Of a stretch of 64,000 nucleotides of DNA, positions 1 through 64,000 are shown one piece after another. The stretch comes from Meghimatium bilineatum. Taxonomy: Eukaryota > Mollusca > Gastropoda > Stylommatophora > Philomycidae. Position numbers and translations under genes: made by a program. The DNA is taken from NCBI GenBank assembly GCA_034231615.1, contig CM067298.1, positions 230,020 through 294,019 on the forward strand. The letters are read 5' to 3'. The notes beneath the pieces are model-generated. The model saw only the letters and a program-made list of their open reading frames with translations, was not told the DNA's origin and did not search any database. The first letter of the stretch is position 1. The number at the start of each line of letters is the position of its first letter.

Positions 1-723
1 ACATTACACTCACAAATGAAATCTACAATTGAAACATTACACTCACAAATGAAATCTGCAATTGAAACATTACACTCACAAATGAAATCTACAATTGAAA
101 CATTACACTCACAAATGAAATCTACAATTGAAACATTACACTCACAAATGAAATCTACAATTGAAACATTACACTCACAAATGAAATCTACAATTGAAAC
201 ATTACACTCACAAATGAAATCTACAATTGAAACATTACACTCACAAATGAAATCTACAATTGAAACATTACACTCACAAATGAAATCTACAATTGAAACA
301 TTACACTCACAAATGAAATCTACAATTGAAACATTACACTCACAAATGAAATCTACAATTGAAACATTACACTCACAAATGAAATCTACAATTGAAACAT
401 TACACTCACAAATGAAATCTACAATTGAAACATTACATTCACAAATGAAATCTACAATTGAAACATTACACTCACAAATGAAATCTACAATTGAAACATT
501 ACATTCAAAAATGAAATCTACAATTGAAACATTACACTCACAAATGAAATCTACAATTGAAACATTACACTCACAAATGAAATCTACAATTGAAACATTA
601 CACTCACAAATGAAATCTACAATTGAAACATTACACTCACAAATGAAATCTACAATTGAAACATTACACTCACAAATGAAATCTGCAATTGAAACATTAC
701 ACTCACAAATGAAATCTACAATT
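1..723. repeat. Minisatellite, 33 bp unit, about 22 copies
   Basis: Near-identical 33 bp units run from the window edge, so the true left end is unseen. The unit is a multiple of three and lacks stops in one plus frame. This creates a 259-codon frame (16-795) reading an 11-residue repeat (MKSTIETLHSQ) that runs on into unique sequence. Only a few units differ: T to A twice, one Q to K and one silent change. I treat the frame as a by-product of the unit length. A real hendecad coiled-coil protein cannot be excluded because the array begins outside the window. Confidence 0.95.
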
Positions 724-1077
724 ACCACGATCATTTCATGCACGTCTAAACTCTCAATGAGATATGCCATAGGTATTTTCCAAAGTACACTTTAAATTCT
801 GAAATATAGATCATATGTATAAATACCATGTCAGTTCTCCTACCATATACGTATATCAATACTGCAATAACGGGATGTACTAATCCACACATGAACAAGA
901 CATTTTTCTACCATGATTATTGTAGGATTAATTCATGGTTAATATGTACGCTGTATGATTAATTTGTCTACCATAATGAATACATATCTCTGCCAAATAT
1001 AATCAAGCACACAGTGATCGTGATTTCATGAGCCAGACTTTACCAAATTTACGTCACTATATGTGCTCTAGCGGGTT
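724..1077. other. AT-rich unique spacer, no gene seen
   Basis: No open frame of note, no repeat structure and no recognisable transposon sequence. It separates the 33 bp array from the 40 bp array. Confidence 0.6.
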
Positions 1078-2190
1078 ATTATATGTGTACAGACTCGTCA
1101 TTAAATGTACATTATCTTGTATATGTGTACAGACTCGTCATTAAATGTACATTAACTTGTATGTGTGTACAGACTCGTCATTAAATGTACATTATCTTGT
1201 ATGTGTGTGCAGACTTGTCATTAAATGTACATTAACTTGTATGTGTGTACAGACTCGTCATTAAATGTACATTATCTTGTATGTGTATGCAGACTTGTCA
1301 TTAAATGTACATTAACTTGTATGTGTGTACAGACTCGTCATTAAATGTACATTAACTTGTATGTGTGTACAAACCCGTCATTAAATGTACATTAACTTGT
1401 ATGTGTGTACAGACCCATCATTAAATGTACATTAACTTGTAGGTGTGTACAGACTCATCATTAAATGTACATTAACTTGTTGTGTGTACAGACTGGTCAT
1501 TAAATGTACATTAACTTGTATATGTGTACAGACTTGTCATTAAATGTACATTAACTTGTATGTGTGTACAGACCCGTAATTAAATGTACATTAACTTGTA
1601 TGTGTGTACAGACCCGTCATTAAATGTACATTAACTTGTAGGTGTGTACAAACTCGTCATTAAATGTACATTAACTTGTATGTGTGTACAGACTTGACAT
1701 TCTTCTTCTTCTTCTGCGTTCATTCTCAAACTCCAACTGGATCTAGCTGGATCATGGTCCTGCTAGATTTCCAGCAGGATGTAGTCTAGAAAATGGAAAT
1801 GCGTTGTGTAGCCGTTTTATTTGCGCCAATGGCCCGACACATCCGTCTTCGGCGGAAGACTTGACATTCAATGTACATTAACTTGTATGTGTATGCAGAC
1901 GTGTCATTAAATGTACATTAACTTGTATGTGTGTACAGACCCGTCATTAAATGTACATTAACTTGTATGTGTGTACATACCCGTCATTAAATGTACATTA
2001 ACTTGTAGGTGTGTACAGACTCGTCATTAAATGTACATTAACTTGTTGTGTGTACAGACTTGACATTCAATGTACATTAACTTGTATGTGTGTGAAGACT
2101 CGTCATTAAATGTATATTAACTTGTATGTGTGTACAGACTTGTCATTAAATGTACATTCTAATGTGTGTGTAGACTCGACATTAAATATT
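1078..2190. repeat. Minisatellite, 40 bp unit, about 23 copies, interrupted
   Basis: The unit contains ttaaatgtacattaacttgt followed by a variable tgtgtgtacagactcgtca stretch. About 15 copies lie before and 8 after a 154 bp insertion at 1,703-1,856. Units differ by point changes, for example attatcttgt versus attaacttgt alternating in the first copies, which suggests early amplification of an 80 bp dimer. Confidence 0.95.
1703..1856 (-). mobile_element. 154 bp retroposed insert with (GAA)n tail
   Basis: This block has no similarity to the 40 bp units around it. It is bounded by a perfect 13 bp direct repeat, agacttgacattc, at 1,690-1,702 and 1,857-1,869, which I read as a target-site duplication. 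On the minus strand it ends in gaacgcagaagaagaagaa. The RNase H-bearing LINE at 28,030-30,294 ends in almost the same tail, gaacgaaagaagaagaag. The insert is therefore either a 5'-truncated LINE copy of that type or a SINE using the same LINE machinery. No pol III promoter boxes are evident, which slightly favours a truncated LINE. Confidence 0.75.
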
Positions 2191-2261
2191 TGCTAACTCC
2201 TCATTATATGTGGGTTAATTCGCCCTTATATGTGCGAGAATTTGTACCCTCTACAATTTGT

Positions 2262-3774
2262 TCTAATAGTTCACTATGAAATCACACATATGATATCAAA
2301 GACAAATGTTCTAATAGTTCACTATGATATCACATCTATGATATCATAGACAAATGTTCTAATAGTTCACTATGATATCAAAGATAAATGTTCTAATAGA
2401 TCACTATAATATCAAAGACAAATGTTCTAATAATTCACTATGATATCAAAGACAAATGTTCTAATAGTTCTCTATGATACCACACATATGACATCAAAGA
2501 CAGATGTTCTAATAGTTCACTATGATATCAAAGACAAATGTTCTAATAGTTCACTATGATATCAAAGACAAATGTTCTAATAGTTCACTATGATGTCAAA
2601 GACAAATGTTCTAATAGTTCACTATGATGTCAAAGACAAATGTTCAAATAGTTCAAATATGATATCAAAGACAAATGTTCTAATAGTTCAAATATGATAT
2701 CAAAGACAAATGTTCAAATAGTTCAAATATGATATCAAAGACAAATGTTCTAATAGTTCAAATATGATATCAAAGACAAATGTTCTAATAGCTAACTATT
2801 ATATCAAAGACAAATGTTCTAATAGTTCAAATATGATATCAAAGACAAATGTTCTAATAGTTCTCTATGATATCACACATATGACATCAAAGACAAATGT
2901 TCTAATAGTTCAAATATGATGTCAAAGACAAATGTTCTAATAGTTCAAATTTGATATCAAAGACAAATGTTCTAATAGTTGAAATATGATGTCAAAGACA
3001 AATGTTCTAATAGTTCAAATATGATGTCAAAGACAAATGTTCTAATAGTTCAAATATGATATCAAAGACAAATGTTCTAATAGTTTACTATGATAACAAA
3101 AACAAACGTCCTTATAGTTCACTATGATATCAAAGACAAACGTTCTAATAGTTCACTATGATATCAAAGACAAATGTTCTAATAGTTCACTATGATATCA
3201 AAGACATACGTTCTAATAGTTCACTATGATATCAAAGAGAAATGTTCTAATAGTTCACTATGATATCAAAGAGAAATGTTCTAATAGTTCACTATGATAT
3301 CAAAGAGAAATGTTCTAATAGTTCACTATGATATCAAAGACATACGTTCTAATAGTTCACTATAATATCAAAGACAAACGTTCTAATAGTTCACTATGAT
3401 ATCAAAGACAAACGTTCTAATAGTTCACTATGATATCAAAGACAAATGTTCTAATAGTTCACTATGATATCAAATACAAACGTTATAATAGTTCACTATG
3501 ATATCAAAGACAAATGTTCTAATAGTACAAATATGATATCAAAGACAAATGTTCTAATAGTTCACTATGATATCAAAGACACATGTTCTAATAGTTCACT
3601 ATGATATCAAAGACAAATGTTCAAATAGTTCACTATGATATCAAAGACAAATGTTCTAATAGTTCACTATGATATCAAAGACAAATGTTATAATAGTTCA
3701 AATATGATATCAAAGACAAATGTTCTAATAGTTCACTATGATATTAAAGACAAATGTTCTAATAGTTCAATATG
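2262..3774. repeat. Minisatellite, 34 bp unit, about 44 copies
   Basis: The units carry ttctaatagttcactatgat followed by atcaaagacaaatg. Variants swap 'ttcactatg' for 'ttcaaatatg', 'gatatc' for 'gatgtc', and 'aaatg' for 'aaacg'. Variants cluster locally, as expected from stepwise local duplication. A short plus frame at 3,635-3,829 is repeat-derived. Confidence 0.95.
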
Positions 3775-3927
3775 GCGTGAAAACTGTGCTAATCAATCTG
3801 ATGTGATTGTTGTTCCTAATGTGAAATGATTAAATAATCCAAAGATTCATTGATTAGGGAATTGATCTCCTCACTCGACCTGAGAATGCAACCTCTAACT
3901 CCTTATTACATCTGTTAAGGTAATTCT
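3775..3927. other. Unique spacer, nothing recognised
   Basis: Short AT-rich interval between the 34 bp and 51 bp arrays. No frame, motif or repeat was identified. Confidence 0.5.
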
Positions 3928-4131
3928 ATTCAATGGTTTCCAACGATGGAAGAATGGTACACATACAATAATTTGATCATTCAAGGGTTCTCAACGATGG
4001 AAGAATGGTAGACATACAATAATTTGATCATTCAATGGTTCCCAACGATGGGAGAATGGTACACATACAATAATTTGATCATTCAAGGGTTCTCAACGAT
4101 GGAAGAATGGTAGACATACAATAATTTGATT
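3928..4131. repeat. Minisatellite, 51 bp unit, 4 copies
   Basis: Units start at 3,928, 3,979, 4,030 and 4,081 (attcaagggt or attcaatggt), exactly 51 bp apart. Copies 1 and 3 share 'caatggtt' and copies 2 and 4 share 'caagggtt', so the array probably arose by duplication of a 102 bp dimer. Confidence 0.9.
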
Positions 4132-4496
4132 AGTAAATCTTGAAGTAATACTCTCTAGTTTCTTCACCTCACAGGATTTCGACGATTTTGACATGTATAT
4201 CCTGAAGAGAAAGAAAGTATCTCTGTAATACGTATACTCGATTCTCCCCCACTGTATACGACATTGTACAAATACACGCGTGTCATTTTCAATGACTTCC
4301 CTGAATTAATAAGACGATAATTTCCAATATGATTAATCTATCTCTCCCATAGAAGTATCTCAAGAGGAGGAGAAATTAAGTCATTTTGCACACTACGATG
4401 ATTCCATAACCTTTACCATGGTTATATACGATTTGCCATATGTTAGCTAAGAGCTCATGATGATGACGCATCCGTAAATTCAGTTTCCCAACCTTC
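4132..4496. other. Unique sequence with a possible small exon
   Basis: Nothing is securely coding. A pyrimidine-rich run ending in cacctcacag at 4,174 precedes 17 sense codons and a stop (4,175-4,228), reading DFDDFDMYILKRKKVSL. This has the form of a terminal exon but is too short to call. The stretch near 4,365-4,455 is loosely similar to 5,340-5,400 beyond the foldback element, suggesting an old duplication. Confidence 0.3.
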
Positions 4497-4508
4497 TGCA
4501 CGAATTAT

Positions 4509-5322
4509 ACAAGTAAATTTAAGTAGGAAGCCAGAGGACAATTTTTAAAAATTCTTGAGACTAACGGGAATTGAACCAGTCCGTTCTACGGCACCAAATC
4601 GCCTAGCAACAATTGCACACGCGTTTTTCCGTACTTGACTAACCGCATCTCCAAAAAAAGATGCGATTTCGTCACGGCATTCATACCGTGCACACAAAGT
4701 CACCCGAACGGACCAATCGAGACAAGGACTATTACAACAACAACAAACATCCCGTACAGGTATTGAAATATCCTCAGTAACAACAAACACATAACATAAT
4801 ATCCGTATTAGTTATACAAGGGCCGATACCAGGTTAGATGCGGTTAGTCAAGTACGGAAAAACGCGTGTGCAATTGTTGCTAGGCGATTTGGTGCCGTAG
4901 AACGGACTGGTTCAATTCCCGTTAGTCTCAAGAATTTTTAAAAATTGTCCTCTGGCTTCCTACTTAAATTTACTTGTATAAACAATTATTTGAAGCAAAA
5001 TTGTATTGTCTATATATGTTATCCATGTTTACAAGAAGACCTATCAGCCCTTGTATAACTAATACGGATATTATGTTATGTGTTTGTTGTTACTGAGGAT
5101 ATTTCAATACCTGTACGGGATGTTTGTTGTTGTTGTAATGGTCCTTGTCTCGATTGGTCCGTTCGGGTGACTTTGTGTGCACGGTTTGAATGCCTTGACG
5201 AAATCGCATCTTTTTTTGGAGATGCGGTTAGTCAAGTACGGAAAAACGCGTGTGCAATTGTTGCTAGGCGATTTGGTGCCGTAGAACGGAGTGGTTCAAT
5301 TCCCGTTAGTCTCAAGAATTTT
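4509..5322. mobile_element. Foldback element of three tRNA-promoter-like units
   Basis: The block is bounded by a perfect 12 bp direct repeat, tgcacgaattat (4,497-4,508 and 5,323-5,334), interpreted as a target-site duplication. Inside, a left arm (4,546-4,823, minus orientation) is a nearly perfect inverted copy of a right arm (5,047-5,322, plus). A third, partial plus copy (about 4,836-4,983) lies between them. The arms encode matching 81-residue open frames, but these only reflect the shared sequence. Each unit contains ggttcaattcc, which fits the pol III B-box consensus, at 4,567-4,577 (minus), 4,909-4,919 and 5,293-5,303. A loose A-box-like ttgctaggcgatttgg lies about 32 bp upstream. I infer a SINE-derived composite that inserted as one piece; a MITE-like foldback transposon is the alternative. 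No transposase is present. Confidence 0.7.
4909..4919 (+). promoter_or_regulatory. Pol III B-box-like motif (one of three)
   Basis: The sequence ggttcaattcc matches the GGTTCRANTCC consensus exactly. Copies lie at the same place in each unit of the foldback element. Stem pairing around it is imperfect and no acceptor stem can be drawn, so this is a promoter-like relic rather than a tRNA gene. Confidence 0.4.
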
Positions 5323-5469
5323 TGCACGAATTATGCACATTTCTTCAGGAGGACTAGATTTCATAACTTTTACCCAGTTATTCATCATTTGTCGATATGC
5401 CAACCCATGGTACATTGTAACCGGTGTCTGGTCTGTCTGCTACAATATCTGCCTGACTTGACACCGTGG

Positions 5470-6180
5470 GATAATGGAGATAGGGAGTTGCAGGGAGTGT
5501 AGATCATAATTCGTGGATGAAGATGGAACCTTATTAATATCTATGTTTGAAACTGTTCCCACGTCAAGACCGAAGACTGGAATTTTCTGAATGAGTTGGA
5601 AGACCTCCCGGGAGATTGTCTATTAGTGTGCGGAGATTTCAATGCTCGAAATATCGCATGGGGAAAACCAAACAACAACACACAGGAAATAGCACTGTGC
5701 AGGGCCCTGTTAGAGACTGATCTCACTATTCTTAATTGTGTCAGAATGATCAGGTTAGCTACCAAGGAGACGGATACAGATTCAAACATTGACCTTGCAC
5801 TGGTGTCGTGTCATGGTGAAATGGAAACGACGTGAGCGGCACTGACTTACCATAGTAGTGACCACCTACCATGCGCGGTAACAATCACAAAATGGCAGAA
5901 CTGTATAAATAACAAGAGACATCACGCCTTTAAATAGAGGAGCAACGATGAGTCAATGTTGAGCATGCGAAAAGAGGCATGGCAAAGAAATATAGTGAGG
6001 CAACATATACGATAACCCCCATGGTGAACTGAAGAGTCTGCATGGATAAAGAAGACGCAAAGTGTCAGGGAGTGGCAACTTAAGAGACGAAATACACAAG
6101 TCACCATGGAATGCAAAGAAAGAGTCGGAGCGTACTATGAATAAGACGTCTGAAGCCTTTAAACAAATCGTAAAGGAAGC
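5470..6180 (+). pseudogene. RNase H-type LINE: endonuclease and linker, 5' part
   Basis: Translation across several stops gives an exonuclease-endonuclease-phosphatase (APE-like) domain of a non-LTR retrotransposon. VCGDFNARNIAWG (the GDFNA motif) lies near 5,630 and an SDHLP motif near 5,860. The following linker (5,930-6,180) reads like the region between endonuclease and reverse transcriptase in I/Jockey-superfamily LINEs, with PPW-TEESAWIKK and FKQIVKEA. In-frame stops near 5,545, 5,833 and 5,938 make it non-functional. The reading continues at 8,970-9,300 after the inserted RTE element, showing that both pieces were once one element. The start of the endonuclease domain is missing or unrecognisable. 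Confidence 0.75.
6172..6180 (+). repeat. Left target-site duplication of the RTE insertion
   Basis: The 9 bp aaaggaagc occurs here and at 8,970-8,978, immediately flanking the RTE element. Joining the host LINE across it restores a continuous linker reading (KQIVKEA followed by KKEHWDNF). Confidence 0.85.
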
Positions 6181-6181
6181 A

Positions 6182-7258
6182 GAGACAATAGTCTCTGCTA
6201 TTCTAGGAATAGCACAGACAAGATGGAAAGATGCTGGGTACACAAGAAAAGAAAATTTTAGTTTTATACATTCAGGAGGAGATTACCATGAACGAGGGGT
6301 AGGAATACTGATCAGGAAAGAAATAGAAAAATATATCAGCGGGTACTGGACATATAATGACAGAATGATGTTGCTAAAGATCAAAGCAAAACCGTTTGAT
6401 CTGGCCATTATACAAACTTATGCACCAACTACAGATTACACTGAAGAAGAAATAGAACAGTACTACGAAGATCTACAACAACTACTCAAACCAGTAAAAT
6501 CAACAGACACTTTAATAGTCATGGGAGACATGAATGCAAAAATAGGGAAAGGAAGAAATAAGAACATTGTAGGGAAATTCGGACTAGGGACAAGAAATGA
6601 CAGAGGAGAAAGACGTATACAGTTCTGTGAGGAGAACAACATGACCATATGTAATACATTCTTTGAACATGAAAATAGAATATTATATACATGGAAAAGC
6701 CCTGGAGACAGAAAGAGGAACCAAATAGATTACATTATGATTAACAATAGATTTAGAAATAGTGTCAAAAACATCAAAACATACCCAGGTGCAGATATCA
6801 ACTCTGACCATAATCCAGTGTTGTGCAAAATAAATGTCAAACTTAAAAAGATAGTAAATAGAGGAGTCCAAGAACCACACATATACACATCAGCACTAAA
6901 ACAACAAGACATACAACAAAAATACCTTGAAGATGTAAAGAATAGATATGAACATCTAATGATAGAGTGCATGGAACAATACAGAAGGGAAAATCCAGAA
7001 GAGAAAATAGACAATAAATGGGAAAGCCTAAAGAAAAGTATTCAAACATCAAGTAGAAATTTACCAACAAGAAATACCAAGAACAAACAAACATGGATGA
7101 CAGATGAAATATTAGAGAAAATGACAGAAAGAAAGAAAGCTAAAAATACGCCAAAATACTCAAGTATAGACAAGGAGATACGTAACATGTGCAGAACAGC
7201 GAAAAAACAATGGCTAGAAACAAAATGCAGTGAAATAGAGGAGATGTCCATACAATAG
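6182..7258 (+). pseudogene. RTE endonuclease (APE-like) domain
   Basis: The open frame runs 6,062-7,258, but its first 40 or so residues come from the host LINE linker: insertion happened to fuse the two in frame at the duplicated aaaggaagc. Within the RTE part the endonuclease shows ILGIAQTRW, a metal-binding MGDMNAKIG (GDxNA motif) near 6,520, NQIDYIM near 6,720 and SDHNPV near 6,805. These are the hallmark residues of the family that gave rise to the domesticated craniofacial development protein 2 of ruminants. The domain lacks its N-terminal strands, including the usual catalytic Asn near the start. A stop at 7,256 separates it from the reverse transcriptase. Confidence 0.85.
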
Positions 7259-7270
7259 AAGACAAAATTA

Positions 7271-8700
7271 ATGCATAAGGAGATACGGCTGATCACAAAT
7301 AAGAAAAATCCTATAAATGGGGGTGGCTGCATTAAAGATAACAATGGTAAAATAATATTTGATAAAACAGAAGCACTCACAAGATGGGCAGATTATGTAA
7401 CAGAACTGTTTGACGACCAACGGAACAAAAAAACCAACAATACACAACAATGATGGACCAGCAATACTGAAATCAGAAGTAGAACATGCAATAAATTCAA
7501 TAAAATGTGGAAAAGCTGCAGGCTCTGACAACATAACAGCAGACATAATAAAAACTAAATTAATTTGGTGTAGATACTATCACAGAAATTTGCAATGACA
7601 TATACGAAACAGGCCATATACCTAAAGACCTAACATCATCAATATTCATACCACTACCTAAGAAGCCCAGGGCTGTGGACTGTACAGAATATAGAACAAA
7701 AAGTCTAATGAGCCATCTAACTAAAATACTTCTAAAGATAATACATGAAAGAATTAAGAACAAGATAGACATGGAGGTCGGTGAAGAACAATTCGGTTTT
7801 AGGAAAAACAAAGGAACTAGAGAAGCTATACTGAGTATCCGGCTAGTGATAGATAAATATATAGAAGTCCAAAAAAGTATCTATATTTGCTTCATAGACT
7901 ACAGCAAGGCCTTTGACAGAGTCCAACATGAAAAATTAATCAAATGTCTTGAAGAAATAGGCATAGATGGAAAAGGCATCAGGCTGATTAGAAATATATA
8001 TTGGGAACAAACTGCATCAATAAGGTGTGAAAACAGCTACTCTCCATACATAGAAATAAGAAGAGGGGTAAGACAAGGATGCATTTTATCACCAAGCCTA
8101 TTTAATATCTACACAGAGAATATCTTAAAAAAATATAGAAGAAACACCAGGACTCAAGATCAATGGGAAAATAATAAACAACATTAGATATGCAGATGAC
8201 ACTGTTCTTTTGGCAGAAAGTGAACATGAACTAAAAAGACTAATAGATCAAGTCAATAAATCAAGTAATGAATATGGACTGGATATAAACATTCAAAAAA
8301 CAAAAATCATGATAATCAGCAAAGACACAGAAGAACAGGAGATAAACATAAACATTCATGGAGAGAAACTACAACAAGTAAAACATTATCAATATCTTGG
8401 ACACATAGTCACAAATGATGGCAGATGTGAAACAGAAGTTAAAAGGAGAATAGGAATGGCTAAAAGTACCTTCAATGGCATGAGGAAATTATTAATATCT
8501 AAACAAATTACAAACAAGTTAAAAATGAGAATTATAAAATGCTACATCTATTCCATATTAATGTATGGCTCAGAAACATGGACACTAAATAAACAATTAG
8601 AAGACAAAATTGATGCCTTTGAGATGTTGGTATATAGATGAATAGGGAGAACATCATGGAAAGAGAAGAAAACAAATAAAGAGGTGCTAAAGACACTTAC
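7271..8700 (+). pseudogene. RTE reverse transcriptase, frameshifted
   Basis: Pieces in different frames assemble into an RTE reverse transcriptase. A finger region with GKAAGSDNIT is near 7,510, and a frame change follows near 7,560. Next come IPLPKKPRAVDCTEYR (7,650), EEQFGFRKNKGTRE (7,785), FIDYSKAFDRVQHEKL (motif A, near 7,895) and RRGVRQGCILSPSLFNIY (motif B, near 8,063). RYADDTVLLAES (motif C, YADD, near 8,187) lies across another frame change. Thumb and connection sequence (8,210-8,641) includes YGSETWTLNKQLEDKIDAFE. The catalytic aspartates are still present; the defects are frameshifts and stops (8,187, 8,641), not active-site loss. Confidence 0.85.
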
Positions 8701-8961
8701 TATGAAGAAAGAACTACTAAGAGAAATTAGATCTGGCAAATAAAATACTTTGGACACATTAAAAGACATGACACCCTATTGAAGACCTTACTTGAGGGTA
8801 AAGTCAAAAGGAAGCGAGCAAGAGGTAGGCAGAGATACAAGTGGGAGAGTAACATTACACGATGGACAGGTTACAGTCTAGCAGAGTGCACCACCAAGAC
8901 AAGAGACAGGAGATGTTGGAGATACGTTGCAGCCAACCTTCGTTGTGGAGACGGCACATGA
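8701..8961 (+). pseudogene. RTE C-terminal region
   Basis: After a stop near 8,640 the reading continues with GHIKRHDTLLKTLLEGKVK, then RARGRQRYKW near 8,815, and closes with WRYVAANLRCGDGT and a stop just before the gatgatgatg tail. This basic, tryptophan-containing tail ends most RTE proteins. The same end is seen in the relative at about 18,355. Confidence 0.8.
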
Positions 8962-8969
8962 TGATGATG

Positions 8970-9300
8970 AAAGGAAGCTAAGAAAGAGCACTGGGATAAT
9001 TTCGCACAAGATGTGGCAGCCGACAGTGCCCTATACAAATTTTGGAAATTACTCAAGGCAATGAACTGAAAAACTGACACAAAATTAAACATGTGCTTGA
9101 ATGACGAGTCGGGGCTTATACTAACCACAGATGAGCAGAAGGGCAGCACTTTCTTCAGTAGATACATTCAACAATCAGACCAGAGCAATATTGATGAACG
9201 TAAGACTATAGTGGCCACAAACGATATCGCTGATGAGGAACTGGTCTCGTTGGAGAATGTAAAAGAGACCATTAAAAAATCATCAGATGGCACACCAGGG
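8970..9300 (+). pseudogene. RNase H-type LINE: linker to RT, middle part
   Basis: The reading resumes from the left piece: KKEHWDNFAQDVAADSALYK, FWKLLKAMN, a stop near 9,067, then CLNDESGLILTTDEQKGSTF and VKETIKKSSDGTPG. The last resembles the K-G-xPGPDG motif that opens the reverse transcriptase of I/Jockey-type LINEs. The rest of the reverse transcriptase is absent, and an inverted RTE fragment begins at about 9,300. The catalytic core was therefore deleted or replaced. Confidence 0.75.
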
Positions 9301-9915
9301 TTCTCAGAACTCTTCTATAACACTTTATTTCAAATGATGTTATTCTCTTGGCCACTGTTTTATTTAGTGTCCATGCTTCGTATCCATATGTCGCCACAGG
9401 AAATACACATGTTCGTAGTAAATACAATTTGGTTCTTATGTTAGTACCTTGCCATAGTTTCTTTATCTGTTTTAATTTTTCAAGCGCCATTGCCGTTCTT
9501 CTCTTGATCTCAACTGCGAAGGGTCCACCGCATTGTTTATATTAGTTCCTAAATAATCAAAATGTGTCACTTCTTCCATGTTGTAGTTCTCAATATTAAT
9601 TTTGGGTCTTGGTTTAGTTTTGTCAGTTGTCATTATATTTGTCTATTTCATATTTAAGAACAAATTTTGCTGTTCGCTGAACTTTTGGGTTGACTTAATT
9701 ATGTTCAGTAGGTCGTGTTCGTTTGTTGTTAATAGCACTGTGTCGTCTGCATATCTAATTTCTGGTATCTGCAGCCCTCCTATATTTATGGGTCTGAAAT
9801 CAGGCTTCATTGTTTTTGTCTCACGTTTCTCATTATATTTTTCGCATAAATGTTGAACAAGTATGGAGACCAGGTACATCCTTGTCTTACTCCTTCAAAT
9901 CAAGACATAAAATAG
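9300..9915 (-). mobile_element. RTE-type LINE fragment (family B), inverted
   Basis: On the minus strand this reads part of a reverse transcriptase. LQIPEIRYADDTVLLTTNE (motif C) lies near 9,755, then after frame changes LRTCVFPVATYGYEAWTLNK and FEIKCYRRVLR near 9,330-9,440. It lacks both ends. The 9,300-9,600 part is homologous to about 19,850-20,118 (also minus), and the same protein family recurs at 18,575 and 30,470. Flanks share only ccagg, so no convincing target-site duplication is seen. Confidence 0.8.
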
Positions 9916-10897
9916 TCCAGGTTAAAGAATACTTCAAGGTCGCACAAATGATCATCACCTCTTACACATATCTCTAGACATCAGAAATGGAAAGAGAATT
10001 AAGAGAAGAAGGTCCTGGATGGCAGAAGCAGAAGATACACTACTCAGTGTTTGTGAGCTGGAAGAAGTGGGAAGAGGCTATGAATGGGTGACATTTGGCA
10101 AAGAGAGAAAAATATTGACACCAGTGGTGATACAGATGGGAAGAGAGTACCGCAACTGGGCTGCTAACAGAACAGAGAAAATGTTCCAAGAACTCATACT
10201 GCAGCACTCGATGCCACACGATACAATAATTTACACAGACGGCTCAGTAACGTAAGAAATAAACAGGTGTGGTTGGGGTTTCGTGGCCTACCAAAATGGC
10301 AGGAAATTAGCTGAGACGTCAGCTGCCTACCCGAGTGTAATATTGAGTATGAGAATTGAAATAGAAGCGGTTACAGCAGCTGTCGCTTGGTTGGCGAAGC
10401 AACCACCAACAGACTCAGTGATTCTATCAGAATTTCAAAGCATTCTGCGCAAGATAGAAAAGCGTATGATCAGAATTGAATGGGTCACTCTTCTCGACAA
10501 TGCGCAGAGCATTACATGGATTTACTGTCCTGGTCATGCTGGGGTCAGGGGAAAAGAAAGAGCCGATGTGTTGGCTGAAAAGCTTTTGATGAACGGCACC
10601 AAGATCAGAAGAGGCATGATTGAATTGATTAGAACAGTCATAGATACTCTACGAGAAGACGAGGAGGAAGTCGAACATGACAATGTACATATTCAGAGAA
10701 TGGTAGAAATGGTAGTGACTAGAGGTGATGGGAGATGTGCTCCCTCTCTGGAAAGATCAGAAGAACGCGTAATCAGCAACTAACTGTGATACTGAGCTTA
10801 TACACTTTTAGATGGACGACGGAACAGCAAGCAAAACATACATGGGAATGACCCAAGTGCTGTGACGCTTGTTCCTAATCAAGAATCAAGAATCAAT
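9916..10897 (+). pseudogene. RNase H-type LINE: RNase H domain and 3' end
   Basis: Two open frames (10,019-10,255 and 10,283-10,783), separated by a stop in the same reading, give an RNase HI domain. IIYTDGSVT carries the first catalytic Asp, RIEIEAVTAAVAWL the Glu, and CPGHAGVRGKERADVLAE the late His and Asp. The third position, normally a T/S-D-S/A motif, reads SEFQS, so the catalytic Asp is replaced by Glu. A stop follows IIYTDGSVT. The 3' end is marked by a short tail of aatcaag repeats at about 10,876-10,897. This is the third piece of the element that begins near 5,470; the reverse transcriptase between them is missing. Confidence 0.75.
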
Positions 10898-11802
10898 GGT
10901 ACATGATAGTGATAAACAATCAGACATCCTTCTAATAATCTAAAGTGGAATACCTAACTGGAAGCTACACGATTAAATCACGTGATACCCAACCACACCT
11001 GTTGGTGATATATATCTTGGTGCTAATCGAATACGAAAAAGTAATCGTTTGTCCGCAACAAACATTCTCCGATGTAGACATTTCCTTGAACAATCCAATT
11101 CTCCTCTACATTGTGGACGCGACTGTTCATTTTACTTCAATCGAAATATTTCCTACATTTTTTGTTTGTTTCTAACGACTCTCAATATTCTAGTTTACTT
11201 TTATATTCGGCTAGGAGTCCAACGTTTTCTGACTTGAAAATACACACTTCTCTTTACGTCACTGAGTTGTCCAATATAAGCACTTTCTTTGTCCAACGTA
11301 CACCTTCATTTTAAATTCTCTTGTAGTTTACACATTTACTCACTCACCTTCAAAATGCCAGTTATTAAGTCTAATACGACTGTTCTTCAGAACAACCTAA
11401 ACCTGACCAATTTGGGGATTCTAAAACTAAAGTAAGGGCGACCCTGCTCCCCATCCACTGCAGATGAAACCCTAGTATATCTAAACAACACTGTTACAGT
11501 TCGACAAGCACACGCAGCAAATGTTACATGCGAAACAGACATTCTTGATCAAATCGATCGATTTTTTCAACGCAATAAACTAGTACAGTCGTATAATATC
11601 AAAACAAGAGAGATTCAGAATGCTGCTCAAACTGGAAGAGAAATCCCTATAGCGAGCATGGTCTTCAAACTAAACCATCAAATTTATCAACGTCTCTATT
11701 ATGAAGCAACATATAACTAGATTGCAATGATTTCGTCAACTAAGATGGAGAACCATCTTTTAACCGTGAAATTCGCATGTACTCATTCATAAAATATTCG
11801 TT
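10898..11802. other. Unique stretch with one unassigned open frame
   Basis: No transposon or gene is recognised with confidence. A plus-strand frame without an upstream Met is open at 11,436-11,720 (95 codons) and contains DQIDRFFQRNKLVQSYN and MVFKLNHQIYQRLYYEATYN. It looks protein-like in composition, and its last part faintly recalls the N-terminal region of Helitron proteins, but I cannot assign it. The rest is AT-rich and featureless. Confidence 0.3.
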
Positions 11803-11940
11803 ATGGACTGTATTCGATGCAGTGGTTATGGGCTGTACTCGATGAAGTGGTTATGGGCTGTATTCGATGAAGTGGTTATGGACGGTATTCGAAGAAGTGG
11901 TTATGGACTGTATTCGATGAAGTGGTTATGGGCTGTATCA
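11803..11940. repeat. Minisatellite, 25 bp unit, about 5.5 copies
   Basis: Units of atggactgtattcgatgaag plus tggtt begin at 11,803 and 11,828 and continue to about 11,940. A repeat-derived plus frame (11,803-12,060) should not be read as a gene. Confidence 0.9.
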
Positions 11941-12463
11941 TGTCATACTCGTGTGTTTTCCCATACGGTGGGCCGGGTTGTGAGGCAATGTGAGGCATAT
12001 CAGGGTAACCAACCTAATAAATTTCGTCTCGACGAGAACCCATTAAATCTAGTAGTATAATGATAATGCAAATAAATGACGTGCGATGTATAAGTGTCCA
12101 CATGAAACCATCAGCGTGGAAGTGTCAATCATCGCATCAGCAACCATTAGTGACGTAGCATTAATTTGTCAAGTGGGGACGGAGTTTTAGTAGATAGGTA
12201 TGAGCACCCACCTTGCACACACACTTTTTTCACACGTGAAACGTATATACGGCTCCCTATTTAAAATATTAACTATTTGAAAAATATACCTTACATACTT
12301 TTGTAATGCCCCATCAGATGTGTTTTTCTTTTCTGCAAGAATGTTCAGTACCCAGTCACGTAGATTGGGGGTGGGAGGTTGTTCAATATCCCACCTCCTC
12401 TTAGTTAATCTAACATAACTTTTAGCATTAGGAACTTAACCATAAGGTCGATGAAAACCACAC
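11941..12463. other. Unique spacer, nothing recognised
   Basis: No open frame, transposon motif or repeat structure. It includes a G-rich patch near 12,367 (ttgggggtgggagg). Confidence 0.5.
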
Positions 12464-12853
12464 TCTACGTGATTGTTTATAAAATAACCACACCAAACGT
12501 GATTATATATAAAATAGCCACACCCAACGTGATTGTTTATAAAATAACCACACCAAACGTGATCGTTTATAAAATAACTACACCCAACGTGATTGTTTAT
12601 AAAATAACCACACCCAACGTGATTGTTTATAAAATAACCACACCAAACGTGATTGTTTATAAAATAACCACACCAAACGTGATTGTTTATAAAATAACTA
12701 CACTCTACATGAATGTTTATAAAATAACCACACCCAACGTGATTGTTTATAAAATAACCACACCCAACGTGATTGTTTATAAAATAACCACACCCAACGT
12801 GATTGTTTATAAAATAACCACACTCTACATGATTGTTTATAAAATAACTCTTC
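12464..12853. repeat. Minisatellite, 30 bp unit, about 13 copies
   Basis: Units read gtgattgtttataaaataac plus cacaccaaac, with cacccaac and cactctac variants. Because 30 is divisible by three a 146-codon frame stays open (12,451-12,891). It encodes only a 10-residue repeat and is not evidence for a gene. Confidence 0.95.
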
Positions 12854-12964
12854 GAAATTCCACGTTATACAGTTGGATTTACAAACGATAAGGGATGCAA
12901 TATATTTTTTCAGATAAAATCCCTCTCATTAAGTTTGACATTCACATCTTCACATCATAAAGGA

Positions 12965-13515
12965 ACACACTTTGGCTGTGTGACACACAATGTTTATATA
13001 AGACTACCGTGTACGATTCACAACCTCCATACAAGAACACACTGTGTAATTTGTATCTTCCATACACGAACACAGTATGTCTGTATGACTCACATCTTCT
13101 ATATAAGAACACACTGCATGATACACATGTTCTATACAAGAACACACTGCATGACACACATGTTCTATACACGAAAACGATATATGACTCACTTCTTCTA
13201 CACAAGAACACATATTCTTCTACACAAGAACACATATTCTTCTACACAAGAACACATATTCTTCTACACAAGAACACATATTCTTCTACACAAGAACACA
13301 TATTCTTCTGCACAAGAACACATATTCTTCTACACAAGAACATATATTTCTGTATGACTCACATCATCTATATAAGAACACACTGCATGACTCACATAAT
13401 CTATACAAGAACAAACTATGTCTGTATGACTCACATGTTCTACACAACAACACACTATGTCTGTATGACTCACATCTTCTATACAAAAACACACTATATG
13501 ACTCACATCTACACA
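12965..13515. repeat. Minisatellite, 39-42 bp unit, left half of a split array
   Basis: Units alternate acaagaacacact with a tatgtctgtatgactcacat block. A 22 bp sub-array (tattcttctacacaagaac plus aca) fills 13,196-13,345. The array continues at 14,844 after a 1,328 bp insertion. Long frames on both strands here are repeat-derived. Confidence 0.9.
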
Positions 13516-14843
13516 GGGGTGCAAAGGGAACGCATTGCTCTAGGCGGACCCAGGGTTAGCAGATAACCAAGATACCAAATGTACCTCCACGCGGTGCACC
13601 CTGGAAACAGAAATACAGCAGCTCGAGCTGATCCTGGCCAAATCATTTGGGGATCGTGTCCGAGAATGTGAAGGTAGCAGATGGAAAGAGATTTGACTGC
13701 ACAAGAGACAGACAATATCTCCGACACCACCAGCATCACCACATATAGCGACACTGTCGACATACAGTGAAGCTAGTCAGTCCAGTCCGAACATTGGAGG
13801 GGCGGCCAATGTAAAATGCACGTAAAGGTAATTGCATGGCGAGAGACAAATAGATTTCATACCGAGTACATTGAAACAATGAAAGGGCAGAACAGCGCTA
13901 GAGGGCAGCGCGAACTGAAAATGGAAAGTGAAAAGTCACTAGGAAAGGGGAACTACTAGCTCCGTCAGCTCGAGTCGAGCTTCTAGTTACCTGTGTTCCT
14001 TACAGGCAGAGACCCAAAACCATTCATTGGCGTTTGGTCACGCAAGAAGACATAATCCAACTCTAATGTCGAACCTTCCTAAACCGGAAATATGCTCACG
14101 AAGAGAAAGGGTTCTGTACCCGATGGGCGTAGGCAAGAAAGGGACAACGATGGTAGTCCTGGCCCAACTCTACTGTCAAGGTTTCCTATACCGGAAGTAC
14201 ACTTGCAGAGAGAAAGGGTTCCGTACCCGATGGGCTCAGGCACAAAAGGGACAACGATTTTGCCCTGGCCCAACTCTACTGTAAGGTTTTCCTACACCGA
14301 AAATACACTTGAAGAGAGAAAGGGTTCAGTACCTGATGGGCTCAGGCGCTATTGGGACAAAGACGCTCAGCTCGAGAATGCCTTGCTCTCAAACGCGTGG
14401 TGTGAGACTCGAACAAGGGGTACACGATGTCGATGAATGACACCTCATCTAAGAGGGCGAAAGAGCCAGGGTCCAACTCCTCTGCTGAGTTCTTCCCCTT
14501 AAGGAACCAGGCTCACGGATGAGAAACGGTTCAGTACCCAATGGGCACATGCACAGCACGTCCAATTACACGAGGCAAGTTCATAGACAGTGGAACACCT
14601 CGTGCGAGTCAGACGAGAGCAAAAATCGTCTGGGCGAAGAGTCGCCACTACGCGTGCCTGGAGACAGATATAGAGGCTGTCACAGGGTAAGGGTAGCCCA
14701 CCCGAATTGTCAAGGCATGCCGAAATCGGATGTGCTAGGCCTACAAGGCGCATAACGGTGGCACAACGTAATCACGCTCCCGGTGGAAATCGCACGGATA
14801 TCCGTGATGGTTACAATGGAGCGAACGCAAAACAAACAAACAA
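13516..14843 (+). mobile_element. Unidentified 1.33 kb retroposon with (CAAA)n tail
   Basis: This block, richer in G+C than its surroundings, splits one minisatellite. Both edges carry acatctacaca (13,505-13,515 and 14,844-14,854), consistent with an 11 bp target-site duplication, although the array itself contributes to that match. The right end is gcaaaacaaacaaacaaa, a 3' tail typical of non-LTR retroposition. Inside are three 106-107 bp tandem units (14,066-14,385). Near 14,670-14,720 a reading CHRVRVAHPNCQG faintly resembles a decayed CCHC zinc knuckle, as in retroelement nucleic-acid-binding proteins. There is no reverse transcriptase and no long intact frame, so it is probably non-autonomous or a truncated LINE. 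Confidence 0.6.
14066..14385. repeat. 106-107 bp tandem unit, 3 copies, inside the retroposon
   Basis: The marker agaaagggtt recurs at 14,104, 14,211 and 14,317, with gtaccygatgggc after it and ccggaaatac-like sequence before it. A more diverged fourth trace (gagaaacggttcagtaccca) lies near 14,521. Confidence 0.85.
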
Positions 14844-15720
14844 ACATCTACACAACAACACAATATGTCTGTATGACTCACATCTTCTACACAACAACAC
14901 ACTATGTCTGTATGACTCACATCTTCTACACAACAACACACTATGTCTGTATGACTCACATCTACACAACAACACACTATGTCTGTATGACTCACATCTA
15001 CACAACAACACACTATGTCTGTATGACTCACATCTTCTACACAACAACAGAATATGTCTGTATGACTCACATCTTCTACACAACAACACACTATGTCTGT
15101 ATGACTCCTATCTTCTACACAACAACACACTATATGATTCACATCTACACAACAACACACTATATGATTCACATCTACACAACAACACACTATGTCTGTA
15201 TGACTCACATCTTCTACACAACAACACACTATATGATTCACATCTATACAACAACACACTATATGATTCACATCTACACAACAACACACTATGTCTGTAT
15301 GACTCACATCTACACAACAACACACTATGTCTGTATGACTTACATCTTCTACACAACAACAGAATATGTCTGTATGACTCACATCTTCTACACAACAACA
15401 CACTATGTCTGTATGACTCACTTCTTCTACACAACAACACACTATATGACTCACATCTACACAACAACACACTATGTCTGTATGACTCACATCTTCTACA
15501 CACGAACACACTATTTATGTATGACTCACATCTTCCATACAAGAACACACTATATCTGTATGACTCACATGTTCCATAGTACAACATACTATGTATGCAT
15601 GATTTACATATTCTATAGTACAACACACTATTTCAGTATGACTCACATGTTCTATAGTACAACACACGATGTATGTGTGACTCACATCTTCCATACAAGA
15701 ACACACTGTATGACTCACTT
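14844..15720. repeat. Minisatellite, 39 bp unit, right half of a split array
   Basis: Units of ttctacacaacaacacacta followed by tgtctgtatgactcacatc, with frequent shortened forms lacking ttct or tgtctg. The monomer matches the array at 12,965-13,515. Several frames stay open for 170-320 codons on both strands, purely because most unit lengths keep the reading phase. Confidence 0.95.
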
Positions 15721-16325
15721 CTCCTATATGTATGGGTTACGTGAGACGTGATGTAATTTGAAAATGGTAGATCTGATCAATAGAGAATATATATTTTGAC
15801 TTGCCGAGTACGTGATCTGTTGATATAGTAACTCATGGCTGTAGTTTTGGCGGACCATAAGCCAAAGAATCTGGAAATCTGGGAGAATTCTGATACAGAC
15901 AATCTCTCTATATCGTTTCAAATCGTCTGATTAGGATGGCTACTTGCACCGAATGAAGTCATTGATTTATGTGCTCAACTTTGAAGTTGCACGTGACAGA
16001 CAACACTTTCCAGTGTAACAACTACATTTTAGCAAGTATATTCCTATTATACTCATCACACTAAACAATGTCGCTTTTTTAGTTTCTATCTGCTTCTTTG
16101 TGCCTCTGTCTTCCTATGATTCTATACGCCTGTATCTCTCTCCCTATGACCCTCTCTGCATCTCTCTGCCTCTGCAGGTCTCCCTGCCTCTCTGTCCATT
16201 TCTCTTCCTCGTTATCTCTTTCAGACTTTGTATGTAACCATTTGCCTCTCTATGCTTCCCACATTGTATGTTTATTAATGTGCTGCATATCTTTGAAACA
16301 CCCTCTTCTCCAACAATTAACATTC
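15721..16325. other. Unique stretch ending in a pyrimidine-rich tract
   Basis: No gene is supported. From about 16,085 to 16,260 the plus strand is a low-complexity C/T-rich run of tctctgcctc-type words. On the minus strand, 15,870-15,740 has an acceptor-like ttctcccagatttccag followed by a partly protein-like reading, but a stop falls after 12 codons. Confidence 0.5.
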
Positions 16326-17042
16326 ACGAATATCAGATGTCTACATATGTTACGTGTAGTATATGTTAACATACGTTACGTGTAGTACATGTCCACATAG
16401 GTTACGTGTAGTACATGTTCACATATGTTACGTGTAGTACATGTTCACATACGTTACGTGTAGTACATGTCCACATAGGTTACGTGTAGTACATGTTCAC
16501 ATATGTTACGTGTAGTACATGTTCACATATGTTACGTGTAGTACATGTTCACATATGTTACGTGTAGTACATGTTCACATACGTTACGTGTAGTACATGT
16601 TCACATATGTTACGTGTAGTACATGTCCACATATATTACGTATAGTATATGTTAACATATGTTACGTGTAGTACATGTTCACATATGTTACGTGTAGTAC
16701 ATGTCCACATATATTACGTATAGTATATGTTAACATATGTTACGTGTAGTACATGTTCACATATGTTACGTATAGTACATGTCCAAATAACGTATGACTA
16801 TCACATGTCCACATATGTTAGTAATATCAGATATCCGCGTATGCTAGTTATATCACATGCCCACATATGCTAGTAATATCCCATGTCCACATATGCTAGT
16901 AATATCCCATGTCCACATATGCTAGTAATATCACATGTCCACATATGCTAGTAATATCACATGTCCACATATGCTAGTAATATCACATGTCCACATCTGT
17001 AAGAAATATTAGATATACGCGTATGCTAGTTATATCAGGTAT
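16326..17042. repeat. Minisatellite, 26 bp unit, two subfamilies
   Basis: About 18 copies of tacatgttcacatatgttac plus gtgtag run to about 16,790. They are followed by about 10 copies of a related 26 bp unit, tatcacatgtccacatatgc plus tagtaa. The second subfamily continues in pieces at 18,361-18,574 and 19,027-19,160, separated by two RTE insertions. Confidence 0.9.
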
Positions 17043-17058
17043 TCACTAGTTATATCAG

Positions 17059-18360
17059 AACTTTGCAATGACATATATGAAGCAGGCCACATACCTAAAG
17101 ACCTAACATCATCAATATTCATACCACTACCTACGAAGCCCAGGGCTGTAGATTGTACAGAATACAGAACAGTAATTCGAATGAGTCATTTAACTAACAT
17201 ACGTCTCAAGATAATATATAAAATAATAAAAACAAGAGTGTCCGACTAGTGATATATAAATATATTTTAGTCCAAATAGTCCATATTTGCTTCAAAGACT
17301 ACAGAAAGGCCTTTGACAGAGTCCAACATTAAAAATTAATCAAATGTTTTCAAGAAATAGGCATAGATGGACAAGACATCAGACCGATTAGAAATATATA
17401 CTGGTAACAAACTGCATCAATAAGGTATAAAAAGAGATACTCACCATACATGGAAATAAGAAAATGGGTAAGACAAGGATGCATTTTATCACCAAGCCTA
17501 TTTAATATCTACACAGAGAATATCTTTAACAATATAGAAGCAATGCCAGAACTCAAGATCAATGGGAAAATAATAAACAACCTGAGATATGCAGATGACA
17601 CTGTTCTTTTAGCAGAAAGTAAACATGAACTACAAAGACTAATAGATCAAGTCAATAAATCAAGTAATAAATATGGACCGGAAATAAATATCTAAAAAGC
17701 AAGAACCATGACAATCAGCACAGACACAGAAGAACAAGAGCTAAACATAAACATACATGGAAACTACAACAAGTAAAACAGTATCAATATCTTGGACACA
17801 TAGTCACAAATGATGGCAGATGTGAAAGTTAAAAGGAGAATAGGAATGGCTAAAGGTACCTTCAATGACAAGGAGAAATATTACCATCTAAATATTACAA
17901 ACAAGTTAAATATGAGAATTATACAATGCTACATCTATTCTATATTAATGTATGGCTCAGAAACATGGACACTAAACAAACAATTAGAAGACAGAATTGA
18001 TGCCTTTGAGACGTGGGTATATAGGAGAAAAGGAGAACATCATGGAAAGAGAATAAAACAAACAAAGAGGTTCTAAAAACACTTATTATGAAGAAAGAAT
18101 TACTAAGAGAAGAAAGCATCAAACAAATAAAATAATTTATACACATTAAAAGACATGACACCTTATTGAAGACCTTTTTTGAGGGTAAAGTCAAAGGCAA
18201 GTGAGCAAGAAGTAGGCAAAGATATAACTTGGAGAATAACATCACACGATGGACATGTTACAGTCTAGCAGAGTACACCACCAAGACAAGAGACAGGGGA
18301 TGTTGGAGATCCGTTGCAGCCAACCTTCGTAGCGGAGACGGCATTTGATGATGATGATGA
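17059..18360 (+). mobile_element. RTE/BovB-type LINE copy (family A), 5'-truncated
   Basis: This is closely related to the element at 6,181-8,969 and starts within its reverse transcriptase (matching about 7,586). It includes GCILSPSLFNIYTENIF, LRYADDTVLLAESKHELQ near 17,584, YGSETWTLNKQLEDRIDAFE and a tgatgatgatgat tail. Many stops and small deletions break it, so it is a pseudogene. Flanks tcactagttatatcag (17,043-17,058) and tcactagtaatatcag (18,361-18,376) match at 15 of 16 bases and are a likely target-site duplication in the 26 bp array. Confidence 0.9.
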
Positions 18361-18574
18361 TCACTAGTAATATCAGATTGAACACACACGGACATAACAC
18401 AGCCGAGCTTTAGAACGCAAGCTCGAGATGCAATCACACCTACGCTTAACGGCAAGAGTGGATAACAAACCACCTGGGGAAAGACAATAGACAATCAGAT
18501 ATCCACATATGCTAGTAATATCAGATATCCACATATGTTAGGAATATCAGTTATCGTCATATGCTAGGAATATC
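18361..18574. repeat. Remnant of the 26 bp array with a short insert
   Basis: Array units occur at both ends. Between them (about 18,377-18,497) lies a 120 bp non-repeat block with a gacaatagacaatca end and only a 6 bp tcagat flank match. It may be a small retroposon or truncated tail; its family is not recognised. Confidence 0.55.
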
Positions 18575-19026
18575 TGGTAAGGCATCAGTAACAAAGTAAA
18601 ACTGTGTATGATAAGAACATGTGTATTCCCTGTGGCAATATACGGCTACAAGGCTTGGACTCTAAATAAAACAGTAGTGAAGAAAATTGTCGTCTTCGAA
18701 ACAGAAAACACTTTCCGTATACCATGGACAGCAAGAGAGACAAGCAAAGAAGTATTAAATATTTAAACGTCGAAGAGGGCTGGCTCCTAAGTAACATCAC
18801 AACAAGAAAGTTAAACTTTCTTTTGGTAATCTAAAAAGACATAAAAACATGGAAAGACTAATAGTAGAAGGCAGAGTAAACGGTAGCAGAGGAAGAGGCC
18901 GCCCAAGATGGCATGGACACACGATTTATCTAACTGTTTACACATGTCGCTTGAGGGAGCAGGTCAACTCGCCCAGGATCTTGAGAGGTTCAGAAGCTCA
19001 ATAAAGAATCACACCATGGTGATGAC
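18575..19026 (+). mobile_element. RTE-type LINE 3' fragment (family B)
   Basis: The reading includes AIYGYKAWTLNKTVVKKI, then GRGRPRMAWTHDLSNCLHMS, EGAGQLAQDLERFRSS and a ggtgatgac end typical of RTE tails. Frames are broken. Flanks atatgctaggaatatc (18,559-18,574) and atatgctgggaatatc (19,027-19,042) match at 15 of 16 bases, giving a likely target-site duplication within the 26 bp array. Confidence 0.85.
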
Positions 19027-19164
19027 ATATGCTGGGAATATCAGATATCCACGTGTGGTAGGAATAGCACATGTCCACATGTGGTAGGAATAGCACATGT
19101 CCACATGTGTTAATAATATCACATGTCCACATATTTTTGCAATTGCACATGTTCATATATATAT
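19027..19164. repeat. End of the 26 bp array
   Basis: About four to five diverged 26 bp units (cacatgtccacatgtggtag type), ending in a short tatatatata run. They belong with 16,326-17,042. Confidence 0.8.
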
Positions 19165-19609
19165 ATGGAAAGAACAGCTGCGATGAGAATGAACCCACTA
19201 TAGAAATATTTCATAAGTTAGAAATTGATGACAGGCAAGGTTGTGTAACGTCTCTGGATCTTTCCTCCCTGTATACATTATGTATTATACGAAATATGGA
19301 AGAATTGCCAGGAATAACAGTGGGAGTATGCAATATAAACAACTTGAGATATGCTGACGACACAGTAATGATCGTAGGAAGCGAACAGGAACTACAAGCC
19401 CTGTTTGAAAAATGTGTGAAAGAAAGTGAAAAGAAAGACCTCAGTTTAAACAAGAAAACAGAAATAATGGTTTGTTTCGAAGAGACATACGCCACCAAAA
19501 TGCAACCTAATGATTAATAACATACACATTAACACACGTTGAAAACCTAAAATATATTTGCGCCCTGTTAAAATCAAAAGGTAGATGCTCAAGTGAGAGA
19601 AAGAGTCGA
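19165..19609 (+). pseudogene. RTE reverse transcriptase fragment (family C)
   Basis: An open frame (19,071-19,517) covers reverse transcriptase motifs B and C: RQGCVTSLDLSSLYTLCI, then INNLRYADDTVMIVGSEQEL near 19,335 and LSLNKKTEIMV. The reading continues in another frame to GRCSSEREKSRI, where it stops abruptly against an inverted family B fragment. The close match to 26,800-27,200 identifies the family. It is truncated at both ends. Confidence 0.8.
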
Positions 19610-20118
19610 ATATCATCGCCAGGTGACATATTCTTACCAGAACGTATGGATCTCTTGAATTCTCCGCGGTCTTGAGCAAGTTATTTTGTCTCATCTCTTG
19701 ACACGTTCGTGTCTTTTAATGTGACCGAAAAATGTTCGCTTTTTCTTTAATTTGGTGTTCAGAAGTCAGATTTCCTGGACGTTAATTATTCATAACGCTT
19801 CCTGGTTTCTTTCCCTTACTGTCCGTGGTATTCTCAGAACTCTTCAACGGCACTTTAATTGAAATGATGTTATTCTCTTGGCCACTGATTTATATAGTGT
19901 CCATGCTTCACATCTATATGCCGCCACAGAAAACACAAATTTTCGTAGTAAACCGAAATTGTTCATATGTTAGCACCCTGCCATAATAGCACCCAGCTGT
20001 TTTAATTTTGCCAGCGCCATTGCAGTTCTTCTTTTGATCCCAACTGCACGGTCACCCACATTGTTTATATTTGTTCCTAAATAATCAACATTTCTTCTAA
20101 ATTACAGTTTTCAATATT
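19610..20118 (-). mobile_element. RTE-type LINE fragment (family B), inverted
   Basis: On the minus strand it reads a broken C-terminal region, with VLRIPRTVREKK near 19,850, a LAQDRGEFRRSIRS reading near 19,650 and a cgatgat-type end near 19,612. The part at 19,850-20,118 is homologous to 9,300-9,600. It abuts the Penelope-like remnant at about 20,119. Confidence 0.75.
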
Positions 20119-20196
20119 AAAGAGGGCCACCAACAACTCTCTAACCCCTCTTTCTACACTGCTCGCACATCAGACTCGACGGTATCTAACCAAAAG

Positions 20197-21126
20197 GTGG
20201 TCAACAATACTGTGAACACCCTCATCCAGGACAACCACCTTCCCACCACTGCTCTTTGCATCGATAAAAGCTGTATAGGCAGACCCATCTTCTATATGCT
20301 GCCCAAAATACACAAGGAATTGAATCCCGGCAGACCTATTGTCTTAGCTTGCTCTTGTCCTACAGAGCGCATCTCTGATTTCCTCGACAGTATTTTGCAG
20401 CCCTTAGTCGAGGAACTGCCTTCATTCTTGAAAGACACCAAGCATGCCATAACCATTTTTTCTTCTGTGCATTTGTCTTCTGATCGCACCTATCGTCTGT
20501 TCTTGCTTGATGTTTGCTCTATGTACACTTCTATACCACACACCTATGGTCTTAGGGCGTTGCAGTTATTTCTGGACAAGAGTCCACATCCTTCTGTATC
20601 TACTCCCACCCTTATCCGCCTTGCTGAACGGGTGCTCACACTCAACTCTTTTGAATTCGATGGATATTTTATCGATCAGATCAGTGGTGTGGCCATGGGC
20701 ACTAAGATGGGGCCTAGCTATGCCTATCTTTTCATGGGACATCTAGAACATCTAGTTTGGTCTACCTACGATGGCCCATTCCCATCTCTTTTCCACAGAT
20801 ACATTGATGATGGGATAGGTATTACTGACATGACAGAAGCAGAACTGTCTCGCTTCATCAACTTCATCAACAATTTCAACCCCGCTATTAAATTCACATT
20901 TACTATTTCCACCACCTATGTCCATTTCCTGGACATCATTGTCACTATTCATCCCCTATACCTCAGCACATCAGTCTACTACAAACCACTGATGCACATG
21001 GATTTCTGCTCTACACTTCTTCTCATCCTCCCGCCTGTCGTAACTCTCTACCTTACTCACAGCTTCTTCGCCTTCGTCGCTTATTTAGCGATGACGACGA
21101 TTTTCTTGACAAATCCTCTGAGATGA
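20197..21126 (+). pseudogene. Penelope-like reverse transcriptase, truncated and frameshifted
   Basis: The open frame has the Penelope-type reverse transcriptase signature. MLPKIHKELNPGRPIVLAC is followed by LLDVCSMYTSIPH (first catalytic Asp), SGVAMGTKMGPSYAYLFMG, HRYIDDGIGITD (catalytic DD near 20,808) and VHFLDIIVTIHP. A one-base loss near 20,991 (after YYKP) shifts the frame, and a further small deletion near 21,135 removes the join to the endonuclease. Relative to the minus-strand copy the N-terminal 360 or so residues are missing. Confidence 0.85.
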
Positions 21127-21156
21127 TCGAGTTCCCTCCCTGACAGTATTCTTTCA

Positions 21157-21978
21157 TTGACTTGGCTCCGTGTACGCCAGCTATCTCGCGTTGATACCTT
21201 GAATAATTCCCATGGTTCTTCCTCCTCCTCTGATAGGGTTAATCTGGTTCTTACCGTCCATCCCCATAACTCGACTGTCCGTCGCATCCTGCTTAAGCAT
21301 TATTCCCTTCTCCTGTCTGATTCTGACACCCATGACGCTTTCCACAACTTACCTCTGGTGGCATATAGGCGCGACAAAAATCTGAAAGACAACTTGATCC
21401 ACAGGCACCTCAGGTCCTCTGCACCTGACCATTTTGGTACCGTTCGTTGCTCACGCGGTCGTTGCTACACATGTCCTTATGTGGTTCAGATGCGCTCCAT
21501 CTCATTTCCCAAGGCCAGTTTCTCTATCGATGAGGCCTTTACATGTGAATCCCGTAATGTTATTTACAAGATCATATGTAAACGCTGTGGTAAGCAATAT
21601 ATCGGTGAGACTGGCCTTAGACTGAGCGACCGCTTCTGTAACCACAAGCATGCTATCAAACACAGAACACCCACTCCTGTGGCTAATCACTTCAACGGCG
21701 ATAGCCACCGTGGTGTCCTTGACATTCAGGTCACTGCCATCAGATCCTGCACCACCGATGATAGATCTAGGTGCGCCTTAGAAAATTGTCTCATTTTCCA
21801 GTTGGGTACCATCAGGCCATTTAAACTCAATTCCGACCACTCTTTCGCTTATTTATCGGTCGGATTGATCTTTGTTGTTTTTATTCATTGTGTGCCGCCA
21901 TTTACGTCATCGTTTTGTTCCTCTCGTTCTACCTGTATTATCGTCTGTGTGTACTTCCTGTTCGTATCCATCCGGTAA
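21157..21978 (+). pseudogene. Penelope-like GIY-YIG endonuclease part
   Basis: This continues the previous pseudogene after the frameshifts. It shows the connecting region VRQLSRVDTLNNS, a cysteine cluster CSRGRCYTC near 21,450, and a GIY-YIG nuclease core. In the core NVIYKIICKRCGKQYIGETG near 21,556 has two cysteines between the GIY-like and YIG strands, followed by RLSDRFCNHKHAIKHR. The two cysteines and downstream histidines fit the CCHH zinc site described for Penelope-like endonucleases. A weakly conserved reading continues past the domain into low-complexity hydrophobic sequence, probably 3' untranslated. Confidence 0.85.
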
Positions 21979-22217
21979 CTACCATATTTCACTCGGACAC
22001 GAATTCATTTCTACTTGTGGTATTTTTATGTGTGTATGTTATGTGCGTATTGGTCAGAAACGTCGACTTTGTCCTGTGTATTGTCATTTGTATGATTATA
22101 TTATGTGTTTTGTTTTGTTGTATGTACCATATTTATTCATGTTAACATCCGCTAGTGATAGTGTGTTAGTCGTCATCCAGTAGGACTTCATTACCTGTCT
22201 TCCACGTGAGTATTATT

Positions 22218-22640
22218 TTATAGGATCATCCTCATGTTAAATATATGATCTCTCGTTCCTCTACCAGTTTCTGAACCCTGCTTGCGTATAGTGGATCTCA
22301 TCGTCTTATGTGTTCTTTTCATTGTCGGAGTAATATAATGTCGGAGTAATATTTTACTGGCTTGGCTAATCAATGAGATTTTTCCATAATATGAACATAT
22401 CTGCAAATCCCCAATTTTTCCATAATATGAACATACCTGCATATCACCAATTTTGGGTATTGGTATGTATACTGAACATTTCCAGTCCCTTGGCCAAGTT
22501 TCCGTTCTCCATATCTAATTGCATAGCTGATAAAATATATCAACGTTGCTTACACCCCCGGCTTGAATCATTTCAGTTGTTATATCGTCACAACCTGCTG
22601 CTTTCCCTCCGAAGACGAACACCATAATCCAAATCAGCAT
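22218..22640 (-). pseudogene. RTE reverse transcriptase fragment, minus strand
   Basis: The minus strand reads GKAAGCDDITTEMIQAGG and SNVDIFYQLCN near 22,620-22,530, and further on GSETGRGTRDHIFNMRMI near 22,275-22,220. Both are finger motifs of an RTE reverse transcriptase. Between them a 41 bp sequence (tttttccataatatgaacat type) occurs twice at about 22,380-22,455, which breaks the domain. Neither element end is present. Confidence 0.7.
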
Positions 22641-22659
22641 TCCAAAAAAATGAGTCCTT

Positions 22660-23090
22660 TTGTGTAATGGAACACTCTCAATGCAGATCCGAAGCTACTA
22701 TTTTAAATGGATGTGACGCATGGACTGTAAATAAAAACATTAAAAACTTACTGGAGGCTACAGAGATGTGGTTTCTCAGAAGAATGATGAAAATACCATG
22801 GACAGCTAAGAAAACTAACGCAGATGTTCTCATTGAGGCTGGCATAAAAAGAAGAATCATAGCAAATATTGGGGCAGACAATCAAGGTTTCTATGGCATG
22901 TGCCGAGAAGACCACAGTTTGAACACTTAATAACCACTAGAAGGATGAAGGGGGAATAAACAGGGGACGACAAAGAGAGAAATTTCTGGATGGGCTAGTA
23001 TTATGTCACGGTCACCAACCAAGCGTATTAACAACACAAGACACTTTGAAAAACATGATCGCCCACCCCATCCGGCATGTCACTTGATTG
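22660..23090 (+). mobile_element. RTE-type LINE 3' end (family C)
   Basis: The open frame at 22,667-22,930 reads ILNGCDAWTVNKNIKNLLEA, TEMWFLRRMMKIPWTAKKTN and ADVLIEAGIKRR. A frameshifted end follows with [19 protein letters not shown]. It ends in cacttgattga at about 23,090, as does the longer family C copy at 26,160-27,672. An AC/AT microsatellite starts directly at this end and may have grown from the element's short tail. Confidence 0.8.
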
Positions 23091-23252
<162 letters not shown>

Positions 23253-23442
23253 AACATTATAAGTTTTCTAAAATATTGAAGTGTAAAATCCCCATGTGAC
23301 ATTTGGAACTTGCAGTACCTACCCAGTTTTCTACATGTCCATGGCACTAAAAAAAAGATATACTGACCTGTCTATTAAGTGCTCAATGATAGCATTCCTG
23401 ATAGAGTCCGTTTTATGTATCTCTGACGAGCCCTAGTTTTCG
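23253..23442. other. Unique spacer, nothing recognised
   Basis: No frame or repeat. It leads into the 37 bp array, with a first diverged unit near 23,405. Confidence 0.5.
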
Positions 23443-23815
23443 CCCTCTCTATACCGTTTTATGTAGTTCTGAAGAACTCACTTCTCTATGCCGTATTATG
23501 TAGTTCTGAAGAACTCACTTCTCTATGCCGTATTATGTAGTTCTGAAGAACTCACTTCTCTATGCCGTATTATGTAGTTCTGAAGAACTCACTTCTCTAT
23601 GCCATATTATGTAGTTCTGACGAACTCACCTCTCTATGCATATACATGTTAGAATCCATTATTATAGCAATACTCTGAATAGCTATCGTCCTCACTCTCT
23701 AAGCATCCGTATGCTATACTCGGTGTTATGTAGCTCTAAAGAACTCTCCCCCTCAACCTCACTATGCATCCATATGTTATAAATAGTGCTATGCAACTCT
23801 GAAGAACTCACGTTT
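23443..23815. repeat. Minisatellite, 37 bp unit, 5 good copies plus decayed ones
   Basis: Five units of gccgtattatgtagttctga followed by agaactcacttctctat run to about 23,640. More diverged traces (gtagctctaaagaactc, gcaactctgaagaactc) reach 23,815. The core ttctgaagaa is a perfect palindrome except at its ends. Confidence 0.9.
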
Positions 23816-23888
23816 TATCTCTTTATTGAAGGGAATACATTGCATAATATATTCTTCAATTTTATAAATTCGGTTTCACCTTTTAAAT

Positions 23889-24260
23889 TTATGTTTGTTA
23901 TCTCTACCTGTCCAATTATGTGTTATCGCTACCTGCCTAATTATATGTCTTTCTCTACCTGCCAATTTATGTTTGTTATCTCTACCTGTCCAATTATGTG
24001 TTATCGCTACCTGCCTAATTATATGTCTTTCTCTACCTGCCAATTTATGTTTGTTATCTCTACCTGTCCAATTATGTTTATTATCTCTATCTTTACAATT
24101 ATATTTATCTCTAACTACACAGTCATGTTTCTTATGCATACCAATCTAATTCTCTCTCTTATCTCTACCTGCCCATTTATATTTTCTATCTCTATCTACT
24201 CATTTATGTTTCTTATCTTTACCTGCCCAATTATGTTTCTTATGTGTACGTGTCCAACTA
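23889..24260. repeat. Minisatellite, about 26 bp unit in a 78 bp higher-order form
   Basis: Three successive 26 bp variants (tctacctgtccaattatg, gctacctgcctaattatatg and tctacctgccaatttatg types) form a 78 bp block repeated about 2.5 times from 23,889. More diverged single units follow to about 24,260. The repeats open a 164-codon plus frame that is not a gene. Confidence 0.85.
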
Positions 24261-24828
24261 TTTTTTTTTATCTCTGCTGAATCTTATTCATCTGATTCCT
24301 AAATGTGTGAGTGTGTAAATCTGTTTAAGTCTTTGAGTGAGTGGATCTGTTTAAATGTTGAGTCTATTGTCTATTGTTGAGTCATTCAACACAAAAGGAA
24401 AATGTCAAATTGCTAAAAGCGTTTTTTTTGGTGGGTGAAATATTTCAGTTTCTATTAGCAATATTAAACATGTGTTATGGGTTATGATTGCAAGTTGTTA
24501 GCAGCACGCACTGAATACACATATATAGTTGCTCCGATTCACGTCTGAATAAATCCATTAGAGTGTAGTGGCAGAGTTCCAGTCGATGCCATGTAGTGGC
24601 AGAGTTCCAGTCGATGCCATGTAGTGGCAGAGTTCCATTCGATGCCAAGTTGCCAGACTTTTTGCATGATAGGTGGCTAAATACGTAACATAAACATATC
24701 ACGCATGCGCAAATAATCCCTTTAATAATACACTTGAATTTTCAAATAATACATTTTCTAATAATGTCATCAGCTGCACAACTCTCACAGAAAACAATTT
24801 GACTATACATCGCTCACAGGAAACACTT
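24261..24828. other. Unique stretch with a 28 bp triplication
   Basis: Mostly featureless. At 24,565-24,650 there are three 28 bp units of tgtagtggcagagttccagt plus cgatgcca, the last with one change. From about 24,800 a 29 bp repeat (actatacatcgctcacag core) begins; it is interrupted by the LINE tail at 24,829 and continues to about 25,290. Confidence 0.7.
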
Positions 24829-25230
24829 CTGGTCACTCATTTGGCTTTCTTATACATCACAACACAGATGAGATTTCTGAGAAAAGCCATAGGAGTGACA
24901 AGAAGACACATAATTAGAGACGAGGTCATAAGAGAAAGAGTTGGTGTCATATCAATTCTACAATACATACAAAGTCAACAGACACAATGGTTTGGTCATC
25001 TGAAAAGAATGACGTGTGATTCATTAGTTTATAAGGCACATATGAAGAGAGGAGAAGCAGAAAGAAAAGCTAGGGGTAGACCTAGAGTACGCTGGATCGA
25101 CAACATCAAAAAGACAATACACGAACACCAAATAACATTATCTGAAGCTGCCAGAAAAGCGAGAACAAGAATATTGTATCTTCTTCGACACCCGTAAAGG
25201 GTAAAAGAGGAAGGAAAAATAGATAAATAG
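24829..25230 (+). mobile_element. RTE-like LINE 3' end, 402 bp, with 13 bp target-site duplication
   Basis: A perfect 13 bp direct repeat, acaggaaacactt, flanks the block (24,816-24,828 and 25,231-25,243). Inside, an open frame reads the C-terminal end of a LINE protein: QMRFLRKAIGVTRRHIIRDE, QQTQWFGHLKRM, KARGRPRVRWIDNIKKTI and LSEAARKARTRILYLLRHP before a stop. The 3' tail is agataaatag. This is a classic 5'-truncated insertion and differs from families A, B and C, so I call it family D. Confidence 0.85.
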
Positions 25231-25602
25231 ACAGGAAACACTTGAACTATACATCGCTCACAGAAAACACTTGGACTATACATCGCTCACAGAACACATG
25301 TAAAGATAAGAAATATATAAGCTAAATATCCCCAACGAGATATATGAATTAAGTATCACTCACCAGATAGATGAATTAAACATTACAGAGAAGAAGAATC
25401 GTGTGAATTAATCATCGTTAACAGCAAATATAGGAATTATACCTGACAAACAAGAAGCCAGTAAATGAAGCATCACTCACATCAATGAAGCTATATGTGA
25501 CAACAGACACAAGGAAACAGAAGAATGGAACTGAAGCAGAAAGCGCTGAATAATACCAATGATTTTACATTCTGAAAATAAATATCAAGTTCATTGATTT
25601 AC
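25231..25602. other. 29 bp repeat remnant and intron sequence of the Ig gene
   Basis: Two or three copies of the 29 bp unit around actatacatcgctcacag lie at 25,240-25,295, then diverged AT-rich sequence. On the minus strand this is the intron that begins at the donor just below 25,603. No further exon is recognised. Confidence 0.5.
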
Positions 25603-25787
25603 CGTTTAAAACGTTGACATGTGTACTGGTGACATCCTTGTTACTAGTTCTACACACGTAGACACCTTGGTCTGAGAGACGAGCATGTTTGATCTCCAAT
25701 GTACTAATGATAGTACCCGTGTTGATGGAGACATATTTATGTATCTGCATGTCCCTAATCTGGTCAGTGGTCAGTGTATTACCCGCT
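25603..25787 (-). CDS. Ig-domain protein, exon encoding second half of an Ig domain
   Basis: A host-gene exon of 185 bp. On the minus strand it starts after acceptor ttgatatttcag and ends before donor gtaaat. It encodes the C-terminal strands of an immunoglobulin fold: STLEIKHARLSDQGVYVC carries the L-x-I, D-x-G-x-Y-x-C signature with the second disulfide cysteine, and HVNVLNG ends the domain. It joins in phase to the exon at 38,128-38,233, which supplies the first half. The intron between the halves is phase 2, while the outer boundaries are both phase 1, the usual arrangement for Ig domain exons. The VNVLNG ending recalls two-Ig neuronal surface proteins such as the Dpr/zig-8 group, but this is only a family-level guess. 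A downstream exon would lie at lower coordinates and was not found. Confidence 0.85.
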
Positions 25788-25814
25788 CTGAAATATCAAA
25801 TTACTACAAGCTTA

Positions 25815-26045
25815 TTGCAACTATATTGTTGTCTTAGAGAAAACTTTCTGTCTAACTATATTGTTGTCTTAGAGAAAACTTTCTGTCTAACTATATTGTT
25901 GTCTTTGAGAAAACTTTCTGTCTAACTATATTGTTGTCTTAGAGAAAACTTTCTGTCTAACTATATTGTTGTCTTAGAGAAAACTTTCTGTCTAATTATA
26001 TTGTTGTCTTAGAGAAAACTTTCTGTCTAACTATATTGCTATTTT
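25815..26045. repeat. Minisatellite, 35 bp unit, about 6.5 copies
   Basis: Units of aactatattgttgtcttaga plus gaaaactttctgtct. It lies only about 30 bp upstream (in gene sense) of the Ig exon acceptor. On the minus strand it is purine-rich (agaaagtttt), so it does not form the pyrimidine tract itself. Confidence 0.95.
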
Positions 26046-26159
26046 AGAGAGTAGTTATTGTAGATTATGTATTATTCTAAAGATAATGTTATTATAATTG
26101 TAGTTATTTTGAAGTAACTTACTATAGATGTAATGTTAGAGACAGGCATGATACTAACT

Positions 26160-27672
26160 TAAATTATAATAATGAAGGTCCGAGTATATTAAAGGCAGAC
26201 GTAGAGGAAGCTACACAACACTTGAAAAACAAATCATCGGATCCGGACAAGATTACAAAAGAAGAATTAGAAGCGATGGGAGATTATGGCATTGCAATTA
26301 TCACCAAAATGTTAAATGCCATCTACAACTGTAGCTGTATTCCATCTGATTTGTTACAATCAAATTTCATAGCCACTTGGTGCAGTAGATTGCGTAGATC
26401 ACAGAACAATCCGACGTGTGAGTCACATGACCAATATTCTACTGCACATAATAATGAGGCGTATAAGAGAAAAATAAAACCAGAGATAGCAGAAGAACAA
26501 TGCGAATTCGTAGAAGGAAAAGGCACAAGAAATTTCTTATATATTGTAAGAAAAATAATGGAGAGGGCCATGGAATGACAATAAGATATATGTTTGTGCT
26601 TCATAGATTACACCAAAGCATTTGACAAGGTGATGCATTCAGAGATTATAAAACTGCTAGAAAATCTTAACGTTGATGGGAAAGATCTAAGAATAGTAAG
26701 AAATATGTATTGGAAACAAACTGTTGCGATGAGAGTTAACAACACTATAGGTAGATTTCAAAAGATAGAAATTTGTGTCAAACAAGGTTTGTAATGTCTG
26801 AGGATCTTTTCAGCGTGTATACAGAATACATTATGTGACATATAGAAGACATGCCAGGAATAAAAGTGGGAGGATGCAAAATAAATGAATAAATAGAGAT
26901 ATGCTGATGACACAGTATTGATCGCAGGAACCGAACAGGAACTACAAGCCCTGTTAGATAAAGTAGTGAAAGAAAGTTAAAACAAAGCCCTCAGTTTGAA
27001 CAAGAAGAAAAAAAAGTAATGGTTGTCTGGAAGAGACATACACCACCAAGATGCAACATAATGATTAATGACAACAAATTAGCACAAGTTAAAAAAGTGA
27101 AATATCTTGGCACCTTGTTAACATCAGAAGGTAGATGCTCAAGTGAGATAAACAGTCGAATAGCACAAGCCAAATCAACATTCCAAACATAAGAACAATT
27201 TTTTGCAATGTAACACAATTAATGCAGACCTGAATTCGATTGCTGAGATGTTATATCGAACTAATTTTTTTTATGGATGTGAGGTATGAACTGTAAATTT
27301 AAAAAAAAATCAAACGGAACTGGCGTCTACGGAGATGTGGTTTCTTAGAAGAATAATGAAAATACCATGGGCAGCTAAGAAAACTAATGAATGTGTTCTC
27401 ATTGTTGACAATATAAATCATATCAAACATTAGATACAGACAGTCAATGTTTCTATGACATGTGCTGAGAACAACACAGCTTGAACACTTAATAACCACT
27501 GGAAAGATCAAGGGGAGAAGATTCGGGAAGACAATGAGAGAAGTTGCTAGATGGACTAGTAATGTGGCACCGTAGAAGATCACCAATCGAGCTTATTGAC
27601 AACACAAGAGCGGAGATTCGTGGAGAAATATGATCGACTACTCCATTCGGCATGGCACTTGATTGATCGAAA
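26160..27672 (+). mobile_element. RTE-type LINE (family C), reverse transcriptase to 3' end
   Basis: The reading starts at GPSILKADVEEATQHLKNKS and covers the reverse transcriptase. EEQCEFVEGKGTRN is near 26,490, CFIDYTKAFDKVMHSEIIKL (motif A) near 26,595, and a damaged QGL in place of the QGC of motif B near 26,785. RYADDTVLIAGTEQEL (motif C) is near 26,898, then LGTLLTSEGRCSSEINSRIA near 27,105. It ends in LEHLITTGKIKG, a closing basic region and ggcacttgattgat at 27,672. Stops and frameshifts are frequent, so it is a pseudogene. It starts inside the reverse transcriptase and lacks an endonuclease. The best-preserved shorter copies are at 19,165 and 22,660. Confidence 0.85.
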
Positions 27673-27866
27673 ACTACTTTTCTAGAAATACAATAATTAG
27701 TTGGCCGAAAAAGTTCAAAGGATTTCCTTCGTGAACAAAAACTGGACATAGTGTATAAAATATAATGTATAAATTTGTTGGGTCTAACCAACAATAACAT
27801 CGTATGCAAAACATGTAGTGTTATTCTTGCGAGAAGTTATTTTAAATATAGTTTTACTCCTAAAGA
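27673..27866. other. Unique intron spacer
   Basis: AT-rich sequence between the family C end and the 18 bp array. Nothing recognised. Confidence 0.5.
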
Positions 27867-27995
27867 CGTTATTATAAATATAGAAGTTATTATAAATATA
27901 GACGTTATTATAAATGTAGACGTTATTATAAATATAGACGTTATTATAAATATAGACGTTATTGCAAATATAGACGTTGTTGTAACTATCGTTAT
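27867..27995. repeat. Minisatellite, 18 bp unit, about 7 copies
   Basis: Units of gacgttattataaatata with small variants (gaagtt, aaatgtag, gcaaatatag). Single decayed copies flank it at about 27,830-27,850 and 28,005-28,025. Confidence 0.9.
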
Positions 27996-28191
27996 TTGGA
28001 GACGAGTTATTGTAAATATAGTCTTATTCTGGAAACATACTGAAATCACAAGTAGAAAATGCAATAGAAACAATGAAATGTGGAAAGGACGCAGCCGCTA
28101 ACAACAAACCTCCAGAAAAATAAAATATATTCAATGACATAAACAGGCTAGACCACAGGTGATGTTCCACAGGCATGAAGGGAAGCAATAA

Positions 28192-29390
28192 TTGTACCAC
28201 TCTTCAAATCAGGAAAATATGGCAACACAGTTTCCAATTACAGGTCCATCAGCATCACAAGCTGTTCATGCAAAACAATGGAACAAATTATCAATCTTTG
28301 GATGCAGTGGTACATCGAAAGTGAACAGGTGGTATCGCAGCAAGCAGGCTTCAGACAGTTCTATTCTACTGAAGATAAGGCAACCTACCTCTCCCAAGAG
28401 ATTGAGGACGCCTTCAAAGACAAGAAACTGGTACTCGCAGCATAGATAGACCACAGGAAAGCATTCGACAAGTTTTGAAAAGAAGGACTTTAAGAAATTG
28501 CAAGTTTAACTCAAAATGTACAAATGGGTAAACGCATACCTGCATAATAGAAGAGTCAGGGTACAATTGGATGGTCTCAAGAGCAAGAAAGTCCTACTGC
28601 GTCTTGGAGTCCACCAGGTAGAAATCCTGTCACCCACACGTTTCTTGGTTTACATGAATGCCCTAGTTGCCACACTACCACACGGCATTAAAATGACAAT
28701 GCATGCTGACGATCTAGTTATATGGTGCACAGAAGAGCATGCGACAGTGGCCACTAAACAAATACAAAGAGTTATCGATGCCCTAACTTATGGGCAAATA
28801 GATGGTGCGTCAACATTAACAACACAAATAAGTGCAGCACTGCACTTTTTACCCTCTCACCAAAACAAAAAGCCGGTCATATCAAGATAGAGCTCTTGAA
28901 AGAAGACAAACAACCCACATACCTCGGAGTTACTTTTGATGATAAGCTGACATGGAAGCAGCACATAAACAAAGCAACAACAAAATCCAGGAGGAAGCTA
29001 ACTATTTTGAGAAAACTAAGTGGAACCACATGGGGATCCAGTGGGAATATACTCAGTAAAGTTTACCAGCAAGACATAAGACAACACCTGGAATATGGTT
29101 CAGCTGTGTGGTGTCCTGCATCAAACACCACATTACAAGATCTAGATACAGTGCAAAACCAAGCTCTTATGATAATGCTGGGAGCAATGAAATCAACACA
29201 TACAGTAGAGATACAGAAAATTGGAAGAATGGAAACACTTGGTGAACGCAGAGACACAAAGGTGCTAATACAAGCAGAAAAGTTTCAATGTATGCCAAGT
29301 CATCCAATGAAGGAAAGATTCCAAAATCTAGCAATGGGGCGACTGAAGAGAAGCAGCTTTATCCACCAAACAACTTACAGATCTACCTGA
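28192..29390 (+). pseudogene. I/Jockey-like LINE reverse transcriptase
   Basis: Three frames are needed to read through. IIVPLFKSGKYGNTVSNYRS is near 28,185, QQAGFRQFYSTEDKATYLSQ near 28,340 and a motif A remnant (IDHRKAFDKF) near 28,447 with stops. YKWVNAYLHNRRVRVQLDGL is near 28,520 and motif B is damaged (GVHQVEILSPTRFLVYMNAL). Motif C reads MHADDLVIWC near 28,700, with His where the family has Tyr or Phe before ADD. The thumb region follows: TYLGVTFDDKLTWKQHINKA and SAVWCPASNTTLQDLDTVQN (28,896-29,390). Together these defects rule out activity. Confidence 0.85.
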
Positions 29391-29519
29391 AGTTGACAGC
29401 CCTTTAAGGTATGTACCAGAACAAACCAATTGGATTTAAAGGTATGGAATACCAATATACATTAAGACCCACATAAAAGGAATACTAAGCGAGGACGTAC
29501 AAAACAGTGTGCAGCCAAG

Positions 29520-30294
29520 GACAGTCACCATCAGTCTCCTAGACGAGGAATATCTATAAGACATATGGGTCAGAGTATACACAGATGGGTCAGCACAGAA
29601 TGCTGTGAGGAATGGAAGTGCAGGTGTAAATATAGAATATACACACACGCCTAGATATACAATCAGAACACCAGCAGGGAAATTATGCAATATTTATGAT
29701 GCAGACATCTAAGCAAATTATGGTGGCAACTGAAAAACTGATGATCTCTAATCCTGGCCACAGTCCGCAGTTTTCCTGACAGATGCAAGGTCAGCGTTTC
29801 AAGCTCTAGAGTATGGACAACTAACAGACTTGCAAAAACTACTTAATGAGCTGTCTTACCAGTATAGAGTAGCCATGCAGTAGATACCCTCTCACTGTGG
29901 AATACCAGGAAATGAAAAAGCAGACCAACTGGCTAAGGAAGGTGCTGCCGAAGACCAACCAGATATACCAATCACCTACCATCAGAAAAAACAGATGATA
30001 AAGCATATATATATACGCCTCAGGAACGGGACACAACAGACTGCGCAGTCACATGTATACAAAATTCAAGATTGGCAACACGACCATGTGCACATGTGGA
30101 CAGACAGCACAGACAAATATATATTTCAAGAGTGTTCTGATGAAACGCTGAGGAAGACATACTGGCCATAGGAAACAACACTGGCATCACAGCTCTATGG
30201 GCCACTGTATGAACTACAAAAGACAGTGAGTTATATTCAGGAGACAATTACAGATTTAGACATGTTTCACGTGAACGAAAGAAGAAGAAGAACT
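29520..30294 (+). pseudogene. I/Jockey-like LINE RNase H domain
   Basis: Read across stops, the domain has RVYTDGSAQNAV near 29,572 (first catalytic Asp), FLTDARSAFQALEYGQL near 29,773 (third catalytic Asp) and IPSHCGIPGNEKADQLAKEG near 29,884 (late His and Asp). The Glu helix is degraded around 29,695. A C-terminal stretch continues to VNERRRR, which is simply the translated gaa-rich tail. Stops near 29,710, 29,731, 29,750 and 29,881 disable it. Confidence 0.8.
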
Positions 30295-30469
30295 TCGTAT
30301 GAAAAAACAAATATTATAGGAAATACAAATCTACGTTATTCAACATATTATGAACAAGTTATTATATTGTTATTCTAGACATAGCTAGTTTTAGTTTGTT
30401 TCTTTCGTGCCGCCGGTGGCACATGGGGCAGATGTTTTTATTCTCCGTGTGTTTCTATGAGAAAATATG
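30295..30469. other. Unique intron spacer with a small imperfect hairpin
   Basis: Contains gtgccgccggtggcac at about 30,408-30,423, a near-palindrome in otherwise AT-rich DNA. No gene is seen. Confidence 0.4.
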
Positions 30470-30690
30470 GCAACGTATTCATAACAACACTAAATTGACC
30501 CTTTTAAGATCATGTGTTTTTCCAGTGGCAATTTATGGATGCGAGACTTGGACTTTAAACAAGACAATATCCAAAAAAATAAATTCATTTGAAATGAAGT
30601 GCTACAGAAAGATCATACGAATATCATGGACAGAGAAAAAGAAGAACATGGAAGTTTTAAAATTACTGAAACTAACGAAGATATAATACC
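30470..30690 (+). pseudogene. RTE-type LINE fragment (family B)
   Basis: The open frame reads LTLLRSCVFPVAIYGCETWT, LNKTISKKINSFEMKCYRKI and IRISWTEKKKNMEVLKL, the region after the reverse transcriptase palm. It is truncated on both sides. It is the best-preserved copy of this segment and helps identify the fragments at 9,300, 18,575 and 19,610. Confidence 0.8.
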
Positions 30691-30779
30691 AGTATACCGT
30701 ATATACAGAGACGTACTATCGAGATACGCAACTGTATAAGTATGTAAGGGTATGTAAAACATCTGAGTGCATGGATATT

Positions 30780-31280
30780 TATGTTATGTAAAATATGTGG
30801 ATACATGAGTATATGATATGTAAAATATGTGGATACATGAGTATATGATATGTAAAATATGTGGATACATGAGTATATGATATGTAAAATATGTGGATAC
30901 ATGAGTATATGATATGTAAAATATGTGGATACATGAGTATATGATATGTAAAATATGTGGATACATGTGTATATGATATGTAAAATATGTGGATACATGA
31001 GTATATGATATATAAAATATGTGGATACATGAGTATATGATATGTAAAATATGTGGATACATGTGTATATGATATGTAAAATATGTGGATACATGAGTAT
31101 ATGATATGTAAAATATGTGGATACATGTGTATATGATATGTAAAATATGTGGATACATGAGTATATGATATGTAAAATATGTGGATACATGAGTATATGA
31201 TATGTAAAATATGTGGATATATGTGTAAATGATCTGTAAAATATGTGGATACATGTGTATATGATATGTAAAGCACAAGT
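30780..31280. repeat. Minisatellite, 32 bp unit, about 15 copies
   Basis: Units of aaaatatgtggatacatgag plus tatatgatatgt, with a 'gtgtat' variant. Three minus-strand frames of 164-172 codons remain open because 32 bp units cycle through all three frames without stops. These are not genes. Confidence 0.95.
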
Positions 31281-31730
31281 GTGAATGGATATTTATGATA
31301 TGTATGTGTAACGTATTTGAGTGAATGGGAATTAATGATTTGTAATGAATATGGGTGAATGTGTACCTATGATATGTAAAGTATATGGGTGAATGTATAC
31401 CTATGATATGTAAAGTATATGGGTGAATGTGTACCTATGATATGTAAAGTATATGGGTGAATGTGTACCTATGATATGTAAAGTATATGGGTGAATGTGC
31501 ACTTATGATATGTAAAGTATATGGGTGAATGTGTACCTATGATATGTAAAGTATATGGGTGAATGTGCACTTATGATATGTAAAGTATATGGGTGAATGT
31601 GCACTTATGATATGTAAAGTATATGGGTGAAAGTGTATTTTTCTCATATGTAAGGTATATATGGGTGCAGGTGTATTTTTTCATATGTAAGGTATATATG
31701 GGTGCAAGTATATATGTATGACCATGTGTG
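31281..31730. repeat. Minisatellite, 34 bp unit, about 9 copies
   Basis: Units of gtaaagtatatgggtgaatg plus tgtacctatgatat, with a 'gcactt' variant. They grade into atatgggtgcaggtgtattt-type units at the right end. The unit shares atgatatgtaaa with the 32 bp array next to it, so the two probably have a common origin. Confidence 0.9.
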
Positions 31731-31836
31731 TGTGTAAGAACCCATTGCTTAATGGAAAAGTACTATATATGTATATAAGCATTTAAGTCGTTTTTTTGTA
31801 CATTTACATTTATTGATTTTTTTTTTTTAATTAAAA

Positions 31837-31868
<32 letters not shown>

Positions 31869-31885
31869 ATAATTTAAAAAAAAAA
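31731..31885. repeat. AT-rich low-complexity tract
   Basis: A T-run, an (AT)n run of about 20 bp pairs and an A-run in succession. It may mark the junction of an old insertion, but no duplication of flanks is visible. Confidence 0.8.
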
Positions 31886-33139
31886 TCCTCCACAGAGTCT
31901 ACAAGACCATCCAAACCTTTGGATGCCAACAGAAGACCCACAATCATATATTTCTAGGAGGAGAACCAAGACCAAAGAGCCTAACACCAAAGGCACCAAG
32001 TAAAACAAACAAGCCCTTCTTAGGACTACATCCCAATCCCCCAATATTCCTTTTGTCCTTATAACGACACGTAGACCAGACCCCAGGTCAAATCACCAGT
32101 CCCTAACAGGACAACCCAGGCCAGTGGGCCACAATATACGACCAGATATAACTAAAGAAAAACCATTCCACAGTTGAAAGAGACGTGTCTGACTCTAGAC
32201 AGACAAATCCACTAGCTTACAAACAAATAAACAGAAGAAATCTACCCTTTGTCACACTACTCTCCTGCCGACTGAAAAACTACCGGAGGTACGAGTTCAT
32301 TGAATCAGGATCTTATTACGGAATTCCCTACCTCTCTGGAAGTGTAGCGAAACATGAGAGTAGAGAGTTTCACATACATTTTAGGGTGTCATCGAGAAAA
32401 TGATATGCCAGTTTAAGAGCGATAGATATGGTTGGCCCGGAATTCATTATAACATGGAGACACCTGGCTGAGATAGAGAGTCAGAACAAAAGATAAAGAG
32501 GCTGAAGCAAAGTTTCCCACAGTACATTTTTACATCAGTAATTCAATCAAGGAAAACTGACAGACCCGGGACACACTTGGACGAGAAAGTTAAATGCAGA
32601 TTCTACTTACACAGGGGAACGCATACATTAACACAACTGAGAACCCATTAGCTATTCTATCGGAATGACAGAGTTTGCAGAAATGTTGAAATACAAGACG
32701 CCAGAATATAAAGGTGAAAGAATTAATTAAAATGGAAATTAGTTGTTGCTAGTCATTTCGTGAAATGGGAAAACCCTCTGACAGGAGTTTTAAGTTAGAG
32801 AAGGGGAGGTATTAGAAGTAAGATTGACAGAAAATAAAATAGTTGTTTGCTTGTGTGAGAAGACTATCTCGAAAAGACCAATGAAGTGCTTCGACACACA
32901 CAACGGGAGAGGGACGTGTTAAGCTAGAAAAAGGGCTGTTCTCTAGCTTTTCGGGGGTTCCTACTTGAGTTTTCGGAGAGTTAGGGTCTGGAGTTGCGGA
33001 CCCCAGCAGTGAGAAGGGCCTACTGCAAGACGGAGACTAGCAGAATTCGAAACATCAGAAGAGACCAGAGAGAGGTCGCAGAATATGTATCATCTGCAAT
33101 CGATGCAACATGACGTACATATGTGAAGCTGGTATAAGG
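31886..33139. other. 1.25 kb of unassigned unique intron sequence
   Basis: Richer in G+C than its neighbours and free of tandem repeats. The only open frame (32,185-32,403, 72 codons) matches nothing I recognise. Near 33,060-33,130 a plus-strand reading ICIICNRCNMTYICEAGI resembles the cysteine-rich end of piggyBac-type transposases, and a 15-base T-run follows. I would treat this as a possible decayed DNA transposon. Confidence 0.3.
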
Positions 33140-33279
33140 CTTTTTTTTTTTTTTACTGATTGATTCCGCGAGCACCTGCACAGCATAAAACATCATTCGG
33201 GCTCTCCTGTCGACGTCCATTTCAATGGCACATGCCTTTGGGCGCTCAGAATATTTACATGACGGCCATTAAAGCGTGG

Positions 33280-33668
33280 ATCTTCGACGCCAGGACCCGT
33301 CTCGCGTTCCAGAACCGCTATTATTACGCTTTGACCCTTTGGGAAGTAATAAAAACCTGGCATATGCATGGTATCGTGTTGTTCCGTCACTTTTTCTGTT
33401 TGTCTCGTTTTCACTTTTATTTGCTTTTGTTTTTGTATATTTCTAATATCTGTACATTTCCTGTTTGTGTCACCTTTAACTTAAAATTATATCCTTCCTG
33501 CCATCTCGATAGACACATGAACACCAGTTGTGTAGTCCCTAACTGTCGTTTTTGATGTATAAAATCGTTCGTTACTGCATATTTTCCTGTGAAGAAGAGC
33601 ATGTAGGATTTCTATGTAATCCTTGACAAAGGACTTTCGGTCTAAACGTTTATTAATGTGTGTGTAAA
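33280..33668 (+). mobile_element. Probable 3' end of another Penelope-like element
   Basis: T-rich 3' untranslated-like sequence leads to ccttgacaaaggactttcgg followed by tctaaacg at 33,621-33,648. The same design (TTGAxAAAG-stem-loop-GAAACG) sits at the 3' end of the Penelope-like element on the other strand (34,397-34,426), and sequences of this kind are common at ends of these elements. No coding part remains. Called from the end motif only. Confidence 0.45.
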
Positions 33669-33699
33669 TATGTGTGTTTCATGCTATTAATACAACGGC

Positions 33700-34180
33700 A
33701 TTACACCGTTTCACGCTTTATTTTACCGAAGTTGTCGACTTGTGAGAGCCAATTATTATTGACTGCTCGGTCCACCTGCCAACCATCTATTGTGGTGGCG
33801 AGACTAGCTAATTGGTCTGCTCGTTCGTTTTCCTCCACGCCCGCGTGTCTGGGGACAAAGATGTGTGTCAATTTTCGCAGTGAGGTTCGCATTTTAGCTC
33901 TTACTAATGACTCCGCCCATCCCCTACGTACATCACTTGTTTTGACTTTCTGAATCATATTTATTGATTCACTCAATATGCACGCATGCGAATAGATTTG
34001 TGATTTCAGCCAGTTAGCTGCCTGCGTTACGGTAAATACTTAATTGTTATAACTTCTCAATGTATATTGACTGCTTGTTGTTGCAGTAAAAGCTTCAATG
34101 ACTTTGTATGCTGTTCTTCCGTGTTATCTGGCAGTAAATGCCCATGCACATTGCTGGTAGTGGTTGGCCGACACGTGTAA
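33700..34180 (-). pseudogene. RNase H domain fragment of a LINE, minus strand
   Basis: The minus strand reads AWAFTAR near 34,150, VTQAANWLKSQIYSHACILS, SESINMIQKVKTSDVRRGWA and IFVPRHAGVEENERADQLAS. The last is the late His/Asp motif of RNase HI; SES replaces the usual TDS, losing that catalytic Asp. The frame is open for 91 codons (33,701-33,976) and continues upstream with breaks. It resembles the RNase H at 9,990-10,783 more than that at 29,520. Confidence 0.75.
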
Positions 34181-34618
34181 ATCATGTAAATCCATGTAAA
34201 TCCCAGCGACAATCAATACAAGGTAACTGCGTGAAACGTAACAACAATTAGACTTACGTAAAACACAGGTTTATATATCGTCTCAATGGGACACCATAGA
34301 CTATATCTAACACTAGTGGGTAATGATGGGCAATGATGATCACATAAGAAATCATAAAAATTACAATACACAAATCATATTCACACAAATCATATTCAAC
34401 GTTTCAACCAAAAGGTCTTTATCAAGACACAAACAAAACATTAAAAGACGACGAATAGAAAAATTATCACAACGTCCAACGGAAATATGGAAATGATATG
34501 CCGGAAGGTCAGAAAGTACATAAAAACGTATATAAATTTGGAAATGAAACGAACAAAAAGGTGAGTAAATGACGGAACAAAAAAAAAGAATAAAGACAAA
34601 GACCACACCAAACCAGTA
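34181..34618 (-). mobile_element. 3' flank of the Penelope-like element
   Basis: Downstream (minus sense) of the intact coding region. It holds T-rich sequence, then ttgataaagaccttttggtt followed by gaaacgttg (34,426-34,397), then two copies of gaatatgatttgtgt. The motif has the outline of a hammerhead catalytic core. The exact element end, somewhere between about 34,200 and 34,380, could not be fixed and no target-site duplication was identified. Confidence 0.5.
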
Positions 34619-37450
34619 CTAGACATAAGAGTGGTCGGAATTGAGTCCAAAAGGCTTGAGTGTACCCATCTCGAAAATGAGACGATTTTCTAGAGCATAC
34701 CTAGATCTATCATCGGTGGTGCAAGATCTGATGGCGGTGACCTGAATATCCAAAGCACCATGTTGACCGTCGCCGTTGAGGTGTGTGGCCACAGGAGTGG
34801 GTGTTCTGTGCTTGATGGCATGAAGATGGTTACAAAAACGATCGCTCAATCGTAGGCCGGTTTCCCCGATGTACTGTTTGCCACAGCGTTTACATATGAT
34901 CACGTAAATGACATTACGGGATTCACATGTAAAGGCCTCATCGATGGAGAAAGTGGCCTTGGGAAATGAAATGGAGCGCATCTGAACCACATAAGGACAT
35001 GTAAAGCAACGGACACGTGAGCAACGAACAGTGCCAAAATGGTCAGGAACAGAAGACTTAAGATGGCTATGAACCAAGATGTCCCTCAGATTTCTATCAC
35101 GCCTATAAGCCACCAGAGGTAAGTCATGGAAAGCGTCACGGGTGTCAGGATCAGACTGGAGAAGAGAATAATGTTTGAGCATGATGCGTCGAACAGAAGA
35201 GTTATGGGGATGAAAGGTAAGAACAAGTTTAACCCTATCAGAGGAGGAGGAAGAACCCTGAGAGTTAGTCAAGGTATCGAGGCGAGACAAATGGCGCACA
35301 CGGAGCCAAGCGGAAGAAAGAATGCTGTCAGGGAACGATCGTCTACGGAAAAACTCAATCATCTCAGAGGACTTGTCGAGAAAATCGTCGTAATCGCTAC
35401 ATAAGCGACGCAGGCGAAGAAGCTGGGAGTACGGGAGAGAGTTGCGACAAGCAGGAGGATGAGAAGAAGTGTAGAGAAGAAAGCCATGTGCATCAGTAGG
35501 TTTATAGTAAACGGATGTGCTAAGGTAAGGGGGATGAATGGTGACAATGATGTCAAGGAAGTTGACAGAAGTAGTGGAGATATTAGATGTAAATTGAATA
35601 GCAGGGTTAAAACTGCCGATGAAGTTGATGAAACGAGACAATTCAACTTCGGACATGTCGGTGATACCTATCCCATCGTCAATGTATCTATGGAAAAGAG
35701 ATGGGAACGGGCCATCATAGGTAGACCAAACTAAATGTTCCAAATGTCCCATGAAGAGACACGCATAGCTAGGTCCCATTTTGGTTCCCATGGCAACGCC
35801 ACTGATCTGATCGAAAAAGTGTCCATCAAATTCAAAAGAGTGTAGCGTAAGCACCAGTTCAGCAAGACGGATAAGAGTAGAAGTGGATACAGAGGGGTGG
35901 GGACTCTTGTCAAGAAAGAACTGTAGAGCCCTGAGACCATCTGCATGGGGTATAGAAGTGTGCAAAGAACAGACATCAAGCAAGAACAGACGATAGGTAC
36001 GGTCAGAAGACAACTGGACGGTAGAAAAAATAGTTAGGGCATGCTTAGTGTCTTTCAAGAATGAAGGCAGTTGTTCGACTAACGGCTGAAAAATGCTGTC
36101 AAGGAAGTCGGAGATGCACTCAGTCGGACAAGAGCAAGCAGAGACAATAGGTCTACCCGGATTCGATGCCTTATGGATTTTAGGCAGCATATAGAAAACA
36201 GGTTTGCCTAAACAACTTTGATCGATGCAAAGATATTTGGCAGTGGTAGGAAGGTCATTGTTAAGGATAAGGGTTTTCACAGTGTTGTTAACAACCTTCT
36301 GGTTAGTTACAGTCGTATCAGATGTACGTGCAGTGTAGAAAGAAGGATTGGAGAGTTGTTGGTGGCCCTCCTGGAGGTAAAGGTCCTTACGCCAAACCAC
36401 AACGGCCCCACCCTTATCTGCTGGTTTGATGACAATATCATCACGGCGACGAAGATGTGCCAAGGCGCGAGATTCTTCAGGGGTGATGTTTGAGCGACGA
36501 ATGCGGTTGTGATGAAGTGACTTAATGTCATGGAGAGTATTCTTGATGTAAAGATCAAGAGCTTGAGATGCACCAGGCTTTGGAGTCCAGGGATATTTCT
36601 TCTGTTCATATCTAGAAAACAAATCGTCAGTACAAGATGAAACTTTGCCAAAGAAATGATAATGAAGCCGAAGACGACGATGGTAGCGGTGGATATCCTG
36701 AAGAAGAGAGTATTGATCGCATGTAGGACGGAGAGGGACGAACTTGAGGCCCTTGCTAAGAACAGAAATTTCACTATCAGAGAGACTGAGGTCAGGAGGA
36801 ATGCGAACAACCGGTGCGTTGGAATGACCAGGAAGATGAACAGCAGCATTAGTAGTCAGGTGAGAAGTGGGAATGTCAGAGAGATTAGTGAAACGAGGTA
36901 GTAGAGAACTGGCTACAGCAGGGCTAGAACGGGGGAAAACAACGTGAGATGTGGATTGAAGAGAATTGAGTTTATTGTTGTGATGAGTGCACATAAACTG
37001 GTATAATTGACCATTGAGGACGGGGATAATACCCCGAAAAAGGGAGTACAGTAGAATGTTATTGTAAGTAAGGAACTGTAAACGTTTTAAAAGTAAGACT
37101 TTAGAAGAGTCGAGATCAGATAAAAGATGAGTATGGTTAGAAGATATAATACGCATGCGTTGAAAAGCGCATTTGTCGTCTATGCGTTGGAGTGAGCGCT
37201 GCTCACGCGGGTACAAGAAACCGGCAGATGGATGAAATTTGGAGGAAAATCCTTTAGGGATAACATGACGACGGTCACAAGTGACAAGAAAATGGCGGTG
37301 ACAGAAGAATTTGGTCTTCTTGAACGTAACCAAAGCCAGTTCAGTGGCTGTATTACGGATGTCATGCGGCAAAAGGCTGAAAGAAACAATGGTAAATCCC
37401 AGCATCTGTGTGGTCGACATGTTCGCAGACAAGTGTCTTGAACTCAGCAT
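34619..37450 (-). CDS. Penelope-like element polyprotein, intact frame (RT + GIY-YIG)
   Basis: A 943-codon uninterrupted frame. It encodes a retrotransposon protein that copies RNA into DNA and cuts the target with a GIY-YIG nuclease. In order: an N-terminal region with the family's LSDSEISVLSKGLKFVPL (223-240); ADKGGAVVVW (344-353); and the reverse transcriptase with MLPKIHKASNPGRPIV (421-436), LLDVCSLHTSIPH (490-502, catalytic Asp492), SGVAMGTKMGPSYA (550-563), YIDDGIGI (589-596, Asp591/592) and VNFLDI (629-634). After a connector come CSRVRCFTC (810-818) and the GIY-YIG core, NVIYVIICKRCGKQYIGETG (846-865), with Cys853/Cys856 between the two strands, His residues at 875, 878 and 881, and Glu921. 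The extra upstream cysteine cluster is a feature I recall for the Neptune group. His497 stands where Tyr is usual (the plus-strand relative has Tyr). The first Met is used; the true start may be further in. Confidence 0.9.
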   Translation of the reverse strand: MLSSRHLSANMSTTQMLGFTIVSFSLLPHDIRNTATELALVTFKKTKFFCHRHFLVTCDRRHVIPKGFSSKFHPSAGFLYPREQRSLQRIDDKCAFQRMRIISSNHTHLLSDLDSSKVLLLKRLQFLTYNNILLYSLFRGIIPVLNGQLYQFMCTHHNNKLNSLQSTSHVVFPRSSPAVASSLLPRFTNLSDIPTSHLTTNAAVHLPGHSNAPVVRIPPDLSLSDSEISVLSKGLKFVPLRPTCDQYSLLQDIHRYHRRLRLHYHFFGKVSSCTDDLFSRYEQKKYPWTPKPGASQALDLYIKNTLHDIKSLHHNRIRRSNITPEESRALAHLRRRDDIVIKPADKGGAVVVWRKDLYLQEGHQQLSNPSFYTARTSDTTVTNQKVVNNTVKTLILNNDLPTTAKYLCIDQSCLGKPVFYMLPKIHKASNPGRPIVSACSCPTECISDFLDSIFQPLVEQLPSFLKDTKHALTIFSTVQLSSDRTYRLFLLDVCSLHTSIPHADGLRALQFFLDKSPHPSVSTSTLIRLAELVLTLHSFEFDGHFFDQISGVAMGTKMGPSYACLFMGHLEHLVWSTYDGPFPSLFHRYIDDGIGITDMSEVELSRFINFIGSFNPAIQFTSNISTTSVNFLDIIVTIHPPYLSTSVYYKPTDAHGFLLYTSSHPPACRNSLPYSQLLRLRRLCSDYDDFLDKSSEMIEFFRRRSFPDSILSSAWLRVRHLSRLDTLTNSQGSSSSSDRVKLVLTFHPHNSSVRRIMLKHYSLLQSDPDTRDAFHDLPLVAYRRDRNLRDILVHSHLKSSVPDHFGTVRCSRVRCFTCPYVVQMRSISFPKATFSIDEAFTCESRNVIYVIICKRCGKQYIGETGLRLSDRFCNHLHAIKHRTPTPVATHLNGDGQHGALDIQVTAIRSCTTDDRSRYALENRLIFEMGTLKPFGLNSDHSYV

Positions 37451-37740
37451 TCATGCTCACATGTCTGTGTTCCCTGTACTTTCTGTTGAGTGTAATGACG
37501 GTATGGACTGTCTCTTGAAAGATCGTCGGAATAAGTACCTATTTCTCACCAGGAGATATGACTTTCGGGGCTCCATTCTGTATAACAGTACACTCGGAAC
37601 GACGCATCCACGATGTGCCCCTCTTGAGCCTGCTTCCTTTCACACGAGGGAGCACTGTGTAATGGATGGTCTACATTTTTGACATGCGCACCCTATCCCC
37701 TCCAAATAAAGATAATTCCATACAGCAATATCGAATTTCC
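37451..37740 (-). mobile_element. Probable 5' flank of the Penelope-like element
   Basis: Sequence upstream (minus sense) of the 943-codon frame up to the 57 bp array. It has no long frame of its own. No copy of the 3' flank is recognisable here, so a terminal repeat could not be shown. Part of it may be ordinary intron. Confidence 0.4.
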
Positions 37741-37751
37741 CTGAAAAGATT

Positions 37752-38040
37752 ATATTTGAAAACGGAGTACAAAGCGTGTTTTATTAGCCGATCGGCTATC
37801 ACTTTTTCATATTTGAAAACGGTGTACAAAGCATGTTTTATTAGCCGATCGGCTATCATTTTTTCATATTTGAAAACGGTGTACAAAGCGTGTCTTATTA
37901 GCCGATCGGCTATCACTTTTTCATATTTGAAAACGGTGTACAAAGCGTGTTTTATTAGCCGATCGGCTATCACTTTTTCATATTTGAAAACGGTGTACAA
38001 AGCGTGTTTTATTAGCCGATCGGCTATCACTTTTTCATTT
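37752..38040. repeat. Minisatellite, 57 bp unit with a perfect palindrome, 5 copies
   Basis: Each unit contains catatttgaaaacggtgtac, aaagcgtgttttat and a perfect 14 bp palindrome tagccgatcggcta at 37,785, 37,842, 37,899, 37,956 and 38,013, exactly 57 bp apart. Because 57 is a multiple of three, frames remain open on both strands (127 and 119 codons), but these are mirror readings of the repeat. The array ends about 90 bp from the splice donor of the Ig exon. Confidence 0.95.
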
Positions 38041-38127
38041 CACATTTGAATACATTGATGATGGTATCAACTTAGCACTAAGTAAACAAGTATGTATGTT
38101 TCACAATGTGTCTATATAGATTCTAAC

Positions 38128-38233
38128 CTGAACCAGTCGATATCTTCTGGTGGATATTCCTGACTTGAAGCATTGCAGATTAGATAAATGCGATCTCCCT
38201 CGTCCACATAATTAGAGCCGGATATATGAATGT
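38128..38233 (-). CDS. Ig-domain protein, exon encoding first half of an Ig domain
   Basis: A host-gene exon of 106 bp. On the minus strand acceptor gtattttcgtctgcag precedes it and donor gttaga follows it. It encodes HISGSNYVDEGDRIYLICNA and EDIDWF: the first disulfide cysteine and the core tryptophan of an immunoglobulin fold. It starts in phase 1 and ends in phase 2, and joins without a frame break to the exon at 25,603-25,787, which supplies the second cysteine. The frame is also open for about 50 codons upstream, to a Met at 38,384. That part lacks Ig character and lies before a strong acceptor, so I treat it as intron; an alternative first exon is possible. The protein is probably a secreted or membrane-bound adhesion or recognition molecule. 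Confidence 0.85.
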
Positions 38234-38639
38234 CTGCAGACGAAAATACATCATTAACTTGTGTCATCATTTGACATATATCATTATGATAAGTTTTGTC
38301 ATTAATGTCACTACCGCCACTATTATCACTTAGGATTTCATTTAGCCATTTCACATTTTGGACTGTCTGCTGTAAACTGACCATGACTCACAGCCATACT
38401 AATGAGTTCAATCGTGTGATATGCAAGAGAGAATGATGCCTTTCCGTTCCCAAACATTGTCATGCTGCCTATCGAATGGAACAGAAGTTTTAGAAATGCT
38501 GCTATTTACTTCGTCGCCAATGCCATCTGCTCTGAAGAGATTACTACCGAAGTAACTGAATGTAAAGAAGTCCAGAATAATGTGAGTTCGTAGTAGGCAA
38601 AGATACTAATAATGATAAATATAACGCTATTTAAGAACA
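38234..38639. other. Intron upstream of the Ig exon, no further exon seen
   Basis: Unique AT-rich sequence. No second Ig-like reading or other protein motif was identified on the minus strand, and nothing on the plus strand until the RTE trace at about 38,640. Confidence 0.5.
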
Positions 38640-38821
38640 ATAATATAGAGATAAAACCATATCTGTACCTCTGTTGTATAAACTACACAAAAGGCATTTG
38701 ATCAAGTTAAAGTTTAGTGAAGTTATGACAAAGAATGTGAACATCGACAGTAACAATTTAAGAATCATCAAGAACATGTACTAGCATCAAATAACGGCAA
38801 TAATAGCATGAATAACAAATG
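38640..38821 (+). pseudogene. RTE reverse transcriptase scrap
   Basis: A short broken reading INYTKAFDQVK, MTKNVNIDSNNLRIIKNMY and HQITAII matches the motif A region of RTE family C (compare about 26,595-26,730). The satellite array begins immediately after it. Confidence 0.65.
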
Positions 38822-41800
38822 TCTCATCTAACAAAACTCTGTTCTAACAACACTCTGATATAACAACAGTCTCATCTAGCAACAACCTCATCTAACAACA
38901 GTCTGATCTAACAACAGTCTGATCTAACAACATTTCTATCTAACAACAGTCTGATCTAACAACTATCTATTCTAACAACAATCTGATCTAGCAACAGTCT
39001 GATCTAACAACAGTCTGATCTAACAACTATCTATTCTAACAACAATCTGATCTAACAACAGTCTGATCTAACAACAACCTCACCTAACAACAGTCTGATC
39101 TAACAACAGTCTGATCCAACAACAACCTCACCTTACAACAGCCTGATCTAACAACAACCTCACCTACCAACAGTCTGATCTAACAACATTCTGATCTAAC
39201 AACAATAAGATCTAACAACTGTCTGATCTAACAACAATCTGATCTAACAACAATCTGATCTAACAACTGTCTGATCTAACAACAGTCTGATCTAACAACA
39301 GTCTGATATAACAACAATAAGATCTACCAACAGTCTGATCTAACAACTGTCTGATCTAAGAACAGTCTGATCTAACAACAATCTGATCTAACGACTCTCT
39401 GATCTAACAACAATCTGATCTAACAACTGTCTGATCTAACAACAATCTAATCTAACAACTGTCTGATCTAACAAGAATCTGATCTAACAACTGTCTGATC
39501 TAACAACAACCTCACCTAACAACAGTCTGATGTAACAACAATCTGATCTAATAAATGTCTGATCTAACAACAATCTTATCTAACAACTGTCTGATCTAAC
39601 AACAATCTGATCTAACAACTGTCTGATCTAACAACAATCTGATCTAACAACAGTCTGATCTAACATTATTCTGATATAACAACAATAAGATCTACCAACA
39701 GTCTGATCTAACAACAATCTGATCTACCAACAGTCTTATCTAACAACAATCTGATCTACCAACAGTCTGATCTAACAACAATCTGATCTAACAACAATCT
39801 GATCTAACAACAATCTGATCTACCAACAGTCTGATCTAACAACAATCTGATCTAACAACATTCTGATATAACAACAATAAGATCTACCAACAGTCTGATC
39901 TAACAACAATCTGATCTACCAACAGTCTGATCTAACAACAATCTGATCTACCAACAGTCTGATCTAACAACAATCTGATCTAACAACAATCTGATCTAAC
40001 AACAATCTGATCTACCAACAGTCTGATCTAACAACAATCTGATCTACCAACAGTCTGATATAACAACAATCTGATCTACCAACAGTCTGATCTAACAACA
40101 ATCTGATCTACCAACAGTCTGATCTAACAGCTATCTATTCTAACAACAATCTGATCTAACATCAGTCTGATCTAACAACAGTCTGATCTAACAACTATAT
40201 ATTCTAACAACAATCTGATCTAACAACAGTCTGATCTAACAACAACCTCACCTAACAACAGTCTGATCTAACAACAGTCTGATCCAACAACAACCTCACC
40301 TAACAACAGCCTGATCTAACAACAACCTCACCTACCAACAGTCTGATCTAACAACATTCTGATCTAACAACAATAAGATCTAACAACTGTCTGATCTAAC
40401 AACAATCTGATCTAACAACAATCTGATCTAACAACTATCTGATCTAACAACATTCTGATCTAACAACAGTCTGATATAACAACAATAAGATCTACCAACA
40501 GTCTGATCTAACAACTGTCTGAACTAAGAACAGTCTGATCTAACAACAATCTGATCTAACGACTCTCTGATCTAACAACAATCTGATCTAACAACTGTCT
40601 GATCTAACAACGATCTGATCTAACAACTGTCTGATCTAACAACAATCTGATCTAACAACTGTCTGATCTAACAACATCCTCACCTAACAACATTCTGATC
40701 TAACAACAATCTGATCTAACAACTGTCTGATCTAACAACTGTCTGATCTAACAACAATCTGATCTAACAAAAGTCTGATCTAACATTATTCTGATATAAC
40801 AACAATAAGATCTACCAACAGTCTGATCTAACAACAATCTGATCTACCAACAGTCTGATCTAACAACAGTCTGATCTACCAACAGTCTGATCTAACAACA
40901 TTCTGATATAACAACAATAAGATCTACCAACAGTCTGATCTAACAACAATCTGATCTAACAACTGTCTGATCTAACAACAATCTGATCTAACAACTGTCT
41001 GATCTAACAACAATCTGATCTAACAACTGTCTGATCTAACAACAATCTGATCTAACAACAGTCTGATCTAACAACAATCTGATCTAACAACAATCTGATC
41101 TAACAACAATCTGATCTAACAACAATCTGATCTACCAACAGTCTGATCTAACAACAATAAGATCTACCAACAGTCTGATCTAACAACAATCTGATCTAAC
41201 AACAATCTGATCTAACAACAATCTGATCTAACAACAATCTGATCTACCAACAGTCTGATCTAACAACAATAAGATCTACCAACAGTCTGATCTAACAACA
41301 ATCTGATCTAACAACTGTCTGATCTAACAACAATCTGATCTAACAACTGTCTGATCTAACAACAATCTGATCTAACAACTGTCTGATCTAACAACAATCT
41401 GATCTAACAACAGTCTGATCTAACAACAATCTGATCTAACAACTGTCTGATCTAACAACAATCTGATCTAACAACTGTCTGATCTAACAACAATCTGATC
41501 TAACAACAGTCTGATCTAACAACAATCTGATCTAACAAATGCCTGATCTAACAACAATCTGATCTAACAACTGTCTGATCTAACAACTGTCTGATCTAAC
41601 AACAATCTGATCTAACAACATTCTGATATAACAACAATAAGATCTACCAACAGTGTGATCTAACAACAATCTGATCTATCAACAGTCTGATCTAACAACA
41701 ATCTGATCTACCAACAGTCTGATCTAACATCAGTCTGATCTACCAACAGTCTGATCTAACAACATTCTGATATAACAAAAATAAGATCTACCAACAGTCT

Positions 41801-44800
41801 GATCTAACAACAATTAGATCTAACAACAATAAGATCTAACGACAGTCTGATCTAACAACAATCTGATCTACCAACAGTCTGATCTAACAACAGTCTGATC
41901 TAACAACAATCTGATCTAACAACATTCTGATATAACAACAATAAGATCTACCAACAGTCTGATCTAACAACAATCTGATCTAACAACAATAAGATCTACC
42001 AACAGTCTGATCTAACAACAGTCTATTCTACCAACATTCTGATCTAACAACATTCTGATATAACAACAATAAGATCTACCAACAGTCTGATCTAGCAACA
42101 ATCTGATATAACAACAATAAGATCTACCAACAATCTGATCTACCAACAGTCTGATCTAACAACAGTCTTATCTAACAACATTATGATATAACAACAATAA
42201 GATCTAACAACAATCTGATCTACCAACAGTCTGATCTAATAACAGTCTGCTCTAACAACAATCTGATCTAACAACATTCTGATATAACAACAATAAGATC
42301 TACCAACAGTCTCATCTAACAACAGTTTGATCTACCAACAGTCTGATCTAACAACAGTCTGATCTAACAACTGTCTGATCTAACAACAATCTTATCTAAC
42401 AACTGTCTGATCTAACAACAATCTGATCTAACAACTGTCTCATCTAACAACAATCTGATCTAACAACAGTCTGATCTAACATTATTCTGATATAACAACA
42501 ATAAGATCTACCAACAGTCTGATCTAACAACAATCTGATCTACCAACAGTCTGATCTAACAACAATCTGATCTACCAACAGTCTGATCTAACAACAATCT
42601 GATCTAACAACAATCTGATCTAACAACAGTCTGATCTAACAACAATCTGATCTACCAACAGTCTGATCTAACAACAATCTGATCTACCAACAGTCTTATC
42701 TAACAACAGTCTGATCTAACAACAGTCTGATCTACCAACAGTCTGATCTAACAAAAGTCTGATCTACCAACAGTCTGATCTAACAACAGTCTGATCTACC
42801 AACAGTCTGATCTAACAACATTCTGATATAACAACAATAAGATCTACCAACAGTCTGATCTAACAACAATCTGATCTAACAACTGTCTGATCTAACAACA
42901 ATCTGATCTAACAACTGTCTGATCTAACAACTGTCTGATCTAACAACAATCTGATCTACCAACAGTCTGATCTAACAACAGTCTGATATAACAACAATAA
43001 GATCTACCAACAGTCTGATCTAGCAACAATCTGATATAACAACAATAAGATCTACCAACAATCTGATCTACCAACAGTCTGATCTAATAACAGTCTGATA
43101 TAACAACAATCTGATATAACAACATTCTGATGTAACAAGAATAAGATCTACCAACAGTCTGATCTAACAACAGTTTGATCTACCAACAGTCTGATCTAAC
43201 AACAGTCTGATCTAACAACTGTCTGATCTAACAACAATCTGATCTAACAACTGTCTGATCTAACAACAATCTAATCTAACAACAGTCTGATCTAACAACA
43301 ATCTGATCTAACAACAGTCTGATCTAACAACAATCTGATCTAACAACTGTCTGATCTAACAACTGTCTGATCTAACAACAATCTGATCTAACAACATTCT
43401 GATATAACAACAATAAGATCTACCAACAGTGTGATCTAACAACAATCTGATCTACCAACAATCTGATCTAACAACAATCTGATCTACCAACAGTCTGATC
43501 TAACAACAATCTGATCTAACAACATTCTGATATAACAACAATAAGATCTACCAACAGTCTCATCTAACAACAATCTGATCTACCAACAGTCTGATCTAAC
43601 AACAATCAGATCTAACAACAATCTGATCTAACAACAATCTGATCTAACAACAATCTGATCTACCAACAGTCTGATCTAACAACAATCTGATCTACCAACA
43701 GTCTGATCTAACAACAATCTGATCTACCAACAGTCTGATCTAACAACAATCTGATCTACCAACAGTCTGATCTAACAACAATCTGATCTACCAACAGTCT
43801 GATCTAACAACAGTCTGATCTAACAACTTTCTGATATAACAACACTAAGATCTACCAACAGTCTGATCTAACAACAGTCTGATCTACCAACAGACTGATC
43901 TAACAAAAGTCTGATCTACCAACAGTCTGATCTAACAACAGTCTGATTTACCAACAGTCTGATCTAACAACTATCTATTCTAACAACAATCTGATCTAAC
44001 AACAGTCTGTTCTAACAACAGTCTGATCTAACAACTATCTATTCTAACAACAATCTGATCTAACAACAGTCTGATCTAACAACAACCTCACCTAACAACA
44101 GTCTGATCTAACAACAGTCTGATCCAACAACAAGCTCACCTAACAACAGCCTGATCTAACAACAACCTCACCTACCAACAGTGTGATCTAACAACATTCT
44201 GATCTAACCACAATAAGATCTAACAACTGTCTGATCTAAAAACAATCTGATCTAACAACAATCTGATCTAACAACTGTCTGATCTAACAACAGTCTGATC
44301 TAACAACAGTCTGATATAACAACAATAAGCTCTACCAACAGTCTGATCTAAGAACTGTCTGATCTAAGAACAGTCTTATCTAACAACAATCTGATCTAAC
44401 GACTCTCTGATCTAACAACAATCTGATCTAACAACTGTCTGATCTAACAACAATCTGATCTAACAACTTTCTGATCTAACAACAATCTGATCTAACAACT
44501 GTCTGATCTAACAACAACCTCACCTAACAACAGTCTGATCTAACAACAATCTCATCTATCAACTGTCTGATCTAACAACAATCTGATCTAACAACTGTCT
44601 GATCTAACAACAATCTGATCTAACAACTGTCTGATCTAACAACAATCTGATCTAACAACTGTCTGATCTAACAACAATCTGATCTAACAACTGTCTGATC
44701 TAACAACAATCTGATCTAACAACTGTCTGATCTAACAACAATCTGATCTAACAACTGTCTAATCTAACAACAATCTGATCTAACAACAGTCTGATCTAAC

Positions 44801-47800
44801 AACAATCTGATCTAACAACTGCCTGATCTAACAACAATCTGATCTAACAACTGTCTGATCTAACAACTGTCTGATCTAACAACAATCTGATCTAACAACA
44901 ATAAGATCTACCAATCGTCTGATCTAACAACAATCTGATCTACCAACAGTCTGATCTAACATCAGTCTGATCTACCAACAGTCTGATCTAACAACATTCT
45001 GATATAACAAAAATAAGATCTACCAACAGTCTGATCTAACAACAATCAGATCTAACAACAATAAGATCTAACGACAGTCTGATCTAACAACAATCTGATC
45101 TACCAACAGTCTGATCTAACAACAGTCTGATCTAACAACAATCTGATCTAACAACATTCTGATATAACAACAATAAGATCTACCAACAGTCTGATCTAAC
45201 ACCAATCTGATCTAACAACAATAAGATCTACCAACAGTCTGTTCTAACAACATTCTGATATAACAACAATAAGATCTACCAACAATCTGATCTACCAACA
45301 GTCTGATCTAAAAACAGTCTTATCTAACAACATTATGATATAACAACAATAAGATATAACAACAATCTGATCTACCAACAGTCTGATCTAATAGCAGTCT
45401 GATCTAACAACAATCTGATCTAACAACATTCTGATATAACAACAATAAGATCTTTCAACAGTCTGATCTAACAACAGTTTGATCTACCAACAGTCTGATC
45501 TAACAACAGTCTGATCTACCAACAGTCTGATCTAACAACAATCTGATCTACCAACAGTCTGATCTAACAACATTCTGATATAACAACAATAAGATCTACC
45601 AACAGTCTGATCTAACAACAGTTTGATATAACAACAATCTGATCTACCAACAATCTGATCTACCAACAGTCTGATCTAACAACTATCTATTCTAACAACA
45701 ATCTGATCTAACAACAGTCTGATCTAACAACAACCTCACCTAACAACAGTCTGATCTAACAACACTCTGATCCAACAACAAGCTCACCTAACAACAGCCT
45801 GATCTAACAACAACCTCACCTACCAACAGTCTGATCTAACAACATTCTGATCTAACAACAATAAGATCTAACAACTGTCTGATCTAACAACAATCTGATC
45901 TAACAACAATCTGATCTAACAACTGTCTGATCTAACAACAGTCTGATCTAACAACTGTCTGATCTAACAACAATCTGATCTAACAACTGTCTGATCTAAC
46001 AACAACCTCACCTAACAACAGTCTGATCTAACAACAATCTCATCTATCAACTGTCTGATCTAACAACAATCTTATCTAACAACTGTCTGATCTAACAACA
46101 ATCTGATCTAACAACTGTCTGATCTAACAACTGTCTGATCTAACAACAATCTGATCTAACAACAGTCTGATCTAACATTATTCTGATATAACAACAATAA
46201 GATCTACCAACAGTCTGATCTAACAACAATCTGATCTACCAACAGTCTGATCTAACAACAATATGATCTACCAACAGTCTGATCTAACAACAATCTGATC
46301 TAACAACAATCTGATCTAACAACAATCTGATCTACCAACAGTCTGATCTAACAACAGTCTGATCTAACAACATTCTGATATAACAACAATAAGATCTACC
46401 AACAGTCTGATCTAACAACAATCTGATCTACCAATAGTCTGATCTAACAACAATCTGATCTACAAACAGTCTGATCTAACAACAATCTGATCTAACAACA
46501 ATCTGATCTAACAACAATCTGATCTAACAACAATCTGATATACCAACAGTCTGATCTAACAACAATCTGATCTACCAACAGTCTGATCTAACAACAATCT
46601 GATCTACCAACAGTCTGATCTAACAACAATCTGATCTACCAACAGTCTGATCTAACAACAATCTGATCTACCAACAGTCTGATCTAACAACAGTCTGATC
46701 TAACAACAGTATGATCTACCAACAGTCTGATCTAACAGAAGTCTGATCTAACAACAACCTCACCTAACAACAATCTCATCTATCAACTGTCTGATCTAAC
46801 AACAATCTTATCTAACAACTGTCTGATCTAACAACAATCTGATCTAACAACTGTCTAATCTAACAACAACCTCACCTAACAACAGTCTGATCTAACAACA
46901 ATCTCATCTATCAACTGTCTGATCTAACAACAATCTTATCTAACAACTGTCTGATCTAACAACAATCTGATCTAACAACTGTCTGATCTAACAACTGTCT
47001 GATCTAACAACAATCTGATCTAACAACAGTCTGATCTAACATTATTCTGATCTAACAACAATCTGATCTACCAACAGTCTGATCTAACAACAATCTGATC
47101 TACCAACAGTCTGATCTAACAACAATCTGATCTAACAACAATCTGATCTAACAACAATCTGATCTACCAACAGTCTGATCTAACAACAATCTTATCTAAC
47201 AACATTCTGATATAACAACAATAAGATCTACCAACAGTCTGATCTAACAACAATCTGATCTACCAACAGTCTGATCTAACAACAATCTGATCTACCAACA
47301 GTCTGATCTAACAACAATCTGATCTAACAACAGTCTGATCTAACAACATTCTGATATAACAACAATAAGATCTACCAACAGTCTGATCTAACAACAGTTT
47401 GATCTACCAACAATCTGATCTAACAAATGTCTGATCTAACAACAATCTGATCTAACAACAGTCTGATCTAACAACAATCTGATCTAACAACAGTCTGATC
47501 TAACAACAATCTGATCTAACAACTGTCTGATCTAACAACAATCTGATCTAACAACTGTCTGATCTAACAACAATCTGATCTAACAACTGTCTGATCTAAC
47601 AACAATCTGATCTAACAACTGTCTGATCTAACAACAATCTGATCTAACAACTGTCTGATCTAACAACAATCTGATCTAACAACTGTCTAATCTAACAACA
47701 ATCTGATCTAACAACAGTCTGATCTAACAACAATCTGATCTAACAACTGCCTGATCTAACAACAATCTGATCTAACAACTGTCTGATCTAACAACTGTCT

Positions 47801-50800
47801 GATCTAACAACAATCTGATCTAACAACAATAAGATCTACCAATCGTCTGATCTAACAACAATCTGATCTACCAACAGTCTGATCTAACATCAGTCTGATC
47901 TTACAACAGTCTGATCTAACAACATTCTGATATAACAACAATAAGATCTACCAACAGTCTGATCTAACACCAATCTGATCTAACAACAATAAGATCTACC
48001 AACAGTCTGTTCTAACAACATTCTGATATAACAACAATAAGATCTACCAACAATCTGATCTACCAACAGTCTGATCTAAAAACAGTCTTATCTAACAACA
48101 TTATGATATAACAACAATAAGATATAACAACAATCTGATCTACCAACAGTCTGATCTAATAGCAGTCTGATCTAACAACAATCTGATCTAACAACATTCT
48201 GATATAATAACAATAAGATCTTTCAACAGTCTGATCTAACAACAGTTTGATCTACCAACAGTCTGATCTAACAACAGTCTGATCTACCAACAGTCTGATC
48301 TAACAACAGTCTGATCTACCAACAGTCTGATCTAACAACATTCTGATATAACAACAATAAGATCTACCAACAGTCTGATCTAACAACAGTTTGATATAAC
48401 AACAATCTGATCTACCAACAATCTGATCTACCAACAGTCTGATCTAACAACTATCTATTCTAACAACAATCTGATCTAACAACAGTCTGATCTAACAACA
48501 ACCTCACCTAACAACAGTCTGATCTAACAACACTCTGATCCAACAACAAGCTCACCTAACAACAGCCTGATCTAACAACAACCTCACCTACCAACAGTCT
48601 GATCTAACAACATTCTGATCTAACAACAATAAGATCTAACAACTGTCTGATCTAACAACAATCTGATCTAACAACAATCTGATCTAACAACTGTCTGATC
48701 TAACAACAGTCTGATCTAACAACTGTCTGATCTAACAACAATCTGATCTAACAACTGTCTGATCTAACAACAACCTCACCTAACAACAGTCTGATCTAAC
48801 AACAATCTCATCTATCAACTGTCTGATCTAACAACAATCTTATCTAACAACTGTCTGATCTAACAACAATCTGATCTAACAACTGTCTGATCTAACAACT
48901 GTCTGATCTAACAACAATCTGATCTAACAACAGTCTGATCTCACATTATTCTGATATAACAACAATAAGATCTACCAACAGTCTGATCTAACAACAATCT
49001 GATCTACCAACAGTCTGATCTAACAACAATATGATCTACCAACAGTCTGATCTAACAACAATCTGATCTAACAACAATCTGATCTAACAACAATCTGATC
49101 TACCAACAGTCTGATCTAACAACAGTCTGATCTAACAACATTCTGATATAACAACAATAAGATCTACCAACAGTCTGATCTAACAACAATCTGATCTACC
49201 AATAGTCTGATCTAACAACAATCTGATCTACAAACAGTCTGATCTAACAACAATCTGATCTAACAACAATCTGATCTAACAACAATCTGATCTAACAACA
49301 ATCTGATATACCAACAGTCTGATCTAACAACAATCTGATCTACCAACAGTCTGATCTAACAACAATCTGATCTACCAACAGTCTGATCTAACAACAATCT
49401 GATCTACCAACAGTCTGATCTAACAACAATCTGATCTACCAACAGTCTGATCTAACAACAGTCTGATCTAACAACAGTATGATCTACCAACAGTCTGATC
49501 TAACAGAAGTCTGATCTAACAACAACCTCACCTAACAACAATCTCATCTATCAACTGTCTGATCTAACAACAATCTTATCTAACAACTGTCTGATCTAAC
49601 AACAATCTGATCTAACAACTGTCTGATCTAACAACAACCTCACCTAACAACAGTCTGATCTAACAACAATCTCATCTATCAACTGTCTGATCTAACAACA
49701 ATCTTATCTAACAACTGTCTGATCTAACAACAATCTGATCTAACAACTGTCTGATCTAACAACTGTCTGATCTAACAACAATCTGATCTAACAACAGTCT
49801 GATCTAACATTATTCTGATCTAACAACAATCTGATCTACCAACAGTCTGATCTAACAACAATCTGATCTACCAACAGTCTGATCTAACAACAATCTTATC
49901 TAACAACATTCTGATATAACAACAATAAGATCTACCAACAGTCTGATCTAACAACAATCTGATCTACCAACAGTCTGATCTAACAACAATCTGATCTACC
50001 AACAGTCTGATCTAACAACAATCTGATCTAACAACAATCTGATCTAACAACAATCTGATCTAACAAGAATCTGATCTACCAACAGTCTGATCTAACAACA
50101 ATCTGATCTACCAACAGTCTGATCTAACAACAATCTGATCTACCATCAGTCTGATCTAACAACAATCTGATCTACCAACAGTCTGATCTAACAACAATCT
50201 GATCTACCAACAGTCTGATCTAACAACAGTCAGATCTAACAACAGTATGAACTACCAACAGTCTGATCTAACAAAAGTCTGATCTACCAACAGTCTGATC
50301 TAACAACAGTCTGATCTACCAACAGTCTGATCTAACAACATTCTGATATAACAACAATAAGATCTACCAACAGTCTGATCTAACAACAGTTTGATCTACC
50401 AACAGTCTGATCTAACAACAATCTGATCTAACAACTGTCTGATCTAACAACAATCTGATCTAACAAATGTCTGATCTAACAACAATCTGATCTAACAACA
50501 GTCTGATCTAACAACAATCTGATCTAACAACAGTCTGATCTAACAACAATCTGATCTAACAACTGTCTGATCTAACAACAATCTGATCTAACAACTGTCT
50601 GATCTAACAACAATCTGATCTAACAACTGTCTGATCTAACAACAATCTGATCTAACAACTGTCTGATCTAACAACAATCTGATCTAACAACTGTCTGATC
50701 TAACAACAATCTGATCTAACAACTGTCTAATCTAACAACAATCTGATCTAACAACAGTCTGATCTAACAACAATCTGATCTAACAACTGCCTGATCTAAC

Positions 50801-53800
50801 AACAATCTGATCTAACAACTGTCTGATCTAACAACTGTCTGATCTAACAACAATCTGATCTAACAACAATAAGATCTACCAATCGTCTGATCTAACAACA
50901 ATCTGATCTACCAACAGTCTGATCTAACATCAGTCTGATCTTACAACAGTCTGATCTAACAACATTCTGATATAACAAAAATAAGATCTACCAACAGTCT
51001 GATCTAACAACAATCAGATCTAACAACAATCTGATCTAACAACATTCTGATATAACAACAATAAGATCTACCAACAGTCTGATCTAACACCAATCTGATC
51101 TAACAACAATAAGATCTACCAACAGTCTGATCTAACAACATTCTGATATAACAACAATAAGATCTACCAACAATCTGATCTACCAACAGTCTGATCTAAC
51201 AACAGTCTTATCTAACAACATTATGATATAACAACAATAAGATATAACAACAATCTGATCTACCAACAGTCTGATCTAATAGCAGTCTGATCTAACAACA
51301 ATCTGATCTAACAACATTCTGATATAACAACAATAAGATCTATCAACAGTCTGATCTAACAACAGTTTGATCTACCAACAGTCTGATCTAACAACAGTCT
51401 GATCTACCAACAGTCTGATCTAACAACAGTCTGATCTACCAACAGTCTGATCTAACAACATTCTGATATAACAACAATAAGATCTACCAACAGTCTGATC
51501 TAACAACAGTTTGATATAACAACAATCTGATCTACCAACAATCTGATCTACCAACAGTCTGATCTAACAACTATCTATTCTAACAACAATCTGATCTAAC
51601 AACAGTCTGATCTAACAACAACCTCACCTAACAACAGTCTGATCTAACAACAGTCTGATCCAACAACAAGCTCACCTAACAACAGCCTGATCTAACAACA
51701 ACCTCACCTACCAACAGTCTGATCTAACAACATTCTGATCTAACAACAATAAGATCTAACAACTGTCTGATCTAACAACAATCTGATCTAACAACAATCT
51801 GATCTAACAACAATCTGATCTAACAACTGTCTGATCTAACAACAACCTCACCTAACAACAGTCTGATCTAACAACAATCTCATCTATCAACTGTCTGATC
51901 TAACAACAATCTTATCTAACAACTGTCTGATCTAACAACAATCTGATCTAACAACTGTCTGATCTAACAACTGTCTGATCTAACAACAATCTGATCTAAC
52001 AACAGTCTGATCTAACATTATTCTGATATAACAACAATAAGATCTACCAACAGTCTGATCTAACAACAATCTGATCTACCAACAGTCTGATCTAACACCA
52101 ATATGATCTACCAACAGTCTGATCTAACAACAATCTGATCTAACAACAATCTGATCTAACAACAATCTGATCTACCAACAGTCTGATCTAACAACAATCT
52201 GATCTAACAACATTCTGATATAACAACAATAAGATCTACCAACAGTCTGATCTAACAACAATCTGATCTACCAACAGTCTGATCTAACAACAATCTGATC
52301 TACCAACAGTCTGATCTAACAACAATCTGATCTAACAACAATCTGATCTAACAACAATCTGATCTAACAACAATCTGAACTACCAACAGTCTGATCTAAC
52401 AACAATCTGATCTACCAACAGTCTGATCTAACAACAATCTGATCTACCAACAGTCTGATCTAACAACAATCTGATCTACCAACAGTCTGATCTAACAACA
52501 ATCTGATCTACCAACAGTCTGATCTAACAACAATCTGATCTAACAACAATCTGATCTAACAACAGCCTGATCTAACAACAACCTCACCTACCAACAGTCT
52601 GATCTAACAACATTCTGATCTAACAACAATAAGATCTAACAACTGTCTGATCTAACAACAATCTGATCTAACAACAATCTGATCTAACAACTGTCTGATC
52701 TAACAACAGTCTGATCTAACAACTGTCTGATCTAACAACAATCTGATCTAACAACTGTCTGATCTAACAACAACCTCACCTAACAACAGTCTGATCTAAC
52801 AACAATCTCATCTATCAACTGTCTGATCTAACAACAATCTTATCTAACAACTGTCTGATCTAACAACAATCTGATCTAACAACTGTCTGATCTAACAACT
52901 GTCTGATCTAACAACAATCTGATCTAACAACAGTCTGATCTAAAATTATTCTGATATAACAACAATCTGATCTAACAACAATCTGATCTACCAACAGTCT
53001 GATCTAACAACAATCTGATCTAACAACAATCTGATCTAACAACAATCTGATCTAACAACAATCTGAACTACCAACAGTCTGATCTAACAACAATCTGATC
53101 TACCAACAGTCTGATCTAACAAGAGTCTGATCTAACAACAGTATGATCTACCAACAGTCTGATCTAACAGAAGTCTGATCTAACAACAACCTCACCTAAC
53201 AACAATCTCATCTATCAACTGTCTGATCTAACAACAATCTTATCTAACAACTGTCTGATCTAACAACAATCTGATCTAACAACTGTCTGATCTAACAACA
53301 ACCTCACCTAACAACAGTCTGATCTAACAACAATCTCATCTATCAACTGTCTGATCTAACAACAATCTTATCTAACAACTGTCTGATCTAACAACAATCT
53401 GATCTAACAACTGTCTGATCTAACAACTGTCTGATCTAACAACAATCTGATCTAACAACAGTCTGATCTAACATTATTCTGATATAACAACAATAAGATC
53501 TACCAACAGTCTGATCTAACAACAATCTGATCTACCAACAGTCTGATCTAACACCAATATGATCTACCAACAGTCTGATCTAACAACAATCTGATCTAAC
53601 AACAATCTGATCTAACAACAATCTGATCTACCAACAGTCTGATCTAACAACAATCTGATCTAACAACATTCTGATATAACAACAATAAGATCTACCAACA
53701 GTCTGATCTAACAACAATCTGATCTACCAACAGTCTGATCTAACATCAGTCTGATCTTACAACAGTCTGATCTAACAACATTCTGATATAACAAAAATAA

Positions 53801-56800
53801 GATCTACCAACAGTCTGATCTAACAACAATCAGATCTAACAACAATCTGATCTAACAACATTCTGATATAACAACAATAAGATCTACCAACAGTCTGATC
53901 TAACACCAATCTGATCTAACAACAATAAGATCTACCAACAGTCTGATCTAACAACATTCTGATATAACAACAATAAGATCTACCAACAATCTGATCTACC
54001 AACAGTCTGATCTAACAACAGTCTTATCTAACAACATTATGATATAACAACAATAAGATATAACAACAATCTGATCTACCAACAGTCTGATCTAATAGCA
54101 GTCTGATCTAACAACAATCTGATCTAACAACATTCTGATATAACAACAATAAGATCTATCAACAGTCTGATCTAACAACAGTTTGATCTACCAACAGTCT
54201 GATCTAACAACAGTCTGATCTACCAACAGTCTGATCTAACAACAGTCTGATCTACCAACAGTCTGATCTAACAACATTCTGATATAACAACAATAAGATC
54301 TACCAACAGTCTGATCTAACAACAGTTTGATATAACAACAATCTGATCTACCAACAATCTGATCTACCAACAGTCTGATCTAACAACTATCTATTCTAAC
54401 AACAATCTGATCTAACAACAGTCTGATCTAACAACAACCTCACCTAACAACAGTCTGATCTAACAACAGTCTGATCCAACAACAAGCTCACCTAACAACA
54501 GCCTGATCTAACAACAACCTCACCTACCAACAGTCTGATCTACCAACAGTCTGATCTAACAACATTCTGATATAACAACAATAAGATCTACCAACAGTCT
54601 GATCTAACAACAGTTTGATCTACCAACAGTCTGATCTAACAACAATCTGATCTAACAACTGTCTGATCTAACAACAATCTGATCTAACAAATGTCTGATC
54701 TAACAACAATCTGATCTAACAACAGTCTGATCTAACAACAATCTGATCTAACAACAGTCTGATCTAACAACAATCTGATCTAACAACTGTCTGATCTAAC
54801 AACAATCTGATCTAACAACTGTCTGATCTAACAACAATCTGATCTAACAACTGTCTGATCTAACAACAATCTGATCTAACAACTGTCTGATCTAACAACA
54901 ATCTGATCTAACAACTATCTGATCTAACAACAATCTGATCTAACAACTGTCTAATCTAACAACAATCTGATCTAACAACAGTCTGATCTAACAACAATCT
55001 GATCTAACAACTGCCTGATCTAACAACAATCTGATCTAACAACTGTCTGATCTAACAACTGTCTGATCTAACAACAATCTGATCTAACAACAATAAGATC
55101 TACCAATCGTCTGATCTAACAACAATCTGATCTACCAACAGTCTGATCTAACATCAGTCTGATCTACCAACAGTCTGATCTAACAACATTCTGATATAAC
55201 AAAAATAAGATCTACCAACAGTCTGATCTAACAACAATCAGATCTAACAACAATAAGATCTAACGACAGTCTGATCTAACAACAATCTGATCTACCAACA
55301 GTCTGATCTAACAACAGTCTGATCTAACAACAATCTGATCTAACAACAATCAGATCTAACAACAATCTGATCTAACAACAATCTGATCTACCAACAGTCT
55401 GATCTAACAACAATCTGATCTACCAACAGTCTGATCTAACAACAATCTGATCTACCAACAGTCTGATCTAACAACAATCTGATCTACCAACAGTCTGATC
55501 TAACAACAATCTGATCTACCAACAGTCTGATCTAACAAGAGTCTGATCTAACAACAGTATGATCTACCAACAGTCTGATCTAACAGAAGTCTGATCTAAC
55601 AACAACCTCACCTAACAACAATCTCATCTATCAACTGTCTGATCTAACAACAATCTTATCTAACAACTGTCTGATCTAACAACAATCTGATCTAACAACT
55701 GTCTGATCTAACAACAACCTCACCTAACAACAGTCTGATCTAACAACAATCTCATCTATCAACTGTCTGATCTAACAACAATCTTATCTAACAACTGTCT
55801 GATCTAACAACAATCTGATCTAACAACTGTCTGATCTAACAACTGTCTGATCTAACAACAATCTGATCTAACAACAGTCTGATCTAACATTATTCTGATA
55901 TAACAACAATAAGATCTACCAACAGTCTGATCTAACAACAATCTGATCTACCAACAGTCTGATCTAACACCAATATGATCTACCAACAGTCTGATCTAAC
56001 AACAATCTGATCTAACAACAATCTGATCTAACAACAATCTGATCTACCAACAGTCTGATCTAACAACAATCTGATCTAACAACATTCTGATATAACAACA
56101 ATAAGATCTACCAACAGTCTGATCTAACAACAATCTGATCTACCAACAGTCTGATCTAACAACAATCTGATCTACCAACAGTCTGATCTAACAACAATCT
56201 GATCTAACAACAATCTGATCTAACAACAATCTGATCTACCAACAGTCTGATCTAACAACAATCTGATCTACCAACAGTCTGATCTAACAACAATCTGATC
56301 TACCAACAGTCTGATCTAACAACAATCTGATCTACCAACAGTCTGATCTAACAACAGTCTGATCTAACAACAGTATGATCTACCAACAGTCTGATCTAAC
56401 AGAAGTCTGATCTACCAACAGTCTGATCTAACAACAGTCTGATCTACCAACAGTCTGATCTAACAACATTCTGATATAACAACAATAAGATCTACCAACA
56501 GTCTGATCTAACAACAGTTTGATCTACCAACAGTCTGATCTAACAACAATCTGATCTAACAACTGTCTGATCTAACAACAATCTGATCTAACAAATGTCT
56601 GATCTAACAACAATCTGATCTAACAACAGTCTGATCTAACAACAATCTGATCTAACAACAGTCTGATCTAACAACAATCTGATCTAACAACTGTCTCATC
56701 TAACAACAATCTGATCTAACAACTGTCTGATCTAACAACAATCTGATCTAACAACTGTCTGATCTAACAACAATCTGATCTAACAACTGTCTGATCTAAC

Positions 56801-59800
56801 AACAATCTGATCTAACAACTATCTGATCTAACAACAATCTGATCTAACAACTGTCTAATCTAACAACAATCTGATCTAACAACAGTCTGATCTAACAACA
56901 ATCTGATCTAACAACTGCCTGATCTAACAACAATCTGATCTAACAACTGTCTGATCTAACAACTGTCTGATCTAACAACAATCTGATCTAACAACAATAA
57001 GATCTACCAATCGTCTGATCTAACAACAATCTGATCTACCAACAGTCTGATCTAACATCAGTCTGATCTACCAACAGTCTGATCTAACAACATTCTGATA
57101 TAACAAAAATAAGATCTACCAACAGTCTGATCTAACAACAATCAGATCTAACAACAATAAGATCTAACGACAGTCTGATCTAACAACAATCAGATCTAAC
57201 AACAATAAGATCTAACGACAGTCTGATCTAACAACAATCTGATCTACCAACAGTCTGATCTAACAACAGTCTGATCTAACAACAATCTGATCTAACAACA
57301 ATATGATCTAACAACAATCTGATCTAACAACAATCTGATCTACCAACAGTCTGATCTAACAACAATCTGATCTACCAACAGTCTGATCTAACAACAATCT
57401 GATCTACCAACAGTCTGATCTAACAACAATCTGATCTACCAACAGTCTGATCTAACAACAATCTGATCTACCAACAGTCTGATCTAACAAGAGTCTGATC
57501 TAACAACAGTATGATCTACCAACAGTCTGATCTAACAGAAGTCTGATCTAACAACAACCTCACCTAACAACAATCTCATCTATCAACTGTCTGATCTAAC
57601 AACAATCTTATCTAACAACTGTCTGATCTAACAACAATCTGATCTAACAACTGTCTGATCTAACAACAACCTCACCTAACAACAGTCTGATCTAACAACA
57701 ATCTCATCTATCAACTGTCTGATCTAACAACAATCTTATCTAACAACTGTCTGATCTAAGAACAATCTGATCTAACAACTGTCTGATCTAACAACAATCT
57801 GATCTAACAACAGTCTGATCTAACATTATTCTGATATAACAACAATAAGATCTACCAACAGTCTGATCTAACAACAATCTGATCTACCAACAGTCTGATC
57901 TAACAACAATCTGATCTACCAACAGTCTGATCTAACAACAATCTGATCTAACAACAATCTGATCTAACAACAATCTGATCTACCAACAGTCTGATCTAAC
58001 AACAATCTGATCTAACAACATTCTGATATAACAACAATAAGATCTACCAACAGTCTGATCTAACAACAATCTGATCTACCAACAGTCTGATCTAACAACA
58101 ATCTGATCTACCAACAGTCTGATCTAACAACAATCTGATCTACCAACAGTCTGATCTAACAACAATCTGATCTAACAACAATCTGATCTAACAACAGCCT
58201 GATCTAACAACAACCTCACCTACCAACAGTCTGATCTAACAACATTCTGATCTAACAACAATAAGATCTAACAACTGTCTGATCTAACAACAATCTGATC
58301 TAACAACAATCTGATCTAACAACTGTCTGATCTAACAACAGTCTGATCTAACAACTGTCTGATCTAACAACAATCTGATCTAACAACTGTCTGATCTAAC
58401 AACAACCTCACCTAACAACAGTCTGATCTAACAACAATCTCATCTATCAACTGTCTGATCTAACAACAATCTTATCTAACAACTGTCTGATCTAACAACA
58501 ATCTGATCTAACAACTGTCTGATCTAACAACTGTCTGATCTAACAACAATCTGATCTAACAACAGTCTGATCTAAAATTATTCTGATATAACAACAATCT
58601 GATCTAACAACAATCTGATCTACCAACAGTCTGATCTAACAACAATCTGATCTAACAACAATCTGATCTAACAACAATCTGAACTACCAACAGTCTGATC
58701 TAACAACAATCTGATCTACCAACAGTCTGATCTAACAACAATCTGATCTACCAACAGTCTGATCTAACAACAATCTGATCTACCAACAGTCTGATCTAAC
58801 AACAATCTGATCTACCAACAGTCTGATCTAACAACAGTCTGATCTAACAACAGTATGATCTACCAACAGTCTGATCTAACAGAAGTCTGATCTACCAACA
58901 GTCTGATCTAACAACAGTCTGATCTACCAACAGTCTGATCTAACAACATTCTGATATAACAACAATAAGATCTACCAACAGTCTGATCTAACAACAATCT
59001 TATCTAACAACTGTCTGATCTAACAACAATCTGATCTAACAACTGTCTGATCTAACAACAACCTCACCTAACAACAGTCTGATCTAACAACAATCTGATC
59101 TAACAACAGTCTGATCTAACAACAATCTGATCTAACAACAGTCTGATCTAACAACAATCTGATCTAACAACTGTCTGATCTAACAACAATCTGATCTAAC
59201 AACTGTCTGATCTAACAACAATCTGATCTAACAACTGTCTGATCTAACAACAATCTGATCTAACAACTGTCTGATCTAACAACAATCTGATCTAACAACT
59301 ATCTGATCTAACAACAATCTGATCTAACAACTGTCTAATCTAACAACAATCTGATCTAACAACAGTCTGATCTAACAACAATCTGATCTAACAACTGCCT
59401 GATCTAACAACAATCTGATCTAACAACTGTCTGATCTAACAACTGTCTGATCTAACAACAATCTGATCTAACAACAATAAGATCTACCAATCTTCTGATC
59501 TAACAACAATCTGATCTACCAACAGTCTGATCTAACATCAGTCTGATCTACCAACAGTCTGATCTAACAACATTCTGATATAACAAAAATAAGATCTACC
59601 AACAGTCTGATCTAACAACAATCAGATCTAACAACAATAAGATCTAACGACAGTCTGATCTAACAACAATCTGATCTACCAACAGTCTGATCTAACAACA
59701 GTCTGATCTAACAACAATCTGATCTAACAACAATCTGATCTAACAACAATCTGATCTAACAACAATCTGATCTACCAACAGTCTGATCTAACAACAATCT

Positions 59801-62800
59801 GATCTACCAACAGTCTGATCTAACAACAATCTGATCTACCAACAGTCTGATCTAACAACAATCTGATCTACCAACAGTCTGATCTAACAACAATCTGATC
59901 TACCAACAGTCTGATCTAACAACAGTCTGATCTAACAACAGTATGATCTACCAACAGTCTGATCTAACAGAAGTCTGATCTAACAACAACCTCACCTAAC
60001 AACAATCTCATCTATCAACTGTCTGATCTAACAACAATCTGATCTAACAACTGTCTGATCTAACAACAACCTCACCTAACAACAGTCTGATCTAACAACA
60101 ATCTCATCTATCAACTGTCTGATCTAACAACAATCTTATCTAACAACTGTCTGATCTAACAACAATCTGATCTAACAACTGTCTGATCTAACAACTGTCT
60201 GATCTAACAACAATCTGATCTAACAACAGTCTGATCTAACATTATTCTGATATAACAACAATAAGATCTACCAACAGTCTGATCTAACAACAATCTGATC
60301 TACCAACAGTCTGATCTAACAACAATCTGATCTACCAACAGTCTGATCTAACAACAATCTGATCTAACAACAATCTGATCTAACAACAATCTGATCTACC
60401 AACAGTCTGATCTAACAACAATCTGATCTAACAACATTCTGATATAACAACAATAAGATCTACCAACAGTCTGATCTAACAACAATCTGATCTACCAACA
60501 GTCTGATCTAACAACAATCTGATCTACCAACAGTCTGATCTAACAACAATCTGATCTAACAACAATCTGATCTAACAACAATCTGATCTAACAAGAATCT
60601 GATCTACCAACAGTCTGATCTAACAACAATCTGATCTACCAACAGTCTGATCTAACAACAATCTGATCTACCATCAGTCTGATCTAACAACAATCTGATC
60701 TACCAACAGTCTGATCTAACAACAATCTGATCTACCAACAGTCTGATCTAACAACAGTCAGATCTAACAACAGTATGATCTACCAACAGTCTGATCTAAC
60801 AAAAGTCTGATCTACCAACAGTCTGATCTAACAACAGTCTGATCTACCAACAGTCTGATCTAACAACATTCTGATATAACAACAATAAGATCTACCAACA
60901 GTCTGATCTAACAACAGTTTGATCTACCAACAGTCTGATCTAACAACAATCTGATCTAACAACTGTCTGATCTAACAACAATCTGATCTAACAAATGTCT
61001 GATCTAACAACAATCTGATCTAACAACAGTCTGATCTAACAACAATCTGATCTAACAACAGTCTGATCTAACAACAATCTGATCTAACAACTGTCTGATC
61101 TAACAACAATCTGATCTAACAACTGTCTAATCTAACAACAATCTGATCTAACAACTGTCTGATCTAACAACAATCTGATCTAACAACTGTCTGATCTAAC
61201 AACAATCTGATCTAATAACTGTCTGATCTAACAACAATCTGATCTAACAACTGTCTAATCTAACAACAATCTGATCTAACAACAGTCTGATCTAACAACA
61301 ATCTGATCTAACAACTGCCTGATCTAACAACAATCTGATCTAACAACTGTCTGATCTAACAACTGTCTGATCTAACAACAATCTGATCTAACAACAATAA
61401 GATCTACCAATCGTCTGATCTAACAACAATCTGATCTACCAACAGTCTGATCTAACATCAGTCTGATCTACCAACAGTCTGATCTAACAACATTCTGATA
61501 TAAAAAAAATAAGATCTACCAACAGTCTGATCTAACAACAATCAGATCTAACAACAATAAGATCTAACGACAGTCTGATCTAACAACAATCTGATCTACC
61601 AACAGTCTGATCTAACAACAGTCTGATCTAACAACAATCTGATCTAACAACATTCTGATATAACAACAATAAGATCTACCAACAGTCTGATCTAACACCA
61701 ATCTGATCTAACAACAATAAGATCTACCAACAGTCTGATCTAACAACATTCTGATATAACAACAATAAGATCTACCAACAATCTGATCTACCAACAGTCT
61801 GATCTAACAACAGTCTTATCTAACAACATTATGATATAACAACAATAAGATATAACAACAATCTGATCTACCAACAGTCTGATCTAATAGCAGTCTGATC
61901 TAACAACAATTTGATCTAACAACATTCTTATATAACAACAATAAGATCTATCAACAGTCTGATCTAACAACAGTTTGATCTACCAACAATCTGATCTAAC
62001 AACAGTCTGATCTACCAACAGTCTGATCTAACAACAGTCTGATCTACCAACAGTCTGATCTAACAACATTCTGATATAACAACAATAAGATCTACCAACA
62101 GTCTGATCTAACAACAGTTTGATATAACAACAATCTGATCTACCAACAATCTGATCTACCAACAGTCTGATCTAACAACTATCTATTCTAACAACAATCT
62201 GATCTAACAATAGTCTGATCTAACAACAACCTCACCTAACAACAGTCTGATCTAACAACAGTCTGATCCAACAACAAGCTCACCTAACAACAGCCTGATC
62301 TAACAACAACCTCACCTACCAACAGTCTGATCTAACAACATTCTGATCTAACAACAATAAGATCTAACAACTGTCTGATCTAGCAACAATCTGATCTAAC
62401 AACAATCTGATCTAACAACTGTCTGATCTAACAACAGTCTGATCTAACAACTGTCTGATCTAACAACAATCTGATCTAACAACTGTCTGATCTAACAACA
62501 ACCTCACCTAACAACAGTCTGATCTAACAACAATCTCATCTATCAACTGTCTGATCTAACAACAATCTTATCTAACAACTGTCTGATCTAACAACAATCT
62601 GATCTAACAACTGTCTGATCTAACAACTGTCTGATCTAACAACAATCTGATCTAACAACAGTCTGATCTAACATTATTCTGATATAACAACAATAAGATC
62701 TACCAACAGTCTGATCTAACAACAATCTGATCTACCAACAGTCTGATCTAACAACAATATGATCTACCAACAGTCTGATCTAACAACAATCTGATCTAAC

Positions 62801-64000
62801 AACAATCTGATCTAACAACAATCTGATCTACCAACAGTCTGATCTAACAACAATCTGATCTAACAACATTCTGATATAACAACAATAAGATCTACCAACA
62901 GTCTGATCTAACAACAATCTGATCTACCAACAGTCTGATCTAACAACAATCTGATCTACCAACAGTCTGATCTAACAACAATCTGATCTAACAACAATCT
63001 GATCTAACAACAATCTGATCTAACAACAATCTGATCTACCAACAGTCTGATCTAACAACAATCTGATCTACCAACAGTCTGATCTAACAACAATCTGATC
63101 TACCAACAGTCTGATCTAACAACAATCTGATCTACCAACAGTCTGATCTAACAACAATCTGATCTACCAACAGTCTGATCTAACAACAGTCTGATCTAAC
63201 AACAGTATGATCTACCAACAGTCTGATCTAACAGAAGTCTGATCTACCAACAGTCTGATCTAACAACAGTCTGATCTACCAACAGTCTGATCTAACAACA
63301 TTCTGATATAACAACAATAAGATCTACCAACAGTCTGATCTAACAACAGTTTGATCTACCAACAGTCTGATCTAACAACAATCTGATCTAACAACTGTCT
63401 GATCTAACAACAATCTGATCTAACAAATGTCTGATCTAACAACAATCTGATCTAACAACAGTCTGATCTAACAACAATCTGATCTAACAACAGTCTGATC
63501 TAACAACAATCTGATCTAACAACTGTCTGATCTAACAACAATCTGATCTAACAACTGTCTGATCTAACAACAATCTGATCTAACAACTGTCTGATCTAAC
63601 AACAATCTGATCTAACAACTGTCTGATCTAACAACAATCTGATCTAACAACTATCTGATCTAACAACAATCTGATCTAACAACTGTCTAATCTAACAACA
63701 ATCTGATCTAACAACAGTCTGATCTAACAACAATCTGATCTAACAACTGACTGATCTAACAACAATCTGATCTAACAACTGTCTGATCTAACAACTGTCT
63801 GATCTAACAACAATCTGATCTAACAACAATAAGATCTACCAATCGTCTGATCTAACAACAATCTGATCTACCAACAGTCTGATCTAACATCAGTCTGATC
63901 TACCAACAGTCTGATCTAACAACATTCTGATATAACAAAAATAAGATCTACCAACAGTCTGATCTAACAACAATCAGATCTAACAACAATAAGATCTAAC
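38822..64000. repeat. Giant satellite array, 16 bp unit, about 1,570 copies
   Basis: The array fills the rest of the window and runs off its edge. The consensus is agtctgatctaacaac. Common variants have aa, tg or tt at the start, taccaac for taacaac, gatataacaac, ataagatctaccaac and acctcacctaacaac. Variants are arranged in long recurring blocks (see the higher-order feature). The plus strand is G-poor and nearly free of CpG. As 16 is not a multiple of three and the unit carries tga and taa (and tag on the other strand), all six frames close within about 50 bp. Coding is excluded. It begins abruptly against an RTE scrap. Confidence 0.98.
44133..62284. repeat. Higher-order repeats of about 1.6-3.1 kb within the satellite
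   Basis: A rare block containing agctcacctaacaacagcct recurs at 44,133, 45,781, 48,549, 51,669, 54,485 and 62,277. Spacings are 1,648, 2,768, 3,120, 2,816 and 7,792 bp, every one an exact multiple of 16. A second marker, ctatctattc, at 38,963, 39,027, 40,131, 43,971, 45,683 and 48,451 gives spacings that are also exact multiples of 16. Long blocks around these markers repeat in the same order, showing recent multi-kilobase duplication. Confidence 0.85.

Follow-up and report, generated by a model that had tools for sequence, protein, structure and literature searches.

Results

Layout of the locus

The window, meaning the whole stretch of 64,000 nucleotides that was analysed, holds two short minus-strand segments, each carrying half of an Ig domain, in DNA rich in retroelements and tandem repeats. 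The features to which we refer, of which the exons and the intron are proposed ones, are as follows.

6,050-8,970, plus strand: LINE copy that has kept its endonuclease ORF, with RT in two overlapping frames (Pfam matches at 6,050-8,641)
17,052-18,357, plus strand: second LINE copy, a relative of the element at 6,050-8,970
25,603-25,787, minus strand: second-half Ig exon, with the second Cys and D-x-G-x-Y-x-C; phase 2 entry, phase 1 exit
25,788-38,127, minus strand: intron of 12,340 bases, about 61% retroelement-like coding or tandem repeat
34,619-37,450, minus strand, the same as the gene: open frame of 943 codons inside the intron, presumably of a Penelope-like retroelement
38,128-38,233, minus strand: first-half Ig exon, with the first Cys, an N-A-S sequon and the Trp; phase 1 entry, phase 2 exit
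38,669-38,777, minus strand: weak candidate leader (signal-peptide) exon, a hydrophobic reading from an ATG with a phase-1 GT at 38,668
38,813-64,000, no strand: satellite array of a 32-base unit, about 787 copies, 39% of the window, reaching the window end

Two proposed exons in one open frame

The initial annotation had proposed two exons at this locus, and their coordinates, minus strand, AG/GT borders and phases (1, 2, 1) were all reproduced from the sequence. Read on the minus strand, the first exon (38,233-38,128) has TTTTCGTCTGCAG directly before it and GTTAGA directly after it, and the second (25,787-25,603) has GATATTTCAG directly before it and GTAAAT directly after it. The first exon is composed of 2 bases, 34 full codons and 2 trailing bases, and the second supplies the third base of the split codon (Arg), 61 codons and 1 base left over. 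Joined, they give 96 complete codons (34 + 1 split + 61) that are stop-free, with 3 and 9 stops in the other two joined frames. The length of this reading had been given as 97 residues; the extra codon is presumably the first one, whose first base sits in another exon. The junction, W-F-R-A-G-N, is continuous and without a gap, and the joined translation holds both cysteines, the tryptophan and the D-x-G-x-Y-x-C motif, which we take to be an Ig signature. Both outer edges are in phase 1, so that the exon pair is symmetric in the manner of an extracellular module; symmetric 1-1 exon modules are usual in many extracellular multi-domain proteins. An alternative acceptor AG, 2 bases downstream of the second-exon acceptor, was rejected, because it brings an in-frame stop two codons later and the upstream site is therefore the better one.

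Splice sites were scored with a generic approximate matrix drawn from general knowledge and ranked within the minus strand of positions 1-38,812, which holds 2,831 GT and 1,965 AG. The donors of the first and second exons rank 72nd and 78th of 2,831 (top 2.5-2.8%), the former with a T at +3. The acceptor of the first exon ranks 45th of 1,965 (top 2.3%) and that of the second, which has a weak pyrimidine tract, 352nd of 1,965. Consensus acceptors and donors had been claimed throughout; AG and GT do stand at all borders, with three good sites and a mediocre second-exon acceptor.

The frame of the first exon stays open upstream to 38,387, and the exon could in principle be longer than we propose, the AG before 38,233 perhaps not being an acceptor. 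Such an extension would add 51 open codons, for which the chance is about 9% at the intron stop frequency. We regard this reading, which is otherwise compatible with the shorter exon, as improbable: an acceptor of the rank just given sits at the 38,233 border, that phase-1 border falls near the start of the Ig match described below, and the sole Pfam match of the upstream stretch is DUF7667 at E 0.16.

An Ig domain across the junction

A profile search of the joined reading against the Ig families, which the initial annotation had suggested as a check, gave a clear result. The best family, Pfam Ig_3, scores 47.5 bits (cut-off 30; E 2.7e-12), well over its cut-off and in one continuous match over residues 4-84. 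That match spans the junction and bears out the claim of a single Ig fold split over two phase-compatible exons. The joined reading also exceeds the cut-offs of ig (43.5 bits, cut-off 21.8, E 3.9e-11), I-set (37 bits, cut-off 23.7, E 3.6e-9) and Ig_2 (31.4 bits, cut-off 27, E 2.3e-7), and falls under those of V-set (24.6 versus 26 bits) and C1-set (16.2 versus 21). Taken alone, the first and second halves score 17.9 and 21.8 bits with Ig_3; the best Pfam score of the second half is 22.0 bits (ig), and the first half reaches at most 17.9. A control with the halves in reversed order still scores 36.1 bits with Ig_3, in a match split into two stretches. The cut-off of 30 is still exceeded, since either half resembles an Ig domain on its own, and the order and the junction are accordingly worth only 11 of the 47 bits.

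Matches to solved structures include receptors of cell adhesion and guidance, namely DSCAM, Robo1/2, NCAM2 and VEGFR2 (among the best 60 of 477 distinct sequences at E <=1). VEGFR2, the top match listed, owes its score to several weak domains added together, and no single DSCAM stretch among those listed does better than an i-Evalue of 0.034, so these matches indicate an Ig domain and nothing finer. The assignment halts at the Ig superfamily, which is too diverse for a gene name to be given.

Could two random open segments merely resemble Ig halves? A spliceable second half, written as a regular expression, is matched once in 1-38,812 with both strands searched, at the reported exon; the mean in shuffled sequence is 0.18. 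Because 13 of 100 shuffles also contain at least one match, the second-half motif alone is not compelling, and the corresponding first-half expression is uninformative (106 real matches versus 67.8 +/- 8.9 shuffled). The joined match is far more demanding: counting every GT-AG pair on two strands and in three frames gives about 3e7 trials, over which about 1e-4 chance matches as good as the Ig_3 match would be expected. We consider chance resemblance extremely improbable.

A tblastn search of the whole window found neither exon a second time; the next-best matches, E 0.03 with the second half as query and 0.16 with the first, are short stretches elsewhere. This result bears on a reading in which both exons are real and not joined directly, what comes between them being either an exon that escaped recognition or other partner halves from beyond the window. 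Mutually exclusive half-Ig exons are known from Dscam, where they encode the N-terminal halves of Ig2 and Ig3 (PMC6851185), and this arrangement would be of the same kind. It nevertheless seems quite unlikely here, given that no duplicate of either half turned up in the window, that the second-half motif in 1-38,812 matches this exon only, and that the Ig match crosses the junction as a single stretch.

Searches of other sequence collections gave 10 pattern matches to the Ig reading in viral contigs, none of them a relative by tblastn. The exact 32-base satellite unit was not found in viral contigs, nor an exact 24-base piece of it in bacterial and archaeal contigs. The collections being viral, bacterial and archaeal, these negatives are silent on animal relatives. 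Two 15-base satellite strings were not found in the literature text searched.

The proposed intron and its retroelements

The 12.3 kb intron had been called transposon-filled, which is a fair description. Retroelement stretches account for 5,877 bases and tandem arrays for 1,710, together 7,587 (61%), an estimate in that non-coding parts of elements are uncounted, some counted ORF parts are without a Pfam match, and the query set included the intron's own frames, so that the retroelement share is partly self-defined by its ORFs. A 35-base tandem array (25,819-26,050) is separated from the second exon by 31 bases, and a 57-base tandem array (37,752-38,038) lies 89 bases past the first exon.

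The 943-codon frame matches no Pfam family at E 0.001 when searched whole. Pieces of it match RVT_1 (E 0.00028; 21.1 bits, under the cut-off of 29.6) and GIY-YIG (E 0.00054; 20.6 bits, under the cut-off of 22.6), and we take it to be Penelope-like by this order, RT then GIY-YIG, and by its motifs. A stop-broken partner copy on the plus strand (20,101-21,978) shares 84% DNA identity with it over about 1.7 kb. The open frame may reflect a fairly recent insertion. The two LINE copies share 89% DNA identity (7833-8970 versus 17236-18357), and relatives of the first were matched at 17,052-18,025, which falls in the second copy, at 26,285-27,183 and elsewhere.

Positions 1-25,400 also contain scattered minisatellite families, with units of 33 bases (1-723), 34 bases (2259-3774), 39 bases (14847-15707), 26 bases (16337-17037) and others. 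Near-identical readings in opposite orientation, without a Pfam match, occur at 4548-4811 (minus) and 5059-5502 (plus); they either form an inverted repeat or represent an unclassified element present twice.

The upstream satellite and the remainder of the gene

Exact 8-mers of the 32-base unit cover 86% of the satellite, and the gaps between them reach 27 bases at most. The unit is close to a dimer of a 16-base unit. The array, at least 25 kb long, lies upstream of the first Ig exon at a distance of 579 bases. Because that exon is entered in phase 1 at 38,233, an upstream coding exon is required, and because the satellite begins where it does, this exon must lie either in the 579-base gap or past at least 25 kb of satellite. 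We raise, as a tentative and somewhat less probable than even suggestion, that it lies past the satellite. One intron of an Ig gene would then hold at least 25 kb of 32-base satellite, and the half-domain exons would be transcribed-through islands in tandem repeat.

The gap does contain the candidate leader exon, with a donor of 0.5 bits and an implied intron of 435 bases to the first Ig exon. At a donor threshold of 0.5 bits, the leader search returned 7 minus-strand readings and just missed this one; the threshold was then set to 0.4, after the candidate's score had been seen, which gave 10 readings on the minus strand, the candidate included, and 1 on the plus strand. At 10 per 38.8 kb of minus strand, about 0.15 leader-like readings are expected in 579 bases. 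No Pfam match was found for the candidate, and we treat it as a weak lead and do not claim it as an exon.

Minus-strand stop-to-stop ORFs of at least 30 codons in 1-38,812 that are not mainly tandem array number 302. Profile scans covered 13 ORF pieces on this strand, together with the whole Penelope-like frame and two pieces of it, and the larger ORFs only on the plus strand; the remaining minus-strand ORFs that end below 25,700 or start above 37,500 were read by eye. These scans, of a small fraction of the ORFs, brought to light no other exon of the gene, in the 25.6 kb downstream or elsewhere in the window, and no host domain besides the Ig pair. The statement that this is the only host gene visible accordingly holds for the profile-scanned ORFs, which are a small part of all ORFs.

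The isolation of the pair could also mean decay: part of an Ig gene, recently duplicated or cut short, would have been left among the repeats, its frame still open and its expression lost. The lack of other recognised exons in the window, the tandem arrays closely flanking both exons with the satellite beginning at 38,813, and the weak second acceptor would all suit such a fragment. Against this reading, the 96-codon frame, its phases and the four borders are intact, and so are the tryptophan and the two cysteines. Because the chance of 95 open codons is about 1.2% at the local stop frequency, any inactivation would have to be recent. As evidence of current coding, an open stretch of 96 codons carries modest weight. 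We judge the fragment reading unlikely, while giving it more weight than the alternatives to direct joining and to the shorter first exon considered above.

Discussion

Based on the borders, phases, open frame and profile match, all of which the analysis shows, we propose that the two segments are most likely successive exons of an animal Ig-superfamily gene on the minus strand, normally spliced into one Ig domain. From these features we infer splicing and expression, and likewise the fold, the location of the protein and the remainder of the gene. The primary transcript would pass through the repeat-rich 12.3-kb intron, and ordinary GT-AG splicing would unite the exons in phase 2 and restore one Ig domain, in which the two cysteines, one from each exon, could form an intradomain disulfide. 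The likely product is an adhesion or recognition protein, secreted or at the surface; a secretory route would be in keeping with the N-A-S sequon, which lies at the first cysteine.

The layout is ordinary, since neither an Ig domain encoded by two exons nor a long intron rich in repeats is unusual; biologically, the pair adds a further Ig domain of that kind. Automatic predictors can overlook short exons where repeats are dense, and the exon pair is a candidate for the gene set of this species. The spanning of the satellite by the gene is the sole part that could gain interest, if shown.

Several known systems bear comparison with this arrangement. Two exons are described as encoding the first Ig domain of Trk in Daphnia and in vertebrates (PMC2772990), and likewise IgI and IgII of nematode FGFRL1 and IgI of Drosophila FGFRL1 (PMC2754479); the exon pair here is like them in that one Ig domain is spread over two exons. 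PMC2754479 also gives phase-1 exon limits for the FGFRL1 genes of human and Nematostella; in the parts of that account drawn on here, the phase-1 genes are not those with two-exon Ig domains, whereas the pair described here combines both traits. FGFRL1 further has three Ig domains and a transmembrane segment in one gene (PMC2754479). As regards FGFRs, FGFRL1 and Trk, scans of a small part of the ORFs in the window recognised one Ig domain, and no transmembrane segment, kinase or further Ig exon.

In Dscam, a large gene, the N-terminal halves of Ig2 and Ig3 are placed on alternative exons, as set out in PMC6851185. The likeness lies in an N-terminal Ig half on an exon of its own, and Dscam is also among the solved structures matched. 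Unlike in the hypervariable Dscam gene, with its arrays of near-duplicate half-Ig exons, no array of alternative half-exons was found within the window, and nothing there points to a choice of the Dscam kind.

The snail FREPs, whose Ig domains are described as V-type and accompanied by fibrinogen (PMC7588048), are likewise invertebrate Ig-domain genes, and were considered because the window gives the impression of invertebrate DNA. The domain here differs in matching Ig_3, ig and I-set best, with V-set under its cut-off, and a fibrinogen domain was absent from the ORFs scanned, which are a small fraction of those in the window; the gene may extend past it.

Finally, Drosophila kl-3 and kl-5 have gigantic introns with long satellite arrays (PMC6508621). 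The satellite here measures at least 25 kb, not megabases, and its placement within the gene is putative; the likeness would be a satellite inside an intron, possibly also here. Only if the upstream satellite is intronic would this locus bear on transcription through long satellites, as described for the Drosophila Y chromosome (PMC6508621).
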